A stretch of 64,000 nucleotides of DNA from Candidatus Tectimicrobiota bacterium (GTDB lineage: Bacteria > JACPUC01), in the NCBI GenBank assembly GCA_016192455.1, contig JACPUC010000007.1:62001-126000 (forward strand), in the 5' to 3' direction. Below are positions 1-64,000 of the stretch, in pieces. The notes below the pieces were generated by a model, which was not told the origin of the DNA, made no database searches, and saw nothing but the letters and a program-made list of their open reading frames with translations. The translations under genes and the position numbers were made by a program. Within the stretch, counting starts at the first letter, position 1; every line of letters begins with the position of its first letter.

Positions 1-102
1 ATGTTCAACTTCCACGAGGTCATGACACTCCTCATGATGGTGTTCGGCCTCGTGGCGATCACCGATCTCATCAGCGCCGCGGTGCGGCGGCGGCTGCGCT
101 AG
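1..102 (+). CDS. phnE: C-terminal end of a PhnE-type ABC permease (cut by window edge)
   Basis: The frame opening at base 1 is open to a TAG at 100-102 and encodes a hydrophobic segment ending in the basic tail AAVRRRLR. This closely parallels the last 35 residues of the complete permease that follows (hydrophobic helix, then TWLRRRLS). It is therefore most likely the end of a first PhnE-like subunit of a phosphonate/phosphate/phosphite importer. Such systems often carry two PhnE genes in tandem. The ATG at base 1 is probably an internal Met, not the start. The next gene begins 24 bp downstream. Seen: sequence and tail similarity. Inferred: family and truncation by the window edge. Confidence 0.6.
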   Translation: MFNFHEVMTLLMMVFGLVAITDLISAAVRRRLR

Positions 103-126
103 CGGCAGCCGAAGCGGGGCCTGTCG

Positions 127-1020
127 ATGGGTGCTTCCCAGGCGGCGCCTTCCCAGAAGTTCTTCACCTCGAACACCGCCGCGCTTCCCCCCTCTGCGCC
201 GGCGCGGGCCTGGTGGACTTGGCTGCTGGCCCTCGGGGTGGCGGCACTGATCTGGTGGAGCTTTCGAGGCGTCGGCGTGGACCTCGGCATGCTCCTCGGC
301 AGCGAGAGCCGCCGCCAGATGCTCAGCTACCTGCTCGATCTCTACCCTCCGGACCTCACCTCGGCGACGGTGCGCAGCGCCCTCTGGGGCAGCATCGAGA
401 CCCTGGCGATCTCCCTCATGGGCACCCTCCTTGCCGTCCTCATCGCGCTGCTCATGGTGGGCGGCGCCAGCCGCGCCCTGACGACGAGCGGCGTTCTTTT
501 CACGATGCCAGGCGCCGGCCGCGGACGGCGCCTGACGCTGCTCGGCCTCTCCTTGCTGGCGCGCGGCATCCTGAACATCCTGCGAGCCATTCCGGAGCTC
601 ATCTGGGCGCTCATCTTCATCCTGGCTGTCGGCCTTGGACCTTTCGCCGGCGTCCTGGCGCTCGGCGTCCACACCGGCGGCGTGCTCGGCAAGCTTTACG
701 CCGAGACGGTGGAGAGCCTCGATCCGCAACCGCTGGAGGCGCTCCAGGCCACCGGAGCGGGCAAGGTCGCCATCTTCCTTTACGGCATGCTGCCGCAGGC
801 GGCGCCGCACTTCCTCGCCTATGGCCTCTACCGCTGGGAGGTGAACATCCGCGCCGCCGCCATCCTCGGCTTCGTCGGCGCCGGCGGCCTGGGCAAGCAG
901 ATGTACGTCTCCCTCAGCCTCTTCCACCACCACCAACTATTGACGCAGCTTCTCGCCCTCTTCGTGCTGGTGACGTTCGTTGATGCGGTGAGCACCTGGC
1001 TGCGCCGTCGGCTCTCCTGA
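127..1020 (+). CDS. phnE: Phosphonate-type ABC transporter permease PhnE
   Basis: A 297-residue inner-membrane permease with about six hydrophobic segments. The cytoplasmic coupling (EAA) loop is readable near residues 195-215 (ETVESLDPQPLEALQATGAG), followed by the typical PhnE stretch with GFVGAGGLGKQM. PhnE subunits form the membrane channel of ABC importers for phosphonates, phosphite or phosphate and work with PhnC (ATPase) and PhnD (binding protein), which must lie to the left of the window. It sits 24 bp after the end of another PhnE-like frame, so two permeases are probably co-transcribed. Start ATG at 127; the ribosome site is weak (GAAGCGGGG), consistent with an internal operon gene. 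Substrate cannot be decided from the sequence. Confidence 0.88.
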   Translation: MGASQAAPSQKFFTSNTAALPPSAPARAWWTWLLALGVAALIWWSFRGVGVDLGMLLGSESRRQMLSYLLDLYPPDLTSATVRSALWGSIETLAISLMGTLLAVLIALLMVGGASRALTTSGVLFTMPGAGRGRRLTLLGLSLLARGILNILRAIPELIWALIFILAVGLGPFAGVLALGVHTGGVLGKLYAETVESLDPQPLEALQATGAGKVAIFLYGMLPQAAPHFLAYGLYRWEVNIRAAAILGFVGAGGLGKQMYVSLSLFHHHQLLTQLLALFVLVTFVDAVSTWLRRRLS

Positions 1021-1187
1021 ACCTGGGAGGTGCGCCGCGCCGCCCCGCCCTCTGGCGCTGGGCGAGGGCTCCGTAACCGCATGGCGGCGGCAGGGGAGGG
1101 GGCCGCCGGCGCCGAGCAGCGTTCACGCGCAAGCTCCCTGGAAGGTCGGGCAGGGCAGGGGGGGCCCCTTACCTGGGAGCCCGCCGC

Positions 1188-1216
1188 TTGCCGGCTACGG
1201 GAGCGAAGGCTATACT
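1188..1216 (+). promoter_or_regulatory. Sigma70-type promoter for the class II aldolase gene
   Basis: TTGCCG at 1188-1193, exactly 17 bp, then TATACT at 1211-1216. The predicted start near 1223 gives a leader of about 58 nt before the ATG at 1281. The -35 and -10 hexamers match consensus at 4 and 5 positions. Confidence 0.65.
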
Positions 1217-1280
1217 AAACCTACGGCTCGGTCCAGGACCCCGATCTCCCACCTGATCGCAGTCAGAGGAGTATCGCGAC

Positions 1281-2663
1281 ATGCTCCATACAACACCGCA
1301 AGCGATGGATGCAGCGTTAGGCCACCTGGTGCGTCGCGGCAACGGCTCGATGTCGATCCTGCATGAGGGCCGCTTCCGCAGCGAGGCCCTCGACCTGCTG
1401 GCGCGCCACGCGGTCTTTGCCTCGGGGAAGGTGCGGGAGCATGCGCGCTGGCTGCTGCGGGCGGCGGCGCCGCGGCTCGGCGTTTACCCGATGTCGATCC
1501 AGCATCTCTACGAGGCCCGCGGCCGCGGTGAGTGCGGCGGCTTCACGGTGCCGGCGATCAACATCCGCGGCCTCACCTACGACGTGGCGCGCGCCATCTG
1601 CCGCGCCGCCCTGAAGCACGCCGCGGGAGCCGTCATCTTCGAGATCGCGCGCTCGGAAGTCGACTACACGGCCCAGCGTCCGGCGGAGTACGCCAGCGTG
1701 GTGCTGGCCGCCGCCATGCGCGAAGGGTTCGAAGGACCGCTCTTCATCCAGGGGGATCACTTCCAGATCAACGCCAAGAAGTTCGCCGCCGATCCCGACA
1801 AGGAGACGAAGGCGGTGCGCGCGCTCGTTTCCGAGGCGATCGCGGCCGGCTTCTACAACATTGACATCGACACCTCCACGCTGGTGGACCTGTCGAAGCC
1901 GACGATCGAGGAACAGCAGCGCGTCAATTTCACGCTGGCGGCGGAGCTGACGAAGCTGGTGCGCGCCGAGCAGCCGGCCGGCGTGACCATCTCCGTGGGC
2001 GGGGAGATCGGTGAGGTGGGCGGCAAGAACAGCACCGAGGAGGAGTTGCGCGCCTACATGCAGGGCTATCTTGGTGAGCTTGGCAGGGCATCCGTAGGGA
2101 AGGGGATCAGCAAGATCAGCATCCAGACCGGCACGACCCATGGCGGCGTGCCGCTGCCGGACGGTTCGATCGCCAAGGTGAAGCTCGACCTCGACACCTT
2201 GCGGCGGCTGTCGGTCGTGGCCCGCTCCGAGTTCGGGATGGCGGGCGCGGTCCAGCACGGCGCCTCAACGCTGCCGGCGGAGGCGTTCCACCATTTCCCG
2301 GAGACCGAGACCGCGGAGGTGCACCTGGCCACCGAGTTCCAGAACCTCATTTACGAACACCCGGCCTTCCCCGACGAGCTCAAGCAAGAGATCTACGAGC
2401 ACCTCCGCGGCGCCCATGCCGACGAGCGCAAAGCGACGGACACGGAGGAGCAGTTTATCTACAAGACGCGCAAGAAAGGGTTCGGCCCCTTCAAGCAGAA
2501 ACTCTGGGACCTGCCGGACGATCTGCGCGGCGCGATCAGCGACACTCTGGAGAAGAAATTCCAGTTCCTCTTCGAGCAGCTCAAGGTGATGAACACCACC
2601 GAGCTGGTCGGCAAGTACATCAGCAAGGTGGAAACGGCTTTGCCCCCCGCGGTCACCGCTTGA
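1281..2663 (+). CDS. fba: Class II fructose-bisphosphate aldolase family protein (long form)
   Basis: 460-residue TIM-barrel aldolase of the zinc-dependent class II family, expected to cleave or form fructose-1,6-bisphosphate in glycolysis/gluconeogenesis. Visible family marks: QHLYEARGRGECGGFTVPAI-like N-terminal motif (residues about 74-94), the metal/substrate region GDHFQIN near 155, GGEIGEVGGKNSTEEE near 240, and TGTTHGGVP near 274, which holds a candidate zinc histidine. At 460 residues it is longer than the usual 280-360. The extra length lies mainly in an N-terminal helical part and a C-terminal 100-residue extension rich in Lys/Phe. ATG at 1281 is preceded by AGAGGAG at the right spacing and by its own promoter. 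It converges with a phosphofructokinase gene, which supports a glycolytic role. A related tagatose- or other sugar-bisphosphate substrate cannot be excluded. Confidence 0.8.
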   Translation: MLHTTPQAMDAALGHLVRRGNGSMSILHEGRFRSEALDLLARHAVFASGKVREHARWLLRAAAPRLGVYPMSIQHLYEARGRGECGGFTVPAINIRGLTYDVARAICRAALKHAAGAVIFEIARSEVDYTAQRPAEYASVVLAAAMREGFEGPLFIQGDHFQINAKKFAADPDKETKAVRALVSEAIAAGFYNIDIDTSTLVDLSKPTIEEQQRVNFTLAAELTKLVRAEQPAGVTISVGGEIGEVGGKNSTEEELRAYMQGYLGELGRASVGKGISKISIQTGTTHGGVPLPDGSIAKVKLDLDTLRRLSVVARSEFGMAGAVQHGASTLPAEAFHHFPETETAEVHLATEFQNLIYEHPAFPDELKQEIYEHLRGAHADERKATDTEEQFIYKTRKKGFGPFKQKLWDLPDDLRGAISDTLEKKFQFLFEQLKVMNTTELVGKYISKVETALPPAVTA

Positions 2664-2752
2664 TGGAGCGTCGCGTCGAGCTCAGCGCCAGCCGGTTGCC
2701 TGAGCCGCTGTGCGGATGCATCCACGACGGACGCACTCCAGGGAGCGGGGGT

Positions 2753-2774
2753 GTGGGGAGCAAAGAATCCCCGC
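2753..2774. terminator. Candidate bidirectional hairpin between convergent genes
   Basis: Seven-base-pair stem GTGGGGA/TCCCCGC with an 8-nt loop lies between the ends of the aldolase (2663) and phosphofructokinase (2790) genes. There is one G-T pair and no run of T, so it is a weak terminator at best. Confidence 0.3.
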
Positions 2775-2789
2775 AGAACATCTCCTTCT

Positions 2790-3818
2790 CTACCCAAAGA
2801 AGACCTCCGCGAGCGCAAACCATTCGCGCGGCACGAGCTTCTTCGTGGCGGTGGCCTCCTTGAGGGGTACCGGCACGATTTCGTTGCCGCGCAGCGCCAC
2901 CATCATCCCCCATTGCCTCTCCAGGACGAGACCAATTGCCGCCAGGCCGAAGCGCGTCGCCAGGATGCGGTCGAAGGCGGTGGGGGTGCCGCCGCGCTGC
3001 ACGTGCCCGAGAATCGTCACGCGGGTCTCGATGCCGGTGAGCCGCTCGATCTCCTCGGCCACGAGATGCCCCACGCCGCCGAGGCGCACATGCCCGAACT
3101 CATCGAGCTTCATGCTCTGCTTGATGACATCGGCGGCGAACTCCGGCTTCGCCCCTTCAGCGATCACCACGAGGCTGAAACTCTTCCCTTTTTTTCTCCG
3201 CTCGTTGATGATCTCCGCAACCTTCGCCATGCGCATTGGGAACTCGGGGATGATGATGCAGTCGGCGCCGCTGGCAAGACCGGCGAAGGTGGCGATCCAG
3301 CCGGCATGACGTCCCATCACCTCGCAGACCATGATGCGCTGGTGCGACTCCGCCGTGGTGTGCAGCCGGTCGATTGCCTCAGTGGCGATGGAGACCGCGG
3401 TGTCGAAGCCAAAGGTGAAGTCGGTGCTGGCGATGTCGTTATCGATCGTTTTCGGCACCCCCACGACCGGCAGACCGGCCTCGTGGAACTTCGCGGCGAC
3501 GCTGAGCGTATCATCGCCTCCCACGGCGATGAGGCCCTGAAGGCCGAACCGTTCCCAGGTCTGCCGGCAGAGCTGCAGGCCATTCGGGTTTTTCATCGGG
3601 TTCGTGCGCGAGGTGCCGATCAGCGTCCCCCCACGGTCGATAATGCCTGAGACCCGCACCTCGGAGAGAGGCTCCGCCTCCCCGTCAAGCAAGCCCTTCC
3701 AGCCATTCAGAATGCCGAGCACCTCGATGTCGCACTGCAACCCTTTCTTCACGACCGCGCGCAGCACCGCGTTGAGCCCGGGGCAGTCGCCTCCCCCCGT
3801 GAGGATTCCGATTCGCAT
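2790..3818 (-). CDS. pfkA: 6-phosphofructokinase, PPi-type signature
   Basis: 342 residues, full length for the PfkA family. It starts MRIGILTGGGDCPGLNAV and contains the catalytic PKTIDNDI segment and MGRHAGWIA. The phosphoryl-donor loop reads GGDDTL, and a Lys precedes TIDND. In characterised enzymes, Gly at these two positions (GGDGS, PGTIDND) goes with ATP. Asp plus Lys is typical of pyrophosphate-dependent or group III enzymes, although some actinobacterial members with this signature still use ATP. Predicted role: reversible or irreversible phosphorylation of fructose-6-phosphate in the cytoplasm. The start ATG has GGAGG about 8 nt upstream. Neighbour: class II aldolase, convergent, the next step in the pathway. 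Function is firm; donor choice is inference. Confidence 0.9.
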   Translation of the reverse strand: MRIGILTGGGDCPGLNAVLRAVVKKGLQCDIEVLGILNGWKGLLDGEAEPLSEVRVSGIIDRGGTLIGTSRTNPMKNPNGLQLCRQTWERFGLQGLIAVGGDDTLSVAAKFHEAGLPVVGVPKTIDNDIASTDFTFGFDTAVSIATEAIDRLHTTAESHQRIMVCEVMGRHAGWIATFAGLASGADCIIIPEFPMRMAKVAEIINERRKKGKSFSLVVIAEGAKPEFAADVIKQSMKLDEFGHVRLGGVGHLVAEEIERLTGIETRVTILGHVQRGGTPTAFDRILATRFGLAAIGLVLERQWGMMVALRGNEIVPVPLKEATATKKLVPREWFALAEVFFG

Positions 3819-4196
3819 CGCACACTCCTCCGCAGACCACCACCGTTCGCCACTTCAGAGATGCGGGCGACACCCGCCGACCCGCCTCTGAAACCCCCCA
3901 AAGTAACCCCGCTGAGTTCCTCCCCGGCAATCTCCACTGCCTGCCGCATGCCCAAGCGATTCCAGCCTCCTAGCGTCATTTCCTCCTGGCGCGGTCGCCG
4001 CCAGGGAAGTATGCTCCCTCTCACGACAATGTAGGCGCCCGGTCCAGCCGCTCGCCAGGCTAATTCTGGCTGCCCGCCCTCTCACCCTTGCCGGTATGAG
4101 CCTCCCGCAACCTGGCCACGGGGCGCCGGAAACAGGATCGAGGTGCACGCCGCTCCTCGTTGCGCCAAGCAGCAATCCGACGGATGCCATAAACCC
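3819..4196. other. Non-coding divergent spacer
   Basis: 378 bp between the divergent phosphofructokinase and TPR-protein genes. It should hold both promoters, but no hexamer pair with good spacing stands out. A GTG at 4143 preceded by AGGATCGAG is an alternative start for the gene on the right. Confidence 0.5.
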
Positions 4197-6251
4197 ATGA
4201 GCTGGAATTCCAGTACCCTCTCGGCCGGGCGGGCGAAGGTGCTCCTCTGCCTCGGCCTGGCGGCCCTGGCGGTGGGACTCTACGCAAGCCTCCTGCGAGC
4301 GGAGTTCCTCTTTAGCTGGGACGATAACCGCTACATCCACGAGAACCCCTTCCTGCGCGACCTCAGCCCCTCCGGCCTGTGGCGGCTTTTTTCGAGCTTC
4401 TACTTTGCCGCCTACCTGCCGCTGACGCTGCTCTCCTACGCCATCGACTATCGCGTCTGGGGGTTGAATCCCACTGGCTACCATCTCACGAATGTGCTCC
4501 TCCATGCCGTGAACGGCGTCTTGGTCTTCCTGCTGCTGGAGCGCCTGGCGGGAAGCCGGGGCGTGGCGGCCCTGGCGGCGGTGCTCTTCGTGGCGCACCC
4601 GGCGCAGGTGGAGAGCGTCGCCTGGGTGGCGGAGCGCAAGAACGTCCTGAGCATGAGCCTCTTCCTCGGCGCCTTCCTGGCGCACATCGAGGCAGGCCCT
4701 GCGTGCGCCTCCGCCGGGCCGAGGAGCGGCAAGGATGTCGCCGAGCCCCCGGGCCGCCGGTGGGAAGTGCTGTCGTGGGGGTTGTACCTTGGCGCCGTAC
4801 TCGCCAAGCCGATCGTGGTCGGGGCGCCGCTGCTGTTCATGGCGTACGACGTTGCCTGGAGAAGATTTTCCTGGCGGCGCAGCCTGTGGCGCAACTTGCC
4901 GCCGCTCGCCTTCGCCCTGTTCGGGGTCATCCTCATCCTCCTGGCCCATGGAGAGGGGGGTGGCATCAAGCCCTACGCGGGCGGGAGCCTGTGGGCCGCG
5001 GCGAGGGTCATGCTGCGCGTGACGTGGGAGTACCTCGTTACCCTCCTCGCGCCGCTGAAGCTCAATAACCTCTACCTTTATGATGAGAACAGCGGTGCCG
5101 CTGCCGGGCGAGTTTGGCTCGGTCTCGGCGTCCTCGTTGCTTCAGGCGTCTTCGCCTGGCGGCAGCCGCTGGGGCGGCCGCACTCAGCGTTTGCGGTGCT
5201 CTGGTGCTGGGTCTTCATGCTGCCGGTCTCCAACATTGTGCCGATCGCCGTGCAGCGCGCCGACCGCTACCTCTACTTCCCCAGCGTGGCGCTCTTTATG
5301 CTGGTCGGCATCTTCGTCCGCCTCCTCTGGCGGGCCTGCAGAGGCCGGAGGGCGCGCTGGCTGCTGCTGGGAAGTTTGGCCGCGGCGGTCGTCACCCTGG
5401 GATTCCTGAGCCAGGCTCGCACCAAGGTCTGGCTGTCAAGTGTCGCGCTCTGGCGCGCGCACCTGACGGATTACCCGCGCAGCGCCACGGGACTCACCAA
5501 CCTCGGCTACGCCCTGTACCGGACGAGGCGCTACGACGAGGCGGTGGAGGTGCTGCGCAGCCTGCGCGCGCTCGAACCCCAACACTATAAGACTCCTTGG
5601 TACCTGGCCCAAATCGCGGCGGCAAAGGGGCGCCAGGAGGAGGCCGTCGATCTCTTCAAGGAGGCGACCAGCCTGAACCCCCAGGAGAAGGTGATCTACA
5701 ATAACCTCGGCGATGCGTTGTACCGCCTGAAACGCTATGACGAAGCCCTGCAAGCATTTCAGCGCGCCCTGGATCTGAGTCCCGCCTACACCCGGGCGCG
5801 CCTGAACGCCAGTCGAGCTGCCCTGCGCCTGGGAAACTTCGCGCTGGCGCGCGACGCCTCGCGCCGGGTGCTGGAGATCGAGCCGAGGAACGCCGAGGCG
5901 GCGAGCAACCTCTGTCTTGCCAGCTCCAACCTGGGGCGCGTCATGGAAGCCATTGCTCAATGCCTCGGCGCGGCCTACGCTCAGCCCGACAACGGTCTCG
6001 CCTGGGGTCGCCTGGCGCATGTGCTGCTGTTGGCGGAGCATCCCGACCAGGCCCTGCCCGCGGCGCAGAAGGCGGCAGCGCGGGCGCCGCGCTCGTCGCT
6101 TGCCTTCCGCACCCTCGGTGACGCCTACGCAGCTCTTGGGAAGCGGCGCGAAGCCGAGCAGGCCTACACCACCGCCCTCCGCCTCGACCCCGGCAATCGC
6201 CGCGCCCGCCAAGCGCTTGAGAAGCTGGCAACTCGTCCTCTCCAGCCATAA
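4197..6251 (+). CDS. Membrane GT-C-like protein with C-terminal TPR repeats
   Basis: 684 residues from ATG 4197 (an in-frame GTG at 4143 with a modest ribosome site would add 18). The N-terminal half has about ten hydrophobic helices. The first external loop carries FSWDDNRYIHENPF, matching the acidic loop of GT-C/PMT-like and TMTC proteins, and RKNVLSMSLFL occurs further on. From about residue 415 the protein turns into TPR repeats of about 34 residues, with patterns such as NLGYALYRTRRYDEAVEVL and NLGDALYRLKRYDEAL. Family knowledge: bacterial TMTC-like proteins are usually annotated only as TPR proteins, some with protein O-mannosyl-type transferase folds. A glycosyltransferase role at the inner membrane is an inference. 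It is followed by a block of envelope/glycosylation genes on the other strand. Confidence 0.7.
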   Translation: MSWNSSTLSAGRAKVLLCLGLAALAVGLYASLLRAEFLFSWDDNRYIHENPFLRDLSPSGLWRLFSSFYFAAYLPLTLLSYAIDYRVWGLNPTGYHLTNVLLHAVNGVLVFLLLERLAGSRGVAALAAVLFVAHPAQVESVAWVAERKNVLSMSLFLGAFLAHIEAGPACASAGPRSGKDVAEPPGRRWEVLSWGLYLGAVLAKPIVVGAPLLFMAYDVAWRRFSWRRSLWRNLPPLAFALFGVILILLAHGEGGGIKPYAGGSLWAAARVMLRVTWEYLVTLLAPLKLNNLYLYDENSGAAAGRVWLGLGVLVASGVFAWRQPLGRPHSAFAVLWCWVFMLPVSNIVPIAVQRADRYLYFPSVALFMLVGIFVRLLWRACRGRRARWLLLGSLAAAVVTLGFLSQARTKVWLSSVALWRAHLTDYPRSATGLTNLGYALYRTRRYDEAVEVLRSLRALEPQHYKTPWYLAQIAAAKGRQEEAVDLFKEATSLNPQEKVIYNNLGDALYRLKRYDEALQAFQRALDLSPAYTRARLNASRAALRLGNFALARDASRRVLEIEPRNAEAASNLCLASSNLGRVMEAIAQCLGAAYAQPDNGLAWGRLAHVLLLAEHPDQALPAAQKAAARAPRSSLAFRTLGDAYAALGKRREAEQAYTTALRLDPGNRRARQALEKLATRPLQP

Positions 6252-6463
6252 GCCGCAACAGTTTCATGCACCGGTGGACAGCATCCGCGTTAGCGAGGTG
6301 AAGCAGCCGGAGCGGTTTGAGCTGCCTGCGGTCAACAGTGATGAGGGTTTGGGTCTGCCGGGATATCTCAAGCAAGCTTCGAGCTACGAAGCAGGGGAGT
6401 GGCGCGGTTGACCGCCCCGAGACCTCGGCGCGATCTATCCGTGGTTGTTGCCCTTTTACTGCG

Positions 6464-6479
6464 CATAATATATATTATG
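6464..6479. repeat. Perfect AT-rich palindrome in a convergent spacer
   Basis: CATAATATATATTATG is a perfect 16-bp palindrome in an AT-rich island between convergent genes. A plus-strand TTGCCC (6448-6453), 17 bp, TATATT (6471-6476) overlaps it, although no convincing gene follows on that strand. It could be a protein site or a promoter for a short RNA. Confidence 0.4.
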
Positions 6480-6537
6480 TTAAATTAAACCTTACTCAGA
6501 GCCACAAGAACGGCCAGGCCCTCGCCACTGACAGCCC

Positions 6538-7404
6538 TCATTTGATCTTTGACCAATCGATAAACGTCTTGCCTTGAACCGGTTGGCATTTCGGGCAAAA
6601 GAAGGCGTCAAAGCCTCGCACCCCGGCGCGCCGGATCGTCGTGCCACAGCGCGGGCAAGGCTCCCCGGCACGATTGCGCACCTTCAGGAAGTCGCGCACC
6701 TTCACCTCGATGGGTTCGCCGCGCCAGCGCACCTCCCGGCATGCGGCATCGAGCACGCGCCCGATGGACTCGTACCAGAGCTTGATCGCCGCAGCGTCAA
6801 GCTTCGAGCAGAGCGTCTTCGGATGCAGACCCGCCTCAAAGAGAATCTCATCGGCATAGGCATTGCCGATGCCTGCCAAATTCTCATCGTTGACGAGAAA
6901 GCTCTTCAGCTGGGCGCGGTTGCCACGCACCAGTGACTGAAACGCTGTCAGCGTGAACGCTGGCGACAGCGGAGCGAGGCCCACCGAGGACCACCTCGGC
7001 ACCTCAGCAAGACGAACATCTTCAACAAGATAGAGCTTCCCCATGCGCTTGGGGTCGTGATAGATGAGCCGCGTTCCCTGAAGCTCGAACTCTAGCGCCA
7101 GGCAGGCGCTCTTCGGTACTGGGTGTCGCGGCCGTTGGGACCGCGCCGCCTCGACGAGCTCGAAACGCCCGCTCAGCATGAAGTGACAGATGAGCGACAG
7201 CCCGGCGCTAAAGCGAAGCCTCAAGAATGGCCCATGACGCTCGCAGCGTTGCAGCTTTTGGCCGACGAGGAGACGCGCGGGCTCCTCACGCAGCATGGAG
7301 CGAAGCACAATGGGCTGATACACTTGAACGGCTACGATCCGCGCCCCGGCGAGCCTCCAGTTTAAGGTATCTCGTATGTACTCTAGATCAGGAATTTCAG
7401 GCAT
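6538..7404 (-). CDS. mutM: DNA-formamidopyrimidine glycosylase family protein (Fpg/Nei)
   Basis: 288 residues, the normal length for Fpg/MutM. The N-terminal catalytic segment reads MPEIPDLEYIRDTLNWRL. Pro2 and Glu3, which form the Schiff base and act as acid, are present; the usual PELPEVE is drifted to PEIPDLE. A middle segment with NDENLAGIGNAYADEILFEA matches the helix-two-turn-helix region. The C-terminal zinc finger is intact (CPRCGTTIRRAG...FFCPKCQP, four Cys). It excises oxidised bases such as 8-oxoguanine and nicks at the abasic site. Whether it is MutM- or Nei-type cannot be decided by eye. It begins 6 nt after the stop of the GT39-like gene, so it is likely co-transcribed with that envelope operon, an unexpected partner for a repair enzyme. 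Confidence 0.87.
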   Translation of the reverse strand: MPEIPDLEYIRDTLNWRLAGARIVAVQVYQPIVLRSMLREEPARLLVGQKLQRCERHGPFLRLRFSAGLSLICHFMLSGRFELVEAARSQRPRHPVPKSACLALEFELQGTRLIYHDPKRMGKLYLVEDVRLAEVPRWSSVGLAPLSPAFTLTAFQSLVRGNRAQLKSFLVNDENLAGIGNAYADEILFEAGLHPKTLCSKLDAAAIKLWYESIGRVLDAACREVRWRGEPIEVKVRDFLKVRNRAGEPCPRCGTTIRRAGVRGFDAFFCPKCQPVQGKTFIDWSKIK

Positions 7405-7410
7405 ATAGCT

Positions 7411-9615
7411 CTACTTTTCGAAGTTTGATTCGAGACGTAGGCTTGCCCATCCAGCGCCGTCGTAGCGCGAGTCGTCGGCTGGTCCAGGGTTAGTCTGCAA
7501 GGTGAGCTCAATTCTAGCTCCAGAAAAGGACTTAAGCGAAACCTCATGATCAAACCAACGCCGCTCATAAGGGCGCTCTTTTGCATTTATGTATTGAGTA
7601 AAAATAAGCTTCTTAAGTCCTTGATAAGCCACAATAATCTCAAAATTCATACCATCTCCTACTTGAGTGCCCCAGAGGTTGGGATCGGCGGCGATGGCAA
7701 AGCGTAGCGTCGCCTCCGGGGGGATTGCAAGCGTGTAGGTCGCACTCGCGGGGGGGTGCATGAACAGCACCGTTCGGCGATCGCCGTTAATGTTAAAGGA
7801 CTGCAGCCCCACGTGATCCGCTTGGGGGGCGCGAACCGAGGCATGCGCCAGGTCGAATGGCCCCAGATCCAGGATGCGGAAGATATGGATCACCTCGAGG
7901 GGACGACGGGAGACGCTATAGGGGAGATGTCCCCAACCATGCGAGTAGAAACCCGCCTTGCCGTGGCTGTCGATGAGGCGCAGGGGAATTGCCGCGGCAT
8001 AGTCGCGGCGCTCCACCGGAGCAAGTCGGCGCTGCAAGGGGGGCGGCAGGGCGTGCGGTACCGGCAGGGTAGGAACGATGAGATAATCTCCATCCCGTGG
8101 GGTACCCAAAGCTTGGCGCATGGCGGGGGGCAGGTTGGGATCGTTGAGCAGGTAGCGAGCCCCTACCTTCTCGAGGTAGTACCGAAACCCCCAGTCGCCG
8201 TTGAACCAGACCGTCGCTCCCCTGCCCTCTTGCATCGCTGTCGCAGCCCCATCTTGCAGTCGCTCCAGCCGCTCCGCCGTTTGTTGCGCGAAGCTTCGAT
8301 AGATACTTGCCGTGCGCGCATCGACGGCCGCCAGACCCAGGGTGATGAGAAGCTGCGCCGCGCCTCCGACAAGGGCCGCCCGTTTCCACGACCTTAGTCC
8401 CAAGTTGCGCTCTCCCCAGGAGGCAAGGAGAAGAATGAAAGGGGGGAATAAGGGCAATGCGTAGCGAACGGCGCCCCAGGGCATGACGGCGATGTTGTAG
8501 AACGCCACCCCCAAGAACCAGAGAAGGAGAAGGAGCCAGTGGGCGGCTTCGAGATAGCTTCCTTGAGCGTCCCGCCGCGTGGCGAAGGTCTCGTGCCAGG
8601 CGTTTCTCAGGCGCTGCGTCGCAAACACGCTCAGCTCCACGAGCAGGGCCAGGCCGGTGCCCAAGAAGAGAACCCACAGGAGATTGGCTGGCCATTCGTA
8701 GCCGTTCTTCACCATGCTTCCCGCTGCCCAAACAAGAAGGTACGAGGCGCCGAGAAGCAGCGCCGTACGGCGGGTGCGCAGGAGCAGGTGGAGAACGAGG
8801 AGCGGCAAGACCACCGCTCCCCCCAAGGTGCCCAGGAAGCTCGCGCCGCGATCCAGGAGATTACGGGCCGAGAGCAGCGCCGCGCCGTGCACGTACTTCA
8901 CATGGGCAAAGGCCAGGGGCGGCGACCCTGCAAGGAGCCAGGTGACCAGCGCCATGGCCAAGAAGAGCGCCGGCGCCAGGAGGAGGATGGCGACGGCCCG
9001 CCGGGAGCGCTGCCGGTGCGCCAGCGCGAAGGCCAGCAGCAGGGGCATGACGCTGATCCCCTGGTACGCCGTGAGGCTTGCCGCAAGCGCCGCCGCCGCC
9101 CCTCCCCCCAGCCAGCGCGCCGACTGCCTCTCAATCCCATGCAACGTTGCCACAACCGCAAGAAGCCAGAAGGCCAAAAGCGGAACGTCGAGCATGATGG
9201 CGTGCGACATCACCACAAAGCCGGGCGAGACGACGAGCAAGCCCACGGCCAGCAGGGGGGCACGCAGCCAGCGGCGGCAGAGCCACGCAAAGGCGACGAC
9301 AGCGGTGATCGGGAAGATGAGGTAGGCGAGATGCAGGACCCACTCCCGCGTTCCTCCACTGAGAGCCAGCACCGCCGCCGTATAGTACTGCAAAAGCAGG
9401 GGATGGGTGGACTCGTTGAGCCGCCCCACATGAAGCTGTCCGGCGAAGGGGTAGCGAATTTCCACGAAAGGATTGAAGGGATGCTGGCGGACGAGCTCGG
9501 AGATGCGCACCCAGAACTGGTCGTCAACGTGCAAGGGACGCCAGAGGAACGGCACGGTGAGGCAGAGCAGCAAGACGAGAGGAGGGACGTTGAATCGCAG
9601 CGTCCGGCGGATCAT
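7411..9615 (-). CDS. Multi-spanning membrane glycosyltransferase, ArnT/PMT_2 (GT39) type
   Basis: 734 residues from the ATG at 9615 (MIRRTLRFNVPP); the open frame extends further upstream, but without hydrophobic or family-like content. Helix 1 is followed by the short acidic motif HVDDQFW, typical of GT-C enzymes that use polyprenyl-phosphate sugars, then about eleven more hydrophobic helices and a soluble C-terminal domain of about 250 residues ending in a beta-rich part. Predicted to transfer a sugar from a lipid-linked donor on the periplasmic side. It is the second gene of a minus-strand series with the YfhO-like gene (23 bp upstream) and a MutM-family gene (6 bp downstream). Acceptor unknown. 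Confidence 0.72.
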   Translation of the reverse strand: MIRRTLRFNVPPLVLLLCLTVPFLWRPLHVDDQFWVRISELVRQHPFNPFVEIRYPFAGQLHVGRLNESTHPLLLQYYTAAVLALSGGTREWVLHLAYLIFPITAVVAFAWLCRRWLRAPLLAVGLLVVSPGFVVMSHAIMLDVPLLAFWLLAVVATLHGIERQSARWLGGGAAAALAASLTAYQGISVMPLLLAFALAHRQRSRRAVAILLLAPALFLAMALVTWLLAGSPPLAFAHVKYVHGAALLSARNLLDRGASFLGTLGGAVVLPLLVLHLLLRTRRTALLLGASYLLVWAAGSMVKNGYEWPANLLWVLFLGTGLALLVELSVFATQRLRNAWHETFATRRDAQGSYLEAAHWLLLLLWFLGVAFYNIAVMPWGAVRYALPLFPPFILLLASWGERNLGLRSWKRAALVGGAAQLLITLGLAAVDARTASIYRSFAQQTAERLERLQDGAATAMQEGRGATVWFNGDWGFRYYLEKVGARYLLNDPNLPPAMRQALGTPRDGDYLIVPTLPVPHALPPPLQRRLAPVERRDYAAAIPLRLIDSHGKAGFYSHGWGHLPYSVSRRPLEVIHIFRILDLGPFDLAHASVRAPQADHVGLQSFNINGDRRTVLFMHPPASATYTLAIPPEATLRFAIAADPNLWGTQVGDGMNFEIIVAYQGLKKLIFTQYINAKERPYERRWFDHEVSLKSFSGARIELTLQTNPGPADDSRYDGAGWASLRLESNFEK

Positions 9616-9638
9616 GTTCGAGCGGGGAAGAGCTTGCA

Positions 9639-12191
9639 CTAGTCTCGTAGGCTCTCGTGCGGCACGGCGCGGTGGCGCCGCCGCCAGGCTGCGCGCGTCG
9701 CCGCAACCCCCACGCAGGCAAGGCCGACAAAGGTGAGGAGCGAGATGACCGCCCCGACGCGCACCGACCAGGGGGAGAAGAACCACTCCACGCGATGGCG
9801 TCCGGCAGGCACGTACACCGCGCGCAGGACATAGTTGGCCGTGTGGACGCGGGCCGACGTTCCATCCACGCGTGCCCGCCAGCCGGGATAGTTGATCTCA
9901 CTCAGCACCAGGTAAGCCGGCTGCCGCGCCTCTACCTCCACTACCAGGCGGTTTGGCTCAAACCTGCTGATTTGGGCAGTGCCAACCGCCCCTTCCGCTT
10001 CATCCCCCCGCGACGTCGGCAGGAAACGGGCCGACGCCAGCCGCTCGTGCCGCCCCTCGCCCGCCGCTGCCGAGCCAGCCGTCGCACTCTGAGGCTGGGC
10101 AGGCTGCAGTACCTCCTCCGCCGGCGGCGGCGCTTCGAAGAGCACGCTGCTGCGCGGGTCAAAGGAAGGGCTGCGCAAGAGGTTGAAGATCGCCTTCTCA
10201 CGCGGCTCGACGATGATCCTGGATACCAGGAAAGCGCGCGGCAGCGCGTCAACGTTGCGGTAGACCTTCATCTCGCCATCGCGAATACGCTCCAGTCCCG
10301 GCAGGAACAGGGCCTCGTCGGCCAGTACGAAGCGCGTATTCAGGAGGTCGAGAAGGCGATGCGTGCCGTGCGCAAACTCATTCTCCGCCGATACTCCGAA
10401 GGTCCGAAAGCGGTTGATCTTCAAGGAGTCATACCCGATGACGCTGGAGAAACGATAGAGCATGGGAACGTTGTAGGGCAAATGGTCCTTAACGCGCAAC
10501 ATTGTTTCCAGGTCGTGCTTCTCGTAGCCGCGATGGTGGAAGACGTAGTTGTAAAACTTGCGTGTATCTTGCCGCGTCCGGTGGTAGGTCCACAAGCGGA
10601 AGGGCTCGCGCTCCTGCTGTAGGAGATCGATGGTTGCCGTCGAGGAGCTCGCCAGACGCGCATCGGTGAGGGGCGTCAGTTTCATGCCGAAGATGAGGAG
10701 ATCGGCGGCAACACTGAGAAAGAGCAGCACCGTGGCGAGGCGGACAGCGAAGGGGCCGCGCTTGCCGAGCCGGTTCCAGAGCAGCAGGATCAGCAGCGTC
10801 AAGGTCAGGAAAACGAGCGGCGTCCAGAGGTCCGTGGCCGCGGTGTGAAAGCCTACCTCATTGGCGAATGAGAGGAGGGAACGAACCCCCGGCAATGCTA
10901 ACAGCGGCAGGCTGAGGGCGAGCAGCCAGTCGTTGTACTTTTGGGCAACCAGCAGGAACGTGAAGAAGGCAAGGAGCAGGATAACCCCCGCCCCGGCTCC
11001 CCACTTCAAGCGTTGTCCGAGTTGCTGCCGCCCGAAGGCCTCGAAGCCCCTGGCGGCGAGAATACTGAGGGCAAACGTGGAGAGGAGGATGAACATCGTT
11101 GGGTAGCGCAGACGGCTGAAGACCGGCAGGGCGAAGATGAGGCGGTAGGCGGGAGTGTGGTTGCCGAGCGTCAGGAGGAGCGAGGCGCTAGCCAGGATCG
11201 TTGCGAATCGCGCCAGCACGTGGCGGTGCTGCAGGAGACTTCCCAGCACTGCCAGGAGGAGCGGCACGACGCCGACGTAGAGGCAGGTGATCCAGAAGAA
11301 CCCCTCCCCCCAGTAGGTGTTCTTCGCCGGATCGCCGAAGAGGTAGGGTGCGACCAGCGTGAGGAGCTGGCGGGGTGGCAGGGAGAGCTGCGTCACGTAG
11401 CCGTAGTCGGCAGCCGCGCGATTGGAGAGCCTGGAGTATTCGAGGGCCGGCAGGAGCTGGGCGGCGGCGAGCAGACCACTGAGGAGGTTCATGGCGAGGA
11501 AGAGAAGGAGCGGCGCGTGCCAGGGCTGGCGCCCATGCCTCGCGTCAGGCGAGGCAGCCCTGCAAAGGGCGTAGGCAAGAAGGCCGAGCTGGGTGTAGAG
11601 GAAGAGTGGATGGCCGCTGAGGACCTGCAGCCCGGAGACGGCGCCGCCGAGGTAGAGGTAGGGGTTGCCCCGGAGTCGACAGGGCTGGCGCCGGGCGAGC
11701 TCGAAGCAGAAGAAGACGAGCGGCGTCCAGGCTACCGTCGAGACATGCGGGAAGACCTCCAGGTGCTTCACGAACCAGCCGCTTCCCAGGTACACCAGGC
11801 CGCCGAAGAGGGCCGCGCCCTGCGAGCTTCCCGCGGCGCGCAAGAACGCATACATGAAGCAACCGGCCAGGAAGATGTGGAACACGGCGCTGAGCGCCAT
11901 GCTGTACCAGAGAGGACCGAGGAAGAGCAGCAGGTTGAGGGGGTAAAGGACGCCGGAGTGTTGATTGGCGAGAAAGGGTTGGCCGCCATAGGCGTAGGGG
12001 TTCCAGAGCGGCAGAATGCCCTGCCGATAGCTCTCCAGGAGAAAGTGGCGCCAGGGATAGAAGATGACGAAGGAATCGCGACCGACAAGCATCTCGCCGG
12101 AGAAGAGGACTTTCCAGAAGAGCAGGAGTACAACGACGAGATAAAGGAGGAGGGCCTGGAGCGTGGGACGGAACTGAGTGGAATACAGCAT
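9639..12191 (-). CDS. YfhO-like polytopic membrane protein
   Basis: 850 residues from ATG 12191 (MLYSTQFRPTLQ), placed immediately before the first hydrophobic helix. Twelve or more membrane segments are visible, with an early loop VGRDSFVIFYPWRHFLLESY and WNPYAYGGQPFLANQHSGV that is characteristic of the bacterial YfhO/GT-C superfamily. A C-terminal periplasmic beta-domain of about 200 residues (LVLSEINYPGWRARVDG) precedes a final helix. YfhO proteins act in glycosylation of lipoteichoic acid in Firmicutes. Here only a role in envelope polysaccharide or glycolipid modification can be proposed. The downstream GT39-like gene starts 23 bp after the stop, indicating an operon. A terminator lies just upstream, so this gene probably needs its own promoter or read-through. 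Confidence 0.75.
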   Translation of the reverse strand: MLYSTQFRPTLQALLLYLVVVLLLFWKVLFSGEMLVGRDSFVIFYPWRHFLLESYRQGILPLWNPYAYGGQPFLANQHSGVLYPLNLLLFLGPLWYSMALSAVFHIFLAGCFMYAFLRAAGSSQGAALFGGLVYLGSGWFVKHLEVFPHVSTVAWTPLVFFCFELARRQPCRLRGNPYLYLGGAVSGLQVLSGHPLFLYTQLGLLAYALCRAASPDARHGRQPWHAPLLLFLAMNLLSGLLAAAQLLPALEYSRLSNRAAADYGYVTQLSLPPRQLLTLVAPYLFGDPAKNTYWGEGFFWITCLYVGVVPLLLAVLGSLLQHRHVLARFATILASASLLLTLGNHTPAYRLIFALPVFSRLRYPTMFILLSTFALSILAARGFEAFGRQQLGQRLKWGAGAGVILLLAFFTFLLVAQKYNDWLLALSLPLLALPGVRSLLSFANEVGFHTAATDLWTPLVFLTLTLLILLLWNRLGKRGPFAVRLATVLLFLSVAADLLIFGMKLTPLTDARLASSSTATIDLLQQEREPFRLWTYHRTRQDTRKFYNYVFHHRGYEKHDLETMLRVKDHLPYNVPMLYRFSSVIGYDSLKINRFRTFGVSAENEFAHGTHRLLDLLNTRFVLADEALFLPGLERIRDGEMKVYRNVDALPRAFLVSRIIVEPREKAIFNLLRSPSFDPRSSVLFEAPPPAEEVLQPAQPQSATAGSAAAGEGRHERLASARFLPTSRGDEAEGAVGTAQISRFEPNRLVVEVEARQPAYLVLSEINYPGWRARVDGTSARVHTANYVLRAVYVPAGRHRVEWFFSPWSVRVGAVISLLTFVGLACVGVAATRAAWRRRHRAVPHESLRD

Positions 12192-12252
12192 GAGTCGTCT
12201 ACGGGAGCTGCCCGCCTGCTGCTGGTGACTGCTCGCCCGGCAACGGCAAGAC

Positions 12253-12283
12253 AAAAAAGAACCCTCCTTGCGGGGAGGGCTCT
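12253..12283 (-). terminator. Rho-independent terminator of the secreted-protein gene
   Basis: Read on the minus strand: ten-bp stem AGAGCCCTCC / GGAGGGTTCT (one G-T pair), 6-nt loop, followed by TTTTTTG. It lies about 70 nt downstream of the stop at 12352 and upstream of the YfhO-like gene. Confidence 0.8.
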
Positions 12284-12351
12284 TTGCATTATTCCAGTGG
12301 GTCCGTGCAGCCCACGGAGGGGACCTCGACCGGAGACTCCCGTTTCACCCG

Positions 12352-12963
12352 TTAGTTAAACACTGACGAGTACTGCGTGCCGTAGCCGTCGTAGCCGCCT
12401 CCGCTAGGCAGCGGCTCCTGTGGCGCCCTGGCGAACTCGAGGCGTGGGAAGAAGTGCGCGCGCCCCTCGACATCAAACACGGCAACCAGGAGGTCTCCGG
12501 TCCCATTCCCGATGTTCAGGGAGATATCCGTCCCGAAGAGATCGGTCTCACCGAGACCCACGTCGGCAAAGCGGAACGGCTGCCCACGCCAGATCACGTC
12601 CTGATCAATCCTGCGGTCCGTGCGATGCAGCTCCTCGAACGGCAGAAGCTCCCCCGTGTCGGTAACGACGAACGCCTCAACGCGGTCGATGGGGGTTCCG
12701 CCTTCGCGGATAAGCGCCAGCAACGTAATCTCGTAGCGACGGTCCACGAAAACGAGAGGCTGATCAAGGCCCACCGCCAGAATCTGCGAGCGACCCGGCT
12801 CGAAGCGATCGCGCGTCGGGGGCGGGGGAGCAAAGAGGTCCAGCAGGGATCCCTGGCTCTCCACGCGCGGCGGGCTGAAGGCGCCAAAAGCCACCAGACC
12901 CAGCAGAACCAGCGCCATCGCCCCAGGTATTCCAATCTTCCAATGCCGGTAGAGAAAACGCAT
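12352..12963 (-). CDS. Secreted or membrane-anchored protein of unknown function
   Basis: 203 residues. ATG 12963 is chosen because AAGGAG lies 9 nt upstream and the protein then begins with a basic stretch (MRFLYRHWK) and a hydrophobic helix (residues about 10-28), a signal anchor or signal peptide. The mature part is rich in beta-type segments (QPLVFVDRRYEITLLALI, DISLNIGNGTGDLLVAVFD) and ends in a Gly/Tyr-rich tail (GGGYDGYGTQYSSVFN). No family was recognised. It has a very good promoter upstream and a strong terminator downstream, so it is a single-gene transcription unit and is probably well expressed. Confidence 0.6.
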   Translation of the reverse strand: MRFLYRHWKIGIPGAMALVLLGLVAFGAFSPPRVESQGSLLDLFAPPPPTRDRFEPGRSQILAVGLDQPLVFVDRRYEITLLALIREGGTPIDRVEAFVVTDTGELLPFEELHRTDRRIDQDVIWRGQPFRFADVGLGETDLFGTDISLNIGNGTGDLLVAVFDVEGRAHFFPRLEFARAPQEPLPSGGGYDGYGTQYSSVFN

Positions 12964-13291
12964 TGGGATGACTCCTTGCGATAATGAACCAACGCGCAGC
13001 TTGTGAAGGGTGAAGGATTTATACTTCATTTCTCGTAACTTGTCAAGCGAAAGTTAACTTTATCTTTGCGTGGAAACGAGGCGGTTGGTAAAAACTTCTT
13101 GACGAAGCGGGAGGTTCCGGCGGATGGTGTGCGGCAATCAGCGCCGGAGACGTCGTCAGCCGCACCGCGAGCGCGGCGTCGCGTGGTCGACGCAGCCTCT
13201 CCACCGCGCCACCTCGCCGTGAGAGCGCAGCAACGTCATGGTGCGTGCAACCGAAGGCGAACGCGCCGTTGGAGACCGAGGAGCCGCCCCG
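12964..13291. other. Divergent spacer holding an AT-rich promoter island
   Basis: 328 bp between the secreted-protein gene (minus) and the GT2 operon (plus). It contains the minus-strand promoter at 13018-13046 and a 10-bp palindrome AAGTTAACTT at 13051-13060. No convincing plus-strand hexamer pair was found for the GT2 gene. Confidence 0.6.
13018..13046 (-). promoter_or_regulatory. Near-consensus sigma70 promoter
   Basis: On the minus strand TTGACA (13046-13041), 17 bp, TATAAA (13023-13018). The -35 is perfect and the -10 is 5/6. It drives the 203-residue secreted protein with a leader of about 48 nt. Confidence 0.8.
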
Positions 13292-14248
13292 ATGCCCCCG
13301 CCCAGCACCGACAGCGCCGTTGCCGACCGCCACTCCTTGAGCGTCCTGGTGCCGGTGCGCAACGAAGCCGGCAATCTACGGCGGGCCTACGCGGCGTTGC
13401 GCCAGGTGCTCGACGCCTGCCCCGAGATCAGCGCCTGGGAACTGCTCTTCATTGACGATGGCAGCAGCGACAGCAGTTGGGAGGAGAGCCTTGCCCTGGC
13501 AGCCAGCGATCCCAGGGTACGCTGTCTGAAGCTGGCCCTCCCCGTCGGGCAGCACGCCGCCCTTTGCGCGGGGATGGAAGCCGCGCTGGGCGAAATCCTG
13601 CTCACCTGCGATGCCGATCTCCAGGTGCCGCCGGTCGAGCTGCCTCGCCTCTGGCGCGCCATCGGCGAGGGCGTGGACCTGGTGCGGGGCTGGCGGAAGG
13701 AGCGGGCGCACCGCTCCAGGCTACGCCGCTGGCTCTCCTTCCTGACCACGCAGGTGGTGAGCCTGCTTCTGGGGCGGCGCTACCGCGACCTCACCTCTCC
13801 GTACGCCGCTTTGCGCGCGGAGCTGGGGAGAAGCCTGCTGAAATCCGGCATCCGGCGTCATGCGCTCGGCGTCGCCGCGGTGCAGCTCGCCCCGCAGGTC
13901 GTCGAGCTGCCGGTGCGGCACCTTCCCAGGGTTTCGGGCCGTTCGCGCTACACTTGGCGGAGCCTCCTGCGGCTCGGCAGCGTCATGCTCGCCACCTGTT
14001 TTCCGGCTGTACCCCGGCGGCTCGCGGTGGCGGCGGGTTTCCTTGCTCTCCTGGGGGGGACCGCCGCGGCGGCGCTGCACCTGGGAGGCTTCGGGGCGGC
14101 GTCGGCGGCCCTGGCGGCGCTGCTCGGCGGCGCTCCCGCGCTGCTCCTGCTGAGCTTCGCCGGCTTCCTGCACGTGCGCCGTCGGCGCCTGCTGCGGGCC
14201 GAGGAGCAGCCGCTCTACCGCATTGCCGAACGCTATCCGCCGTCGTAA
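13292..14248 (+). CDS. Family 2 glycosyltransferase, polyprenyl-phosphate (ArnC/DPM1) type
   Basis: 318 residues from ATG 13292, preceded by GAGGAG about 9 nt upstream. The GT2 core begins LSVLVPVRNEAGNLRRAY, with the nucleotide-binding FIDDGSSDSSWEE and the metal motif LLTCDADLQVPP. Two C-terminal hydrophobic helices (residues about 245-300) anchor it in the membrane, as in ArnC, which puts a sugar on undecaprenyl phosphate. The GNAT gene starts 11 bp after its stop and a DegT aminotransferase follows. The trio therefore resembles routes that make an N-acylated amino sugar and load it on a lipid carrier for envelope decoration. The donor sugar is not known. Confidence 0.85.
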   Translation: MPPPSTDSAVADRHSLSVLVPVRNEAGNLRRAYAALRQVLDACPEISAWELLFIDDGSSDSSWEESLALAASDPRVRCLKLALPVGQHAALCAGMEAALGEILLTCDADLQVPPVELPRLWRAIGEGVDLVRGWRKERAHRSRLRRWLSFLTTQVVSLLLGRRYRDLTSPYAALRAELGRSLLKSGIRRHALGVAAVQLAPQVVELPVRHLPRVSGRSRYTWRSLLRLGSVMLATCFPAVPRRLAVAAGFLALLGGTAAAALHLGGFGAASAALAALLGGAPALLLLSFAGFLHVRRRRLLRAEEQPLYRIAERYPPS

Positions 14249-14259
14249 GAGGGAGCCAG

Positions 14260-15273
14260 GTGTCCGCCCGTCTCCTCCGCCTCCAGACCAGCCATGCAGC
14301 GGCGCTGAAGGAGTTCCTCGAGACGCCCGGGGAACTGCCGTGGCCAGGCATGCGGCAGGCCAGCGAAAGGCTCCGCCGCGGCGTCCTGAGCTGGCAGATG
14401 CGCCAGCATCTGGAGCTGCCGGCTGCGCAGGCGCTCACCCTGGCGGCGGTCGCTCCGTCGACGGCGGGCGCCGCCGCAGCGCCTGAGATCGAAGGGCTTG
14501 CCCAGGTGCGCCTGCTGGAATGGGATACCGGGGTGCTGAGCACGGGCTGTGGCCGCGTTGACGCGCTGCGCGCCCGCGGGTCGTATACGCAGCAGCGCGC
14601 CACGCTTGCCGAGGTCCTGCCGCCGGCGCTCGCTTGGCTGCGTGATCACGGGGTGCGCCTGGTCCATGCCCGCCTGCCGATCCTGGCACGCGCCGCCATC
14701 CACACCCTGGAAGAGGCGGGATTCCGCTTCATGACCTGCCTCGCCTGCTTCTACCGGGCCCCGGGCAGCTTCTCCGCGGCCTGGACGCGCTCCCTGGCGC
14801 AGCGCTTCCAGGTGCGGCGCGGCCGCCGCGGCGATCTGCCGCACCTGCAAACCATGGCCCTGGGAGCCTTTCAGCAGAACCGCTTCTCGCTCGATGCTCG
14901 CCTCGACGCCGGGCGGGTTGACCGCCTCTATGCGGCCTGGATCAGCGGCGCCCTGCAGCGCAGGCAGAACCGCCTCCTGGTCTGCGAGCAGCAGAAGAAG
15001 CCGATCGCCTTCCTTCTCTACGAAGTGCAGCGCTTTACGGTCGGGAGGGAGCGTTTGCGCCTGGGGAGACTGGTGCTGGCCGCTTCCGCGACCGCCGAGC
15101 GCTCCCGGGGCGCCGCCCTGGCCTGCCTGCTGCGGTGCATGGAGGAACAGCAGGGACAGGTGGACGTCCTGGAGGCCGTCGTGGGGACGACGAACGACGC
15201 CGCCTGCCGGGCCTTGCGGCGATTCGGTTTCCATTGCCTCAACACGCTCATCGACCTGCATGCGTGGTTGTGA
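14260..15273 (+). CDS. GNAT-family acyltransferase (WecD-like)
   Basis: 337 residues from GTG 14260, which follows the GT2 stop by 11 nt and has GAGGGAG just upstream. The C-terminal 150 residues carry the GNAT pattern: LVLAASATAERSRGAALACL as the acetyl-CoA pyrophosphate-loop region and a final strand-helix GTTNDAACRALRRFGFHCL. The N-terminal half is more divergent. Sandwiched between an ArnC-like transferase and a sugar aminotransferase, it probably acylates the amino group of a nucleotide-linked amino sugar, as WecD does for dTDP-fucosamine. The acyl donor and sugar are inferred only from context. The open frame extends upstream into the GT2 gene, but that part is an out-of-frame shadow. 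Confidence 0.72.
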   Translation: MSARLLRLQTSHAAALKEFLETPGELPWPGMRQASERLRRGVLSWQMRQHLELPAAQALTLAAVAPSTAGAAAAPEIEGLAQVRLLEWDTGVLSTGCGRVDALRARGSYTQQRATLAEVLPPALAWLRDHGVRLVHARLPILARAAIHTLEEAGFRFMTCLACFYRAPGSFSAAWTRSLAQRFQVRRGRRGDLPHLQTMALGAFQQNRFSLDARLDAGRVDRLYAAWISGALQRRQNRLLVCEQQKKPIAFLLYEVQRFTVGRERLRLGRLVLAASATAERSRGAALACLLRCMEEQQGQVDVLEAVVGTTNDAACRALRRFGFHCLNTLIDLHAWL

Positions 15274-15284
15274 GGGTAAACCCG

Positions 15285-16436
15285 ATGACGCAGCGCGACG
15301 CCCTCCCCTTTCAGCGTCCCTGCCTTGGCGAGGCCGAGGCGGAGGCGGTGCGCGAGGTGCTCCTGTCGGGGTGGATCACCACGGGTCCGAAGACGCGCGC
15401 CTTCGAGGAGGCCTTTGCCGGCTTCGTCCGCGCCCCCTTCGCCCTGGGGCTGAACTCCTGCACCGCCGGGCTGCACTTGGCCCTCATGGCGGCGGGGGTG
15501 CAGCCGGGGGACGAGGTGATCACCACGCCCATCGGCTTCGCCGCAAGCGCCAATGTCATCGACCACCTCGGAGCGCGCGCCGTCTTCGTTGATGTGCGCC
15601 CGCAGGACCTGAACCTCGACGTCGGCCGCATCGAGGCGGCCGTCACGCCCTCCACCCGGGCGATCCTGCCGGTGCACCTGGCCGGCAATCCCTGCGACAT
15701 GGCGCCGCTCCTCGAGCTGGCGCAGAGGCTCGGCCTGCCGGTCATCAGCGATGCCGCGCATGCGACGGATGCGGAGTACCACGGCAGGCGCATGGGGGAG
15801 CTGGGGGATTACGCCACTTTCAGCTTTTACGCCACGAAGCCGATCACCACGGCCGAAGGGGGTATGTTGACCACCCCGCATGGGGAGCAGCTCGACTGGC
15901 TGCGCACGCTCAGCCTACAGGGCCTCAGCCGCGATGCCTGGACGCGCTTCGGGCGCGACTACCAACACTGGGAGATCGTCGTAGCGGGGTACAAATTCAA
16001 CATGTTCGATGTGCAGGCGGCCCTGGGCCTGGTGCAGCTCCAGCGGGCGGAGGAGTTCCGACGGCAACGGAGCCGCATCGCCGCGATCTACGATGCGGCC
16101 TTCACCGAAATCGAGGAGCTGGCGCCGCTGCGGCCCCTGGCGGGGTGCACGCCGTCGCACCATCTCTACATCGTGCTGCTGCGCCCGGAGGCGGCGGGGA
16201 TGACGCGGGACGCCTTCATGAACGCGTTGCAGTGCGAGGGCATCGGTGTGGGCGTTCACTTCCGGGCGCTGCACCTCCATCCCTACTATCAGCAGAAGTT
16301 CGGGTACGGAGCCGGCCTGGCGCCGCGGGCCGAGGCGGCCTCCAAGCACATCCTCTCCCTGCCGCTCTTCAACGGCATGCGGGAGCGCGACGCCGAGCGC
16401 GTCATTGACGCCGTCCAGCGCATCCTCAGGCGATGA
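15285..16436 (+). CDS. DegT/DnrJ/EryC1/StrS-family sugar aminotransferase
   Basis: 383 residues from ATG 15285 (GAGGG upstream, 11 bp after the GNAT stop). PLP-dependent fold-type I enzyme. N-terminal LPFQRPCLGEAEAEAV, substrate segment GLNSCTAGLHLAL, cofactor-binding ISDAAHATDAEYHGR, and the Schiff-base lysine in SFYATKPITTAEGGML. These enzymes (ArnB, WecE, DesI and relatives) transaminate keto-sugar nucleotides. As the last gene of the GT2-GNAT-aminotransferase set it probably makes the amino sugar that the other two acylate and transfer. The next gene is convergent and only 21 bp away. Confidence 0.88.
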   Translation: MTQRDALPFQRPCLGEAEAEAVREVLLSGWITTGPKTRAFEEAFAGFVRAPFALGLNSCTAGLHLALMAAGVQPGDEVITTPIGFAASANVIDHLGARAVFVDVRPQDLNLDVGRIEAAVTPSTRAILPVHLAGNPCDMAPLLELAQRLGLPVISDAAHATDAEYHGRRMGELGDYATFSFYATKPITTAEGGMLTTPHGEQLDWLRTLSLQGLSRDAWTRFGRDYQHWEIVVAGYKFNMFDVQAALGLVQLQRAEEFRRQRSRIAAIYDAAFTEIEELAPLRPLAGCTPSHHLYIVLLRPEAAGMTRDAFMNALQCEGIGVGVHFRALHLHPYYQQKFGYGAGLAPRAEAASKHILSLPLFNGMRERDAERVIDAVQRILRR

Positions 16437-16457
16437 GAGAAGAGGCAGAGGGCGGCA

Positions 16458-17225
16458 TCAAGCGCGGCTGTGGAATGCCGTCATGTATGATTTGGCCGCG
16501 TTGACGATGAGGCGGGTGGTATCGAAGACGATGAGCTGGTAGCCCTCCGCGACCAGTTTGCGGGCGGTCTGCGGGTCGCCTGCCACCGTACCGAGAGGCA
16601 GGCCTGCCGCCCGGGTCTTGGCGGCGATCTCCGCGATGGCGGCTTGCACCGTTGGGTGCTGCCGCTGGCCGGGCAGGCCGAGGGAGTGCGACAGATCGCT
16701 GGGGCCGATAAAGATCGCATCGATCCCCGGCACCTCGAGGATGCTGTCGAGGTTGCGCAGACCCTCGACGCTCTCGATCTGGGCGATGAGGAGGGTCTCC
16801 TCGTTCGCCCGCTGCACATAGTTCGGAATATCCTCGCTCCCATAGCCGGTCAGGCGCGTCACCGAGCCCAGGCCACGCTGCCCCAACGGCGTGAAGCGCG
16901 CCGCCTGCACGATGGCCCGCGCCTCGTCGGCGCTGTCGACGTGCGGCAGCAACAGTCCCTGGGCGCCGGCGTCGAGCGCCTTGTTGATGACGGCGGGGGC
17001 ATGCAGGTAGACGCGCACGATCGGCGTCACGTTCCAGAGCTCGGCGGCGCGGATGAGGTCCTCGACGGCAAGCATGTCGAGGGCGGAGTGCTCCGTGTCG
17101 ATGAGGACGAAGTCGCAGCCGCCGACTCCCAGCAGCTCCACGACCATCGGCGCCGGAATACCCAGGAAGGGCCCGGCTACCGCGCGCCCTTCACGCAGCG
17201 CCAGCTTGACGCGATTTACCCGCAT
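16458..17225 (-). CDS. HpcH/HpaI-family aldolase
   Basis: 255 residues from ATG 17225, which has GAGGAG 7 nt upstream (a longer frame from 17264 lacks one). Family marks: FVLIDTEHSALDM with the acidic/His cluster, LPHVDSADEARAIV, and the metal-binding AQIESVEGLRNLDSI...IFIGPSDLSHSLG. The family cleaves 2-keto-3-deoxy acids such as 4-hydroxy-2-oxoheptanedioate or 2-keto-3-deoxy-L-rhamnonate to pyruvate or an aldehyde, using a divalent metal. The exact substrate cannot be read. It is divergent from inositol-3-phosphate synthase and shares an overlapping promoter region with it. Confidence 0.85.
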   Translation of the reverse strand: MRVNRVKLALREGRAVAGPFLGIPAPMVVELLGVGGCDFVLIDTEHSALDMLAVEDLIRAAELWNVTPIVRVYLHAPAVINKALDAGAQGLLLPHVDSADEARAIVQAARFTPLGQRGLGSVTRLTGYGSEDIPNYVQRANEETLLIAQIESVEGLRNLDSILEVPGIDAIFIGPSDLSHSLGLPGQRQHPTVQAAIAEIAAKTRAAGLPLGTVAGDPQTARKLVAEGYQLIVFDTTRLIVNAAKSYMTAFHSRA

Positions 17226-17257
17226 GGCCGACTCCTCACCGCGCAGCGCGGCGGCGG

Positions 17258-17310
17258 TTGACACCCCAAAGGCCGGAGCGTACCTTAGCCGCGATGCTCG
17301 TGGGTGTCAA
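17258..17310. promoter_or_regulatory. Mirror-image overlapping divergent promoters
   Basis: Plus strand: TTGACA (17258-17263), 17 bp, TACCTT (17281-17286). Minus strand: TTGACA (17310-17305), 17 bp, TAAGGT (17287-17282). The two -35 boxes are arms of a perfect inverted repeat TTGACACCC/GGGTGTCAA, and the -10 boxes overlap by five bases. The plus promoter would serve inositol-3-phosphate synthase and the minus promoter the HpcH aldolase. The -35 boxes are perfect; the -10 boxes match only about half. Confidence 0.6.
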
Positions 17311-17475
17311 GCGTCTCGACGCGCCGCGCCTCGTCAGCCGACCGCTTCCGCGCTGCCCCGCGTAAGGGCCTTGGAGCAGGCAGGAGCGTCGACGCTCCTC
17401 CCACGCCTCGTCGCATGCCCTCCTCCCCCATCCGACCCTGCTCGATCGCCGCGTGCCGCGCGCAAGGAGTCCAGC

Positions 17476-18795
17476 GTGATTCAAAAAGGTGCTGAGATCG
17501 CTCCACCGAGCGGCAAGCTCGGAATCCTCCTCCCCGGCATGGGGGCCGTCTCGACGACGTTCATCATCGGCGTCCTGGCGATCCGCCGCGGCCTGGGCGA
17601 GCCGATCGGCTCCCTCACCCAGCTCGGCACCATTCGGCTGGGGAAACGGACCGAGGGGCGCAGCCCGCTCATCAAGGACTTCGTGCCCCTGGCCGGCCTC
17701 GACGATCTCGTCTTCGGCGGCTGGGACATCTTCGCTGACTCCTGCTACGAGGCGGCCTTGCGCGCCGGCGTGCTGGAGCGGGGCCTGATCGAGGCGCTGC
17801 GGCCGGAGATCGAACAGATCAAGCCGTGGCCGGGGGTCTTCGATCAAAGCTACGTGCGCAACCTGCATGGGACCCACGTGAAGCGCGGCGACAGCAAGAT
17901 GGACCTGGCCGAGCAGATCATGGAGGACGTGCGGCATTTTCAGCAGGAGCAGCGGCTTGCCCGCATGGTCGCCATCTGGTGCGGCAGCACCGAGGTGTTC
18001 TGCGAGGCGCAGCCGGTGCACGCCAGCGTCGCCGCCTTCGAGAAGGGCCTGCGCGACAGCGACCCCGCCATCGCGCCCAGCCAGGTCTACGCTTACGCCC
18101 TGCTGAAGAGCGGCGTCCCCTTCGCCAACGGCGCGCCGAACCTCACCGTCGATCTGCCGGCCTTCATCGAGCTGGCGCGCGAGCATGCCCTGCCGATCAT
18201 GGGCAAGGACTTCAAGACCGGGCAGACGCTCATGAAGACGATCATCGCCCCCGGCCTGAAGGCGCGCATGCTCGGCATGAAGGGCTGGTTCTCGACGAAC
18301 ATCCTGGGGAACCGCGACGGCGAAGTGCTGGACGACCCCTCCTCGTTCAAGACGAAGGAGCAGAGCAAGAAGTCGGTGCTCGAATACATCCTGCAGCCGG
18401 AGCTCTACAAGAACCTCTACGGCAACGTGCACCACGTGGTGCGCATCAACTACTACCCGCCGCACGGCGACAACAAGGAGGGCTGGGACAACATCGACAT
18501 CTTCGGCTGGCTCGGCTACCCGATGCAGATTAAGGTGAATTTCCTCTGCCGCGACAGCATCCTGGCGGCCCCTCTGGTGCTCGACCTGGCGCTCTTCATG
18601 GACCTGGCCCAGCGCGCCGGCATGAGCGGCATCCAGGAGTGGCTCTCCTTCTACTTCAAAAGCCCCATGTGCGCCCCCCAAGTCTACCCCGAACACGACC
18701 TCTTCATCCAACTCATGAAACTCAAAAACACCCTGCGCTACCTCCGCGGCGAAGAACAAATTACGCACCTGGGGGTGGAGTATTATGAGGCGTAG
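17476..18795 (+). CDS. ino1: Inositol-3-phosphate synthase
   Basis: 439 residues from GTG 17476, chosen because AAGGAG sits 6 nt upstream and the protein then begins just before the NAD-binding Rossmann start GKLGILLPGMGAVSTT. Further family marks: SYVRNLHGTHVKRGD, MGKDFKTGQTLMKT and WFSTNILGNRDGEVL, with an NFLCRDSILAAPLVLDLALF segment near the C-terminus. It converts glucose-6-phosphate to L-myo-inositol-1-phosphate with internal NAD cycling. Products feed phosphatidylinositol-type lipids, mycothiol-like thiols or compatible solutes, and nothing nearby tells which. Its promoter overlaps that of the divergent aldolase gene. Confidence 0.9.
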   Translation: MIQKGAEIAPPSGKLGILLPGMGAVSTTFIIGVLAIRRGLGEPIGSLTQLGTIRLGKRTEGRSPLIKDFVPLAGLDDLVFGGWDIFADSCYEAALRAGVLERGLIEALRPEIEQIKPWPGVFDQSYVRNLHGTHVKRGDSKMDLAEQIMEDVRHFQQEQRLARMVAIWCGSTEVFCEAQPVHASVAAFEKGLRDSDPAIAPSQVYAYALLKSGVPFANGAPNLTVDLPAFIELAREHALPIMGKDFKTGQTLMKTIIAPGLKARMLGMKGWFSTNILGNRDGEVLDDPSSFKTKEQSKKSVLEYILQPELYKNLYGNVHHVVRINYYPPHGDNKEGWDNIDIFGWLGYPMQIKVNFLCRDSILAAPLVLDLALFMDLAQRAGMSGIQEWLSFYFKSPMCAPQVYPEHDLFIQLMKLKNTLRYLRGEEQITHLGVEYYEA

Positions 18796-18907
18796 GATTT
18801 GGGGAAAGAGAGGGTGCAGTGTATCGGCGAGTTTACGATGTTGGCAACCCGGGGACGGCTTCGGTGTGACGCGACTGATTCAGAAGCCGCATAGCCAGGA
18901 ATAAGCA

Positions 18908-20815
18908 GTGCGTGTCCGGCGACTCACAATTCAGAACTTCCGTGGCATATCGAGCGGCGTCGTTGATTTCGCGCGCGATACCCTGCTTGTCGGTGGCAAT
19001 AACGCGGGAAAGTCCACAGTCTGCGAAGCGCTCGATCTAGTCCTGGGTCCGGAACGATTGTATCACCGCCCCGTAATCAACGAGCACGACTTTTACAAGG
19101 GTCGATATCTCGATGATGAGGGCGCGCCGGTCGAGATTCGGATTGAAGCCCTACTGCTAGACATCTCTGAAGAGGCAGAGCGACGGTTTCACAACCATCT
19201 GCGCCGCTGGAACGACACGAAGGGCTGTTTCGCTGACGAAGAAGGCGCCGGTCCTGAGGCGGGGGATGCGGACGGAACCTGCTGGGCATTACCCGTTGTT
19301 TTTATCGGCCGCTACGATGAAATTGAGGATGACTTTGTCGGCAATACCTTTCTTGCGCATCCCCTAAATGCCGTAGAGATAGAAGACGATGAGGAAACAA
19401 GGATCGGGGCGGGCTTCCGGGTATTCACCCGGGATCATAAGCGGCTATGTGGATTTCTATACTTGCGGACACTACGCACGGGATCAAGGGCGCTGAGCCT
19501 GCAACGCGGATCACTGCTTGATACGACTCTCCGGATCGGCGGGACCGGTCTCGAAAAGATGTGGCAGGATACTCTTGAGCGCTTGCAGAACCTCGATCCG
19601 CCTATCGGAGAGATCGACCAGCTCAAAAAAATCCGATCCGAAGTCGAAAAACGCATGAGTCAATTTGTCGGTCTGGCCCCGGCGGGAGAGGCGACTGCTT
19701 TCTTCGCATCGGACATGACGCGGGAAAATTTGCGGGAAGTAGTCCGCTTTTTTGTCGCGTCCGAGCAAAGCGGGCACCTGCTGCCGTTCCAGCGCCTGGG
19801 AAGCGGCGCCATCAATATCCTGGTTTTCGCTCTCCTGACGTTCATTGCGGAACTGAAGGAGAAGCAGTCTGTCATCTTCGCCATGGAAGAACCCGAGATC
19901 GCCCTGCCGCCACATACACAAAGGCGTGTGGTCCGATTCTCGCTCCGCGAGATGGGCCAGACGATCGTAACGTCGCACTCCCCTTACGTCATTGAGCAGT
20001 TCGAGCCCGAACAGATCGTTATGCTCAATCGGGGGGGCGACGGGACTCTGTCAGGCAAACCCATCGACACGCAAGGTATTAGGATGAAGACGTTCAAAAC
20101 CGAACGGAAACAGTTTGCCGAAGCTGTCCTGAGCCGCGCGGTGCTTGTCGTGGAAGGCTCAACCGAGGCTGCCATCTTCTCCCAAGCATCCACGGTAATG
20201 GAGAAGGCGCGCGGCTCTGAAAAGTACACGCACTTTGACCTGGCCGGTGTAACCGTATTCAACGCGGGAGGTGACGGGTCTGTGCCGCGCTACGGCCCCG
20301 TTTTCATGGCTCTTAATAAGCAGATATTTGGGTTTTTCGACAAACTGAGTTCACCTTTATCCGGCGATGCAACGACAAAACTCGCGAGCTACACAAAGTA
20401 CTGGGAGTCGCCACACAAGGGCATCGAAAACCTGCTCGTCGAGGAAATGTCTGTCGCTACGCTGCGCCGCTTCCTGGAAAAGGTCGGGGCGCGCCCAGAC
20501 TATCCGTTACATCATCCGCATCTGGCCGACACGATGAATGATGCGGAGGTCAAGGATCTGGCGCATAGGCTCCTGAAGGACCGTAAGGGTGATGCGTATG
20601 GATACGGCGCGCTGCTCATTGCTGAATCCACGACGGAACATGAGCTGCCGAATACCATCCGCACCATTCTTGACGAGATAAATGAAAGGCTCGCACCGCC
20701 CGCCAAAAAGGACGGGCCTGCTGAAGATACCCAATCTGCCGCGGCTGTCGCCGCAGAGAATACAACCGGCCCTGTTTCAGCGTCCGAGGGTATGGCGATT
20801 GCGGCTGAACCTTGA
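18908..20815 (+). CDS. gajA: OLD-family ATPase/TOPRIM nuclease, GajA-like
   Basis: 635 residues from GTG 18908 (AGGA 8 nt upstream). The N-terminal ABC-type ATPase begins RRLTIQNFRGISS with Walker A GGNNAGKST (residues about 29-37). The signature/Walker B region is FQRLGSGAINILVFALLTF ... SVIFAMEEPEIALPP (residues about 295-335), then TSHSPYVIEQF. A C-terminal TOPRIM domain starts at AVLVVEGSTEAAIF (near 413), with FNAGGDGSVPRYGPVF and FGFFDK after it. The second Asp of the usual DxD is not obvious (FFDKL). The helicase gene overlaps its end by 17 bp, the arrangement of Gabija defence and class 2 OLD proteins. Codon use is less GC-rich than the neighbours, suggesting transfer. GajA nicks phage DNA when nucleotides are depleted; that role is inferred here. 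Confidence 0.82.
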   Translation: MRVRRLTIQNFRGISSGVVDFARDTLLVGGNNAGKSTVCEALDLVLGPERLYHRPVINEHDFYKGRYLDDEGAPVEIRIEALLLDISEEAERRFHNHLRRWNDTKGCFADEEGAGPEAGDADGTCWALPVVFIGRYDEIEDDFVGNTFLAHPLNAVEIEDDEETRIGAGFRVFTRDHKRLCGFLYLRTLRTGSRALSLQRGSLLDTTLRIGGTGLEKMWQDTLERLQNLDPPIGEIDQLKKIRSEVEKRMSQFVGLAPAGEATAFFASDMTRENLREVVRFFVASEQSGHLLPFQRLGSGAINILVFALLTFIAELKEKQSVIFAMEEPEIALPPHTQRRVVRFSLREMGQTIVTSHSPYVIEQFEPEQIVMLNRGGDGTLSGKPIDTQGIRMKTFKTERKQFAEAVLSRAVLVVEGSTEAAIFSQASTVMEKARGSEKYTHFDLAGVTVFNAGGDGSVPRYGPVFMALNKQIFGFFDKLSSPLSGDATTKLASYTKYWESPHKGIENLLVEEMSVATLRRFLEKVGARPDYPLHHPHLADTMNDAEVKDLAHRLLKDRKGDAYGYGALLIAESTTEHELPNTIRTILDEINERLAPPAKKDGPAEDTQSAAAVAAENTTGPVSASEGMAIAAEP

Positions 20816-22508
20816 ACAGAAACACGAGGACATCATCAAGGCACCCCGACACCTACTTGTGACGGGTGGTCCGGGGTCGGGTAAGACGACTATCGCGCTG
20901 CTCAAAGCGAAAGAGCGCAGTCAGACCCTGAAACCTGGCCAGGAAATTCTGTTTCTCAGTTTCTCGCGCGCGGCTGTCAGACAAATCCTCACTGCCTGCA
21001 AGGACATCCTGACAGCGAAAGAGCGCAAGCTCATTCAGGTTAAAACCTATCATTCTTTCTGCCTTGAGGTTCTAGAATCCCATGGCCGTCTTCTCTCTGG
21101 CCGCCCCGTTAGTTTCTTGTACCCTAGTGACGAACGTATCCGCAAATCCACTTTTCACGGTGACTGGGGTGCCGAGCGGAGCCGCCTTTCGATCCAAGAG
21201 GGCCTCTATTGCTTTGATCTTTTCGCTCCTTCTGTCGCAACACTCTATAAACAGTGTAACGCTCTCAGGACGCTCTACGCGGACAAGTATCCTTTTGTGA
21301 TCGTGGATGAGTTTCAGGACACAGACGATGATCAGTGGCGCATCATCCAGGAATTTCTGCGTGTCACGGATGTATTCTGCCTTGCCGATCCGGAGCAGAG
21401 GATATTCGAGTACCGGGAAAATGTCGATCCCCGCCGTATCGAGTCGTTGCGGGAACTGGTAAAGCCCGCAGAGTTTGATTTAGGAGGCGATAACCACCGC
21501 AGCCCTGCCACAGGTATTCTGCAGTTTGCCGACGGCATCCTCCATAACCGCTCGCCATTGCCAAAGGCTAACGAGGTCGAGATTGTCTGTTACTACAACC
21601 GGACTTTCGAATCCACGGTCCATGCGGTCGTTCTCTGGACCTTCAGCAAGCTTAGGAGCGAGGGTATCCAAAGCCCCTGCGTCGCGGTTCTTTGCCGGAG
21701 CAACCATTTTGTCGCGCGACTCTCCGGCATTCTCGCTGAAAGGCATAAGTTCAAGGACCAGCCATTACGGCCCGTAGAGCACGATGTCGTATGGGATGCA
21801 GATCTATCCGCGGCCTCTGCACAAGTTGTCAGCTCGATTCTCGAGTGGCAAACGAAGGCCCCCCGTCTCGCTGTCCACGATACTTTGCAAATCATCGCAC
21901 ACTACTATCGACTCAAGAACGCTGAATCCCCATCCAAAACGGCTGCAGACAACGCCAGTAAGTTCCAAAAGGCTGCTAATGCCGTAAGTGAGGCCCGTAA
22001 TCCGCTCATCAAGGGCGGAAAGGAGCTTTTACGCCTTGCCGGGGAGGGACTTACCTACGTTGGATCCCCGGTGACGGACTGGCTGCGGGCACGGCGTATT
22101 CTTAATGACATTGCGTCGCTTAACGAGCTGTTTCGCGAGGCACGGCTCGTCAGGTTGTTCCGGGCGACCGATGCGCTAGCAACAGGCCTTTCAGATTTAT
22201 GGTTGTCACAGGGAACCTATGCCGGGGCAGCCGATCTGGTGAAACGGATTCTTGACCGTGAACGATTGCTGGCGGCCGACCGTGATCCACATGGATGCAT
22301 GCTCAAGACAATCCACAAATCGAAGGGCAAAGAGTATGACGGCGTGGTGCTTGTCGAAGGCGCCTACGAATCCACTTTCTTCGATCAGAATCGTGAAAGA
22401 CCGCCATATCCAGCCAGTCGCCGTTTGCTCCGCGTGGGAATCACACGAGCTCGCAGCCAGGTCACCCTTGTGCGGCCACACGGTGCGTATCTGCTTGTCG
22501 ATCCTTGA
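20799..22508 (+). CDS. gajB: UvrD/Rep-type helicase, GajB-like
   Basis: 569 residues if translation starts at TTG 20799, which has GAGGG 8 nt upstream and lies inside the last codons of the nuclease gene (coupled translation). Superfamily 1 motifs are all visible: Walker A TGGPGSGKTTIALLKAK, Ia FLSFSRAAVRQI, II VIVDEFQDTDDDQW, III LADPEQRIFEYR, IV region HRSPATGILQFADG, V TIHKSKGKEYDGVVLVEGA, VI LLRVGITRARSQVTLV. Length is near that of known GajB. In Gabija the helicase senses DNA ends or ssDNA and partners the OLD nuclease. Outside defence, UvrD-like proteins serve repair, but the overlap with an OLD gene argues for the defence pair. Base composition is lower in G+C than the flanks, as for the partner. 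Confidence 0.83.
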   Translation: MRLNLEQKHEDIIKAPRHLLVTGGPGSGKTTIALLKAKERSQTLKPGQEILFLSFSRAAVRQILTACKDILTAKERKLIQVKTYHSFCLEVLESHGRLLSGRPVSFLYPSDERIRKSTFHGDWGAERSRLSIQEGLYCFDLFAPSVATLYKQCNALRTLYADKYPFVIVDEFQDTDDDQWRIIQEFLRVTDVFCLADPEQRIFEYRENVDPRRIESLRELVKPAEFDLGGDNHRSPATGILQFADGILHNRSPLPKANEVEIVCYYNRTFESTVHAVVLWTFSKLRSEGIQSPCVAVLCRSNHFVARLSGILAERHKFKDQPLRPVEHDVVWDADLSAASAQVVSSILEWQTKAPRLAVHDTLQIIAHYYRLKNAESPSKTAADNASKFQKAANAVSEARNPLIKGGKELLRLAGEGLTYVGSPVTDWLRARRILNDIASLNELFREARLVRLFRATDALATGLSDLWLSQGTYAGAADLVKRILDRERLLAADRDPHGCMLKTIHKSKGKEYDGVVLVEGAYESTFFDQNRERPPYPASRRLLRVGITRARSQVTLVRPHGAYLLVDP

Positions 22509-22549
22509 CACCCGTTCTTGGCTCGTGCATCACGTAGGCTGCGTCGCGT

Positions 22550-22855
22550 TCATCGGGAGGCATAGATGACCTCCGCCGTTGCCAAGATTCCCCGGCGCCG
22601 AAAGGGGTTCTTCAACCCTCCCTTGGCTACCAGATTAACTTCCCGCCCGAAAAGTTCCTTCAGCTCGTCGATCATGTCGAGCCAGTCATAGAGGCTCAGA
22701 CCATGCCCCGGCTGCAGGTCCACCAAAACATCCACGTCGCTCTCCGGGCCGAAGTCTTCCCGCAGCGCCGAGCCGAAGATGGAGAGCTCCCTCACCCTCC
22801 ACTTGCGGCAAAAGGCTGCGATGCGCTCCCGGTCGATTTCAATCTGAAGCGCCAT
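22550..22855 (-). CDS. MNT-type nucleotidyltransferase domain protein (orphan)
   Basis: 101 residues from ATG 22855 (AAGGAAG 8 nt upstream; a GTG at 22873 is the alternative). Contains the polymerase-beta-like nucleotidyltransferase motif FGSALREDFGPESDVDVLVD (G-S...D-x-D), followed by LYDWLDMIDELKELFGREVNLV. Such small MNT proteins usually form a toxin-antitoxin pair with a HEPN protein, where the MNT partner adds AMP to the HEPN toxin, or they belong to Abi-type defence. No HEPN gene is next to it here, so it is an orphan or has lost its partner. It ends 41 bp from the helicase gene, convergent with it, and so forms the edge of the defence-type block. Confidence 0.75.
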   Translation of the reverse strand: MALQIEIDRERIAAFCRKWRVRELSIFGSALREDFGPESDVDVLVDLQPGHGLSLYDWLDMIDELKELFGREVNLVAKGGLKNPFRRRGILATAEVIYASR

Positions 22856-23066
22856 CGCCAGTACTTCCTTCACGTCCCTTCAATGCGGGGACGCGAGGTT
22901 GGTGAGGTCGTATCGCCGCGCATCAACAAATGTTTCGCTTGCCTACTCCCACAGCCCGCCGCGCTGCTTGCTGGACATGTTACCGTGAAGCGGAGCTTCC
23001 CGAAAGCCTGACCAGCCGCGTCAGTCCCTGCTGGGAGCCCCCTGCTCCCCCACACCCCCTCTCACC

Positions 23067-23087
23067 GCGAGCTGCGCAGCAGCTCGC
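23067..23087. repeat. Perfect inverted repeat (9-bp arms, 3-nt loop)
   Basis: GCGAGCTGC GCA GCAGCTCGC. It lies just left of the 30-bp direct repeats and has no T-run. Confidence 0.6.
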
Positions 23088-23095
23088 GTAGAAGA

Positions 23096-23125
23096 GGTGC
23101 GCGAGGGGGCGCGGCTCCCTCGCAG
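23096..23125. repeat. 30-bp hairpin-forming direct repeat, copy 1
   Basis: Identical to 23174-23203. Contains complementary ends GCGAGGG/CCCTCGC, so each copy can fold. REP-like. Confidence 0.75.
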
Positions 23126-23173
23126 ACTTAGTTCCGGGTGGGGCAAGCCCCGTCCCTACGATCAGCCCTTGAA

Positions 23174-23203
23174 GGTGCGCGAGGGGGCGCGGCTCCCTCG
23201 CAG
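23174..23203. repeat. 30-bp hairpin-forming direct repeat, copy 2
   Basis: Identical to 23096-23125, 78 bp apart. The spacer has its own small GGGGCAAGCCCC inverted repeat. Confidence 0.75.
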
Positions 23204-23271
23204 TCCTCATTCTACGAGACACGTCAGCACGCGGTCTTGTGCCGCGTCGCCCTCCCCTCTTCCCGCCGCTC

Positions 23272-24099
23272 TCACACCACCATCAGGTCCTCGCCCACGA
23301 CGATCTCTCCCTGGTAGTCGCGGCGCACCACCTCGAGCAGCTTGGCCACGTCGGTGTTGGGGACGAGGTGGGTCAGCACCAGCTTCTTCACCCGCGCCTC
23401 CCGCGCCACTTTGCCCACATCCTCGGGGAGCGTGTGGTAGGAGCCGAGGTCGCGCACCATCTCCGCCTCCGAGTTCCAGCTTGCCTTTAGGGCCGGGGGC
23501 AGGTTCGTCAACTGCATGCACTCGTGGATGAGGACGTCGGCGCCGCGGGCGTTCTTGATCACGGCATCGCAGGGGCGGGTGTCGCCGGAGATGACGATAC
23601 AGCGGTTCGGCGCTTCGAAGCGGATGCCGAAGGACGGGGTGACGGGGGGATGCTCGTTCTCGAAGAAGGCGGCGCGCCAGCCCTTCCCTTCGAGGACGAA
23701 CCCCTGGTCGACCTCATGGGCGGCGATGCTCGGGTAGGGCCGCGTGCCCCCCTTGAACGAGCGGCGCAGCTCGATGTCGTAGGCGTGCAGATCGAGGAGC
23801 GTCTCCGAGATGCGCTTCATGCGTTCCCCGCCGTAGACCCGCAGGGGATCGTGCCGGCCCATCACCCAGCTCGTGAGCAGGAAATGGCCGTAGTCGATAT
23901 TGTGGTCCGAGTGGTGGTGCGTGAAGAGCAGCGTCTTGACCTTCTTCAGCGGCACGCCGGCGCGCACCAACTGCATGGCCGCGCCGCTGCCGCAGTCGAC
24001 GAGCACGCTCTCGCCGCTCTCGAAGAGCATCACCTGGCTGGGCCCCTGCCGCTGAACATCCGGGATGGGACACCCCGTTCCGAGTAGCTGGCAGCGCAT
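23272..24099 (-). CDS. MBL-fold metal-dependent hydrolase (RNase Z/arylsulfatase-like)
   Basis: 275 residues. ATG 24099 has GGGGGAGAG upstream. It starts MRCQLLGTGCPIPDVQRQGP as in RNase Z-like MBL proteins and has the metal-binding motif FTHHHSDHNIDYGHF (residues about 60-74). Further ligands are probably in CIVISGDTRPCDAVI (Asp), LIHECMQL and LVLTHLVPNTD (His). A role as tRNA 3' endonuclease is unlikely, because family members with this arrangement are mostly annotated as hydrolases of small esters or sulfates. The substrate is unknown. Cytoplasmic, no signal peptide. It diverges from an EamA transporter, and their promoters overlap. Confidence 0.78.
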   Translation of the reverse strand: MRCQLLGTGCPIPDVQRQGPSQVMLFESGESVLVDCGSGAAMQLVRAGVPLKKVKTLLFTHHHSDHNIDYGHFLLTSWVMGRHDPLRVYGGERMKRISETLLDLHAYDIELRRSFKGGTRPYPSIAAHEVDQGFVLEGKGWRAAFFENEHPPVTPSFGIRFEAPNRCIVISGDTRPCDAVIKNARGADVLIHECMQLTNLPPALKASWNSEAEMVRDLGSYHTLPEDVGKVAREARVKKLVLTHLVPNTDVAKLLEVVRRDYQGEIVVGEDLMVV

Positions 24100-24137
24100 C
24101 TCTCCCCCTTCTCGCGCGGTGTGGGTGTGGAATGGCT

Positions 24138-24166
24138 TTGACGTGGTCTGGTCTCAGTAGTATAGC
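24138..24166 (+). promoter_or_regulatory. Sigma70-type promoter for the EamA gene
   Basis: TTGACG (24138-24143), 17 bp, TATAGC (24161-24166). On the opposite strand an extended -10, TGCTATACT, overlaps at 24167-24159 and could serve the MBL hydrolase gene. Confidence 0.55.
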
Positions 24167-24286
24167 AGCTCCGTGGCCGAAGAAGATGGGGCGGCGCGGC
24201 TCCCTCCTCCCCATACCCAAAGGCTGGGCCGAGAGCCGGAGAAGCCTCTCTCGGTCGTCGTTCCACCTCCTTGGCTTTATCCTCCT

Positions 24287-25168
24287 ATGCCCGCGGAACT
24301 CTTCGCGCTGCTCGCCGCCCTCTTCCTTGGCAGCGCCACCGGCTGTTCAGGGCTGGCCCTGCGCACCAGCACAACCCTGACGGTGCTCAACTTCTCCGTC
24401 GTCATGAATGCCGTCGTTCTCTGGTTGATCTTGCTGGTGCGCTTGGCGGGAGGAGCCACGTCCCCGTTCCTTACCTTCCGGGCCCTCGTTCCCTTCATTG
24501 TCGCGGGACTCTTCGTTCCACTCATTGCGCGCATCTTCTTCTTTGAGGGGGTGCGGCGACTGGGACCTTCGCGCACGAGTTTCCTAAGCTCCTCCCAACC
24601 TCTCCTCGCCACCATGCTAGGGGTGCTCTTGTTGGGGGAGTCTCTCGCGTTGACGACCATCGCCGGCACCGCATGCATCGTCGGCGGCGTTCTCCTGCTC
24701 GCCAAGCGGAGCCCAGAGCAAGGCGCGATCTGGCGCTGGAAAGCGGCTGATGTCATCTTCCCGCTGATCTCGGCGTCGCTGTTCGCCTCGCGCGACGCCT
24801 TGGTGCGCGACGCCATGTTCACCTTGCGGGACCCGTACCTGGCCGCGACCGCGGCGGCAACCACCTCGGCCGTCTGCCTCGTCAGCTACATGACGGCGCG
24901 GGGACGCTGGCGCGATCTGGTCATCAGCCGTTCCAACTTCACGCCGTTGTTCCTCAGCGGTGTCGCCGCTGGCGTTTATTACTTTTTCCTTTTCCAGGCG
25001 CTCGGGCGCGGGCGGGTCTCGGTGGTGAACCCCCTCGTGGCAAGCTCTCCGCTTGTCGTGCTGCTGATCGCCATCATCTTCATGCGCGGCCAGGAGCTGA
25101 TCACGCGCCGGCTGGTCCTGGGCGGCGGTCTCATCATGCTGGGCGGCTTCTTCATCACCACCTTCTGA
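24287..25168 (+). CDS. EamA/DMT-family transporter
   Basis: 293 residues from ATG 24287 (the frame is open further upstream, but that part is polar and Pro/Arg-rich). Ten hydrophobic helices arranged as two five-helix EamA repeats. The end of the first repeat, TIAGTACIVGGVLLLA, and of the second, RRLVLGGGLIMLGGFFITTF, show the family pattern. DMT transporters move metabolites such as amino acids, nucleosides or sugar derivatives across the inner membrane, often as exporters. Substrate cannot be predicted. It is a single-gene unit with its own promoter and no recognised partners. Confidence 0.85.
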   Translation: MPAELFALLAALFLGSATGCSGLALRTSTTLTVLNFSVVMNAVVLWLILLVRLAGGATSPFLTFRALVPFIVAGLFVPLIARIFFFEGVRRLGPSRTSFLSSSQPLLATMLGVLLLGESLALTTIAGTACIVGGVLLLAKRSPEQGAIWRWKAADVIFPLISASLFASRDALVRDAMFTLRDPYLAATAAATTSAVCLVSYMTARGRWRDLVISRSNFTPLFLSGVAAGVYYFFLFQALGRGRVSVVNPLVASSPLVVLLIAIIFMRGQELITRRLVLGGGLIMLGGFFITTF

Positions 25169-25218
25169 GGCGGGCTGCGCAGCGCGTCGGTGTGCGGGCC
25201 GTTCGCGCCAGTTTTTCC

Positions 25219-25247
25219 TTGCCTCGCCCGCGCCGTTCGCATATAGT
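25219..25247 (+). promoter_or_regulatory. Sigma70-type promoter before a small zinc-ribbon gene
   Basis: TTGCCT (25219-25224), 17 bp, TATAGT (25242-25247). The transcript would start near 25254, right before GGAGAGGA and the ATG at 25274. Confidence 0.6.
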
Positions 25248-25273
25248 CCGGCCTGCGGAGAGGAATCCCTCCC

Positions 25274-25312
25274 ATGAGCTCCGAGTGTTACCTGTTCCCG
25301 AGGCGGTTGTGA
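25274..25312 (+). CDS. 12-codon leader ORF overlapping the next start
   Basis: ATG 25274 has AGAGGA about 10 nt upstream and reads MSSECYLFPRRL before a TGA at 25310-25312. That stop overlaps the GTG start (25309) of the zinc-ribbon frame. It is either a leader peptide coupled to the next frame or the true N-terminus of one gene split by a frameshift. Short, so uncertain. Confidence 0.35.
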   Translation: MSSECYLFPRRL

Positions 25313-25509
25313 AGCTTTACGGGCGATGCGATAAATGCCAGGCGCCGATCTTCATGCACGTTGACAACGACCGGGACGCCTACAAGGTGCGGTCGTTCCG
25401 CTGTTGGAATGGCCATTACCGAAGCTTTGAGAACGTGCGGCTCTCCATCCTGCCGCTCGATGAGCAGGAGCTGGAGGTTGTGGCCACGGTGCAATTCTTG
25501 GATCAGTAG
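25309..25509 (+). CDS. Small putative zinc-ribbon protein
   Basis: 66 residues from GTG 25309 (GAGG 6 nt upstream); GTG 25285 would add 8. Contains GRCDKCQAPIFMHVD and, 24 residues later, SFRCWNGHYRSF, a CxxC...CxxxH pattern compatible with one zinc site. The C-terminal half is strand-rich (ENVRLSILPLDEQELEVV). No family was recognised. The preceding mini-ORF has the better ribosome site and overlaps this start, so the real protein may be a fusion of both frames after a sequencing error or programmed shift. Confidence 0.5.
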   Translation: MKLYGRCDKCQAPIFMHVDNDRDAYKVRSFRCWNGHYRSFENVRLSILPLDEQELEVVATVQFLDQ

Positions 25510-25995
25510 CCGTCAGCGGCGTTCTTGATTTTTATTCTCCTTCCCTCTCACCTGCTGTCATTCCCTCCGCTTCCCCTGCGCGGCGGCGCCCTGGCCCGAG
25601 GGGAGATGCCAGGGGCGCCTCAGTGTCAGTCTCATCGCCAGCTTAGAGCAAACAGGTGCCGTCGGCCGCCGCCGCACCTCCGGGATGCGCCGCGTCAGCC
25701 ACTCTTGGGCTGGAGCCGAGGCTCATGGCCGAGGCGATCCCCAGAGGCCGGCATACGCGCTCGTCCGAGAGGTTCACGTCGGCGCGGCGCTGCGGTGGTG
25801 ATGTGGAAGGCCCGAACGGAGGCTGCCCCGCGCGCTGTCCTTGCCAAAGTCGAGCGCGCCCCCAGGCGCGACACTGATGGCGCCGCACTCCTGGAGTTTA
25901 GAGAGGTGGGTACGAGGTGGCCGCCAGGCTCGGCGAGAGAGTGCCGCCGGGCTCCCTCCGGCAGGGTCGGAAGCAGGGTGGCTTTCGCTAGGTTC
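25510..25995. other. Intergenic stretch without a recognised gene
   Basis: 486 bp of high-GC sequence between convergent small genes. Frames are open by composition only, and no motif, RNA fold or repeat stands out. Confidence 0.5.
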
Positions 25996-26475
25996 TCAGA
26001 TGCGCAGGCGGCTGCTGAGCATGCCGAGGAGGACGAGGGCAAGGATGAGGACGAAGCCGTTGAGGCGCACCGCGAGCCGGTGCAAGCGGTTGAACTCGCC
26101 GTCGATTTCGGCGCGGCGGGGCGTCTCCTGAGCGATGCGGCTCTCTTCCTTGAGCTGGTGAGCCCGGGGGGTGATGACCTGCCCCGCATAGAGCATGGCG
26201 ATGAGCATGACGCCGAGCAGGATGATGCTTGCCAGCGAGCTACGCGCCGCGGCTCCCTCCCGCCAGAACAGGAAGGCGCTGGCCGCCAAGGTTACGGCGA
26301 TGGCAATGGCGCTCAGCAGGTAGTAGCCAGGAAAGAGAAGGCTCACGATGTCGCCGGCCTGCTCGCGCGGCAAGCCGCGGAAGAGCGTCGGCGCCACGAT
26401 GAACGAGAAGTAGCTCGTGCCGCCAAGGAGTACGCTGAGACCAAGGAGCTGGAAGAAGCGGAGCGTCGTCCACAT
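25996..26475 (-). CDS. DUF4149/TMEM205-like membrane protein
   Basis: 159 residues with four hydrophobic helices. It begins MWTTLRFFQLLGLSVLLGGT, then SYFSFIVAPTLFRGLPREQA, a pattern of the DUF4149 family (AP-F segment after helix 1), with LIAMLYAGQVITPRAHQL before a cytoplasmic helix and HRLAVRLNGFVLILALVLLG at the end. The biochemical role of the family is not known. ATG 26475 is preceded by GGAG-type sequence. It has no obvious operon partners. Confidence 0.75.
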   Translation of the reverse strand: MWTTLRFFQLLGLSVLLGGTSYFSFIVAPTLFRGLPREQAGDIVSLLFPGYYLLSAIAIAVTLAASAFLFWREGAAARSSLASIILLGVMLIAMLYAGQVITPRAHQLKEESRIAQETPRRAEIDGEFNRLHRLAVRLNGFVLILALVLLGMLSSRLRI

Positions 26476-27088
26476 AGCCTCTCCTCGTCGTCAACGCATC
26501 AGGCGCCTCGAGGTCCAGGGCCGCACCCCGGCCAGAGCCACACCCACGTTACTACCACAGCCGCCAGCCAGGCTCAAGGCACAGAGTATGGAGAGGATGA
26601 TTGACCCTGCAGAGCCCCCCCTTCACCCTATCTTTCTCCCGGCGGGCGAGGGGGGCGGGGCGAGAAGGGCGTGTGGAGGCACGGCCCTCTCAAGAGAACC
26701 TGCACCGAATCCGCTAACCAAGGTCCGAAACACATTTCCGAGGCGGAGCAGCAGAGGACTCAACAACGTCGCGACGGCGGAAAGGCCGCGGCGGCGAGGC
26801 TGAAGCGCTGGGGTGCGGCGTGCAAGAGGTCAGGCCCCCCGCTCCGCTCCTGACGCTGGCGGTGGAGGGGAGTGAAGGGCCTGATGGAGGAGGGAAGCTA
26901 TGGTAACCGTAATAGACGAGCTGCCTTCCTCTTTCTTGCTTGCCGCTGCAAAAATCTTTTGCGGGTTTGATGGGCGCGCCTGAGCGGAGGGTGACGCGAT
27001 CTCACCATGCTCTCCGCAGGGATAGGGATCAGGACGCCGAGCGCGGAAGGAGGCGCACCGTTCCGCGCCTGCTGCAACAGGAACCGAG
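26476..27088. other. Gene-poor stretch
   Basis: 613 bp in which no frame shows protein-like content. Several short frames on both strands are composition-driven. Confidence 0.5.
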
Positions 27089-27196
27089 ATGAAACGCACC
27101 ATCATCAAGCTGCTTATCTTTCTCGCCCTCGTCTTCGGCCTCATCCTCGGGTGGTTCTATGCGCTCTCCGTCATGATGGCCCCCTCGGGACCCTAA
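27089..27196 (+). CDS. 35-residue single-helix membrane peptide
   Basis: ATG 27089 (AGGAA 7 nt upstream) encodes MKRTIIKLLIFLALVFGLIL... with one clear membrane helix, positive N-terminus, and a short polar tail SVMMAPSGP ending at TAA. The charge pattern and ribosome site favour a real small membrane protein. Function unknown. It lies 178 bp before the ferritin-like gene. Confidence 0.45.
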   Translation: MKRTIIKLLIFLALVFGLILGWFYALSVMMAPSGP

Positions 27197-27284
27197 GGCG
27201 GCGAGGGCAGCTACGGAAGTCCGGCGAGAGGCCCGCTCGACCCGGCGATGCGCCGGCGGCCGAAGCCGCGCGCGCCCCCGGGCC

Positions 27285-27312
27285 TTGACAGCGTGGCGCT
27301 GGGTGCTAAAGT
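27285..27312 (+). promoter_or_regulatory. Sigma70-type promoter for the ferritin-like gene
   Basis: TTGACA (27285-27290), 16 bp, TAAAGT (27307-27312), about 55 nt before the ATG at 27375. Confidence 0.65.
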
Positions 27313-27374
27313 TACACCACTAGCTACTGTCGAAACCGCCGAAACCCACGCTGGAAAGCGAAGGAGAGAAGAGC

Positions 27375-28112
27375 ATGGAGGTGCTTGAGCTTTACGAAAC
27401 CGCCAAGGTCTCGCAGTGGAACGCCACGCGCGACATCCCCTGGGATCGGGATGAGCCGATGACGGCGACGGAGCACGAGGTGCTGCGCGGCCTGCTGTCG
27501 AACTACCATTTCGGCGAGATGGCGGGCATTGAGATTCCGGCCTTTGCGCTCCTGAAGGTGAAAGACCGCGAGGCCAAGCTCTTTCTCTCCACGCAGCAGA
27601 TGGACGAGGCGCGTCACGTCGAGGCCTTCGACCTGCGCCTGCAGCAGATTGGCTGCGACGTCAAGCAGGTGCAGATGGGCAACGTGGCATTCAGCAAGGC
27701 CCTGGCCGATCTCCTCACCCTGGAGACCGCCGAGGAAGCGATCGCCGGCATCCACATCGTCTTCGAGAACCTCGGCTCGGTGGCCTTTCGCTCGCACTAC
27801 CGCGCCCTCTGCAAGACCGGCCGCGATCCCGTGACGCGCGAGATTCTGAAGCGCGTCATCGCCGACGAGACGCGCCATGAGCAGTTCGGCCGCACCTGGA
27901 TGAAGAAGTTCCTGGAAGCGAACCCGGAGCGCCTCGAGGTGGTGGACGGGGTGCAGAAGCGCATTGCCCCGATGATGATCGAGACGCTCCTCCACAAGAG
28001 CGCCAAGATGAAGGTGTGGGAGATCGAGCGTGAGGAGGACGTGGCGAGCGCCGTGAAAAAGTTCACCTGGATTCTTGACGACCTCGGACTCGACAGCAGC
28101 TACTTGAACTGA
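27375..28112 (+). CDS. Ferritin-like diiron protein of unknown substrate
   Basis: 245 residues; ATG 27375 follows GAAGGAGAG. A four-helix bundle with two ExxH metal pairs is visible: EMAGIEIP (Glu), QMDEARHVEAF (Glu and His, near residue 80), then FENLGSVAFRSHY (Glu) and ADETRHEQFGRTW (Glu-x-x-His, near 170). This is the carboxylate-bridged diiron arrangement of the R2/AurF/rubrerythrin superfamily. Possible roles are an oxygenase, an oxidase or a peroxide-reducing protein. No rubredoxin-like domain is attached. It has its own promoter and a downstream hairpin, so it is a single transcription unit. Haem genes follow, but on the other strand. Confidence 0.72.
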   Translation: MEVLELYETAKVSQWNATRDIPWDRDEPMTATEHEVLRGLLSNYHFGEMAGIEIPAFALLKVKDREAKLFLSTQQMDEARHVEAFDLRLQQIGCDVKQVQMGNVAFSKALADLLTLETAEEAIAGIHIVFENLGSVAFRSHYRALCKTGRDPVTREILKRVIADETRHEQFGRTWMKKFLEANPERLEVVDGVQKRIAPMMIETLLHKSAKMKVWEIEREEDVASAVKKFTWILDDLGLDSSYLN

Positions 28113-28164
28113 GCGGGGCCCCGCGGCTGGCGGGACTCCGGCACGGCAAAGCCCGGAAACAACG

Positions 28165-28191
28165 GCGGGGCCTCACCAAACGAGGCCCCGC
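28165..28191. terminator. Strong GC hairpin downstream of the ferritin-like gene
   Basis: Perfect 10-bp stem GCGGGGCCTC / GAGGCCCCGC with a 7-nt loop, 53 bp after the stop at 28112. There is no T-run, so it is either a T-less terminator or a 3' stabiliser. Confidence 0.55.
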
Positions 28192-28282
28192 GACGCGTCT
28201 GCGTGCGCTCCCGGCGTCACTGGCAGCGCCGGCGCCCCGCCTGCATCCCCCAGCTTCATTTTCTTGCCCGCCTGGCAGTTTC

Positions 28283-28300
28283 CTGCCTGCCGGCAGGCAG
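28283..28300. terminator. Perfect 18-bp palindrome downstream of hemY
   Basis: CTGCCTGCCGGCAGGCAG, 20 bp past the hemY stop. It could act as a hairpin at the 3' end of the minus-strand transcript; no T-run. Confidence 0.4.
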
Positions 28301-28320
28301 ACCCCGCGCTTCCCAAAACC

Positions 28321-29781
28321 TTAGCTTGCCGGCACCTGCTCGATCAGCACCTGCGCGGCTTGATCGGCGCTGTGGATGCAGTCGGGAATGCCGATGCCGC
28401 GGTAGGCATTGCCGGCCAGGGCGAAGCCTGGCACCCGGCGGCGCAGCGCCTCGATGGCGCGGACCTTGTCGAGGTGACCGAGGTGGTACTGCGCCATGGC
28501 GCCGGGGTGGCGGCTGACGCGCGCGAGGAGCGGCTCCTCCTTGATGCCAAGGACCGGCCGCAGATCGCCGAGCAGCGCCTGGACCATGTCGGCATCGCTC
28601 AGGGCATAGCGCTCCGGCTGCACCGCGCCGCCCACGAAAGCCCGCAGCAGCGCCACGTCCCGCGGCGAGCGCCCCTCGAACTTCACACTGCTGAACGAGC
28701 ACGCGATGAGCGACTTGTCCTCAGAGCGGGGCACGACGAACCCCATGCCATCGAGGGGATGGGCGATGCTCCGGCGCCTGAACGCCAGGTTGACGATGGC
28801 CGAGGAGGCGTAGGGAACGCCGGCAAGTTGCTTGGCGAGGTCCGGCAGGAGGCCGCCTAGGAGCGCCGCGGCGGGCGGGGCCGGCAGGGCGACGCAGATG
28901 CCGTCGGCGCGCAGCGAGGCGCCGCCCTCGATGCGCACCTTCCACTGCGGCGCCTCGCCGCAATGCTCGAGCGCCACGACGCGGCAGCCGGTCCTCACGC
29001 TGCCCTCCGGAAGCTGCCCGGCAAGCCGCTCGATGAGCGTGCCGAGGCCGCGGCGCAGGGTCAGGAAGAGGCCGTAGCGCGCGCCGGCATCCTGGCGCGT
29101 ATCGAGACCGCGCTTGCGCATGGCGCGGCGGTTCTTCCACATGGCGCGGATGATGCTGCGCTCCTGCTCCTCCATCTCGAGCATCTGCGGCATGGTGGCC
29201 TGCAGGCTGAGCTGCCGCGCGTCGCCCGTGTAGATGCCGGCCACCAGCGGCTGGGCCATGCGCTCCAGAGCTTCGCGTCCCAGGCGACGGATCACGAAGG
29301 CCTCGAGCGACTCGTCCTGCGGCGCCCCGCCGTCTCGCCGTCGTCGCGGCAGCACCAAGTCCATGGCCATGCGCAGCTTGCCCCGCCAGGTGAAGAGGGG
29401 GGTGCGCAGGAATGGCCACAGCGAGGTGGGGGCGAAGAGGAGAAACCCCTCCGGCATCGGGTGCAGGGTGTTGTCCCGCAGGATAAAGCTACCGTGCGGG
29501 GTGGACTGGGTGCGGATGAGATCATCTTGGAGCCCCAGTTCCTGGCAGAGTTTCAAGGCCCACGGCTTCGTCGTGATGAAGGCGTCGGGCCCCTCCTCCA
29601 GCAGCAGGCCTTCCTCGTGGTGGCTGTGGATGACGCCGCCGAGGCGCTGCTGGGCTTCCAGCAGGATGACCTCCACCTTCCCGCCGCGCTCGCGGCCGAG
29701 CCGCGTCAGGCGGTAGGCGGCGGCCAAGCCGGAGATTCCCCCGCCGATGACCGCAAGCTGCCGTGGAGCGTCCTGGAGCAT
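28321..29781 (-). CDS. hemY: Oxygen-dependent protoporphyrinogen/coproporphyrinogen oxidase
   Basis: 486 residues, usual for the FAD-dependent HemY/HemG class. The N-terminal Rossmann motif is LAVIGGGISGLAAAYRLTRL, then LLEAQQRLGGVIHSHHEEG and LLEEGPDAFITTKP, the substrate-side segment of this family. The C-terminus ends ALAGNAYRGIGIPDCIHSAD, the FAD-contacting signature. The enzyme removes six electrons from the porphyrinogen at the membrane face using O2. It lies next to hemE and near a divergent hemH, like the hemEHY grouping of Gram-positives, so the coproporphyrin-dependent branch is possible. No hemQ is seen in the window to prove that. About 75 bp separate it from hemE, so it is probably co-transcribed. 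Confidence 0.9.
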   Translation of the reverse strand: MLQDAPRQLAVIGGGISGLAAAYRLTRLGRERGGKVEVILLEAQQRLGGVIHSHHEEGLLLEEGPDAFITTKPWALKLCQELGLQDDLIRTQSTPHGSFILRDNTLHPMPEGFLLFAPTSLWPFLRTPLFTWRGKLRMAMDLVLPRRRRDGGAPQDESLEAFVIRRLGREALERMAQPLVAGIYTGDARQLSLQATMPQMLEMEEQERSIIRAMWKNRRAMRKRGLDTRQDAGARYGLFLTLRRGLGTLIERLAGQLPEGSVRTGCRVVALEHCGEAPQWKVRIEGGASLRADGICVALPAPPAAALLGGLLPDLAKQLAGVPYASSAIVNLAFRRRSIAHPLDGMGFVVPRSEDKSLIACSFSSVKFEGRSPRDVALLRAFVGGAVQPERYALSDADMVQALLGDLRPVLGIKEEPLLARVSRHPGAMAQYHLGHLDKVRAIEALRRRVPGFALAGNAYRGIGIPDCIHSADQAAQVLIEQVPAS

Positions 29782-29856
29782 CGTTCTTCCATTCAGCGCC
29801 GGAGCGAGGGGGCGGATCAGCGCGTTCGCCGCCGCAGAGGGTGGCGAGCCGTCAAC

Positions 29857-30909
29857 TCAGTGGCCGTAGGCATGCACCATGTCAACGAGCGCCAGCACGT
29901 TATCCACGGGAGTCTCGGGCAGGATGCCATGGCCAAGGTTGAAGATGTGACCGCGCTTGCCAGCCGCTTGGCGCAGGATGTCGTGCGTCTTGCGGCGCAG
30001 CACCGCGCGCTCGGCGAAGAGCGCGGCGGGATCGAGGTTGCCCTGCACGCCGACGTCGCCGACCTGCTCCCAGGCGCGCCCGAAGTCGAGGTAGTGATCA
30101 ATGCCGATGATCGTGCCTCCCGCCTCGCGCATCAGGGTGAGGAGCTGCGCCGTGTGGGTGCCGAAATGAATCACCGGCACTTCCGCATGGAGTCGCGCGA
30201 AGAGGGCGCGCATGTGCGGCAGCACGTACTCGGCGTAGTCAGCCGGCGACAGGCAGCCGACCCAGCTATCGAAGACTTGCAGCGCCTGCGCCCCCGCCGC
30301 AACCTGCCCGTCGAGGTGGCTTGCCACGCAGCGGCTCAGCAGCTCCATCAGCGCCTGCCAGGCCCGTGGCTCGTTGTACATGAAGGCCTTGGTGTGACGG
30401 TAGTGCCGCGACGAGCCGCCTTCGAGCATGTACGAGGCAAGGGTGAACGGCGCCCCGGCGAAGCCGATGAGCGGGATGTCCTTCGGCAGCGCGGCGCGTG
30501 TCAGGCGGAGCGCCTCGTGGACGAACGCCAGCGTTTCCCCGGGTTGGACCTCGCGCAATTTCTGCACGTCCGCGCTGGTCCGTATGCGGTTGCCCAGGCG
30601 CGGCCCGCCGTTGTCGGGATAGTCGAGCTGCATCCCCATCGGTTCAAGAAGGACAAGGATGTCCGAGAAGATGATCGCCGCGTCCGTCTGCAGACGCCGC
30701 TGCGCCGTCACCGTCACCTCGGCGGCAAGCTCCGGCCTCTTGCAGAGATCGAGGAAGGAGACTTTGCGGCGCACCTCGCGGTACTCCCGCATGTACCTCC
30801 CCGCCTGGCGCATCAGCCAGATGGGGGTTGCGTCCACGGCTTCACGCCGGCAGGCTCGCAAGAACCGCGACTTCCTCAGCTCGTCGGAGAGCAGCGGAAG
30901 AGATGGCAA
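29857..30909 (-). CDS. hemE: Uroporphyrinogen decarboxylase
   Basis: 350 residues, full length. Active-site segments are intact: IWLMRQAGRYMREYREVR (Arg pair), AAIIFSDILVLLEPMGM (catalytic Asp), GFAGAPFTLASYMLEG (Tyr), and HIFNLGHGILPETP near the C-terminus. It decarboxylates the four acetate side chains of uroporphyrinogen III to give coproporphyrinogen III. No ATG exists in the expected place; the best start is TTG 30909 with a poor ribosome site, which suggests weak translation initiation or a slightly different start. A near-consensus promoter lies 124 nt upstream. First gene of a hemE-hemY unit, divergent from hemH. Confidence 0.93.
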   Translation of the reverse strand: MPSLPLLSDELRKSRFLRACRREAVDATPIWLMRQAGRYMREYREVRRKVSFLDLCKRPELAAEVTVTAQRRLQTDAAIIFSDILVLLEPMGMQLDYPDNGGPRLGNRIRTSADVQKLREVQPGETLAFVHEALRLTRAALPKDIPLIGFAGAPFTLASYMLEGGSSRHYRHTKAFMYNEPRAWQALMELLSRCVASHLDGQVAAGAQALQVFDSWVGCLSPADYAEYVLPHMRALFARLHAEVPVIHFGTHTAQLLTLMREAGGTIIGIDHYLDFGRAWEQVGDVGVQGNLDPAALFAERAVLRRKTHDILRQAAGKRGHIFNLGHGILPETPVDNVLALVDMVHAYGH

Positions 30910-31032
30910 GGCAGGAATCGTCTCGTTCCCCCATCCACGACGGTCCGTGGTCAGCGCGGGGCGGTCACCCCTCCCCCTTGAGCGCGGGAAAGAGGCTCCG
31001 AGCCACCCTCGCGATGTCTGAAAATCGTTGAT

Positions 31033-31061
31033 ATGATAGAGCCTTCCTCTTCTGGTGTCAA
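31033..31061 (-). promoter_or_regulatory. Near-consensus sigma70 promoter for hemE
   Basis: Minus strand TTGACA (31061-31056), 17 bp, TATCAT (31038-31033): 6/6 and 5/6 to consensus. Confidence 0.8.
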
Positions 31062-31111
31062 CGTTCGGCGCGGCGTCGGCGAGGGGAGGAGCGGCGCTTC
31101 ATCGCGCGGCG

Positions 31112-31140
31112 TCGACAAATTGCTTCGAAAACTCTACATT
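31112..31140 (+). promoter_or_regulatory. Sigma70-type promoter for hemH
   Basis: TCGACA (31112-31117), 17 bp, TACATT (31135-31140), about 65 nt upstream of the chosen hemH ATG. Confidence 0.6.
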
Positions 31141-31213
31141 TGAGGGGATGAACCCGCAGCCCGCGGCTAGAGCGGCGCGCTGGCACACCGCAAAGGAGGG
31201 AGGAAGCGCGTGC

Positions 31214-32209
31214 ATGGCGAGTGGTGAGCAGACCTCAGGCGGAACGAGCTACGATAGTATTCTCCTCATTGCTTTCGGTGGCCCCACTTCGGGCGACCAG
31301 AGCTACGACTACGTGAAGGGGATTGTCGGCAACCGTGCCGGCGCCGAGCCGCGCATCCGGGCGGTGGCGCGTCACTACGAGCATTTCGACGGCAGCCCCT
31401 TCAATGAGCATACCTTCCGCCAGGCGGAGCATCTGCGGGCTGCCTTGGCGCGGCGCGGCCTCGATGTGCCGGTCTACTGCGGCATGCGGCACTGGCACCC
31501 CTACGTGCGCGAGGTGCTGGCGCGGATGGCCGAGGCCGGCTGCCGCAACACCCTCGGTGTCATCATGGCGCCGCACCAATGCTGGATAAGCTGGGATTGG
31601 TACCAAAACTGCGTCAACGAGGGGAACGGCCGCCTCGGCGACCGGCGCCTGACGTTCACCTACGTCGATCCGTGGTGGCAGGAGCCGGCCTTCATCGAGG
31701 CCAATGCGGCGCGCCTTCAGGAGGCCTTCGCCAGGCTTTGCGGGCAAGCGGCGCAGGCCCAGCTCATCTTCTCGGCGCATGCCATCCCCATCAACGCCTG
31801 CCAGTTCTGCAAGAATGAAGAACGCCGCTGTCCGTACTCGGTGCAGTTCGAGGAGACGGCGCGCCTGGTGGCCCAGGCGGTTGGGCGGGGCGCCGACTAC
31901 CTCACCTGCTACCAGAGCCAGGCAGGCGTGGCGAGCGAGTGGACCAGACCCGCCGTGCGCGAGGTCATCGCCGCCTGCAAGCAGAGAGGAGTAGGCGCGG
32001 TGGTGATCAGCCCCATCGGTTTCCTCGTCGATCACATCGAGGTGCTCTGGGACCTCGACATGGACGTCAAGAAGCTCTGCGAGGAGTACCGCATTACTTA
32101 CGAGCGCGCCGAGACTGTGGAGTCCCATCCCGCCTTCATCGAGCTGCTCGCCGACCGGGTGCTGGCGCGCTACCAAGGCCGCGCGCGGCTTGAAGCGCCG
32201 CTGCACTGA
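31214..32209 (+). CDS. hemH: Ferrochelatase, with internal cysteine cluster
   Basis: 331 residues from ATG 31214, preceded by AGGAGGGAGG; an upstream in-frame ATG at 31148 has no such site. Family marks: ILLIAFGGPTSGDQS, MRHWHPYVREVLARM, the catalytic His in LIFSAHAIPI, and VVISPIGFLVDHIEVLWDLD with the conserved Glu. It inserts ferrous iron into proto- or coproporphyrin. Right after the catalytic His is C-x2-C-x6-C (ACQFCKNEERRC), with four further Cys between residues about 88 and 140. Some bacterial ferrochelatases carry a [2Fe-2S] cluster on internal cysteines, so this one may too; that is inference. Divergent from hemE-hemY with its own promoter. Confidence 0.9.
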   Translation: MASGEQTSGGTSYDSILLIAFGGPTSGDQSYDYVKGIVGNRAGAEPRIRAVARHYEHFDGSPFNEHTFRQAEHLRAALARRGLDVPVYCGMRHWHPYVREVLARMAEAGCRNTLGVIMAPHQCWISWDWYQNCVNEGNGRLGDRRLTFTYVDPWWQEPAFIEANAARLQEAFARLCGQAAQAQLIFSAHAIPINACQFCKNEERRCPYSVQFEETARLVAQAVGRGADYLTCYQSQAGVASEWTRPAVREVIAACKQRGVGAVVISPIGFLVDHIEVLWDLDMDVKKLCEEYRITYERAETVESHPAFIELLADRVLARYQGRARLEAPLH

Positions 32210-32452
32210 GTGCGGCGCGGCGCACGGCGGCGGCGGCGGCGGCCTGGTTCGAACCTTCTTCCTGCAACGGCGCAAGTGTACTGCGGTGCGGGGCCCGAGG
32301 GAGCGATGTCTGGCGCCGCGACGGCGCCAGGGTGCGTTGTCGGGAAAGCGGCTGCGATTGCCTTGGCGGGGTGAAAGGCCCAATGCTGGGCGATAAGGGG
32401 AGATGCGGGGGTGAACTGATGGCAGCGCGCGGGGAGCGCCGCGCGGCCGCGC

Positions 32453-32815
32453 CTACCGCCCCAACAGACCAGCCGTGACGCTCGACTCCAACATGGCGAA
32501 ATCGACCGGCTTCGTCAGGTAGTCCACCGCGCCAAGGTGCATGCCCGTCTCGCCCAGCTCCCGCTGGTGGACCGCCGTCAGGATGATCACGGCGATACCG
32601 GGACGCATCGACTTCAGGTGCTTCAGCGTTTCCATCCCGTCCATAGTGGGCATCCGGAGATCGAGCAGGACCAGGTCGGGTGGCTCCTGGCCGACCTTCT
32701 CCAGCGCCTCCTCTCCGCTCAAGGCGTAGTCGACGGTATGGCCAAGCGTCACCAGGTACGACTGCAGCACCCGACAGGCATCCACCTCATCGTCAACCAC
32801 CAAGATCCGGCCCAT
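32453..32815 (-). CDS. Single-domain response regulator (CheY-like)
   Basis: 120 residues from ATG 32815 (MGRILVVDDEVDACRVLQ). Receiver domain complete: acidic pair in VVDDE, phospho-acceptor Asp in LVLLDLRMPTMDG, Thr in ILTAV, Lys in YLTKPVD. There is no output domain. An upstream in-frame ATG at 32899 has an even stronger ribosome site (GGAGGGGGAG) and would add 28 residues, so the start is open. It closely resembles the later single-domain regulator at 56839-57201. It stands alone about 0.8 kb before the gas vesicle operon on the other strand; its partner kinase may be one of the two large kinases further right. Confidence 0.82.
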   Translation of the reverse strand: MGRILVVDDEVDACRVLQSYLVTLGHTVDYALSGEEALEKVGQEPPDLVLLDLRMPTMDGMETLKHLKSMRPGIAVIILTAVHQRELGETGMHLGAVDYLTKPVDFAMLESSVTAGLLGR

Positions 32816-33643
32816 TGCGACATCTTTCTCCCATCGAAACCCCTCGCTCACGAAACTTCCCGGTCCATGCTCTTCACCGGTGAAAGCGCCCTCGTGCATG
32901 GCCGTCTCCCCCTCCCTGACAGTGACCAGGCGCCCTGAAAGAGATGCGTGCGGCGCCTGGCCCTCATCCTTGCCGCAGGCGTGTGGCTGCGCGCCCGCAT
33001 GACCCCTCCGGGCCCCTCGGGGCCTCTCCCCGAGGATGAAGCCGGAGGCTCAGCTCTTCCGCCGTAAACTGACGCACCGAGGCAAGGAATCTTTCTCTAG
33101 GGTGAACGATTCTTCGTCGATTGGCAAGCTGATCCTTAGCATCTTGCCCTCCGCCTCGACGGGTGGTGAGCGGCGCCGTGGCGCTACGGCGCCATCGCCG
33201 CGAGCGTCGTCGCCGCAAGCGCGACCTTGCAGCCAGGGCATAGCCCCAAGGCGCTCACCGCCGCCCTGGGCGGGCCGTCTCCCGCCGGGCTTCCTCCCAC
33301 CACTCCCCTCACTTTGCCAGTGAACCCGTCGAGTCTCCTTCCCCTCCTGCCGCCCGGCATGTTGACCGTCGGACCCAACGTGTTGCGCCTTCACTCCAGG
33401 CAACCCTCCCGGTAGGTGGCGGGAAGCCACATCTACGTGGGGGCGCAGGGGCACCATCCGCCCCCGGCGCAGCGGCTGGGCCGTGCGCGCCCCACCCCGC
33501 CGCGGTCGGCAAGAAACCGCCGCCTCTCCCCCGCCGTGGCCCAACTATTGCTTGTAGAACACACAAAGTGAAGGTTTCTTGACTTCCCAGTCGAGACGCC
33601 TTACCCCAGGAGTGGCACACTGCGCAACGGAGAGGAGCCGACG
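32816..33643. other. Long control region before the gas vesicle cluster
   Basis: 828 bp without a convincing gene. It holds a sigma54 promoter match at 33537-33551 and, upstream, GAATC-15-GATTC dyad symmetry near 33088-33112 that could be part of an activator site. Minus-strand frames here are composition-driven. Confidence 0.55.
33537..33551 (+). promoter_or_regulatory. Sigma54 (-24/-12) promoter of the gas vesicle operon
   Basis: TGGCCCAACTATTGC: GG and GC doublets are exactly 12 bp apart, followed by TT, as in the TGGCAC-N5-TTGC consensus. It is about 93 bp before the GTG of the first cluster gene. An NtrC-type activator with an intact GAFTGA loop is encoded at the far end of the cluster. 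Confidence 0.7.
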
Positions 33644-34627
33644 GTGTTACGCCTCGACGAGAGCCCCATCATCCTCTTCGGCGGCAAGGGGGGCGTCGGA
33701 AAGACAACCTGCGCCTGCGCCGCCGCGGTCCATCTCGCCAGCCGAGGCAAGAAGACCCTCGTTATCTCAACCGACCCAGCTCATTCCCTGGGCGATAGCC
33801 TGGGGCAACGTCTGGGGGATGAGATGACGCAGATCACGGCGCTGCCCTCCCTCACTGCTCTCGAGCTGAACGCGGCGAAGTCCCTGCGGGAGTTCAAGGA
33901 AGAGTATGAGGAGGAGATTCTCTCCCTCCTGCGCACGGGAAGCTACCTCGATGATGCCGATCTCGCCGAGATTCTCTCCCTGAGCATCCCCGGCTTGGAT
34001 GAGGTGATGGGGTTCAAACGCATCACCGATCTCCTCGCCAGCGCCCGAGCTGACCACGTTCTCATCGATACCGCCCCGACCGGCCATGCCCTGCGCCTCC
34101 TCATGATGCCGGAGCTTGCCGACCAGTGGGTAAAGGTGCTCGCAAGCCTGCGCTGGAAGTACCGCCGGATGGTCACGCAGCTCGTCGGCGGGGTGGCGGC
34201 CGAGCGCGGCGACGACTTCCTCCTTACTCTGAAGCGCAGCGTGAAACGCATGCGCACCTGGCTGCGGGATCGACGGCGCACCCAGTTTGTCGTCGTCACC
34301 ATCCCGGAGTACCTGGCGGTACGCGAGACCCAACACCTCGTCGAGGAGCTGCGCGCCGCCCACGTGCCGCTGCGGCACCTGATCATCAACCACGTGCGGG
34401 CCGGCGGCGCCCTTCCCTGTCCGTTCTGCGCCGAGGCGCGCATGGCCCAGCAACCGTACATCGCCGCGCTGCGCGCCGCCTATCCCGACCTCGCGGTAAC
34501 CCTCATGATCCAGGAGCCGCGCGAGGTGCGCGGCCTCAATGCCTTGCGCTGTGTGGGGCGGCAGCTCTTCGACCGGCTTGAACCTCGCGGCCTCAGCGAG
34601 CACCTCCTGCACGCACCGGCGGGCTAG
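33644..34627 (+). CDS. Get3/ArsA-type ATPase at the head of the gas vesicle operon
   Basis: 327 residues; GTG 33644 has AGAGGAG 6 nt upstream. Deviant Walker A FGGKGGVGKTTCACAAA (residues about 7-23), switch I STDPAHSLGDSLG, and switch II LIDTAPTGHALRLLMMP are those of ArsA/Get3 ATPases. A CPFC pair (near residue 263) matches the zinc-clasp CxxC of Get3 dimers. No arsenic genes are nearby. Get3 carries hydrophobic tail-anchored proteins. In this position an analogous role in handling hydrophobic GvpA-family subunits or a vesicle assembly complex is plausible but is inference. Only about 100 bp separate it from the first gvpF/L gene, same strand, so it is probably the first gene of the sigma54-dependent operon. 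Confidence 0.82.
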   Translation: MLRLDESPIILFGGKGGVGKTTCACAAAVHLASRGKKTLVISTDPAHSLGDSLGQRLGDEMTQITALPSLTALELNAAKSLREFKEEYEEEILSLLRTGSYLDDADLAEILSLSIPGLDEVMGFKRITDLLASARADHVLIDTAPTGHALRLLMMPELADQWVKVLASLRWKYRRMVTQLVGGVAAERGDDFLLTLKRSVKRMRTWLRDRRRTQFVVVTIPEYLAVRETQHLVEELRAAHVPLRHLIINHVRAGGALPCPFCAEARMAQQPYIAALRAAYPDLAVTLMIQEPREVRGLNALRCVGRQLFDRLEPRGLSEHLLHAPAG

Positions 34628-34728
34628 CGACGCGGCGCGGAGGCGCGAGCGGCGCAAAAGAGATGGCGCGGCAAGCGCGCCAGAGAGCCTGGAGATGCCA
34701 GCGAGCGGCGGAGGCGGAGGAAGGAATC

Positions 34729-35778
34729 ATGGGAGTGCGGCTCTACTGCATTGTTGAGAAGGCCACGGCGCCGAGCAGCGCGGTGCCGCAGCTTCCGGAG
34801 CTGGCGCTCGGCAGCATTCAGTACCGGGACCTCCTGGCGCTGACGAGTCGTGAGCTGCAGGCGGGGCTTGCCGATCTCGACGAGGCGGCGCTGCGCGAGC
34901 AGCTTGCGCGCCACCACCGGGTGAATGAGGCGGCGGCGAAGCTTGGGGCGGTGGTGCCGCTGCGGTTCGGCACCATCGCCGCCAACCACCGCGAGGTGCG
35001 GGCCCTCCTGAAGCACGGCTACATCGAGCTGCGCAGGCTGCTTGAAAAAGTGCGCGATCGGGTGGAGGTGGTGGTGCACGGGCGCCTCGACCGCGCGCTC
35101 ATCCTGCACCAGATCGCCCGCCAGGATGGCGAGGTGCAGCGCCTGCGCGCCGCCCCCCCGAGCACCGATCCCGAGACCTGCCGCGAGCAGCAGATCGCCC
35201 TCGGGAAGGCGGTGTACGAGGCCATCCATGCCTATGAACGCGGCTGCATCGCGGAGGTGCGCGCACGGCTTGGCAGGCATGCGGAGGAGGCTGCGGAGGG
35301 ACGCTTGCTGGCGGAGGAGATGGTGCTGAACCTCGGCTTCCTGGTCAGGAGCTTGGAAATCCCGGCATTCCGCGCCGCCCTCGCGGAGCTCAACCGCTCG
35401 TTCGCGGGCAACCTCATCTTGACCTGGCACGGTCCCTTGCCGCCTTACAGCTTCGCGAGCCTGCAGTTCCACCACGTCGAGTTCGAGCGCATCGACGCGG
35501 CGCGGCGGAATCTGGGCCTCGACGAAGAGGCGACGACGGCGGAGATCACCACCGCCTACCACGACCTGGCGCGCCGCTTCCATCCCGACGGCGCGGGCAA
35601 TGGCGAGGGCGCCGAGACCTTCAAGGAGCTGAGCGCGGCGCGGGCGATTTTGCTGCGTTACTGCCAGAACTACCGCTACTCATTCCGACGCGAGGCCGTG
35701 GCGCGCAGCGTCATCGTCCGGGCCACCGACGCGGCGGCGGACTACACGCGGAGTCTCACCTATGTCGAAGCCTCCTGA
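34729..35778 (+). CDS. gvpF: GvpF/GvpL-family gas vesicle protein fused to a C-terminal J-domain
   Basis: 349 residues from ATG 34729 (GGAGGAAGGA upstream). Residues 1-250 are GvpF/L-like: MGVRLYCIVEK start, VVPLRFGTIAANHREVRALL, conserved LAEEMVLNLGFLVRS, and the family end WHGPLPPYSFASLQF. Residues about 254-312 form a J-domain: ARRNLGLDEEATTAEITTAY, DLARRFHPDGAG with an intact HPD (residues 285-287), then FKELSAARAILLRY. J-domains stimulate Hsp70 ATPase, so this protein could recruit DnaK to vesicle assembly. GvpF/L proteins are minor structural or assembly factors that contact GvpA. It overlaps the next gvpF/L gene by 17 bp. Confidence 0.85.
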   Translation: MGVRLYCIVEKATAPSSAVPQLPELALGSIQYRDLLALTSRELQAGLADLDEAALREQLARHHRVNEAAAKLGAVVPLRFGTIAANHREVRALLKHGYIELRRLLEKVRDRVEVVVHGRLDRALILHQIARQDGEVQRLRAAPPSTDPETCREQQIALGKAVYEAIHAYERGCIAEVRARLGRHAEEAAEGRLLAEEMVLNLGFLVRSLEIPAFRAALAELNRSFAGNLILTWHGPLPPYSFASLQFHHVEFERIDAARRNLGLDEEATTAEITTAYHDLARRFHPDGAGNGEGAETFKELSAARAILLRYCQNYRYSFRREAVARSVIVRATDAAADYTRSLTYVEAS

Positions 35779-36547
35779 GGCCGGCGTCTACTGCTACGGC
35801 ATCTGCCGCAGCTCAACCCCGCGGAGCTTCGGCCCCCTCGGCATCGGCGCGCACGGTGACGAGGTGCGGACCCTCGCCGTCGGGGAGATCGCCGCGGTGG
35901 TGAGCTGCTCGCCGGCCGGCACGTACCGCGTCTCGCGCCAGAACGTCCTGGCCCATCAGCAAGTCCTCGAGGCCGTCATGCCGCACTCGCCGGTGCTGCC
36001 GATCCGTTTCAGCACCGTCGCCGACTCCGCCGCGCAGGTCATCGCCGTTCTGGAATCCCGCTACGAGGAATTCGACCACCTCCTCGAACGCATGACGGGG
36101 AAGCATGAGCTGGGCGTGAAGGCGATCTACCGCGAGGCCGTCATCTATGCGGAGCTCGTCGAGGCTGAGCCACGCATTCAGCGCCTGAAACAACGGCTCA
36201 CGGGAACGCGTCTCGAGGAGAGCTACTACCCGCGTCTCGAGCTGGGTCGCCTCGTGGAGGCCGCCCTGGCGGCGAAGCGCGAGCGGGAGGGGGCGGCTCT
36301 CCTCGCCCTCCTGGCGCCGCATGCGGTGGAGCACCGACAGGGGCGGCTGTTGCACGAGCGGATGCTCCTAAATGCGGCCTTCCTTGTCGAGAAGGCCCGG
36401 GAACGCTCCTTCGATGAGGTCGTGGAGGAGCTGTCGCGGCGACACGACGCGCGCATAGAGCTGCGGTACGTGGGCCCCATGCCGCCCTACAACTTCGTGA
36501 ACCTCACGATCAACCTGCGCGCCGAGCGTGCGCCCTCGCCGCGCTAG
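35762..36547 (+). CDS. gvpL: GvpF/GvpL-family gas vesicle protein, paralogue 2
   Basis: 261 residues, close to the usual GvpF/L size. ATG 35762 lies inside the last codons of the J-domain fusion, indicating coupled translation. Family marks: GVYCYGICRSS start, VLPIRFSTVADSAAQVIAVL, LGVKAIYREAVIYAELV, LLHERMLLNAAFLVEKARE, and the end ELRYVGPMPPYNFVNLTI. No extra domain. Expected to bind GvpA and help start or shape the vesicle wall in the cytoplasm. One of four family members in the cluster, which may be subunits of a hetero-oligomeric assembly complex. Confidence 0.9.
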   Translation: MSKPPEAGVYCYGICRSSTPRSFGPLGIGAHGDEVRTLAVGEIAAVVSCSPAGTYRVSRQNVLAHQQVLEAVMPHSPVLPIRFSTVADSAAQVIAVLESRYEEFDHLLERMTGKHELGVKAIYREAVIYAELVEAEPRIQRLKQRLTGTRLEESYYPRLELGRLVEAALAAKREREGAALLALLAPHAVEHRQGRLLHERMLLNAAFLVEKARERSFDEVVEELSRRHDARIELRYVGPMPPYNFVNLTINLRAERAPSPR

Positions 36548-36578
36548 GTTGCCTGAAGCAGCCTGGGGGAGAACTTCC

Positions 36579-36809
36579 ATGTTCCTTCTCGACGATCTTC
36601 TCCTGCTCCCTTTCCGCGGCTTGCTCGGCATCCTGAAGGAGATTCAGCGGCTCGCCGAGCAGGAGACCTCCGATCGCGCCAGGCTGCACGAGAAGTTGCT
36701 CTACGCGCAGCTCCAGTTTGAGCTCGATGAAATCACCGAGGCCGAGTACCAGCAGCGCGAGGAGGAGATTCTCCAGCGCTTGCAGCTCCTGGAAGAGGTT
36801 GAGCGCTGA
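36579..36809 (+). CDS. gvpG: Gas vesicle protein GvpG
   Basis: 76 residues, typical GvpG size. It begins MFLLDDLLLLPFRGLLGILK, the GvpG signature, followed by a charged helix (EIQRLAEQETSDRARLHEKL) and a Glu-rich C-terminal helix EEEILQRLQLLEEVER. An accessory protein needed for vesicle formation, found with GvpF/L in most clusters. Its stop shares a base with the start of the following gvpO-like gene (TGATG), so translation is coupled. Confidence 0.9.
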   Translation: MFLLDDLLLLPFRGLLGILKEIQRLAEQETSDRARLHEKLLYAQLQFELDEITEAEYQQREEEILQRLQLLEEVER

Positions 36810-37174
36810 TGCCGAGCAGACGACCCAGAACCTCGGAACGGCGAGGCGGCGACAACGGCGACCTTGAGGGCGCGGCTCCTCCTCAAGGTTGCGCTGAGAC
36901 GAGAGGACACCCTGCCATGCAGCTCAGAGAGGCGGGCGAGGCGGTGCGGCGGGCGCTCTCGGAGGTGCTCGCCAAGCGGGGCGAGATCGTCACCCTGCGC
37001 AGGACCGAGGAGGGGTGGGAGTCGCACGTCGAGGTAGTGGAAGAGAACGAGTACCTCAAGGCCCTCGGCAAGCATGTCGTGGATCGGAACTACTACGTGA
37101 TCGAGCTCAGCGAGGCGTTGGAGGTGGTCGCCTACGACCGCCTGGCGAAGAAGCCCCCGGCACGAGAAGAGTAA
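36809..37174 (+). CDS. gvpO: Gas vesicle protein GvpO
   Basis: 121 residues from ATG 36809, which overlaps the gvpG stop; ATG 36917 (MQLREAG) would give an 85-residue form without the Arg-rich head. The core EEGWESHVEVVEENEYLK and YYVIELSEALEVVAYDRLAK matches the GvpO family, where this beta-alpha unit is conserved. GvpO is essential for vesicles in haloarchaea; its action is not fully understood. It lies 3 bp before the next gvpF/L start. Confidence is high for family, moderate for the start. Confidence 0.82.
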   Translation: MPSRRPRTSERRGGDNGDLEGAAPPQGCAETRGHPAMQLREAGEAVRRALSEVLAKRGEIVTLRRTEEGWESHVEVVEENEYLKALGKHVVDRNYYVIELSEALEVVAYDRLAKKPPAREE

Positions 37175-37177
37175 CGC

Positions 37178-38110
37178 ATGGCTCCCCTGCAGACCCCTGA
37201 TACTCCCGCGCGCGGCCTCTACGCCTACGCTGTCCTCGAGCCCCACCGCCAACCGCCGCCTGGGGGGCCGCTTGGGGTCATCGGCATCGACGGCGCGAGC
37301 CCGGTGGAATTCGTCGGCCATGGAGCCGTCCTGGCCGCGGTGAGCGAGGTGGCACTCGAGGAGTTCACGGGCGAGCGTCTGAAGGCCAATCTCCAGGAGA
37401 TGCGCTGGCTCTCCCGCAGGGTTAGCGCCCACGAGGCCGTCGTGGAGCGCCTGATGGCATGGGGAACCCTGGCGCCCATGAAGTTCGGCACCCTCTTCTC
37501 GAGTCTCGCCGCGCTGCGGCGGTTTCTGCGCGCCTCCCATGAGGATCTGCGCGACACCCTGGCGGCGCTGCGCCTGCATGAGGAGTGGGGCGTGAAGGTC
37601 TACGGCCGTAGCCCAGCGGTGCGGACGCTGCGTCGCCGGCTGGAGGACGACCAGGAGCGCTTAGGCACGGAGCGGAGCGAGGCGGCGTCCCTGCCTGCCG
37701 GGCGCGCCTACTTCCAGCGCAAGCAAACCGAATGGGCGCTGCTGCGGGAGAGCGACGCGACCATGGAAGCCCTGGCGCGGCATATCCACGCCCTGCTCGG
37801 CGGCCAGGCGTCGCGCAGCGCGATCAGCCCCGCGCCGGGCGGCTTTCCCCTCGCTGCCGCGCCAGCGGAGCGCGGCGCGCAGGACCGTGGCGCAGAGGAG
37901 GGCGGCCCACGGGGGGGGACGAGGGAGAGCTGGGAACTGCTCCTCAATGCAGCCTACCTCGTGCCGCTCGGTAACCGGCAGCGCTTCCTGGCCTGCGCCG
38001 CCTGGTCAAACGACCAGCACCAGGCGCCTGGCCTGCGTCTGGCGATCACCGGCCCGTGGCCACCCTATCATTTCACCCCTTCATGCTGGAAGCGAGGTGC
38101 CCGTGTTTGA
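37178..38110 (+). CDS. GvpF/GvpL-family gas vesicle protein, paralogue 3 (with insertion)
   Basis: 310 residues from ATG 37178, 3 bp after the gvpO stop. GvpF/L marks: GLYAYAVLEP start, WGTLAPMKFGTLFSSLAALR, EEWGVKVYGR, and the end LAITGPWPPYHFTPS. It is longer than usual because of a low-complexity insert rich in Ala/Gly/Pro/Arg around residues 210-250, just before the conserved ELLLNAAYLVP segment. It overlaps the start of the following GvpA-family gene. Role as for the other paralogues; the insert may be a linker specific to this copy. Confidence 0.85.
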   Translation: MAPLQTPDTPARGLYAYAVLEPHRQPPPGGPLGVIGIDGASPVEFVGHGAVLAAVSEVALEEFTGERLKANLQEMRWLSRRVSAHEAVVERLMAWGTLAPMKFGTLFSSLAALRRFLRASHEDLRDTLAALRLHEEWGVKVYGRSPAVRTLRRRLEDDQERLGTERSEAASLPAGRAYFQRKQTEWALLRESDATMEALARHIHALLGGQASRSAISPAPGGFPLAAAPAERGAQDRGAEEGGPRGGTRESWELLLNAAYLVPLGNRQRFLACAAWSNDQHQAPGLRLAITGPWPPYHFTPSCWKRGARV

Positions 38111-38327
38111 CGACCCCATCGTTGAGAACGAGCAGACATCGATGCGGCGCGTAAAACTCGTCGAGGTCCTCGACCGGCTCCTCAACCGCGGGGTGTACCT
38201 GGAGGGAGACCTGACGCTGGCGGTTGCCAACATCGACCTCATCTACGTCGGGCTGCGCGTCCTCGTCAGCTCAATTGAGACGGCGCAGCGGATCGCCTCC
38301 CGGAGCGGCAGTGGAGCCTGCGAGTGA
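38103..38327 (+). CDS. GvpA-family minor protein (GvpJ/M/S type)
   Basis: 74 residues from GTG 38103, which overlaps the previous gene's stop; GAGG lies upstream. The core KLVEVLDRLLNRGVYLEGDL and LAVANIDLIYVGLRVLVSS follows the GvpA helix-strand-strand-helix pattern. The changes from GvpA (NRGVYLEGD in place of DKGIVIDAW) are those of minor paralogues such as GvpM, GvpJ or GvpS. Such proteins are thought to nucleate or cap the vesicle. Too short and divergent to choose the letter by eye. Confidence 0.83.
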   Translation: MFDDPIVENEQTSMRRVKLVEVLDRLLNRGVYLEGDLTLAVANIDLIYVGLRVLVSSIETAQRIASRSGSGACE

Positions 38328-38340
38328 GCTTGGAGGAAGC

Positions 38341-39099
38341 ATGAGCGGCGAACTCTACGTCTACGGCATCGTCGACAGCCGCTGCGGCCTGGCGATCGCG
38401 GGGCGCGGCATGGCCGGAGGCTCCTTGCAGCTCCTGGCCTGGCATGAGATCGGCGCCGTGGTCAGCAGCGGCGGCTCCTTCCCTCTGCGCTATGAGACCG
38501 AACACGTCCTGCACCACGAGCGCGTCCTGGAGCGGCTCATGAAGGGCCATAGCGTGCTTCCCTGTCGCTTCGACTTGCGCCTGCGGGACGAGGAGGAGGT
38601 GGCGGCGCTCCTGCAAGGGAAGTATGCCGCATTCCGGGCAAACTTGCGGCGCGTCGCGGACACGCAGGAGTGGTGCGTGAGAGCGCTGTGGGACCCCGAG
38701 GAGCTGGCCGCCTGGGAAGAGCTGTCGCCCCATGGAAGTTCTGAACGCATCAACGTCGATGTCTCGGATTCGCCTGACGGCGGCGCGGCCTACCTGCTCC
38801 GCAAGTGCCAGGCCTGGCGGCGGGAGGCGCTCCTGCATGACTTCGCCGAGACCCTCATCGAGGCGGTCCACGAGCCTCTCCAACGTCATGCCCAGGAGAG
38901 CCTCACGCGCAAGTGCCTGAGCGAGCGACTCATTCTCGCCGCCGCCTATCTGGTGCCGCGATGCCGGGCTGCCGAGTTTGTGGCCTGCTTCCGCCGCCAA
39001 CGTCTGGCGTTCGCGCATCTCCAGTTTCTCCTTAGCGGACCCTGGCCGCCCAGCAGCTTCATCGACGAAGAGCTGCGGGGGCCGCTCATGGTCACCTGA
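38341..39099 (+). CDS. GvpF/GvpL-family gas vesicle protein, paralogue 4
   Basis: 252 residues from ATG 38341 (GGAGGAAGC upstream), 13 bp after the GvpA-family gene. Begins MSGELYVYGIVDSRCGLAIA, then VLPCRFDLRLRDEEEVAALL, EWCVRALWDPEEL, RLILAAAYLVPRCRAAEF and the family end LLSGPWPPSSFIDEE. It has the GvpF/L frame but is more divergent from paralogues 1-3. Presumed assembly factor contacting GvpA or the neighbouring minor protein. Confidence 0.87.
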   Translation: MSGELYVYGIVDSRCGLAIAGRGMAGGSLQLLAWHEIGAVVSSGGSFPLRYETEHVLHHERVLERLMKGHSVLPCRFDLRLRDEEEVAALLQGKYAAFRANLRRVADTQEWCVRALWDPEELAAWEELSPHGSSERINVDVSDSPDGGAAYLLRKCQAWRREALLHDFAETLIEAVHEPLQRHAQESLTRKCLSERLILAAAYLVPRCRAAEFVACFRRQRLAFAHLQFLLSGPWPPSSFIDEELRGPLMVT

Positions 39100-39151
39100 G
39101 ACGGCTCTGCCGAGAAGGGCGCCGCGGCTGAAAAGGTAGAATGGGGGGAAC

Positions 39152-39493
39152 ATGTTTAACGAGTCGACCATTCACGGTGAGCGACTGGAGGACTTCGCCG
39201 CTGAGATGGAAAGGATCGCCAAGCCTCGCGCGCGGCGCATCAATGCAGATCCAGAGCGCGCCGAACAAGGGCTGGCCAAGCTGGTGCTGACACTCATCGA
39301 GCTGCTGCGCCAGCTCCTCGAACGGCAGGCGGTGCGGCGGGTCGAGGCCGGCAGCCTGAGCGCCGATGAGGTGGAGCGGCTGGGTCTGACGCTCATGAAG
39401 CTCGAGGCGAAGATGGAAGAGCTGAAATCCCTCTTCGGTCTGCATGATCAGGATCTCAACCTGAACCTGGGGCCGTTCGGCGATCTCCTCTAG
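39152..39493 (+). CDS. gvpK: Gas vesicle protein GvpK
   Basis: 113 residues. The family signature RINADPERAEQGLAKLVLTL is complete, followed by IELLRQLLERQAVRRVEAGS, LSADEVERLGLTLMKLEAKM and EELKSLFGL. GvpK is a conserved accessory protein required for vesicle formation in several organisms. ATG 39152 has a GGGG stretch upstream. It is the last gene of the first gvp block before a 306-bp gap. Confidence 0.93.
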   Translation: MFNESTIHGERLEDFAAEMERIAKPRARRINADPERAEQGLAKLVLTLIELLRQLLERQAVRRVEAGSLSADEVERLGLTLMKLEAKMEELKSLFGLHDQDLNLNLGPFGDLL

Positions 39494-39799
39494 CCTGGCG
39501 GCGCACCTTCCCAGGTTGGCGCGCCGGCGCGAGAGAAACCCCTGAGGAAGGCGGCAGCGGCCCGAAGAAAGGAGTCAGGCTGGCATCGAGATAAAGCATA
39601 ACTTGCTCTTGGATAAGGTACGAAACATACTTTTGTTCTCGGCGCTGACCTGTCAGGCGATGTCGAGCGACCCCCAGGGGACGCGCGCAGGCCAGGAGGC
39701 GACGGTGCGGCGCCAGGCGTGGGAGCAGGCGGGCGCGCGGATGAGCGCGACAGATCACGCCCGCGGCGAAATCAGGAAGCTGAGTAAGGAGGGTCAACG
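39494..39799. other. Spacer between the two gvp blocks, with an AT-rich promoter island
   Basis: 306 bp with no gene. AT-rich at 39590-39640, where a sigma70-type pair can be read. The rest is high-GC. Confidence 0.55.
39603..39631 (+). promoter_or_regulatory. Candidate sigma70 promoter for the second gvp block
   Basis: TTGCTC (39603-39608), 17 bp, CATACT (39626-39631), in the only AT-rich patch of the cluster. It lies about 170 bp before the 130-residue helical protein gene. Confidence 0.45.
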
Positions 39800-40192
39800 A
39801 TGTCGTGGAGCACAGAGATGCAGGCACTTCGGATGGAGATTGAGTCTTCGTTCAAGGATCGACGCCAGATGCTCCTTGGCCTGCAGCGGCGGGAGTACGC
39901 GCGCAAGGAGAGCTGCGCTGATTTCATGACGGCGCTGCACACGGCGCAGGGCGAACAGACGCGGGCGCTGTGGGCAATGCTCGGTGAGAGCCGGCGCCAG
40001 GGCCGGCAGCGTTTCAACACGCTCATGGAGGGCTGCAAGGCGAAGCGGCGCGAACACCGCGAAATCCTCGCGGCCCTGTTCCGTTCCAGTCGCGCCAGCC
40101 TTGCGGCGCTGCGCCGCGCCTTGGAGCAGAGCGGTGAGGAGTGGCGCGCCATGCGGAGCAGAATTGCCGCGGGTGTCGGCGCGCCGCACTAG
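39800..40192 (+). CDS. All-helical repeat protein of the gas vesicle cluster, GvpC candidate
   Basis: 130 residues, ATG 39800. No known family was recognised with certainty. The sequence is a charged helix throughout, with hydrophobic clusters recurring about every 15 residues: ADFMTAL, RALWAML, QRFNTLM, REILAALF, SLAALRRAL, each separated by Arg/Glu/Gln-rich stretches such as GESRRQGRQ and CKAKRREHRE. Cyanobacterial GvpC has amphipathic helical repeats of about 33 residues that bind the vesicle surface, and no recognisable gvpC is present elsewhere here. It is a reasonable candidate for a GvpC analogue or a vesicle-bound stiffening protein; that is inference from pattern and position only. 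Confidence 0.6.
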   Translation: MSWSTEMQALRMEIESSFKDRRQMLLGLQRREYARKESCADFMTALHTAQGEQTRALWAMLGESRRQGRQRFNTLMEGCKAKRREHREILAALFRSSRASLAALRRALEQSGEEWRAMRSRIAAGVGAPH

Positions 40193-40562
40193 GAGCTGTC
40201 GCCGGCCGTTGTGAAGTCGTGCTCCTCGACCGGGCAGGTGGAGGCGCGAGCAACAACCCGCCCTACAGTAAGCAGGGCGAGCAGCATGGGGAGAGCCACC
40301 GGTAGCGCCTCCGCTGCCGCTGCCGTGGGAGAGTCCGAAGGAGCGGCGCAGCCGACGACCGACGCCGCGCGCTCAGCGCCGTCGCCGGCTGCGCGACGTT
40401 GCGACAGAGCAGCGCGCCGTTCGCCCGCGTGGTTCCAGACTCGTGGTTCCAGACCACGGGACCCGACACGGCAGGCGAAGCCGACAGGGGGTGTTCCCGG
40501 CCCGCGCGGGGGGTGATCTCAACGCCCACACCACGCGCCCCTGGCGCCCACCAAGGAGCTGC
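40193..40562. other. Spacer before gvpJ with a tandem repeat
   Basis: 370 bp without a convincing gene; a low-complexity frame at 40211-40516 is judged spurious. Contains a 13-bp repeat copied twice with a 14-bp period and a CGTGGT/ACCACG dyad, about 110-135 bp before gvpJ. Confidence 0.5.
40428..40460. repeat. Tandem 13-bp repeat with trailing dyad
   Basis: CGTGGTTCCAGAC at 40428-40440 and again at 40442-40454, followed by CACGG so that CGTGGT/ACCACG can pair. It could be a regulator site upstream of gvpJ-gvpN or just a local duplication. Confidence 0.6.
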
Positions 40563-40871
40563 ATGGAAACCGCGCCAATAACGAGCATCTCGCACTCGAC
40601 CGGGGCGGTGACGCTCGCGGACATCTTGGAGCGAGTCCTCGACAAGGGAATCGTCATTGCCGGCGACATCAGCATCTCGCTGGCTGACGTGCAGCTCCTG
40701 ACGATCAGGATTCGGCTGCTCATCGCCTCTGTCGACAAGGCGCGGGAGATGGGCATCTCCTGGTGGGAAGGCGACGGCTTCCTCTCCTCGAAGGCGCGCG
40801 AGATCGAGGCGGAGAACCGCGACTTGAAGGCGCGTCTCGCCCGGCTCGAGGAGGGTTGCAACGCCTCCTGA
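40563..40871 (+). CDS. gvpJ: Gas vesicle protein GvpJ (GvpA family)
   Basis: 102 residues from ATG 40563 (AAGGAGC upstream). The GvpA-like core is LADILERVLDKGIVIAGDIS, then ISLADVQLLTIRIRLLIAS. After it come ISWWEGDG and a charged helix REIEAENRDLKARLARLEE. The Trp-Trp pair after the core is typical of GvpJ. GvpJ is a minor wall component thought to act at vesicle initiation or at the tips. It is followed by gvpN after about 190 bp. Confidence 0.88.
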   Translation: METAPITSISHSTGAVTLADILERVLDKGIVIAGDISISLADVQLLTIRIRLLIASVDKAREMGISWWEGDGFLSSKAREIEAENRDLKARLARLEEGCNAS

Positions 40872-41063
40872 GCAGGGGCGTTGGAGGTTCCTCCCGCGGC
40901 GGGAGGAGCAGGTCCTCCTCGGCGGGGCGAGGGGCGTGGTGAGAGGTCGGCAGGAGCGGCGCGGAGCACACACAGCCGGCGCGGTAGGCCGGCAGGAGGC
41001 AGCAAGACGACACGGCTGCCGCTGTCTTCACGAGGCAGGAGTCAAGCCAGGGAGAGCGTCACG

Positions 41064-42218
41064 ATGGCGATCGAGGAGTTTCCCACACTCTTGGCGCCGC
41101 GGCAGGCGGATGGGTTTGTCGAGACGGCGTACGTCCGCGACCTCAGCACGCGCAGTCTCGCTGCCATTGAAGCCGGTTTCCCCATTCACTTCCGCGGCGT
41201 CTCCGGCAGCGGCAAGACGACGCTGGCGATGCACGTGGCCTCCAAGGTCGGCAGGCCGGTGGTCCTCTTGCACGGCAACGAAGAGCTGAGCACGTCGGAG
41301 CTGATCGGCGGCGAACAGGGCTACCGCTTCCGCCGCGTGGTCGACCGCTTCATTCACTCGGTGCTGAAGACCGAGGAAGACCTCACGAAGCACTGGGTCG
41401 ACAACCGGCTCACCATCGCCTGCAAGCACGGCTTCACCCTCGTTTACGACGAGTTCAGCCGCTCGCGCCCCGAGGCCAACAACATCCTTCTCTCCATCCT
41501 GCAGGAGAAGATTCTCGACCTGCCGATGCTGCGAGGCCACGAGCACTACCTGAAGGTGCACCCCAACTTCACCGCCATCTTCACCAGCAACCCCGAGGAC
41601 TATGCCGGCGTCTTCAAGACGCAGGACGCCTTGCGTGACCGCATGATCACCTTCGACCTCGACTTCTTCGACCGCGCCACGGAGGCGGCGATCAGCCAGG
41701 CCAAGTCCGGCCTGCCGCTCGGCGCGGTGGAACGCATCGTCGACCTCGTGCAAGGGTTTCGACAAAGCCAGCAGTACGACTTCGCCCCCACGGTGCGGGC
41801 CTGCATCATGATCGCCAAGCTGACGCGCGTGCGCGGCGCCTCGGCGGCCGCCAACGACCCGGTGTTCCGCCAAATCTGCGCCGACGTGCTCATTTCGGAA
41901 ACGAGCCGGGTGGGTCTGCACGGCAAGAGATTGAAGGTCGATCAGATGCTGGCGCGCCTGATCGACAGGCACTGCGCGGCGGCGCCGCAGGCGAGCCAAG
42001 CGAGGAAGAGCTCTCCAGCCTCTCTCGGTCCCGAGGCGCAGAGCATGGCGGCGAACGGCCCCTCCTCGAGCAGTAGCGGTGGCTTGCAGGAGAACCGGAA
42101 CCCGACCCGAGGCGCGGGGGCAAACGCACCAGCGGGACTCTGGCAGCGGCGACAGGGTGAGCCGGTTGCCCCAGCCTCGGCAGGCAATCAGGCGCCCGGC
42201 ACGCACCGCCACGTTTAG
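41064..42218 (+). CDS. gvpN: Gas vesicle AAA+ ATPase GvpN
   Basis: 384 residues from ATG 41064 (GGGAGAG upstream). MoxR/CbbQ-type AAA+ fold: Walker A HFRGVSGSGKTTLA (near residue 45), HGNEELSTSELIGGEQGYRF, Walker B GFTLVYDEFSRSRPEANNIL (near 130), sensor FTSNPEDYAGVFK and RDRMITFDLDFFD. GvpN is required for full vesicle growth in most systems. The last 60 residues (from about 325) are a Ser/Gly/Pro/Ala-rich disordered tail not usual for the family. It is followed 24 bp later by a small coiled-coil gene and then gvpA. Confidence 0.92.
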   Translation: MAIEEFPTLLAPRQADGFVETAYVRDLSTRSLAAIEAGFPIHFRGVSGSGKTTLAMHVASKVGRPVVLLHGNEELSTSELIGGEQGYRFRRVVDRFIHSVLKTEEDLTKHWVDNRLTIACKHGFTLVYDEFSRSRPEANNILLSILQEKILDLPMLRGHEHYLKVHPNFTAIFTSNPEDYAGVFKTQDALRDRMITFDLDFFDRATEAAISQAKSGLPLGAVERIVDLVQGFRQSQQYDFAPTVRACIMIAKLTRVRGASAAANDPVFRQICADVLISETSRVGLHGKRLKVDQMLARLIDRHCAAAPQASQARKSSPASLGPEAQSMAANGPSSSSSGGLQENRNPTRGAGANAPAGLWQRRQGEPVAPASAGNQAPGTHRHV

Positions 42219-42242
42219 GAAACCAGCAGGAGAACGTTCACC

Positions 42243-42548
42243 ATGAAGGGCCTCGCGGATCTCAAAACCGCTCGACACGTGAAGATGCGGGGTATGCCGC
42301 AGGTCGCGCAGTCTCCGCCCATCGAACTCTTCATGCTCGGCAAGCAGAAGGAGCGCCTGGAGAAGGAAGAGCAGCAGCTCCTGAAAGCCTTGCAGCGCAC
42401 GCAGCACACCCTGCGACACCTGGCGCAGCGCCTGGAGAGCCTGCGGCAGGAGATCGCCAGGGAAGGCGGCGGCGCCGCGAACGCCGAGCCAGCAGCAGGA
42501 GAGCCGCACGGCACGCGCGGCTGGCAGACGATGCCGTTAACCTACTGA
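42243..42548 (+). CDS. Small coiled-coil protein of the gas vesicle cluster
   Basis: 101 residues from ATG 42243 (CAGGAGAACG upstream), 24 bp after gvpN. N-terminal basic segment [13 protein letters not shown], then [20 protein letters not shown] and [20 protein letters not shown], a strongly predicted coiled coil, then a disordered tail. Small coiled-coil proteins of this style occur in proteobacterial gvp clusters (for example proteins called GvpV), but the match here is by general look only. Probably an accessory factor co-expressed with gvpN. Confidence 0.6.
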
Positions 42549-42655
42549 GCCGTTGCGGAGCCTTGCACTCTCGAAGCGCAGGCAGGCGTCGGAGCGTAAC
42601 CAAGACGAACGAGCACGCCGCACGGAGTGCGTGCGGAAACGTGGCAAAGGCATCG

Positions 42656-42672
42656 GTGTGGGGAGGCCACAC
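42656..42672 (+). promoter_or_regulatory. Small hairpin in the gvpA leader
   Basis: GTGTGG / CCACAC stem with loop GGAGG, 43 nt upstream of the gvpA ATG. The loop itself is a ribosome-site-like sequence; the true gvpA site (GGAGG at 42701) is separate. Confidence 0.35.
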
Positions 42673-42714
42673 AACTCTCAGGAGACTGAGAACCACCTTT
42701 GGAGGAATCGAATC

Positions 42715-42930
42715 ATGGCAGTCGAAAAAGCAATCGGGTCATCGAGCCTGGTCGAAGTGGTCGACCGCATCCTGGACAAGGGCATCGTCATCGACGCCTG
42801 GGTGAGAGTCTCCCTCGTGGGGATCGAGCTCCTGGCAATCGAAGCCCGCGTCGTCGTCGCGGGTGTCGACACGTATCTGAAGTACGCCGAGGCCATCGGC
42901 CTGACGGCCACGGCCGCCGCGCCCGCGTAG
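42715..42930 (+). CDS. gvpA: Major gas vesicle structural protein GvpA
   Basis: 71 residues, exactly the usual GvpA size. ATG 42715 has GGAGGA about 9 nt upstream. The near-invariant core [20 protein letters not shown] is present, continuing [20 protein letters not shown] and [12 protein letters not shown]. GvpA forms the ribs of the hollow, gas-permeable protein shell. Only one copy is seen. A long inverted repeat follows the stop, which could limit read-through or protect the abundant gvpA transcript, and gvpH lies beyond it. Confidence 0.97.
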
Positions 42931-42977
42931 CGGGTGGCCCATCTTCCTGGACGCCGCCCGCGGGCGCAGGCGAGGGG

Positions 42978-43057
42978 GGGTTAGGCACTGCGGTTTCCCC
43001 CACCGATTCCCAGGTTCGGGTCCACTTTGCAGGATCAACCCGAGCACTGCCTAACCC
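42978..43057 (+). terminator. Long inverted repeat downstream of gvpA
   Basis: Outer arms GGGTTAGGCACTGC (42978-42991) and GCACTGCCTAACCC (43044-43057) pair over 14 bp with one mismatch. An inner TCGGGT (43016-43021)/ACCCGA (43038-43043) pair stacks below. No T-run follows, so it is a stabilising or attenuating structure more than a classical terminator. Confidence 0.5.
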
Positions 43058-43126
43058 GTTATCGAAGCGCTCCGCGGGGGCGTTGAGGTCGAGGCGCGGT
43101 TCTGCTGCCGCCGCCAACGGGGAACA

Positions 43127-43142
43127 TGTTCCACGTGGAACA
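43127..43142. promoter_or_regulatory. Perfect parS-type 16-bp palindrome (ParB site)
   Basis: TGTTCCACGTGGAACA fits the bacterial parS consensus TGTTnCACGTGnAACA at every fixed base. A second 12-bp palindrome, GGAACATGTTCC (43121-43132), overlaps its left half. It lies in non-coding sequence between gvpA and gvpH. Confidence 0.75.
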
Positions 43143-43306
43143 TTCGCCCGGCGGCGGCAGGCCCGCCGCGTCCTAAAGGTCCGGTCGGGCGGCAGGCTGC
43201 CGTTCCCGGAGCCGACGGTCCGCCCCGGGCGGCCGGCATGGACGCCGGCGCCTCATTCGTTCATCCCGCACCGATCCAGGTGCCATGGCAAGAAGGAGAC
43301 CGGCTG

Positions 43307-43858
43307 ATGAGTCGGCGCAAGACGAGCGGCCCAGCGGGGCTCGGTGGCGTCTTCAAGGGTATCGCCTCGTTCATCGACCTCCTCGTTGACCTCACCGAGG
43401 AGGGTGCAGGCAAAGAGGAGGACAGCACCGAGGAGGGCAAGGGGATCAAGCGGTCGCGGGAGTTCCGCGGCGCCACGGCGAGCGGCAAAGAGTTTCGCGG
43501 CGTGTACGGGTTTTCGGTGCGGATGGGACTGGGCGGGCCGGAGGTGGAGACGTTCGGCAACCTCCACCCCGCCGACGAGGGCGCCGTGGTGGAGGAACGC
43601 CGCGAGCCCCTGGTCGACGTCTTCGATGAGGGGCAAAGCCTGCAGGTGGTGGTGGAGCTGCCGGGGGTGGAGGAGGAGAGCATTGATGTTCGCCTCGCCG
43701 ACGATGTCCTCATCCTCTCCACCGAGCGCGGCGCCCGCAAGTACTACAAGGAGGTGCTGCTGCCCGCGCCGGTGGAGGCGCAGAGCCTGGTCCGCACCTA
43801 CCGCAACGGCATCTTCGAGGTGCGCCTGCAGAAGCGAGCCGAGCCGCCGCGGGAGTGA
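43307..43858 (+). CDS. gvpH: Gas vesicle protein GvpH, Hsp20-like
   Basis: 183 residues from ATG 43307 (GAAGGAG about 10 nt upstream). The N-terminal part (KGIASFIDLLVDLTEEGAGK, then a charged linker and RGVYGFSVRMGLGG) matches the GvpH head. Residues about 98-178 are an alpha-crystallin domain: EPLVDVFDEGQSLQVVVELP, SIDVRLADDVLILSTERGAR, YRNGIFEVRLQK (the GxL-like end reads GIFEV). In haloarchaea GvpH acts as a small heat-shock-type factor for vesicle proteins. Located after gvpA and the parS-type site; the next small gene follows 64 bp later. Confidence 0.85.
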   Translation: MSRRKTSGPAGLGGVFKGIASFIDLLVDLTEEGAGKEEDSTEEGKGIKRSREFRGATASGKEFRGVYGFSVRMGLGGPEVETFGNLHPADEGAVVEERREPLVDVFDEGQSLQVVVELPGVEEESIDVRLADDVLILSTERGARKYYKEVLLPAPVEAQSLVRTYRNGIFEVRLQKRAEPPRE

Positions 43859-43922
43859 GCGGCCTCGCTATCGTTCCTCATCCCGCCTCTTCTCGGCGCG
43901 CCGATCTCTTGGGAGGAGAATT

Positions 43923-44120
43923 GTGAACGCAGCCCCTTCGGAGCTCCTCGCGCGGCAACTCCGCCGCACCAGGGCCAAGCTGATGAAGAAGATCCAGGAT
44001 CTCCAGGAGAGGCAGCGCACGCTGCCCGCGAAGTGGCTCGAACGGCTCGGCCAGAAAGAGCGTGAGCTGCGCGCCTTGGCGGAGCAGCTCGACGAGCTGC
44101 TGCACCGTCTCTCCCGTTAG
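43923..44120 (+). CDS. 65-residue helical protein at the end of the gas vesicle cluster
   Basis: GTG 43923 preceded by GGGAGGAG at good spacing. Entirely helical and charged: LLARQLRRTRAKLMKKIQDL, QERQRTLPAKWLERLGQKER, ELRALAEQLDELLHRL. Probably a coiled-coil accessory of the vesicle cluster. No family recognised. It is the last plus-strand gene before the convergent Cdc48 gene. The same frame runs back through gvpH as a shadow, which is not coding. Confidence 0.55.
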   Translation: MNAAPSELLARQLRRTRAKLMKKIQDLQERQRTLPAKWLERLGQKERELRALAEQLDELLHRLSR

Positions 44121-44332
44121 GCTCTCCGCCGCGCCCCATCGCGGTCCTTCTTCGGCTCACGGATACAAGCCCCTCTCGTCCCTCTCTTAATCTCTATCTC
44201 TGCGCGTATGGAGCCTTGTGAGGGATCATCCCCCCGGTTTACGCGAGTGCGCGGCACCGGCGCGAAGGGGGGGGCGTGCATCCCCCGCCCCTCGTGTTGA
44301 CAATAATGCAGCGACGATGGCTTTGTCTTCAA

Positions 44333-46492
44333 TCACGTTGACCGATCACTAGCGCCACGCCGCCAAGGGCGCAGCGCCTCGTCGAAGTGGCGCCCGGAGA
44401 TGCGCAAGGAGCCAGCCCCGTCATCGGCGGCGTTGCGGCCGCGCAGGAATTCCCGCACGGCGCACATCCCGGCCTCGCGGCAGAGGGCCTCAATCTGCGC
44501 TCCCTGCCAACCGCTGGTGGCGAGGACCAGCGCCGCCAGATCGACATCGGCGCTTAGCGGCATGCGGCGGGTGTGCACCTCGAGAATCTCCCGCCGCCCC
44601 TCATCATCCAGGGGCCCCACCTCGAGCTGCAGGTCGAAGCGCCCGGAGCGCAGCAGCGCCGGATCGACCATATCAATGCGGTTCGTGGTGGCCAGGACGA
44701 TCACCCCCTTCTGGCTCTCGATGCCGTCAAGCTCGGTAAGGAGCTGGCTGACCACCCGCTCGGTGACGCCGGCGCTCTCGCCGTGCCCGCGCACCGGCGC
44801 CAGGGCGTCGATCTCATCGAAGAAGAGGATGCACGGCGCCGCCTGCCGGGCTTTGCGGAAGAGCTCCCGCACGCCCCGCTCCGCCTCGCCCACCCACTTG
44901 GAGATGAGCTCCGGCCCCTTCACGGAGATGAAGTTGATCTGGCACTCCGTGGCGACGGCCTTCGCCAGCAGGGTCTTGCCGCAGCCGGGAGGGCCGTAGA
45001 TGAGGATGCCCTTCGGAGGGCGCAGGTGCGCCTCCTCGAACAGCCGCCGGTGGCGCAGCGGCCACTCGATGTTCTCCTGCAACCACTGTTTCGTCGCCGC
45101 CAGGCCACCCACATCGTCCCAGCTCACGTTCGGCACCTCAAGGGAGACCTCCCGCAAGCCCGAGGGCTCGACCTCCCGCAGGGCCGCCAGGAAGTCGTCG
45201 CGCCCCACCCGCAGATCGAGGAGCTCCTCGTAGGGGATGCGCTGGCTCTCAAAGTCGACCCGCGGCAGGAGGCGGCGCAGGGCCACCATGGCGGCTTCGC
45301 GGCAGAGGGCCTGGAGATCGGCGCCGACGAAGCCAAGGGTGAGCTGGGCGAACTCCTGCAGGTCCACCTCCTCGGAGAGCGGCATGCCGCGGGTGTGGAT
45401 CTCGAGGATACGCTGGCGCCCGGTGGTGTCGGGCACGCCGATGACGAGCTCGCGGTCGAACCTCCCCGGGCGGCGCAGGGCCGGGTCGAGGGCGTTCGGG
45501 ATGTTCGTGGCGCCGATCACGATCACCTGGCCGCGCTCGCGCAGACCGTCCATGAGCGCTAGAAGCTGCGCCACGACGCGCTTCTCCACCTCGCCGATGG
45601 CCGTCTCCCGCTTCGGCGCGATGGCATCAATCTCATCCAGGAAGAGGATGCTGGGCGCCTGCTTGCTTGCCTCGTCGAAGAGCTTGCGCAGCTTCGCCTC
45701 GCTCTCGCCGTAGAACTTGTGGATGACCTCCGGCCCGTTGACCGCGAGGAAGTGGGCTTCGGTCTCGTGCGCCACGGCGCGGGCGATGAGGGTCTTGCCG
45801 CAGCCCGGCGGGCCGACCAGGAGCACGCCCTTGGGGGCGTCGATGCCAAGGCGCTCGAAGACCTGCGGGTGCTTCAACGGCAGCTCGATCATCTCGCGGA
45901 TGCGCTGCACCTCCCGCCCCAGGCCGCCGATGTCGTCATACGTCGTCTTTGCCGGGCTGGGACGCGCTCCTTTCTCGTGGGCGATACTGAGAACGGTGGT
46001 GGGGTGCACCACCACGGCGCCGTCCGGGATCGTCTCGGCGACGAGGAAGTCATAGGAGCGCGCCCCGAAAAGGTTGGCCCGCACCGTATCCCCCCTGGTC
46101 ACCGGCAGGCCCTCCATGAGGCGCACCAGGTAGCGGTGATCGCGCTCCGACAGGGGGCTGCGCAGAAGCGTGCGCGGGTTCAGCGTGATCTTGGCGGCGG
46201 CCTGGCAGGCGGTTTTCTCCACCAGCACCTTCTCGTCCAGCCCCACCTTGGCGTTGCCGCGCACCAGGCCATCGATCTGCACCAGGCGCTGGCCGCGCTC
46301 GGCGGCAAAGGCCGGCATCGCCTTCGCCACGGTCTGCTGCTTGCCCGTAATGCGCACGACATCGCCCACCGCCACATCGAGCTCCTTCATATCCGCCGGA
46401 TCGAGGCGGGCGATGCCGCGGCCGACATCCTTGGAATGCGCCTCCACAACACGGAGCTGCAAGCTGGCCTGGGGTTCGGCCTCGGGCGCCAT
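44333..46492 (-). CDS. Cdc48/VAT-type double AAA+ ATPase
   Basis: 719 residues. ATG 46492 is preferred because AAAGGAG lies 6 nt upstream, while ATG 46498 directly abuts it. An N-terminal double-psi-barrel/VAT-N domain (RVVEAHSKDVGRGIARLDPA) is followed by D1 with LLVGPPGCGKTLIARAV and LFLDEIDAIAPKRET, and D2 with LIYGPPGCGKTLLAKAV and LFFDEIDALAPVRGHGE. Arg fingers RRPGRFDRE and LRSGRFDLQ are in place. This is the p97/Cdc48/VAT unfoldase class, common in archaea and sporadic in bacteria. It faces the gas vesicle operon end to end, and its promoter-proximal genes are a two-component system, so a role in vesicle turnover or quality control is plausible but inferred. Confidence 0.93.
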   Translation of the reverse strand: MAPEAEPQASLQLRVVEAHSKDVGRGIARLDPADMKELDVAVGDVVRITGKQQTVAKAMPAFAAERGQRLVQIDGLVRGNAKVGLDEKVLVEKTACQAAAKITLNPRTLLRSPLSERDHRYLVRLMEGLPVTRGDTVRANLFGARSYDFLVAETIPDGAVVVHPTTVLSIAHEKGARPSPAKTTYDDIGGLGREVQRIREMIELPLKHPQVFERLGIDAPKGVLLVGPPGCGKTLIARAVAHETEAHFLAVNGPEVIHKFYGESEAKLRKLFDEASKQAPSILFLDEIDAIAPKRETAIGEVEKRVVAQLLALMDGLRERGQVIVIGATNIPNALDPALRRPGRFDRELVIGVPDTTGRQRILEIHTRGMPLSEEVDLQEFAQLTLGFVGADLQALCREAAMVALRRLLPRVDFESQRIPYEELLDLRVGRDDFLAALREVEPSGLREVSLEVPNVSWDDVGGLAATKQWLQENIEWPLRHRRLFEEAHLRPPKGILIYGPPGCGKTLLAKAVATECQINFISVKGPELISKWVGEAERGVRELFRKARQAAPCILFFDEIDALAPVRGHGESAGVTERVVSQLLTELDGIESQKGVIVLATTNRIDMVDPALLRSGRFDLQLEVGPLDDEGRREILEVHTRRMPLSADVDLAALVLATSGWQGAQIEALCREAGMCAVREFLRGRNAADDGAGSLRISGRHFDEALRPWRRGASDRST

Positions 46493-46634
46493 ACTCATCT
46501 CCTTTCGCGGTACTCCGCTCCACCTGCCGAGCTGTCCTGGAATCAACAGCCGAACGGCCGGCTCGCGCCCGCGACACGGGGAGGTGCAGCGAGGCGAGTC
46601 GCGCTCCGGCAGCGGCCGGCGCGCTCGCCGCGGT

Positions 46635-48149
46635 TCAGGCGCCGTTCCTTGTCACCGCCAGGCAGCGGCTCGACCAGGTGCAGCGCTGGGCGCTCTCGTC
46701 ATCGCAGAGACGCACCGTCTGAGTCCTCTGCAGCGTCTGGTAGAGCTTCTTGCGATCAATCTTCAGGAGGCGCGCGGCGGCGGACTTGTTGTTGCTCGTC
46801 GCCTGCAGCGTCGCCGCCACCACCTGGTGAGCAAAGCTCTCCAGGAGGTCGTTCAAGGTCGCCCCCTGGCTGAGAGTTCGCAGTTGGCTGGCAAGGTTGA
46901 AGGCCTCGGTGCAGGGGACCGGCGCTCCACCGCCATTCGTCGAGGGCTCCGCCGACGTGGCGGACTTCGTGGCATCGAAGGTGATCGCCGCGGCTTCGAC
47001 GCGCTCCCCAGCGGCAAAGAGAACCGCCCGCCGCACGATGTTGAAGAGCTCGCGGACATTGCCGGGATAGTCGTAGCCGCGCAGCAGGGCCAGAGCTTCC
47101 GGCGTGATGCTGTGGACGTTGCGCTGCAACTCCTGGGCGGCCTCCGCGATGAAGCGCTCGACAAGGTAGGGGAGGTCTTCCTTGCGATCGCGCAGCGGCG
47201 GCACCTCGATGGTGAACTCGCTGAGGCGATGGTAGAGGTCGAGGCGGAAGCCGCTGCGCTTCACCTCGGCCGGCAGATCGAGGTTCGAAGAGGCGACGAC
47301 GCGCAGATCAACCGGCACCACCGTGGTGGACCCCAGGGGTTGCACCTCGCGCTCCTGGAGGGCGCGCAGCAGCTTCGCCTGCATGCCGTAGCCGAGGTTT
47401 GAAATCTCGTCCAGGAAGAGGGTGCCGCCGTGCGCCCTCACGAAGGCGCCCTGCTTGGCTCGATCAGCGCCGGTGAAGGCGCCTTTCTCGTGACCGAACA
47501 ACTCGCTCTCCAGCAGCGATTCGGGGATGCCGCCGCAGTCGAGGGCCACGAAGGGGCCGCTGCGCCAGGGGCTGCGATGGTGGATGGTGCGGGCCACGAC
47601 CTCCTTGCCGACGCCGCTCTCGCCACAAATCAGGACGGAGAGCTTCGAGGACGCCACCACCTCGAGTTGCCGGTGCAGGCGTTGCACGGCCGGCCCATGC
47701 CCCATCATCTTGCAGAGGTGATCGACGTGCACCCACCCTTCCTGGAGGGACTCGAGGTGCTGGACCCGGCGCACGTGCTCGGTCGCTTTCTGCAGGCGCT
47801 GCACGAGGTCCTTGTTATCGAAGGGTTTCGTCACGTAGTCGTAGGCGCCGAGCTTCATGGCCTCGACGGCGGAGGTGACGCTGGCATGGCCGGTGATCAC
47901 CAGCACCGGCATCCACGGCGATTGATCCAGGAGTCGCTTCAGCAGCTCGAGGCCCTTGATGTCCGGCAGCACGAGGTCGAGGAAGACGATGTCCGGCTTC
48001 TCTTCCGCCAGGCGCGCCAGGGCCTGGCTGCCGTCCTGGGCCACAATGGCGCGGCCTGCCGAGCGCTTGACGAGCTCGCTGAGGACCCAGCGCGTCTCGG
48101 CTGAATCATCAACGATGAGGACCGTGGTGAGTGCTTCGCTGCGGTGCAT
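46635..48149 (-). CDS. NtrC-family sigma54-dependent response regulator
   Basis: 504 residues. Receiver domain: VLIVDDSAETRWVL, phospho-acceptor in IVFLDLVLPDIKG, Lys in YVTKPFD. Central AAA+: Walker A CGESGVGKEVVAR, the sigma54-contact loop ELFGHEKGAFTGA (intact), FLDEISNLG, and Arg finger region. C-terminal Fis-type helix-turn-helix SNNKSAAARLLKIDRKKLYQ. It activates sigma54 promoters after phosphorylation. Gene order kinase-regulator-activator on the same strand, and a sigma54 promoter before the gas vesicle operon at 33537, make that operon its likely target. The start overlaps the upstream regulator gene by 41 bp. The C-terminal 35 residues past the HTH are unusual and Cys/Ser-rich. Confidence 0.93.
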   Translation of the reverse strand: MHRSEALTTVLIVDDSAETRWVLSELVKRSAGRAIVAQDGSQALARLAEEKPDIVFLDLVLPDIKGLELLKRLLDQSPWMPVLVITGHASVTSAVEAMKLGAYDYVTKPFDNKDLVQRLQKATEHVRRVQHLESLQEGWVHVDHLCKMMGHGPAVQRLHRQLEVVASSKLSVLICGESGVGKEVVARTIHHRSPWRSGPFVALDCGGIPESLLESELFGHEKGAFTGADRAKQGAFVRAHGGTLFLDEISNLGYGMQAKLLRALQEREVQPLGSTTVVPVDLRVVASSNLDLPAEVKRSGFRLDLYHRLSEFTIEVPPLRDRKEDLPYLVERFIAEAAQELQRNVHSITPEALALLRGYDYPGNVRELFNIVRRAVLFAAGERVEAAAITFDATKSATSAEPSTNGGGAPVPCTEAFNLASQLRTLSQGATLNDLLESFAHQVVAATLQATSNNKSAAARLLKIDRKKLYQTLQRTQTVRLCDDESAQRCTWSSRCLAVTRNGA

Positions 48150-48537
48150 GAACCGGCTCCCCCCGTAGAATCCTCCGCACTAGGCGCCGCACCTCTTGGA
48201 TGTCGAAGGGTTTTTCCAAGAAGGTGGCGATGGTTCCGCTTTCCACGCTCTTTCGTACGATCGGGTCGTCGCGGTAGAAGTAGCCGGAGACAAGGATGGC
48301 GATGGTCTGCAATCCCTGTTCGCGCAGCAGGGCGCAAAGATGAAGTCCTTCCATGTCCGGCAGCTTGGCATCGATGAACATCAGCCCAACCGTGTGCCTG
48401 CTCAGCAGGGCCAAGGCCTCGCTCCCCCGCAGCACGCTCTCCACGCGGCACCCCTCCGGCTCCAGCACGGTGCGCAGCACCCAACACATGTCGGGGTCGT
48501 CGTCAACGATGAGCACGATCGGCGTCGCCTGCGTCAT
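48109..48537 (-). CDS. Single-domain response regulator
   Basis: 142 residues from ATG 48537 (MTQATPIVLIVDDDPDMCWV). Acidic triad VDDDP, phospho-acceptor in LMFIDAKLPDMEG, Lys in FLEKPFD; the usual Thr/Ser position is in ILVSGYF. A short tail of 20 residues follows. It has no DNA-binding part, so it is probably a phosphotransfer or competing acceptor in the kinase-activator circuit. Lies between the PAS kinase (53 bp upstream) and the NtrC-type activator, whose start it overlaps by 41 bp. Confidence 0.88.
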   Translation of the reverse strand: MTQATPIVLIVDDDPDMCWVLRTVLEPEGCRVESVLRGSEALALLSRHTVGLMFIDAKLPDMEGLHLCALLREQGLQTIAILVSGYFYRDDPIVRKSVESGTIATFLEKPFDIQEVRRLVRRILRGEPVHAPQRSTHHGPHR

Positions 48538-48589
48538 GGCTGTCTCAGGTCCTTGCCAGGTTGCGAAGAGCTTCCGGGCCCACCCGAAG

Positions 48590-50080
48590 CTAAGGTTCCA
48601 GCGGCAGCTCGACCTCAAAGGTTGAGCCGCTGCCTACTTCGCTCGTCACGTGGATGCAGCCCCCCATCTGCTTCACGATGCTGTAGCTCACCGACAGGCC
48701 AAGCCCCGTCCCCTGCCCTACCGGCTGGGTGGTGAAGAAGGGGTCGAAGATGCGGCTGAGGTTTTCGCGCGGGATGCCGCAACCCTGGTCGGTGAAGGAG
48801 ACGAGCACACTGCGGCGCTCCCCTCCCGTCTTGCAGCGTGTGGCGACCAGCAGCTCGCCTCCTCCCTCTCGCATGGCGTTCACCGCGTTCAGCGTGATGT
48901 TCAGGAAGACCTGCTGCAGCAGGTTCTTGATGCCGCGGACGCGCAGGGACTGCTTGCCATAGCGCTTCACCAAGGTGATCTGCGACAGGATCAACTGATT
49001 GCTCACCAGGCTGACGATCTCATCGAGGCTTGCCTCGAGCGGAAATACCTCGAAGGCGCCGCTCGACGGCCGGGCGAAGCGCAGGAGGTTTTCGATGATG
49101 CGCGAGGCCTGCGCGATGTTCGTGTAGATCTTCTGCGCGGCTTCCTTGCGGAACTGCCCGTCGCCGTGGTCATCGAGCAGAAGCTGGGCGGCCGAGGAGC
49201 TGACGGCCAGGGGGTTGCGAATCTCGTGCGCGATGCCTCCCGCCATCACCCCCATGGCCGCCATCTTCGCCGTTTGGATGAGCTGCGCCTCCATGCGCTT
49301 GCGCTCCGTCAAGTCGCGTCCCACCGCCACGATGCCGCTGAGGTGGCCCGTATCGTCGCGCAGGGCGGAGAACGACCAGGAGACGGGCAGCCGCTGGCCC
49401 TTGCTGTCGCGCAGGTCGATCTGCAGGTCGCGCTGCGGCGCCCCCAGCGCCAGCGCCCGGAAGGCCCGCTCCATCTTCTCGACCTCGCTCTCGTCGACGC
49501 ACAGGCTCATCACCTTGATGCCCCGCAGCGCCCGCGGCTTGTAGCCGGAGATCTCCTCGGCGGCCTTGTTCCAGGTCTGGATGGTGCCGTCGGGCGTGGC
49601 CGAGAAGATAATGTCGGTGACGCTCTCGACGGCGCTGGCCCAGTGCCGCCAGGCGGAGCGCACCTCCGCCCCCAGGCGTTCCTTCTCCGTGATATCCTCC
49701 AGCAGGAGCATCACCAGGGAGGGTCGCGCGCCCTCCTCCAGGAGAGGAATGACGAGGTAGTAGTAGACCGTCGCCGCAATGCCCGGCGCCTTGTAGGTGA
49801 GCTTCCCCTCGCGCACGCAGTCGCCGTCGCTGAAGCTGTTCTGGACTTTGCCGATGAGGTCGGTGGACTCGGAGAAGACGCGCGGAAACACCTCCTCGAT
49901 GCGCCGCCCCAGCACATCCTTGGCGTGCTGGCGCGACTTCTTCAGAAAATTCCGATTCGCCTCCAGAACCTTCAAGTTGGCGTCGAGGATGAAGATGGAG
50001 AACGGCACCGTCTCCAGGATCGCTTCGTAGAGGCGCTTGTACGAGATGCCGGGAAGGACCTCGGTTCCATTCATGTCCAT
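48590..50080 (-). CDS. PAS-domain sensor histidine kinase
   Basis: 496 residues, ATG 50080 (or 50074). No membrane helix is visible, so it is cytoplasmic. PAS-A covers residues about 14-130 (SIFILDANLKVLEANRNFL), PAS-B about 155-270 (DIIFSATPDGTIQTWNKAAE, GYKPRALRGIKV). HisKA has the His in AGGIAHEIRNPLAVSSSA. HATPase has NAVNAMREGG, DQGCGIPRENL, FDPFFTTQPV and GTGLGLSVSY. NtrB-like architecture fits a partner of the NtrC-type activator downstream. Promoter at 50255-50282. The input signal is unknown; PAS domains may bind haem, flavin or a small ligand. Confidence 0.92.
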   Translation of the reverse strand: MDMNGTEVLPGISYKRLYEAILETVPFSIFILDANLKVLEANRNFLKKSRQHAKDVLGRRIEEVFPRVFSESTDLIGKVQNSFSDGDCVREGKLTYKAPGIAATVYYYLVIPLLEEGARPSLVMLLLEDITEKERLGAEVRSAWRHWASAVESVTDIIFSATPDGTIQTWNKAAEEISGYKPRALRGIKVMSLCVDESEVEKMERAFRALALGAPQRDLQIDLRDSKGQRLPVSWSFSALRDDTGHLSGIVAVGRDLTERKRMEAQLIQTAKMAAMGVMAGGIAHEIRNPLAVSSSAAQLLLDDHGDGQFRKEAAQKIYTNIAQASRIIENLLRFARPSSGAFEVFPLEASLDEIVSLVSNQLILSQITLVKRYGKQSLRVRGIKNLLQQVFLNITLNAVNAMREGGGELLVATRCKTGGERRSVLVSFTDQGCGIPRENLSRIFDPFFTTQPVGQGTGLGLSVSYSIVKQMGGCIHVTSEVGSGSTFEVELPLEP

Positions 50081-50254
50081 GTCGCGGGTGCTCCCTGTGC
50101 GGGGCGGGCGGCGTGTTGAGGCGCGGCGGTTCCGGCCGTTGCGGCCGAGCCAGCCGCGCCCTGCTTATCCAGCAGGGCGGCGCGACGGGGCGGCTTGCAG
50201 GCAGTCCCGCCGCCGCGCCGCCCAGACGTTAGGTTGTGTGCCTGTAACAAAGCA

Positions 50255-50282
50255 ATATTATATTGTAAAAGAGAATTGTCAA
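50255..50282 (-). promoter_or_regulatory. Sigma70 promoter of the kinase-activator operon
   Basis: Minus strand: perfect TTGACA (50282-50277), 16 bp, TAATAT (50260-50255). A perfect TATAAT (50262-50257) is also there but only 14 bp away. It lies about 175 nt upstream of the kinase start. Confidence 0.7.
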
Positions 50283-50626
50283 TCCTACGTTTGAACATGA
50301 TGAAGTATCTCCGCCTTAACTCGTGGCGCGCCGCCTGGTCGCGTTGCTCGTGACGAGTCGTGATGCGGGCAGCGCAGCTCGCTCCCGGCGTGGCGCAAGC
50401 ACCTCCGCCGGGGGAGCTTTCTTTGCCAACGGGACAGCGCGTCTGGGCCGAGGCGACGTTCCGCCTCGTCCGCGCCGCGGGGCTGGCGCCATGGCGGGGC
50501 GTTGCCGAGCGGCGGCGGCGAAGCCACCCGCCCAGGTGGTCTGCCGGCGGGCGCGGCTGAGCAGGCAAGGCACGCAACTTGCTATTCATTCCCTCAGCGC
50601 TCACTGGTACAAGCGGGCAAGGGGCG

Positions 50627-50635
50627 TGCTATACT
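50627..50635 (+). promoter_or_regulatory. Extended -10 promoter for the large PAS kinase
   Basis: TGCTATACT, an extended -10, 120 bp before the GTG at 50755. No good -35 at 17 bp. Confidence 0.45.
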
Positions 50636-50754
50636 AAAAAGCGGGCGGAACGCGCCGCGGCGTGTTCCAGGCTGACCTGCCGGGGGGCGTGGGGGAACGA
50701 TGACGCCGCGCCGGGTTTCACCCTTGCGCGCCGCCGTGGCATGAGGGGCTCTGC

Positions 50755-53700
50755 GTGGAAGAGTCGTCTGCGCCGGCTCAACGAGCAAGTCAAGGGCCAC
50801 CTGCCTGCGAGGGTGACGGCGCCCCGGCGGGCGGGGGGCGCGATCACCTTGCGCAGCTCATCGAGGCGGCGGGGGATGTCATTGTTACGGTCAACCCCGA
50901 CCTGCGCATCACCTTTTGGAATCGGGCCGCCGGGGCGTTGTACGGCCGCGACGCCGGCTCCATGCTGGGGCAGTCCGTCCTCACCCTGTGGGGGAAGCGG
51001 ACGCGGGAGGCGCGCGACCTCCACGCGCGGGTGCTGGCCGGGGAGACGCTGCACGACCTGACGCTGACCTGGCGGAAGCAGGACGGGACGCGCAGCACGC
51101 TCCTCTTCAGCCTGTCGCCGATCCGCGACGCCGCTGGGGCGATCGTCGGCATCCTGGGGGTGGGCCGCGACATCACCCGCCAGCAACTGATCGAACGCGC
51201 CCTGCGGCGGCACAATCAGCAGCTCCTGGCGTTGCAGCGCATCGGCGCCGCCGTCTCCGCGACGCTCAGCCCGCAGAAGTTGTTCCAGCTCATCGTCGAG
51301 CATGCCCTGGAGATCCTGGACGGGAAGTTTTCCCTCCTGCGGCTGCTGACGCCGAATGGGAAGTTCCTGGCGCTCGTTGCGGGCATCGGCTCGATGGCGC
51401 GCCTGGTTAGGCATGTCCCCGCGCAGGGCAGCTTCGCCGAGGAGACCTTTCAGAGCAGGAGGGGCCTCTGTCTTAGCAGCGGGGAGGCGCAACGCCGCGC
51501 GCGGCCACCCTATCAGAGGATCCTTGAACAATGGCCGCACCATGTCCTGGTGGCCCCGCTCTTGTTAGGCGAGGAGGCGCTCGGCAGCATCTACGTCGGT
51601 CGCGGCGTGGAGCAGCCGCCGTTTGACGACACCGACCTGGCGCTCCTCGAGCTTCTCTCCACCCAGGCCGCCATCGCCATCCGCAATGCGCGCGAGCATG
51701 CGCAGCTCGAGCAGACGGAAACCAGGTACCGCGAGCTCTACGACAAGGCTCCCGACCTCTACCACACGGTGGACGCGCAGGGGATCATCCTGAGCTGCAA
51801 CGAAACCTATGCCAACGCTCTCGGCTATGCGAAAGAGGAGCTCATCGGCGCCTCCTACTTTGACCTCTTGCTGCCGGAGGAGCGCGACGAAGCCCGCCGG
51901 GGCGTGGCGAAGACGTTTGAGGGCGGCACGGCGAGCACGAGCGAGCGCACCTTCGTGCGCAAAGACGGCTCGCTGCTGCCGCTGGAGATCAATGTCCGGC
52001 TCATGCCCGATGCCGCCGGCGGCATGAGTTACTCCTACACGCTCCTGCGCGACATCAGCGAGCGCAAGCGGGTGGAGATCGAGGCTCGCCTGCTGCAGAA
52101 CTTGACCCAGGCCATCGCCGCCTGTGATGGGTTCGAGGAAGCGCTGGCGGTGTCGCTCCGAGGCATCTGCGAGGTCACTGGCTGGAGCTATGGCGATGCC
52201 TGGGTGCCGCGGGCCGACCAGTCGGTCCTGGAGCGCAGCCCGGCAAACTTTGTCAGTGCGCCGCGCTTCGAGCGATTCAGAGAGGAGAGTCTCGGCATGA
52301 CCTTCCCCCCCGGCAAGGGGGTGCCGGGGCGCGTCTGGGCATCGCGCCAGGCGGAGATCGTGGAAAGCAACCGCGATCTTTCTGACGCCGAGAACCCACG
52401 CCTGCCCCTGGCGCGGGAGCTTGGCCTCGCGGCGGCGGTGGGCATCCCGATTATTGCGGAGAACGACGTCCTCGCCGTCCTCATGTTCGCCATGCGTGAG
52501 TTCCAGCCGGAGGACCGCCGCAAGATCGACCTTGTCTGCGCCGTCGCCACGCAGCTCAGCGCCCTCGTCTTGCGCAAGTGGGCGGAATCGGCCCTGCGGG
52601 AGAGTGAAGAGCGCAGCCGGCAGATCTTTGACACGGCCCTGGACGCCATCGTCACCACCGACGAGCGCGCCATCATCGAGTCGATGAACCCGGCGGCCGA
52701 ACGCATCTTCGGCTACGCGGCCGCCGAGGCGCTGGGCAAGAACGTCATCAGCCTCCTCTTGGGCGAGGCCCAGCAGGCGACCGAGGTTGCCGCGCTGAAC
52801 GAGTATCTGCGCGGCGGCAAGCCGCCAATCCTCGGCAAGGTGCGGCTGGTTGAGGGCAAGCGCCGCAACGGCGAGACCTTCCCGATGGAGCTGGCGATCA
52901 CCGAGATGCGCGTCAACGGCGAGCGCAAGTTCGTCGGCATCGGGCGCGACGTGAGCGAGCGCAACGCGGCGGAGGAGGCGCTGCAGGCGGCCCTGGCGGA
53001 GCTGGCGGCGGCGGAGGCCCGCTACCGCGATCTCTACGATCTTTCCCCCGACCTCTACCACTCGCTGGACGCCGAGGGGGTGATCCTCAACTGCAACGAG
53101 ACCTACGCCAGGACCCTGGGCTACAGGAAGGAGGAGCTGATCGGGCGCTGCTTCTTCGATTTCCTCCCCCCAGCCGAGGAGCGGCCGGGCGCGTGGGAGG
53201 CGTTCCGCCAGAACGTTGCGCGACGGCGCCCCGGCGCGGAGGAAATGGGCCGACTCGAGCGCACGCTGCTCCGCCGCGACGGCTCACCGTTGGCAACCGA
53301 GGTCAGCTACCGGAACTTCTACGACGCCGAAGGGAGGTTTGCCCACTCCAACACCGTGCTGCGCGACATCACGGAGCGCACACGGGCCGAGGCGGCTCTG
53401 CGTCAGGCGCACGCGCAACTCGCCGAAGCGGAGGCCCGCTACCGCGATCTCTACGATCACGCGCCAGACATGTACCACTCGCTGGACGCCAACGGCATGA
53501 TCCTCACCTGCAACGAGACTTACGCCAGGACCCTGGGCTACACGAAAGCGGAGCTCATCGGCCGCTGCTTCTTTGACCTCGTCAGCGCCGAAGAGCGGCA
53601 GGAAGCATCCCAATTGTTTCACCGCAACAGCTCACTGCAGCTTCGCGACCAAGAGGCGACAGGGCGCGACGAGCGCATGCTGATCCGCCGCGATGGTTCG

Positions 53701-56169
53701 AGGCTGGCGTCCGAGATTAACTTCCGGAACCTCTACGACGCCGAGGGGAGGTTCATCTGCTCGAACACCGTGCTGCGCGACATCACGGAGCGCAAACGGG
53801 CCGAGGCGGCGCTGCGCCAGGCGCATGAGCAGCTCGAAAAGGCGGAAGCGCGCTACCGGGACCTCTACGACCACGCCCCGGACATGTACCTCTCGCTTGA
53901 CCGCCGCGGCGTCATCGAGGCCGCCAACACGACGCTCGCCGAGACCCTCGGGTACAGCCGCGAGGAGATCCTCGGCAGCAAGCTCCTCACCTACCTCCAG
54001 CCTGAGCATCGTGACGCCGCCTTGCGCTACTTCCGCAGGCTTCTCGATGGAACCGGAGCTCTGGAGACGGAGTCGCTGCTCCTGCGCCGCGACGGCTCGT
54101 GCGTCCCGGTCGAGGTCAGGGTGCGGCTGGTGCTCGGTGAGGCCGGCAAGGCCGCGCGCATCGACATGATGATCCGCGATGTCACCAAGCGCAAAGAGGC
54201 CGAGGAGGCCTTGCAGACGGCCCTGCGCGAGCTGACGAAGGCGGAGGCGAGCTACCGGGACCTCTACGACCACGCCCCGGACATGCTGCACTCCCTCGAT
54301 GACCAGGGACGCATCGTCAACTGCAACCAGACCTTCTGCGGCGCCGTCGGCTACGCGAAAGAGGAGTTGATCGGCCGCTCCTACCTCGACTTCCTGCCCC
54401 CCGGGCAGCGCGAGCTGTCGTTCAATACCTTTCAGTACAATATCACCCACGGCATTGTCGGCAGTGACCCCGAGAGGCTGTTGGAACGCACCTTCCTGCG
54501 CCGCGACGGCTCCACCTTCGAAGTGGAGCTGCGCTTCCGGAACGACTTTGATGGGCATGGGAAGTTCCTGCGCTCCGATACGATCCTGCGCGACATCAGC
54601 ACGCGCAAGGAGGCGGAGCGCGACCGCCAGCGCCTGGCGACCGCCATCGAGTGCGCCGCCGAGAGTGTGACCATCACGGATCCCGCCGGCATCATCTTCT
54701 ACGTCAACCCCGAGTTCGAGCGCACCACCGGCTACAGCCGCCAGGAGGCCATCGGCCAGCACTCCCGCATCCTCAAGAGCTTCAACCATGACCGCAGCTT
54801 CTACGAGAACCTGTGGCAGACCATCACGCGGGGGAACGTCTGGGCCGGTCGCTTCATCAACCGACGGAAAGACGGCGCGATCTACTTCGACCAGGCGACG
54901 ATCTCGCCGGTCTTCGCCTCGGACGGCACGATCACGAATTTCGTCAAGGTGGCGCGCGACGTCACCCGCGAGGTGGAGCTGCAGGCGCAGCTTCGCCATG
55001 CCGATAAGCTTGCCAGCATCGGCACCTTGGCGGCGGGCGCGGCCCACGAGATTCTCAATCCCTCCAACATCATCAGCATGTTCGCGCAACTCCTGCAGAA
55101 GAAGCGCGCCGACGATGACGAGGTGGCCTCCACGGCGGAGACCATCATCAAGCAGGTGAAGCGCATCGAGAACATCTGCGACTCCTTGCGGCGCTTCTCG
55201 CGCTCGGGGACCGGCGAGCGCGCCACGTTCGACCTCAACGAGCTCATCGAGGAGACGCTGCAGCTTTTGGGCCCCGACCTGCGGCAACAGGAAGTCGCCG
55301 TCGTCCGCCAGCTTGATCCCGAGTTGCCGAAGCTGACGGCCAACCGCGACGAGATCGCCCAGGTGCTCCTCAACCTCTGCACCAATGCCATGGACGCCAT
55401 GCCCGCGGCCGGGACGTTGACCCTGCGCACCGAGTCCTTGAGGGGGGAAGACCGATCCTTGCTGCGCCTGGCGGTGGAAGATACGGGCCACGGCATGTCG
55501 GAAGAAGTGCTGAAGCGCATCTTTGATCCCTTCTTCACGACAAAGCCGCAAGACTACGGCACCGGCTTGGGACTTTCGATCACCTACGGCATCATCGAAG
55601 CGCACCGCGGCACCATTCAAGTGGTCAGCAAGCCGGAAAAGGGAACGGTCTTCACCATCGAAATCCCCACCGGCGAGGAATCGCGGGAACTTTCGCCGCA
55701 GCCGCATTTCGCCGATACCCTGCGCGAGTTCCAGAACCTGAAGACGGACGCCGCGCAGCTCTACCAGCAGCGCCTGCAGCAGAGCGATGCCCAGCGACCC
55801 TTCCAGCTATGCTGGCGCGCCCTGCACCGCTGCGCCTCGACGCAGCTCCTCATGCTGCAGCGCCTGGAGCGCTGGGCGAAGCTCGCCTCCTTCAGTCTGC
55901 CGGCGGATGAGCTGGAGAACCTCTCGCCCCAGCTCGGCGAGATGGTGGCGCGGGCGCGGGCGGCCCAGGAGGACATGAGGAGCGCCTCGGGGCAGGACGT
56001 GGCCCTGCTGCGGCTTGCCTACGAGCTGGAGGTGCAAACGAACGAGATGTGCAGCGCGGTGGCCAATCTCTTCCGCCACCGCATGCCGGAGTTTCATGCC
56101 CACGTGGCGCGGGCCTTGTGCAGCCAACTGGAGCTGCTGGCGGAGATGCTGCCACGCTACCTCGACTGA
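50755..56169 (+). CDS. Giant soluble multi-PAS/GAF sensor histidine kinase
   Basis: 1804 residues from GTG 50755 (GAGGGG upstream). Order: PAS1 (about 30-145), GAF1 (157-320), PAS2 (323-440), GAF2 (460-612), PAS3 (618-740), PAS4 (757-885), PAS5 (896-1025), PAS6 (1033-1150), PAS7 (1165-1285), PAS8 (1293-1410), HisKA with His near 1431 (AAHEILNPSNI), HATPase with NLCTNAMDAM, DTGHGMS, FDPFFTTKP and GTGLGLSI (1530-1655), and a 140-residue helical tail. PAS2 and PAS4-7 share the opening YRDLYDHAPDMYHSL with little change, and several DNA stretches are repeated exactly, so they come from recent duplication. No membrane segment and no receiver. The two regulators downstream are likely partners. Confidence 0.93.
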   Translation: MEESSAPAQRASQGPPACEGDGAPAGGGRDHLAQLIEAAGDVIVTVNPDLRITFWNRAAGALYGRDAGSMLGQSVLTLWGKRTREARDLHARVLAGETLHDLTLTWRKQDGTRSTLLFSLSPIRDAAGAIVGILGVGRDITRQQLIERALRRHNQQLLALQRIGAAVSATLSPQKLFQLIVEHALEILDGKFSLLRLLTPNGKFLALVAGIGSMARLVRHVPAQGSFAEETFQSRRGLCLSSGEAQRRARPPYQRILEQWPHHVLVAPLLLGEEALGSIYVGRGVEQPPFDDTDLALLELLSTQAAIAIRNAREHAQLEQTETRYRELYDKAPDLYHTVDAQGIILSCNETYANALGYAKEELIGASYFDLLLPEERDEARRGVAKTFEGGTASTSERTFVRKDGSLLPLEINVRLMPDAAGGMSYSYTLLRDISERKRVEIEARLLQNLTQAIAACDGFEEALAVSLRGICEVTGWSYGDAWVPRADQSVLERSPANFVSAPRFERFREESLGMTFPPGKGVPGRVWASRQAEIVESNRDLSDAENPRLPLARELGLAAAVGIPIIAENDVLAVLMFAMREFQPEDRRKIDLVCAVATQLSALVLRKWAESALRESEERSRQIFDTALDAIVTTDERAIIESMNPAAERIFGYAAAEALGKNVISLLLGEAQQATEVAALNEYLRGGKPPILGKVRLVEGKRRNGETFPMELAITEMRVNGERKFVGIGRDVSERNAAEEALQAALAELAAAEARYRDLYDLSPDLYHSLDAEGVILNCNETYARTLGYRKEELIGRCFFDFLPPAEERPGAWEAFRQNVARRRPGAEEMGRLERTLLRRDGSPLATEVSYRNFYDAEGRFAHSNTVLRDITERTRAEAALRQAHAQLAEAEARYRDLYDHAPDMYHSLDANGMILTCNETYARTLGYTKAELIGRCFFDLVSAEERQEASQLFHRNSSLQLRDQEATGRDERMLIRRDGSRLASEINFRNLYDAEGRFICSNTVLRDITERKRAEAALRQAHEQLEKAEARYRDLYDHAPDMYLSLDRRGVIEAANTTLAETLGYSREEILGSKLLTYLQPEHRDAALRYFRRLLDGTGALETESLLLRRDGSCVPVEVRVRLVLGEAGKAARIDMMIRDVTKRKEAEEALQTALRELTKAEASYRDLYDHAPDMLHSLDDQGRIVNCNQTFCGAVGYAKEELIGRSYLDFLPPGQRELSFNTFQYNITHGIVGSDPERLLERTFLRRDGSTFEVELRFRNDFDGHGKFLRSDTILRDISTRKEAERDRQRLATAIECAAESVTITDPAGIIFYVNPEFERTTGYSRQEAIGQHSRILKSFNHDRSFYENLWQTITRGNVWAGRFINRRKDGAIYFDQATISPVFASDGTITNFVKVARDVTREVELQAQLRHADKLASIGTLAAGAAHEILNPSNIISMFAQLLQKKRADDDEVASTAETIIKQVKRIENICDSLRRFSRSGTGERATFDLNELIEETLQLLGPDLRQQEVAVVRQLDPELPKLTANRDEIAQVLLNLCTNAMDAMPAAGTLTLRTESLRGEDRSLLRLAVEDTGHGMSEEVLKRIFDPFFTTKPQDYGTGLGLSITYGIIEAHRGTIQVVSKPEKGTVFTIEIPTGEESRELSPQPHFADTLREFQNLKTDAAQLYQQRLQQSDAQRPFQLCWRALHRCASTQLLMLQRLERWAKLASFSLPADELENLSPQLGEMVARARAAQEDMRSASGQDVALLRLAYELEVQTNEMCSAVANLFRHRMPEFHAHVARALCSQLELLAEMLPRYLD

Positions 56170-56283
56170 TAGGCCTGCGCCGCGGCAAGCAGGTAGACCC
56201 CGCCTCGATCCAGGTTGATCCCGCGCTCGCGCCGCGGCCGTTGGCAGCCGCCGCGGCCTCGCCACGGAGGGCGAGCTGAGACC

Positions 56284-56643
56284 ATGACGAACCGAATCCT
56301 TGTCGTTGATGACGAAGAGATGGTCTGCGAGGTACTCAAGCAGTTCCTCATCGCGCGCGGCTTCGAGGTCGAGTGCGGCTTCACCGGCCCCGCGGCGCTG
56401 GCGAAAGTCGAGGCCGAACCGCCCGACCTGGTGTTGCTCGATATCCGTATGCCGGGAATGAGTGGCGAGCAGGTGTTGGCGAAAATCAAGGCCACGCACC
56501 CCGGCATCGCCGTGATCATGGTGACGGCGCTGCGCGACGTTGAGGTGAGCATGCGCTGCATGCAGCTCGGCGCCATCGAGTGCTTGTCCAAGCCCCTCGA
56601 TCTGGAGAATCTCGAACGCTGCATCCGCTCCAGCCTGCGCTGA
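56284..56643 (+). CDS. Single-domain response regulator after the giant kinase
   Basis: 119 residues from ATG 56284 (MTNRILVVDDEEMVCEVLKQ). Receiver complete: VVDDEE, phospho-acceptor LVLLDIRMPGMSG, VTA (Thr), CLSKPLD (Lys). No output domain. It lies 114 bp behind the 1804-residue kinase, same strand, so it is its probable phospho-acceptor. It may signal by protein contact, as CheY does, or pass phosphate on. Confidence 0.9.
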   Translation: MTNRILVVDDEEMVCEVLKQFLIARGFEVECGFTGPAALAKVEAEPPDLVLLDIRMPGMSGEQVLAKIKATHPGIAVIMVTALRDVEVSMRCMQLGAIECLSKPLDLENLERCIRSSLR

Positions 56644-56838
56644 GGGGGAAGGAGCAAGCAGAGTTCCAACTCAAGACGCCACGCTGGCCCAGCCGCCGCC
56701 GCGGGCGGCGCCTCGCGGCGCCTGGGCGTGCGTGGCTGCGACGCTCTCCTGCTTTGGGGCGAGGATCGCGCCGCGCGCCTTGAGGCTTGCGGCCTGGCGG
56801 GGCGGACAGGAAACCTGACGGATCAAAGGGGAGTCGCG

Positions 56839-57201
56839 ATGAGAGAGATCCTGGTCGTCGATGATGAGGTCGACGTCTGTCGGTCACTCCAGAAATACTT
56901 GTCGTTAAAGGGCTACGAGGTAACGTACGCAATGACAGGGGAAGCGGCGCTGGAGATCATCCGTCACCAACCCCCCCTCCTCGTGCTTCTCGATATCTGC
57001 CTGCCAGGGATGGGAGGCGTCGAGCTGCTCGTGCGCCTCAAGGATGCCTGGCCGGACCTCCCCGTGCTCATGGTCACGGCGGTGAATGAGGAGGAGTTGG
57101 GCCGGCAGACCTTGAAGCTTGGCGCGCTCGATTACATCACCAAACCCATTGACCTGAGCTACCTGGAGACCAGCATCCTCGCCAGCATCTTCGCCGACTG
57201 A
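56839..57201 (+). CDS. Second single-domain response regulator
   Basis: 120 residues from ATG 56839 (AAAGGGGAG upstream). Receiver complete: LVVDDEVDVCRSLQKYL, phospho-acceptor LVLLDICLPGMGG, MVTAVNEEELGRQ, Lys in YITKPID. It is very like the regulator at 32453-32815 (same VDDEVD-CR-LQ-YL start, similar EL segment after the Thr), so the two are probably recent paralogues. About 195 bp after the first regulator. No output domain. Confidence 0.88.
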   Translation: MREILVVDDEVDVCRSLQKYLSLKGYEVTYAMTGEAALEIIRHQPPLLVLLDICLPGMGGVELLVRLKDAWPDLPVLMVTAVNEEELGRQTLKLGALDYITKPIDLSYLETSILASIFAD

Positions 57202-57265
57202 GGGCCTCGCCCCGCCCGCCGGCCAGGCCCTTGCCGGCCCTGCCCTCCCCAATCGGCTCGCAGCC

Positions 57266-57670
57266 CTACCTCCCTTCCTTCGGCAGCAGTTTCAAGGCCA
57301 CCGAGTTAATGCAGTAGCGCAGGTGGGTCGGCGGCGGCCCATCGTCGAAGACGTGGCCAAGGTGGGCCCCGCAACGGCCGCAGAGGACCTCCGTCCGCAC
57401 CATCCCGAAGCCGCTGTCCGTCTCGGTCTCGATGCTCTCGGAAACCAGCGGCGACCAGAAGCTCGGCCAACCGCTGCCGGAGTCAAACTTCGACTCCGAG
57501 CTGAACAGCTCGTTGCCGCAGCAGACGCACAGGTAGCGGCCTTTCGTCTTGGTGTCGTAGTAGGCCCCCGTGAAGGCGCGCTCGGTCCCCTTCTGGCGGC
57601 AGACCGCATACTGATCGGGCGTGAGGAGGGCTTTCCACTCGTCATCACTTTTTTGCATCTTCTCTGGCAT
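57266..57670 (-). CDS. msrB: Peptide-methionine (R)-S-oxide reductase MsrB
   Basis: 134 residues, full length. The zinc-site CxxC pairs are intact: [11 protein letters not shown] and [23 protein letters not shown], the substrate loop, and the catalytic Cys in [11 protein letters not shown] are present. It reduces R-sulfoxide of methionine in proteins with thioredoxin. ATG 57670 has GGGGAG upstream. Last gene of the minus-strand metabolic series; a 121-bp gap to the M24 peptidase allows separate expression. Confidence 0.95.
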
Positions 57671-57791
57671 GGCGGAGGACTCCCCTGTACGTTCGCACCC
57701 GGAGAGACTGGGCGAGGAGATGCTCCCCGCGCGGCATCCTTCCGGAGGAATGGTTCACCTCGTTGCTCTGGCGTAGTCCTGCACATGGCGT

Positions 57792-58946
57792 CTACTCGAT
57801 GACGAGGAGCTCCGGGGTGGGGTGCGTTGACAGCAGCTCGTAGCCGTCGCTGGTGATGACGACCTGCTCCTCGGCATTCAGCAGCCCATCCGCCGTCTCG
57901 ATCTTCGGCTCGGGCGTGACGATCATCCCGGCCTGCAGCGGCGTATGATCGAACGCATTGAAGTAGGGCGGCTCGGTCTCCAGCCCGATGCCGTGCCCGA
58001 TGCGTTTCGCCGGATGATCGGAGTAGTTGCGGAAGTCAAGCCGGCTCAACTCCTGCTGCGAGAAGGCGAAAACCTCCGATGCCGGGACGCCGGGCTTGAG
58101 CTGCCGCATGACACGGCCGAGGATCTCCCACATCGTCGCATGCTCGTAGCGCTGCCGCGCGCTCGGCGGGCCGAAAACGGCGCGGCGCGTGAAGTCCATC
58201 TTGTAGCCGAGGTACGATGGGCCGGTATCGAGATAGAGGACATCCCCTTTCTGGAACGTGCCGTTCGCACCCGTCGCCCCCAGCACCGTCAGGGGGCAGA
58301 AGTCCAGGTCCAGACCCTCCTCGGCGTAGTAGCGGTAGATCTTCTTCTTAAACTCCAGCGCCGAGTCGCCGATGCGCAGCTCGCTCAGAGCCCGCTGCCA
58401 GGCCCTGCCGCCCAGCTCGCAGGCTTTGCGGGCGCACGCGATCTCCCATGCCGACTTGATCATCCGGCAGCCCCAGATGATCCGCCCGGAGTCGACAAAG
58501 CGCGCCCTCGGAAGCTCCTCCCGCAGGCGGAGGAAATCGTTCACGGCGATGCCCAGCCAGGTCTCGCGCCCCAGCTCGAGGGCGATGGCGCTCTGCCGCA
58601 GGCCGCGATCCTCCAGCACCTCGCGAAGACCCCAATCAACGGTGCTGTCAGTACTGAATGGCAGGTCCGGGTAGAATTTGCGATCCTCCACCCAGGAGGG
58701 GAAGGGCTGGTGGTAGCAGCGAGCAAGGACGTCGGGACCGGCCCAGCAGCGGATGGCCGGCTCGCCCTGGCGCGGCAGCACGAAGAGGAAGGGCCGGCTG
58801 CGCAGGCCGCCCGACGGCTTGTGGCCCGCGAAGTAGGAGTAGCTGGTCGGATCGGTCACCACCAGGGCGTCGACGGCATGCCGCTCCATGAGCTGCCGCG
58901 CCCGCTCCACGCGCCACGCGTACTCCTCCCGAGGCACTCCCGCCAT
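57792..58946 (-). CDS. M24-family metallopeptidase (Xaa-Pro peptidase/creatinase-like)
   Basis: 384 residues from ATG 58946, which follows GGGAGGGCG (the longer frame from 59000 lacks this). Creatinase-type N-domain (ALVVTDPTSYSYFAGHKPSG) followed by the pita-bread domain with metal ligands: Asp in LYLDTGPSYLGYKMDF (two Asp), His in RIGHGIGLETEPP, Glu in MIVTPEPKIE and Glu in EEQVVITSDGY. It cleaves N-terminal residues before proline or acts on small amide bonds; members in this group are often annotated as Xaa-Pro dipeptidases. Lies 50 bp after ilvE and near gamma-glutamyltransferase, hinting at peptide or amino-acid recycling. Confidence 0.87.
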   Translation of the reverse strand: MAGVPREEYAWRVERARQLMERHAVDALVVTDPTSYSYFAGHKPSGGLRSRPFLFVLPRQGEPAIRCWAGPDVLARCYHQPFPSWVEDRKFYPDLPFSTDSTVDWGLREVLEDRGLRQSAIALELGRETWLGIAVNDFLRLREELPRARFVDSGRIIWGCRMIKSAWEIACARKACELGGRAWQRALSELRIGDSALEFKKKIYRYYAEEGLDLDFCPLTVLGATGANGTFQKGDVLYLDTGPSYLGYKMDFTRRAVFGPPSARQRYEHATMWEILGRVMRQLKPGVPASEVFAFSQQELSRLDFRNYSDHPAKRIGHGIGLETEPPYFNAFDHTPLQAGMIVTPEPKIETADGLLNAEEQVVITSDGYELLSTHPTPELLVIE

Positions 58947-58996
58947 GCGCCCTCCCGTGGCGATCTCGTCCGCTTCCCGCGCGCCCGCGGGGAGAC

Positions 58997-59911
58997 TCAC
59001 TCTAGCAACGTCAGCCAGTCCTTGTGCAGCTCATTGCGGCCCTGCACGGCAGCGAAGAAGAGGCGCTGCACGCGCTTCGTCACCGCGCCCGGCGCGCCGT
59101 CGCCGATGGGCCGCCGGTCCAGCTCGATAACCGGCGTGACCTCCGCCCCCGTGCCGCAGAAGAAGACCTCGTCCGCCGTGTACACAAAGTCGCGGCTGAA
59201 GCACTCTTCCCGCACCGTGAAGTCGGCCTCCCGTGCCAGCCGGATGATGGTGTCGCGGGTGATTCCCTCAAGGATGTGCGTCCGCGGCGGCGTGATGATC
59301 TCCCCATGCTGGACAAGAAAGATGTTCTCCACCGATCCCTCGGCCACCTGCCCGTGCGCATCGAGGAGCAGGGCCTCATCGTAGCCGTCGCGGCGCGCTT
59401 CGCTGCGCGCCAGTTGAAACAGCAGGTAGTTGCCGCACGCCTTCGCCTTCGTCATCGCGGCGTTGATGTGGTGGCGTGTGTAGGACGACGTCTTGACACG
59501 GATGCCGTGCTCGAGCGTCCCCTCGCCACAGTACTCGCCCCAGAACCAGACCGCGATGGCCGCGCTGACACGCGTCTCGCTGGTGTCCAGCGCCATGCCG
59601 CCGTACCCGATGTAGACGATCGGACGCAGGTAGCACACTGCAAAGCCGTTCGCCCGGATCGTCTCTTTGCACGCCTCCAGCAGCTCCTGCCGCGTGTAGG
59701 GAACCTCCATGCCGAGGATTTTTGCGGAGTTAAAGAGGCGGGCGACATGCTCCCGGAGACGAAAGACGGCTGGTCCTGCGTCAGTCTCGTAGCAACGGAT
59801 GCCCTCGAACACCCCATAGCCGTACTGGAAGGTGTTGCTGATGAGGTGCACGGTGGCGTCAGCCCAGTCGACCAGCCTGCCGTCGATCCAGATTTTCCGC
59901 CCCGATTCCAT
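58997..59911 (-). CDS. ilvE: Branched-chain amino acid aminotransferase
   Basis: 304 residues, the usual class IV size, from ATG 59911 (GGAGGGTGGAG upstream; the frame opens earlier without family content). Family marks: IWIDGRLVDWADATVHLISN, YGYGVFEGIRCYETD, VYIGYGGMALD, the PLP lysine in NAAMTKAKACGNYL, and EGSVENIFLVQHGEIITPP. It catalyses the last step of leucine, isoleucine and valine synthesis and their first breakdown step. D-amino-acid aminotransferase or 4-amino-4-deoxychorismate lyase are possible relatives, but the FEGIRCYET start favours IlvE. Confidence 0.93.
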   Translation of the reverse strand: MESGRKIWIDGRLVDWADATVHLISNTFQYGYGVFEGIRCYETDAGPAVFRLREHVARLFNSAKILGMEVPYTRQELLEACKETIRANGFAVCYLRPIVYIGYGGMALDTSETRVSAAIAVWFWGEYCGEGTLEHGIRVKTSSYTRHHINAAMTKAKACGNYLLFQLARSEARRDGYDEALLLDAHGQVAEGSVENIFLVQHGEIITPPRTHILEGITRDTIIRLAREADFTVREECFSRDFVYTADEVFFCGTGAEVTPVIELDRRPIGDGAPGAVTKRVQRLFFAAVQGRNELHKDWLTLLE

Positions 59912-59993
59912 CGCTCCACCCTCCGGCTGGGAACGAGCTCCATGCAAGGCGCCCCAGGCTCGATGCCGCGGTGTTGAGCCCGCGGCGCTGCGC

Positions 59994-61556
59994 TCACCAG
60001 CCGCACGCCGCGGCGTCGCGCCGCCGATCGGCGGCGCCGAGGAGCGCCACCCCATCATCGACCACCGCCATGAGCGAGCCGAAGGGCTGCGACCCCGCGG
60101 GCGCCACGAGCGGTCCGTGAGCGTGCCGGTGCAGTTCGCTGAGCACCGCCCCCTCCATCATATCCTCGAGGACGAACCGGCCGTCGAGGGTGACCGACCA
60201 GCGCGGCGCGGCAATGGCCTCGCCCGCATCCTGCCCGCAGGCCAGGACGCGAGTAAGGAACTGCGCCAACGTTGCGGTCTGGCCTGGTCCGCCAGGTGTG
60301 CCGCAGGCGATGCACGGCACGCCGTCGCGCAGCACCATCACCGGCGTCAGCGTGTGCGCCGGCCGACGCCGCGGCGCCACGCAGTTGGGGTGGCCCAGGT
60401 CCAAATGAAAGCCGAGCATGCGGTTGTTCAGCACCACCCCGGCGCCGCGCGGCGCCACGCAGCTCCCGAAGAAATGGAAGACGCTCTGGATGAGCGACAC
60501 GGCGTTGCCGAACTGGTCCATGACCACCACGTTCGAGGTATCGGAGCCCCCGGAGCCGGCCGGCGCCCGACCCTGCCGCGGCATCCCATCGCCTCGTCGC
60601 CCCTGCACCCGCAAGGCCGCGATCTTCTTCTCCAGGAGGGCGCGCGCCTCGTTTTCGACGGCCGCGGGATCGGCAATGACGCCCAGGGCCTCGAGGTAGG
60701 CGTGGACCCGCGCCTGCATGCCGCGCCGCAGCATCTCAACGCTCCCCGCCTCATACCCGGCGATGCCATCGGCTTCGAGCTCCGCGAGCTGCAAGAGGAG
60801 CGTCACCCCGTACGAGTTCGGGGGCATGGTTGCCACGGTGCAGCCGTAGAAATCAACCTTCAGCGGCTCCTGCCAGAGGCAGGAGTGCTCGGCGAGGTCC
60901 TCCAGGGACAGGAGACCACCCTGCTCCCGGCTGGCGGCGACGAGCCGCTCGGCAATCGCACCGCGGTAGAACGCAGCGCTCCCCTCCGAGCCGAGGAGCT
61001 GCAGGGTGGCGGCGAGGTCTCGCTGCGGCAGGACCTCGCCGGCTTGCGGGGGTCGCCCCTGCGGCAGAAAGGTTGCCTTGGCGCCTAGGTCCTGCTCCAG
61101 GTGCGCCGCCACGAGCCCGACGTTGCGCGCCAGGTTGGGGTAGACCGGGAACCCCTCGGCGGCGTAGCTGATGGCCGGCTGCAGGAGGTCCGCCAGGCCG
61201 CGCGTGCCGAAGCGCTCGAGCGCGGCTTCCCAGGCAGCGACCATTCCCGGCACACTGACGGCCCGGATGCCCGTGGTCGGGATGCCCGCCGCAAAGGCGT
61301 GTCGATCCGCTGCCGCCGGCGATCGGCCGCTGCCGTTCAGGCCGTGCAGCGTCTTCGCGGCGGCATCATAGATGAGCATGAAGAGATCGCCGCCCAGCCC
61401 GCAGGCGTCAGGGCAGACAACCGCCAGGACGGCTCCGGCCGCCACCGCCGCATCGACCGCGTTGCCACCCTGGCGGAGGATGCTCGCCGCCTCGAAGCTC
61501 GCCAGGTGGTGGCCCGACACCACCATCCCGGATCGCCCCCGCACCACCTGGACCAT
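59994..61556 (-). CDS. ggt: Gamma-glutamyltransferase family protein (Ntn hydrolase)
   Basis: 520 residues; ATG 61556 has GGGAGG upstream. N-terminal GGNAVDAAVAAGAVLAVVCP and GLGGDLFMLIYD are the family start. The self-cleavage/catalytic Thr lies in GGSDTSNVVVMDQFGNAVSL, splitting large and small subunits near residue 345. GTPGGPGQTATLAQFL and the final DRRRDAAACGW match the small-subunit end. No secretion signal is visible, unlike many periplasmic GGTs, so it may be cytoplasmic or act on a cephalosporin- or glutamyl-type substrate other than glutathione. 24 bp after the aldolase/SDR gene. Confidence 0.88.
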   Translation of the reverse strand: MVQVVRGRSGMVVSGHHLASFEAASILRQGGNAVDAAVAAGAVLAVVCPDACGLGGDLFMLIYDAAAKTLHGLNGSGRSPAAADRHAFAAGIPTTGIRAVSVPGMVAAWEAALERFGTRGLADLLQPAISYAAEGFPVYPNLARNVGLVAAHLEQDLGAKATFLPQGRPPQAGEVLPQRDLAATLQLLGSEGSAAFYRGAIAERLVAASREQGGLLSLEDLAEHSCLWQEPLKVDFYGCTVATMPPNSYGVTLLLQLAELEADGIAGYEAGSVEMLRRGMQARVHAYLEALGVIADPAAVENEARALLEKKIAALRVQGRRGDGMPRQGRAPAGSGGSDTSNVVVMDQFGNAVSLIQSVFHFFGSCVAPRGAGVVLNNRMLGFHLDLGHPNCVAPRRRPAHTLTPVMVLRDGVPCIACGTPGGPGQTATLAQFLTRVLACGQDAGEAIAAPRWSVTLDGRFVLEDMMEGAVLSELHRHAHGPLVAPAGSQPFGSLMAVVDDGVALLGAADRRRDAAACGW

Positions 61557-61580
61557 CGCCGCCTTGCCTCCCGCGCGGGA

Positions 61581-63557
61581 TCAGATGACCCGCTCGTTGC
61601 CGCCATCGACGGGAATCTGCGCCCCGGTCGTCTTCGCAAAGACGGGTCCGGCAAGGGCGCAGACCACTTGGGCCACGTCGCTCGCCGTCACCTCCACCTT
61701 CAAGAGGTTGCTGGTCTTGTATTCCTCGACGCTCTGGCCGTAACGGGCGGCGCGCTCGCGCAGCACCTCGGGGGTCCAGATGCCGGTATCGAAGACCGCG
61801 TTGGGATGCACGACGTTGACGCGGATGCCGCTTCCCGCCAGCTCCAGCGCCGCGACCCGCGCCAATTGCGTCAGGCCGGCCTTGGCGACGGAATAAGCGG
61901 CGGCGCCCGGGCCGGGGGCCGGGACGTTCTTCGATCCCACGACGATCACCGCCGGCTCAAGCCCCACCTCGAGGTAGGGGATGCACGCCTGCAAGAGGCG
62001 CTGGTGGCTCGACAGGTTCACCTCCAGGCTGCGGCTCCAGGTCGCCGCATCCATTTCCGCGATACTGCGGCTGGCCGGGAAGATGCCGGCGTTGCTGATG
62101 AGCAGATCAAGGCCCCCGAAGGCTTCCACGACGCCCTCGACGGCCGTCGCCACGGCGGACGCATCGGTGACGTCGCAGGTGACGCCGACGGCGTCGCGCC
62201 CGGCGAACAGGCGGGTCACCTCGTCGTTCTTGTCGAGGGCCGCGACCGCGGCGCCCTGGGCGCGCAACGCCTCCGCGCAGGCCCGGCCGATGCCGCTGGC
62301 GCCTCCCGTCACCAAGGCGACCTTGCCCTGGAAGGGTGCGCTGGCCGCCCCCTTGGCGAGCTTCGCCTGCTCGAGCTCCCAGTACTCGACATCAAAGAGC
62401 TCCTCCTCCGGCAGCGCCCGCCACCCCCCCAGCGCCTCGCCCCACTGGATGGCGCGGATGGTGTGGGCGACGATGTCCGCCACCACTAGCGCCTCGTGCG
62501 CCGAGCGCCCCAAGGCGAGCGTCCCGTACCCCGGCCACACCGCCCAGCGCGGCGCGGCATCGAGGCGGGTGAGCCGCGGCGCGGCGTGGCGCTCGAAGTA
62601 GCGCCGGTAAGCGTCCGCATAGCGCGCCACCTCCTCCTCGGCATCATCCCCCATGATAACGGGGAGGCGCTTGGTGCGAATGATGTGATCCGGCGTGAGC
62701 GGACCACGGCTGGCGATGGCGGAGACATCGGGACGCTCGGCGAAGCCGCGCGCCGCCGCGCCCGCCTCCAGCCGAACCACGAGCGGCGCCCCCCGCACCG
62801 AGGAGGCGGCGCGCCGGAAGCGAGCCAGCGGCAGCAGGGGGAGCGCGGGCGGCGGCTCGGCGGCCAGGAGCACCCGCAAGACGCCGCGCCGCTCGAGGTA
62901 GTCCTCGGCCTCCGACACCAGGCCGATCATGCGCTCGTAGCTGGCGCGCGCCTCGTCGGCGAAGGTGAAGACGCCGTGGTTCAGCAGCACCATCCCCTCG
63001 AAGGCGCTCCAGTCGAGGTCGCGCGTCATCTCGTAGACCCTGCGCGCCAGGATGAAGCCGGGCATGACATAGGGGACGATGAGAACCCGCGCGCCGTAAA
63101 TCTCCCGCATGCGCTCCTCGCCCGCGTCGGTATTGGTGATCGCCACGACGGCATCGGCGTGGGTATGATCGACGTAGGCGCGCGGGATGATGGCGTGCAG
63201 GATGGCTTCCACCGACGGATTCGGCGCGTTGGGATCGAGCATCGCCGCTCGCTGGACGCGCACCATCTCGGCGTCGCTCATGCGCGCCACCCCGGCCATG
63301 CGGCGCAGCACCTGCAGCCGCACCGGCGCGAAGCCCGCCGCCTCGATGGTGGCGAGGTCCCAGCCGCTCCCCTTGACGTAGAGCACCTCTTCAAGATCGC
63401 CGAAGAAGTTGGCGGCTTTCATCTTCAGCGAGGTGTTGCCGCCGCCGTGCAGCACCAGGTCCGGCTCGCGCCCCAGCAACCGCGACGTGTAGACCCGCAG
63501 CGCCAGCGCGTCTCCAGCGCAGGCCCTCGCCTCGTCAGCGTCCCACAAGCTCTTCAC
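61581..63557 (-). CDS. Bifunctional class II aldolase / short-chain dehydrogenase
   Basis: 658 residues from GTG 63557 (GGAGG 6 nt upstream). Residues about 1-405 are a class II aldolase/adducin domain: LVLHGGGNTSLKMK, HAIIPRAYVDHTHADAVVAI with the zinc His pair, VLLNHGVFTFADEA. Residues about 415-658 are an SDR domain with NAD motif ALVTGGASGIGRACAEAL, LLISNAGIFPASR, and the catalytic YSVAK (Tyr-x-x-x-Lys) preceded by VGSKN in place of the usual Ser triad partner position. The fusion is known as bifunctional rhamnulose-1-phosphate aldolase/lactaldehyde dehydrogenase. Substrate is a deoxy- or related sugar phosphate; rhamnose uptake genes are not in view. First gene of the minus-strand run. 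Confidence 0.92.
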   Translation of the reverse strand: MKSLWDADEARACAGDALALRVYTSRLLGREPDLVLHGGGNTSLKMKAANFFGDLEEVLYVKGSGWDLATIEAAGFAPVRLQVLRRMAGVARMSDAEMVRVQRAAMLDPNAPNPSVEAILHAIIPRAYVDHTHADAVVAITNTDAGEERMREIYGARVLIVPYVMPGFILARRVYEMTRDLDWSAFEGMVLLNHGVFTFADEARASYERMIGLVSEAEDYLERRGVLRVLLAAEPPPALPLLPLARFRRAASSVRGAPLVVRLEAGAAARGFAERPDVSAIASRGPLTPDHIIRTKRLPVIMGDDAEEEVARYADAYRRYFERHAAPRLTRLDAAPRWAVWPGYGTLALGRSAHEALVVADIVAHTIRAIQWGEALGGWRALPEEELFDVEYWELEQAKLAKGAASAPFQGKVALVTGGASGIGRACAEALRAQGAAVAALDKNDEVTRLFAGRDAVGVTCDVTDASAVATAVEGVVEAFGGLDLLISNAGIFPASRSIAEMDAATWSRSLEVNLSSHQRLLQACIPYLEVGLEPAVIVVGSKNVPAPGPGAAAYSVAKAGLTQLARVAALELAGSGIRVNVVHPNAVFDTGIWTPEVLRERAARYGQSVEEYKTSNLLKVEVTASDVAQVVCALAGPVFAKTTGAQIPVDGGNERVI

Positions 63558-63591
63558 GAACCGCCTCCACGCGCGCCCATCTCAAGAAGAG

Positions 63592-63680
63592 AACCACTGA
63601 TGGACACGGATAGACACGGATGATGCAGCATTTTCACTTCTCCGTGTTCATCTGTGTTCATCCGTGGTTCCTTCCTCATC
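63592..63680. repeat. Imperfect inverted repeat of GATGnACACnGAT units
   Basis: Left arm ACTGATGGACACGGATAGACACGGAT pattern (63596-63621) and right arm with reverse-complement units ATCCGTG/ATCTGTG (to about 63665). Each arm holds tandem copies of a 10-12 bp unit. Such arrays commonly flank GxxExxY genes in environmental genomes. Confidence 0.6.
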
Positions 63681-63688
63681 CGCGGTTC

Positions 63689-64000
63689 TCACAGAACAAC
63701 CCTTTTCCATTCGAGTTTCGGACGCTTGAAATTCAGAATGATCCCGACTCTTAATCTTGTGATTTTGAGGTAGTTTAGAATCTGAGCGAGCTCCAGATCC
63801 GTGATCTTCTCGACGGCCTTCGTATCGACAACGATCTGGTTGAAGGCGATCAGATCGGGCACGTAGTCCCCAACTTTCACGCCCTTGTAGATGACATCGA
63901 AGCGAGACTGCTGCTGAACAGGGATGTTGCGCAGACCAAACTCGACGACCAAGGCGTTTTCGTAGGGCTTCTCAAGTAGTCCATGCCCCAGGCCATTTAA
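63689..64000 (-). CDS. GxxExxY-family protein (5' end cut by window)
   Basis: 103 residues are inside the window, and the frame is open through base 64000, so the start lies outside. The first visible residues LNGLGHGLLEKPYENALVVE contain the family motif G-x-x-E-x-x-Y. It continues RFDVIYKGVKVGDYVPDLIA, VVDTKAVEKITDLELAQIL, LRVGIILNFKRPKLEWKRVV, the usual PD-(D/E)xK-like nuclease-fold core (D-x12-D-x-K). The biological role is unknown; members are scattered as mobile single genes near short repeats, as here. Confidence 0.88.
   Translation of the reverse strand, partial: LNGLGHGLLEKPYENALVVEFGLRNIPVQQQSRFDVIYKGVKVGDYVPDLIAFNQIVVDTKAVEKITDLELAQILNYLKITRLRVGIILNFKRPKLEWKRVVL

Follow-up and report, generated by a model that had tools for sequence, protein, structure and literature searches.

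A candidate sigma54 promoter and a linked NtrC-family activator in a rearranged gas-vesicle gene cluster of Candidatus Tectimicrobiota

The rightward gas-vesicle (gvp) operon of a Candidatus Tectimicrobiota bacterium is probably read from a sigma54 promoter at 33537-33552 under the control of an NtrC-family activator encoded in the same cluster, a reading to which we give a probability of roughly 0.7. The first-pass annotation of the window (the whole stretch of 64,000 nucleotides analysed here) had proposed this pairing, and the proposal fits the sequence evidence, the arrangement known from Serratia and the statistical conservation in homologous clusters. The control principle is already published; what differs here is the layout, in which the site precedes arsA and gvpA follows 9 kb downstream of it, late in the operon. 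The first-pass annotation mentioned neither this precedent nor the lack of a sigma54 site before gvpA.

Low oxygen and quorum sensing are the cues to which the gvp cluster of Serratia responds. In Serratia sp. ATCC 39006, 5'RACE placed the start of gvpA1 behind a sigma54 consensus, and its transcription requires the NtrC-like GvrA as well as GvrB and GvrC; the regulatory operon is read from a sigma70 promoter, and vesicles are absent from an rpoN mutant (PMC4982088, PMC11778176). According to the same authors, a second operon with gvrA as its first gene is usual in the gvp clusters of proteobacteria (PMC4982088, PMC11778176).

Organization of the gas-vesicle cluster

The genes of the cluster, with the candidate promoter, are as follows.

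33537-33552, + strand: candidate sigma54 promoter TGGC(-24)-N7-TTGC(-12)T, TGGCCCAACTATTGCT (motif and weight-matrix score)
33644-34627, + strand: arsA-like (GET3/ArsA) ATPase, leading the rightward gvp operon (PF02374, E=7e-69; TIGR00345)
34663-39493, + strand: gvpF/L-DnaJ, gvpF/L, gvpG, gvpO, gvpF/L, gvpJ (about 38103-38327), gvpF/L and gvpK (Pfam; phmmer against relatives)
39800-42548, + strand: X1 (39800-40192, unassigned), gvpJ/S-type (40563-40871), gvpN (41064-42218) and X2 (42243-42548, a small conserved protein)
42715-42930, + strand: gvpA, the main shell protein
43307-43858, + strand: gvpH (Hsp20-like; PF00011)
44333-46546, - strand: CDC48-type AAA ATPase (TIGR01243, 911 bits), found in most related gvp clusters

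In the product of 34663-35778, a DnaJ domain is fused C-terminally to a GvpF/L protein. A further receiver-only response regulator, which is not an activator, is encoded divergently from arsA (32453-32899, - strand), and a long non-coding stretch (32900-33536) lies between the two genes.

Between gvpA and gvpH lies a perfect palindrome, TGTTCCACGTGGAACA (43127-43142), which we take to resemble the chromosomal parS consensus. The genome has 13 exact copies, spread over 10 or more contigs, against 0 for the control, and a parB gene lies about 1 kb from one of the copies. The palindrome is likely a chromosome-partition site located within the gas-vesicle cluster.

The promoter element upstream of arsA

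The TGGC and TTGC elements reported in the first-pass annotation are present on the + strand with the canonical GG/GC spacing exact, the two doublets being 10 bp apart within TGGC-N7-TTGC. The distance of about 93 bp to the first cluster gene was likewise borne out: 93 nt separate the -12 C (33551) from the GTG of arsA at 33644, which is preceded by a strong Shine-Dalgarno sequence, GGAGAGGAG. Transcription from this element is predicted to start at about 33562-33563. The genome encodes RpoN (PF04552, E=4e-64), and a consensus scan of the + strand from 32000 to 51500 found no sigma70-like site, including before arsA, with the proviso that the E. coli consensus may not be that of the host.

Chance alone would give 3.5 copies of the bare TGGC-N7-TTGC core in the window, and three are present. 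A count at chance level makes the bare core no evidence, and a weight matrix was therefore used instead. The matrix (possible maximum 18.7) was written from general knowledge of the sigma54 consensus, so that its scores are approximate; on this scale the 33537 site reaches 15.2 and ranks second among approximately 128,000 positions on both strands of the window. Markov sequences matched in composition are expected to hold about 0.0012-0.0018 equally good sites for each 450 bp of a single strand and 0.3-0.5 across the whole window, so it is the placement before an operon that makes the 33537 site notable. The earlier statement that the match is unlikely by chance thus fails for the bare core and stands for the matrix (rank 2, with about 0.002 such sites expected over the 450 bp before the gene). 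A chance site antisense within a coding gene at 34913 (- strand) has a near-equal score.

Genome-wide calibration was carried out by pattern searches with reversed patterns as controls. TGGC-N7-TTGCW was found 117 times against 60 for its reverse, and the strict TGGCAC-N5-TTGCW eight times against none; this excess suggests that the genome carries and uses sigma54 promoters.

The top-scoring sigma54-like site of the window, AGGCACGCAACTTGCT, is at 50568-50583 (+ strand), and 187 bp separate it from the GTG of a multi-PAS sensor kinase of 1804 aa (50755-56169) that is divergent from the gvr operon and is followed by two receiver-only regulators. The other core matches, 9237 and 50785 (both - strand), were considered as partner promoters and set aside; the latter is aimed at the kinase of the gvr operon across a distance of 700 bp and falls close to, or within, the start of another gene.

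The 33537 match could have arisen by chance, with the operon read from a housekeeping promoter that the consensus does not recognize and the activator serving gvpA in some other way or other promoters, for example the 50568 site before the large PAS kinase. The chance-level core count, the better score at 50568, the failure to find an activator-binding palindrome upstream of 33537 (see below) and the possible divergence of host sigma70 promoters from the E. coli consensus all speak for this. We nevertheless consider it unlikely: a matrix score of this size is improbable in a short upstream region, the position is right for a promoter, and the statistics across gvp clusters show that such a site and an orthologous linked activator tend to be kept together.

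Linked regulators and the ancestry of the activator

An operon on the - strand at the far end of the cluster encodes a kinase, a receiver-only regulator, the NtrC-family activator and the CDC48 ATPase. Its regulatory features are the following.

46635-48149, - strand: GvrA-type activator with receiver, AAA+ domain with GAFTGA and Fis-type HTH (PF00072, PF00158, PF02954; motif; tree)
48109-48618, - strand: receiver-only response regulator, GvrC-like by position
48590-50080, - strand: PAS-PAS-HisKA-HATPase sensor kinase, GvrB-like by position
50254-50282, - strand: sigma70-like TTGACA-N17-AATATT before the kinase-regulator operon (consensus match only)

As had been noted on first reading, the activator is the only one of the sigma54 class in the window: PF00158 occurs there once, and the GAFTGA loop is whole (ELFGHEKGAFTGA). 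About 11 other full-length PF00158 matches are found elsewhere in the genome. Its placement at the other end of the cluster beside a PAS kinase of its own was also confirmed, the kinase adjoining together with the receiver-only regulator, which occupies the position that the regulator has in the Methylosinus and Methylocella gvp clusters.

In its gvp operon behind a -24/-12 element, its cluster-encoded NtrC-family activator and its separate regulatory operon with further regulators and a sigma70-type promoter, the window resembles Serratia 39006. In Serratia, however, the promoter stands before gvpA1, whereas in the window it stands before arsA, and gvpA comes near the end; the regulatory operon of the window, together with cdc48, is moreover at the far end and read from the other strand. 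Given the Serratia precedent, the window would add a further member, from a new lineage, to a control scheme that is already published.

A maximum-likelihood tree of activators, which included nine others from the same genome but not Serratia GvrA, placed the window's activator apart from those nine and together with five gvp-linked activators from Methylosinus, Methylocella, Planctomycetota, Nitrospirota and Burkholderiales (97/89). The enclosing group of 14, the window's activator and thirteen others, is entirely gvp-linked (97/87); the exact neighbour within it is uncertain owing to the long branch of the window's activator. The domain set, the linkage to gvp genes and the grouping with gvp-linked activators together place 46635-48149 in the GvrA type. 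In four of the five other clusters of the 97/89 group (L046, L047, L052, L125), a -24/-12 site lies either in the interval from the regulators to gvpA or just before gvpA.

Gas-vesicle clusters in other phyla

A scan based on a GvpN alignment yielded 80 gvp loci from many phyla; among the genomes searched, none other belonged to the same order, class or phylum. In relatives the common order is regulators, gvpA, gvpN, gvpH, arsA, cdc48, gvpF/L and so on, gvpK and gvpS on a single strand. The window is rearranged, with arsA first, gvpA near the end and the regulators and cdc48 on the opposite strand. None of the related clusters has the arsA-first layout, so that the bases at 33537 are not directly comparable.

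Upstream of gvpA, a sigma54 site with a score of at least 12 was found in 17 of 63 homologous gvp loci. Controls on the same loci gave 0, 0, 1 and 0 with the spacer altered by -2, -1, +1 and +2, respectively, two on the reverse strand and one in reversed sequence. Sites were present in 13 of 26 loci with a linked activator versus 4 of 37 without (Fisher p=0.001, which is optimistic, since loci of related genomes lack independence). The conserved sites mostly stand 64-84 nt ahead of gvpA, and that of the window stands at the similar distance of 93 nt before the present lead gene of its operon. The scan of related clusters that the first-pass annotation had called for recovered conserved -24/-12 sites before gvpA, and no arsA-first cluster with which to compare the site of the window. 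Recurrence of sigma54 control in gvp clusters across phyla is thus statistically supported at the level of sequence and extends known biology.

Plasmids of Methylosinus sp. C49 and Methylocella tundrae share with the window the activator, of the same clade, the PAS kinase, the receiver-only regulator, gvpA, gvpN, Hsp20 and CDC48, and have a sigma54-like site 75-82 nt before gvpA. Unlike in the window, their regulators lie on the same strand directly upstream of gvpA, which leads the operon. Bacteroidota/Chlorobi clusters (for example L080, L092 and L097) have a sigma54-like site about 76-82 nt before gvpA, and those of Bacteroidota, like the window, have a linked NtrC-family activator; the Bacteroidota/Chlorobi activators, in contrast to that of the window, form a separate clade.

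The dependence of gvpA on the 33537 promoter is the main uncertainty. The promoter could be real but serve the assembly genes only (arsA to about gvpK), with gvpN, gvpA and gvpH read from one or more promoters of their own in the gaps 39493-39800, 40192-40563 or 42548-42715. GvpA is required in large excess, gvpA normally comes first with strong transcription and in relatives is headed by a promoter of its own, and several genes from gvpK onwards are separated by gaps of 167-373 bp, where other promoters may lie. On the other hand, the genes run uniformly in one direction, and those gaps hold neither a sigma54 nor a consensus sigma70 site on the + strand. By the weight matrix there is no sigma54-like site in the 450 bp preceding gvpA; the best candidate scored 7.1, at chance level and within the preceding gene, and was discarded. 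Overall, we regard separate transcription of the shell genes as rather unlikely.

Search for an activator-binding site

At several Bacteroidota/Chlorobi loci, where it is of the CGCACAnnTGTGCG type, and at one Patescibacteria-labelled locus, a palindrome has its centre exactly 149 nt ahead of the TGGC, whereas nothing similar is seen in the window. The loci with this palindrome upstream of gvpA are L060, L080, L092, L094 and L097. The offset fits the expectation for an upstream activating sequence, and the palindrome is probably the binding site of the GvrA-type regulators of those loci.

Upstream of 33537, no palindrome like those of the relatives was found by motif or by position. The relatives' motifs CGCACAnnTGTGCG and TATGGAAnnnnTTCCATA had no matches in the window or matched at chance level, and 14-mers shared by the regions upstream of 33537 and 50568 reflected GC-rich chance similarity only. 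Two GC-rich palindromes upstream of 33537 (33172-33193 and 33015-33035), which are unlike the relatives' motifs, are candidates at best.

That a binding site for the cluster's activator was not found, together with the roughly 11 other PF00158 proteins of the genome, would be compatible with a different activator of the genome serving the 33537 promoter. This appears quite improbable in view of the linkage of 46635-48149, its orthology to gvp-linked activators and the Serratia case, where the linked GvrA is the activator (PMC4982088).

Proposed mechanism and implications

A mechanism for sigma54 control by the linked activator is proposed where 33537-33552 would start the rightward operon arsA-gvpF...gvpK-gvpN-gvpA-gvpH. 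The PAS kinase (48590-50080), expressed from the sigma70-type promoter of the other strand, would phosphorylate the receiver of the activator 46635-48149, which would then bind DNA upstream of 33537 and, by its GAFTGA loop and ATP hydrolysis, open the sigma54-polymerase complex held there. Vesicles would be produced only upon signalling to the kinase; stress as that signal, one of the options in the first-pass prediction, goes further than the sequence allows. The sequence itself shows the -24/-12 element, rpoN, the kinase, the regulator and the intact activator, the lack of a sigma70-like site before arsA and an arrangement conserved in other phyla; the start, the action of the linked activator and its place of binding, the phosphorelay and the signal we infer.

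More tentatively, sigma54 control by an orthologous linked activator might be an ancient rule of gvp clusters across phyla that has persisted through rearrangement, with the promoter kept before the lead gene, here arsA. If so, a promoter before arsA would mean that the assembly machinery is transcribed ahead of the shell protein. The proposed control would extend the sigma54/GvrA flotation control of Serratia to an otherwise unsampled bacterial lineage, and the same switch recurs statistically in the gas-vesicle clusters of many phyla. This would help to predict when uncultured bacteria float and to build gas-vesicle clusters that can be induced.
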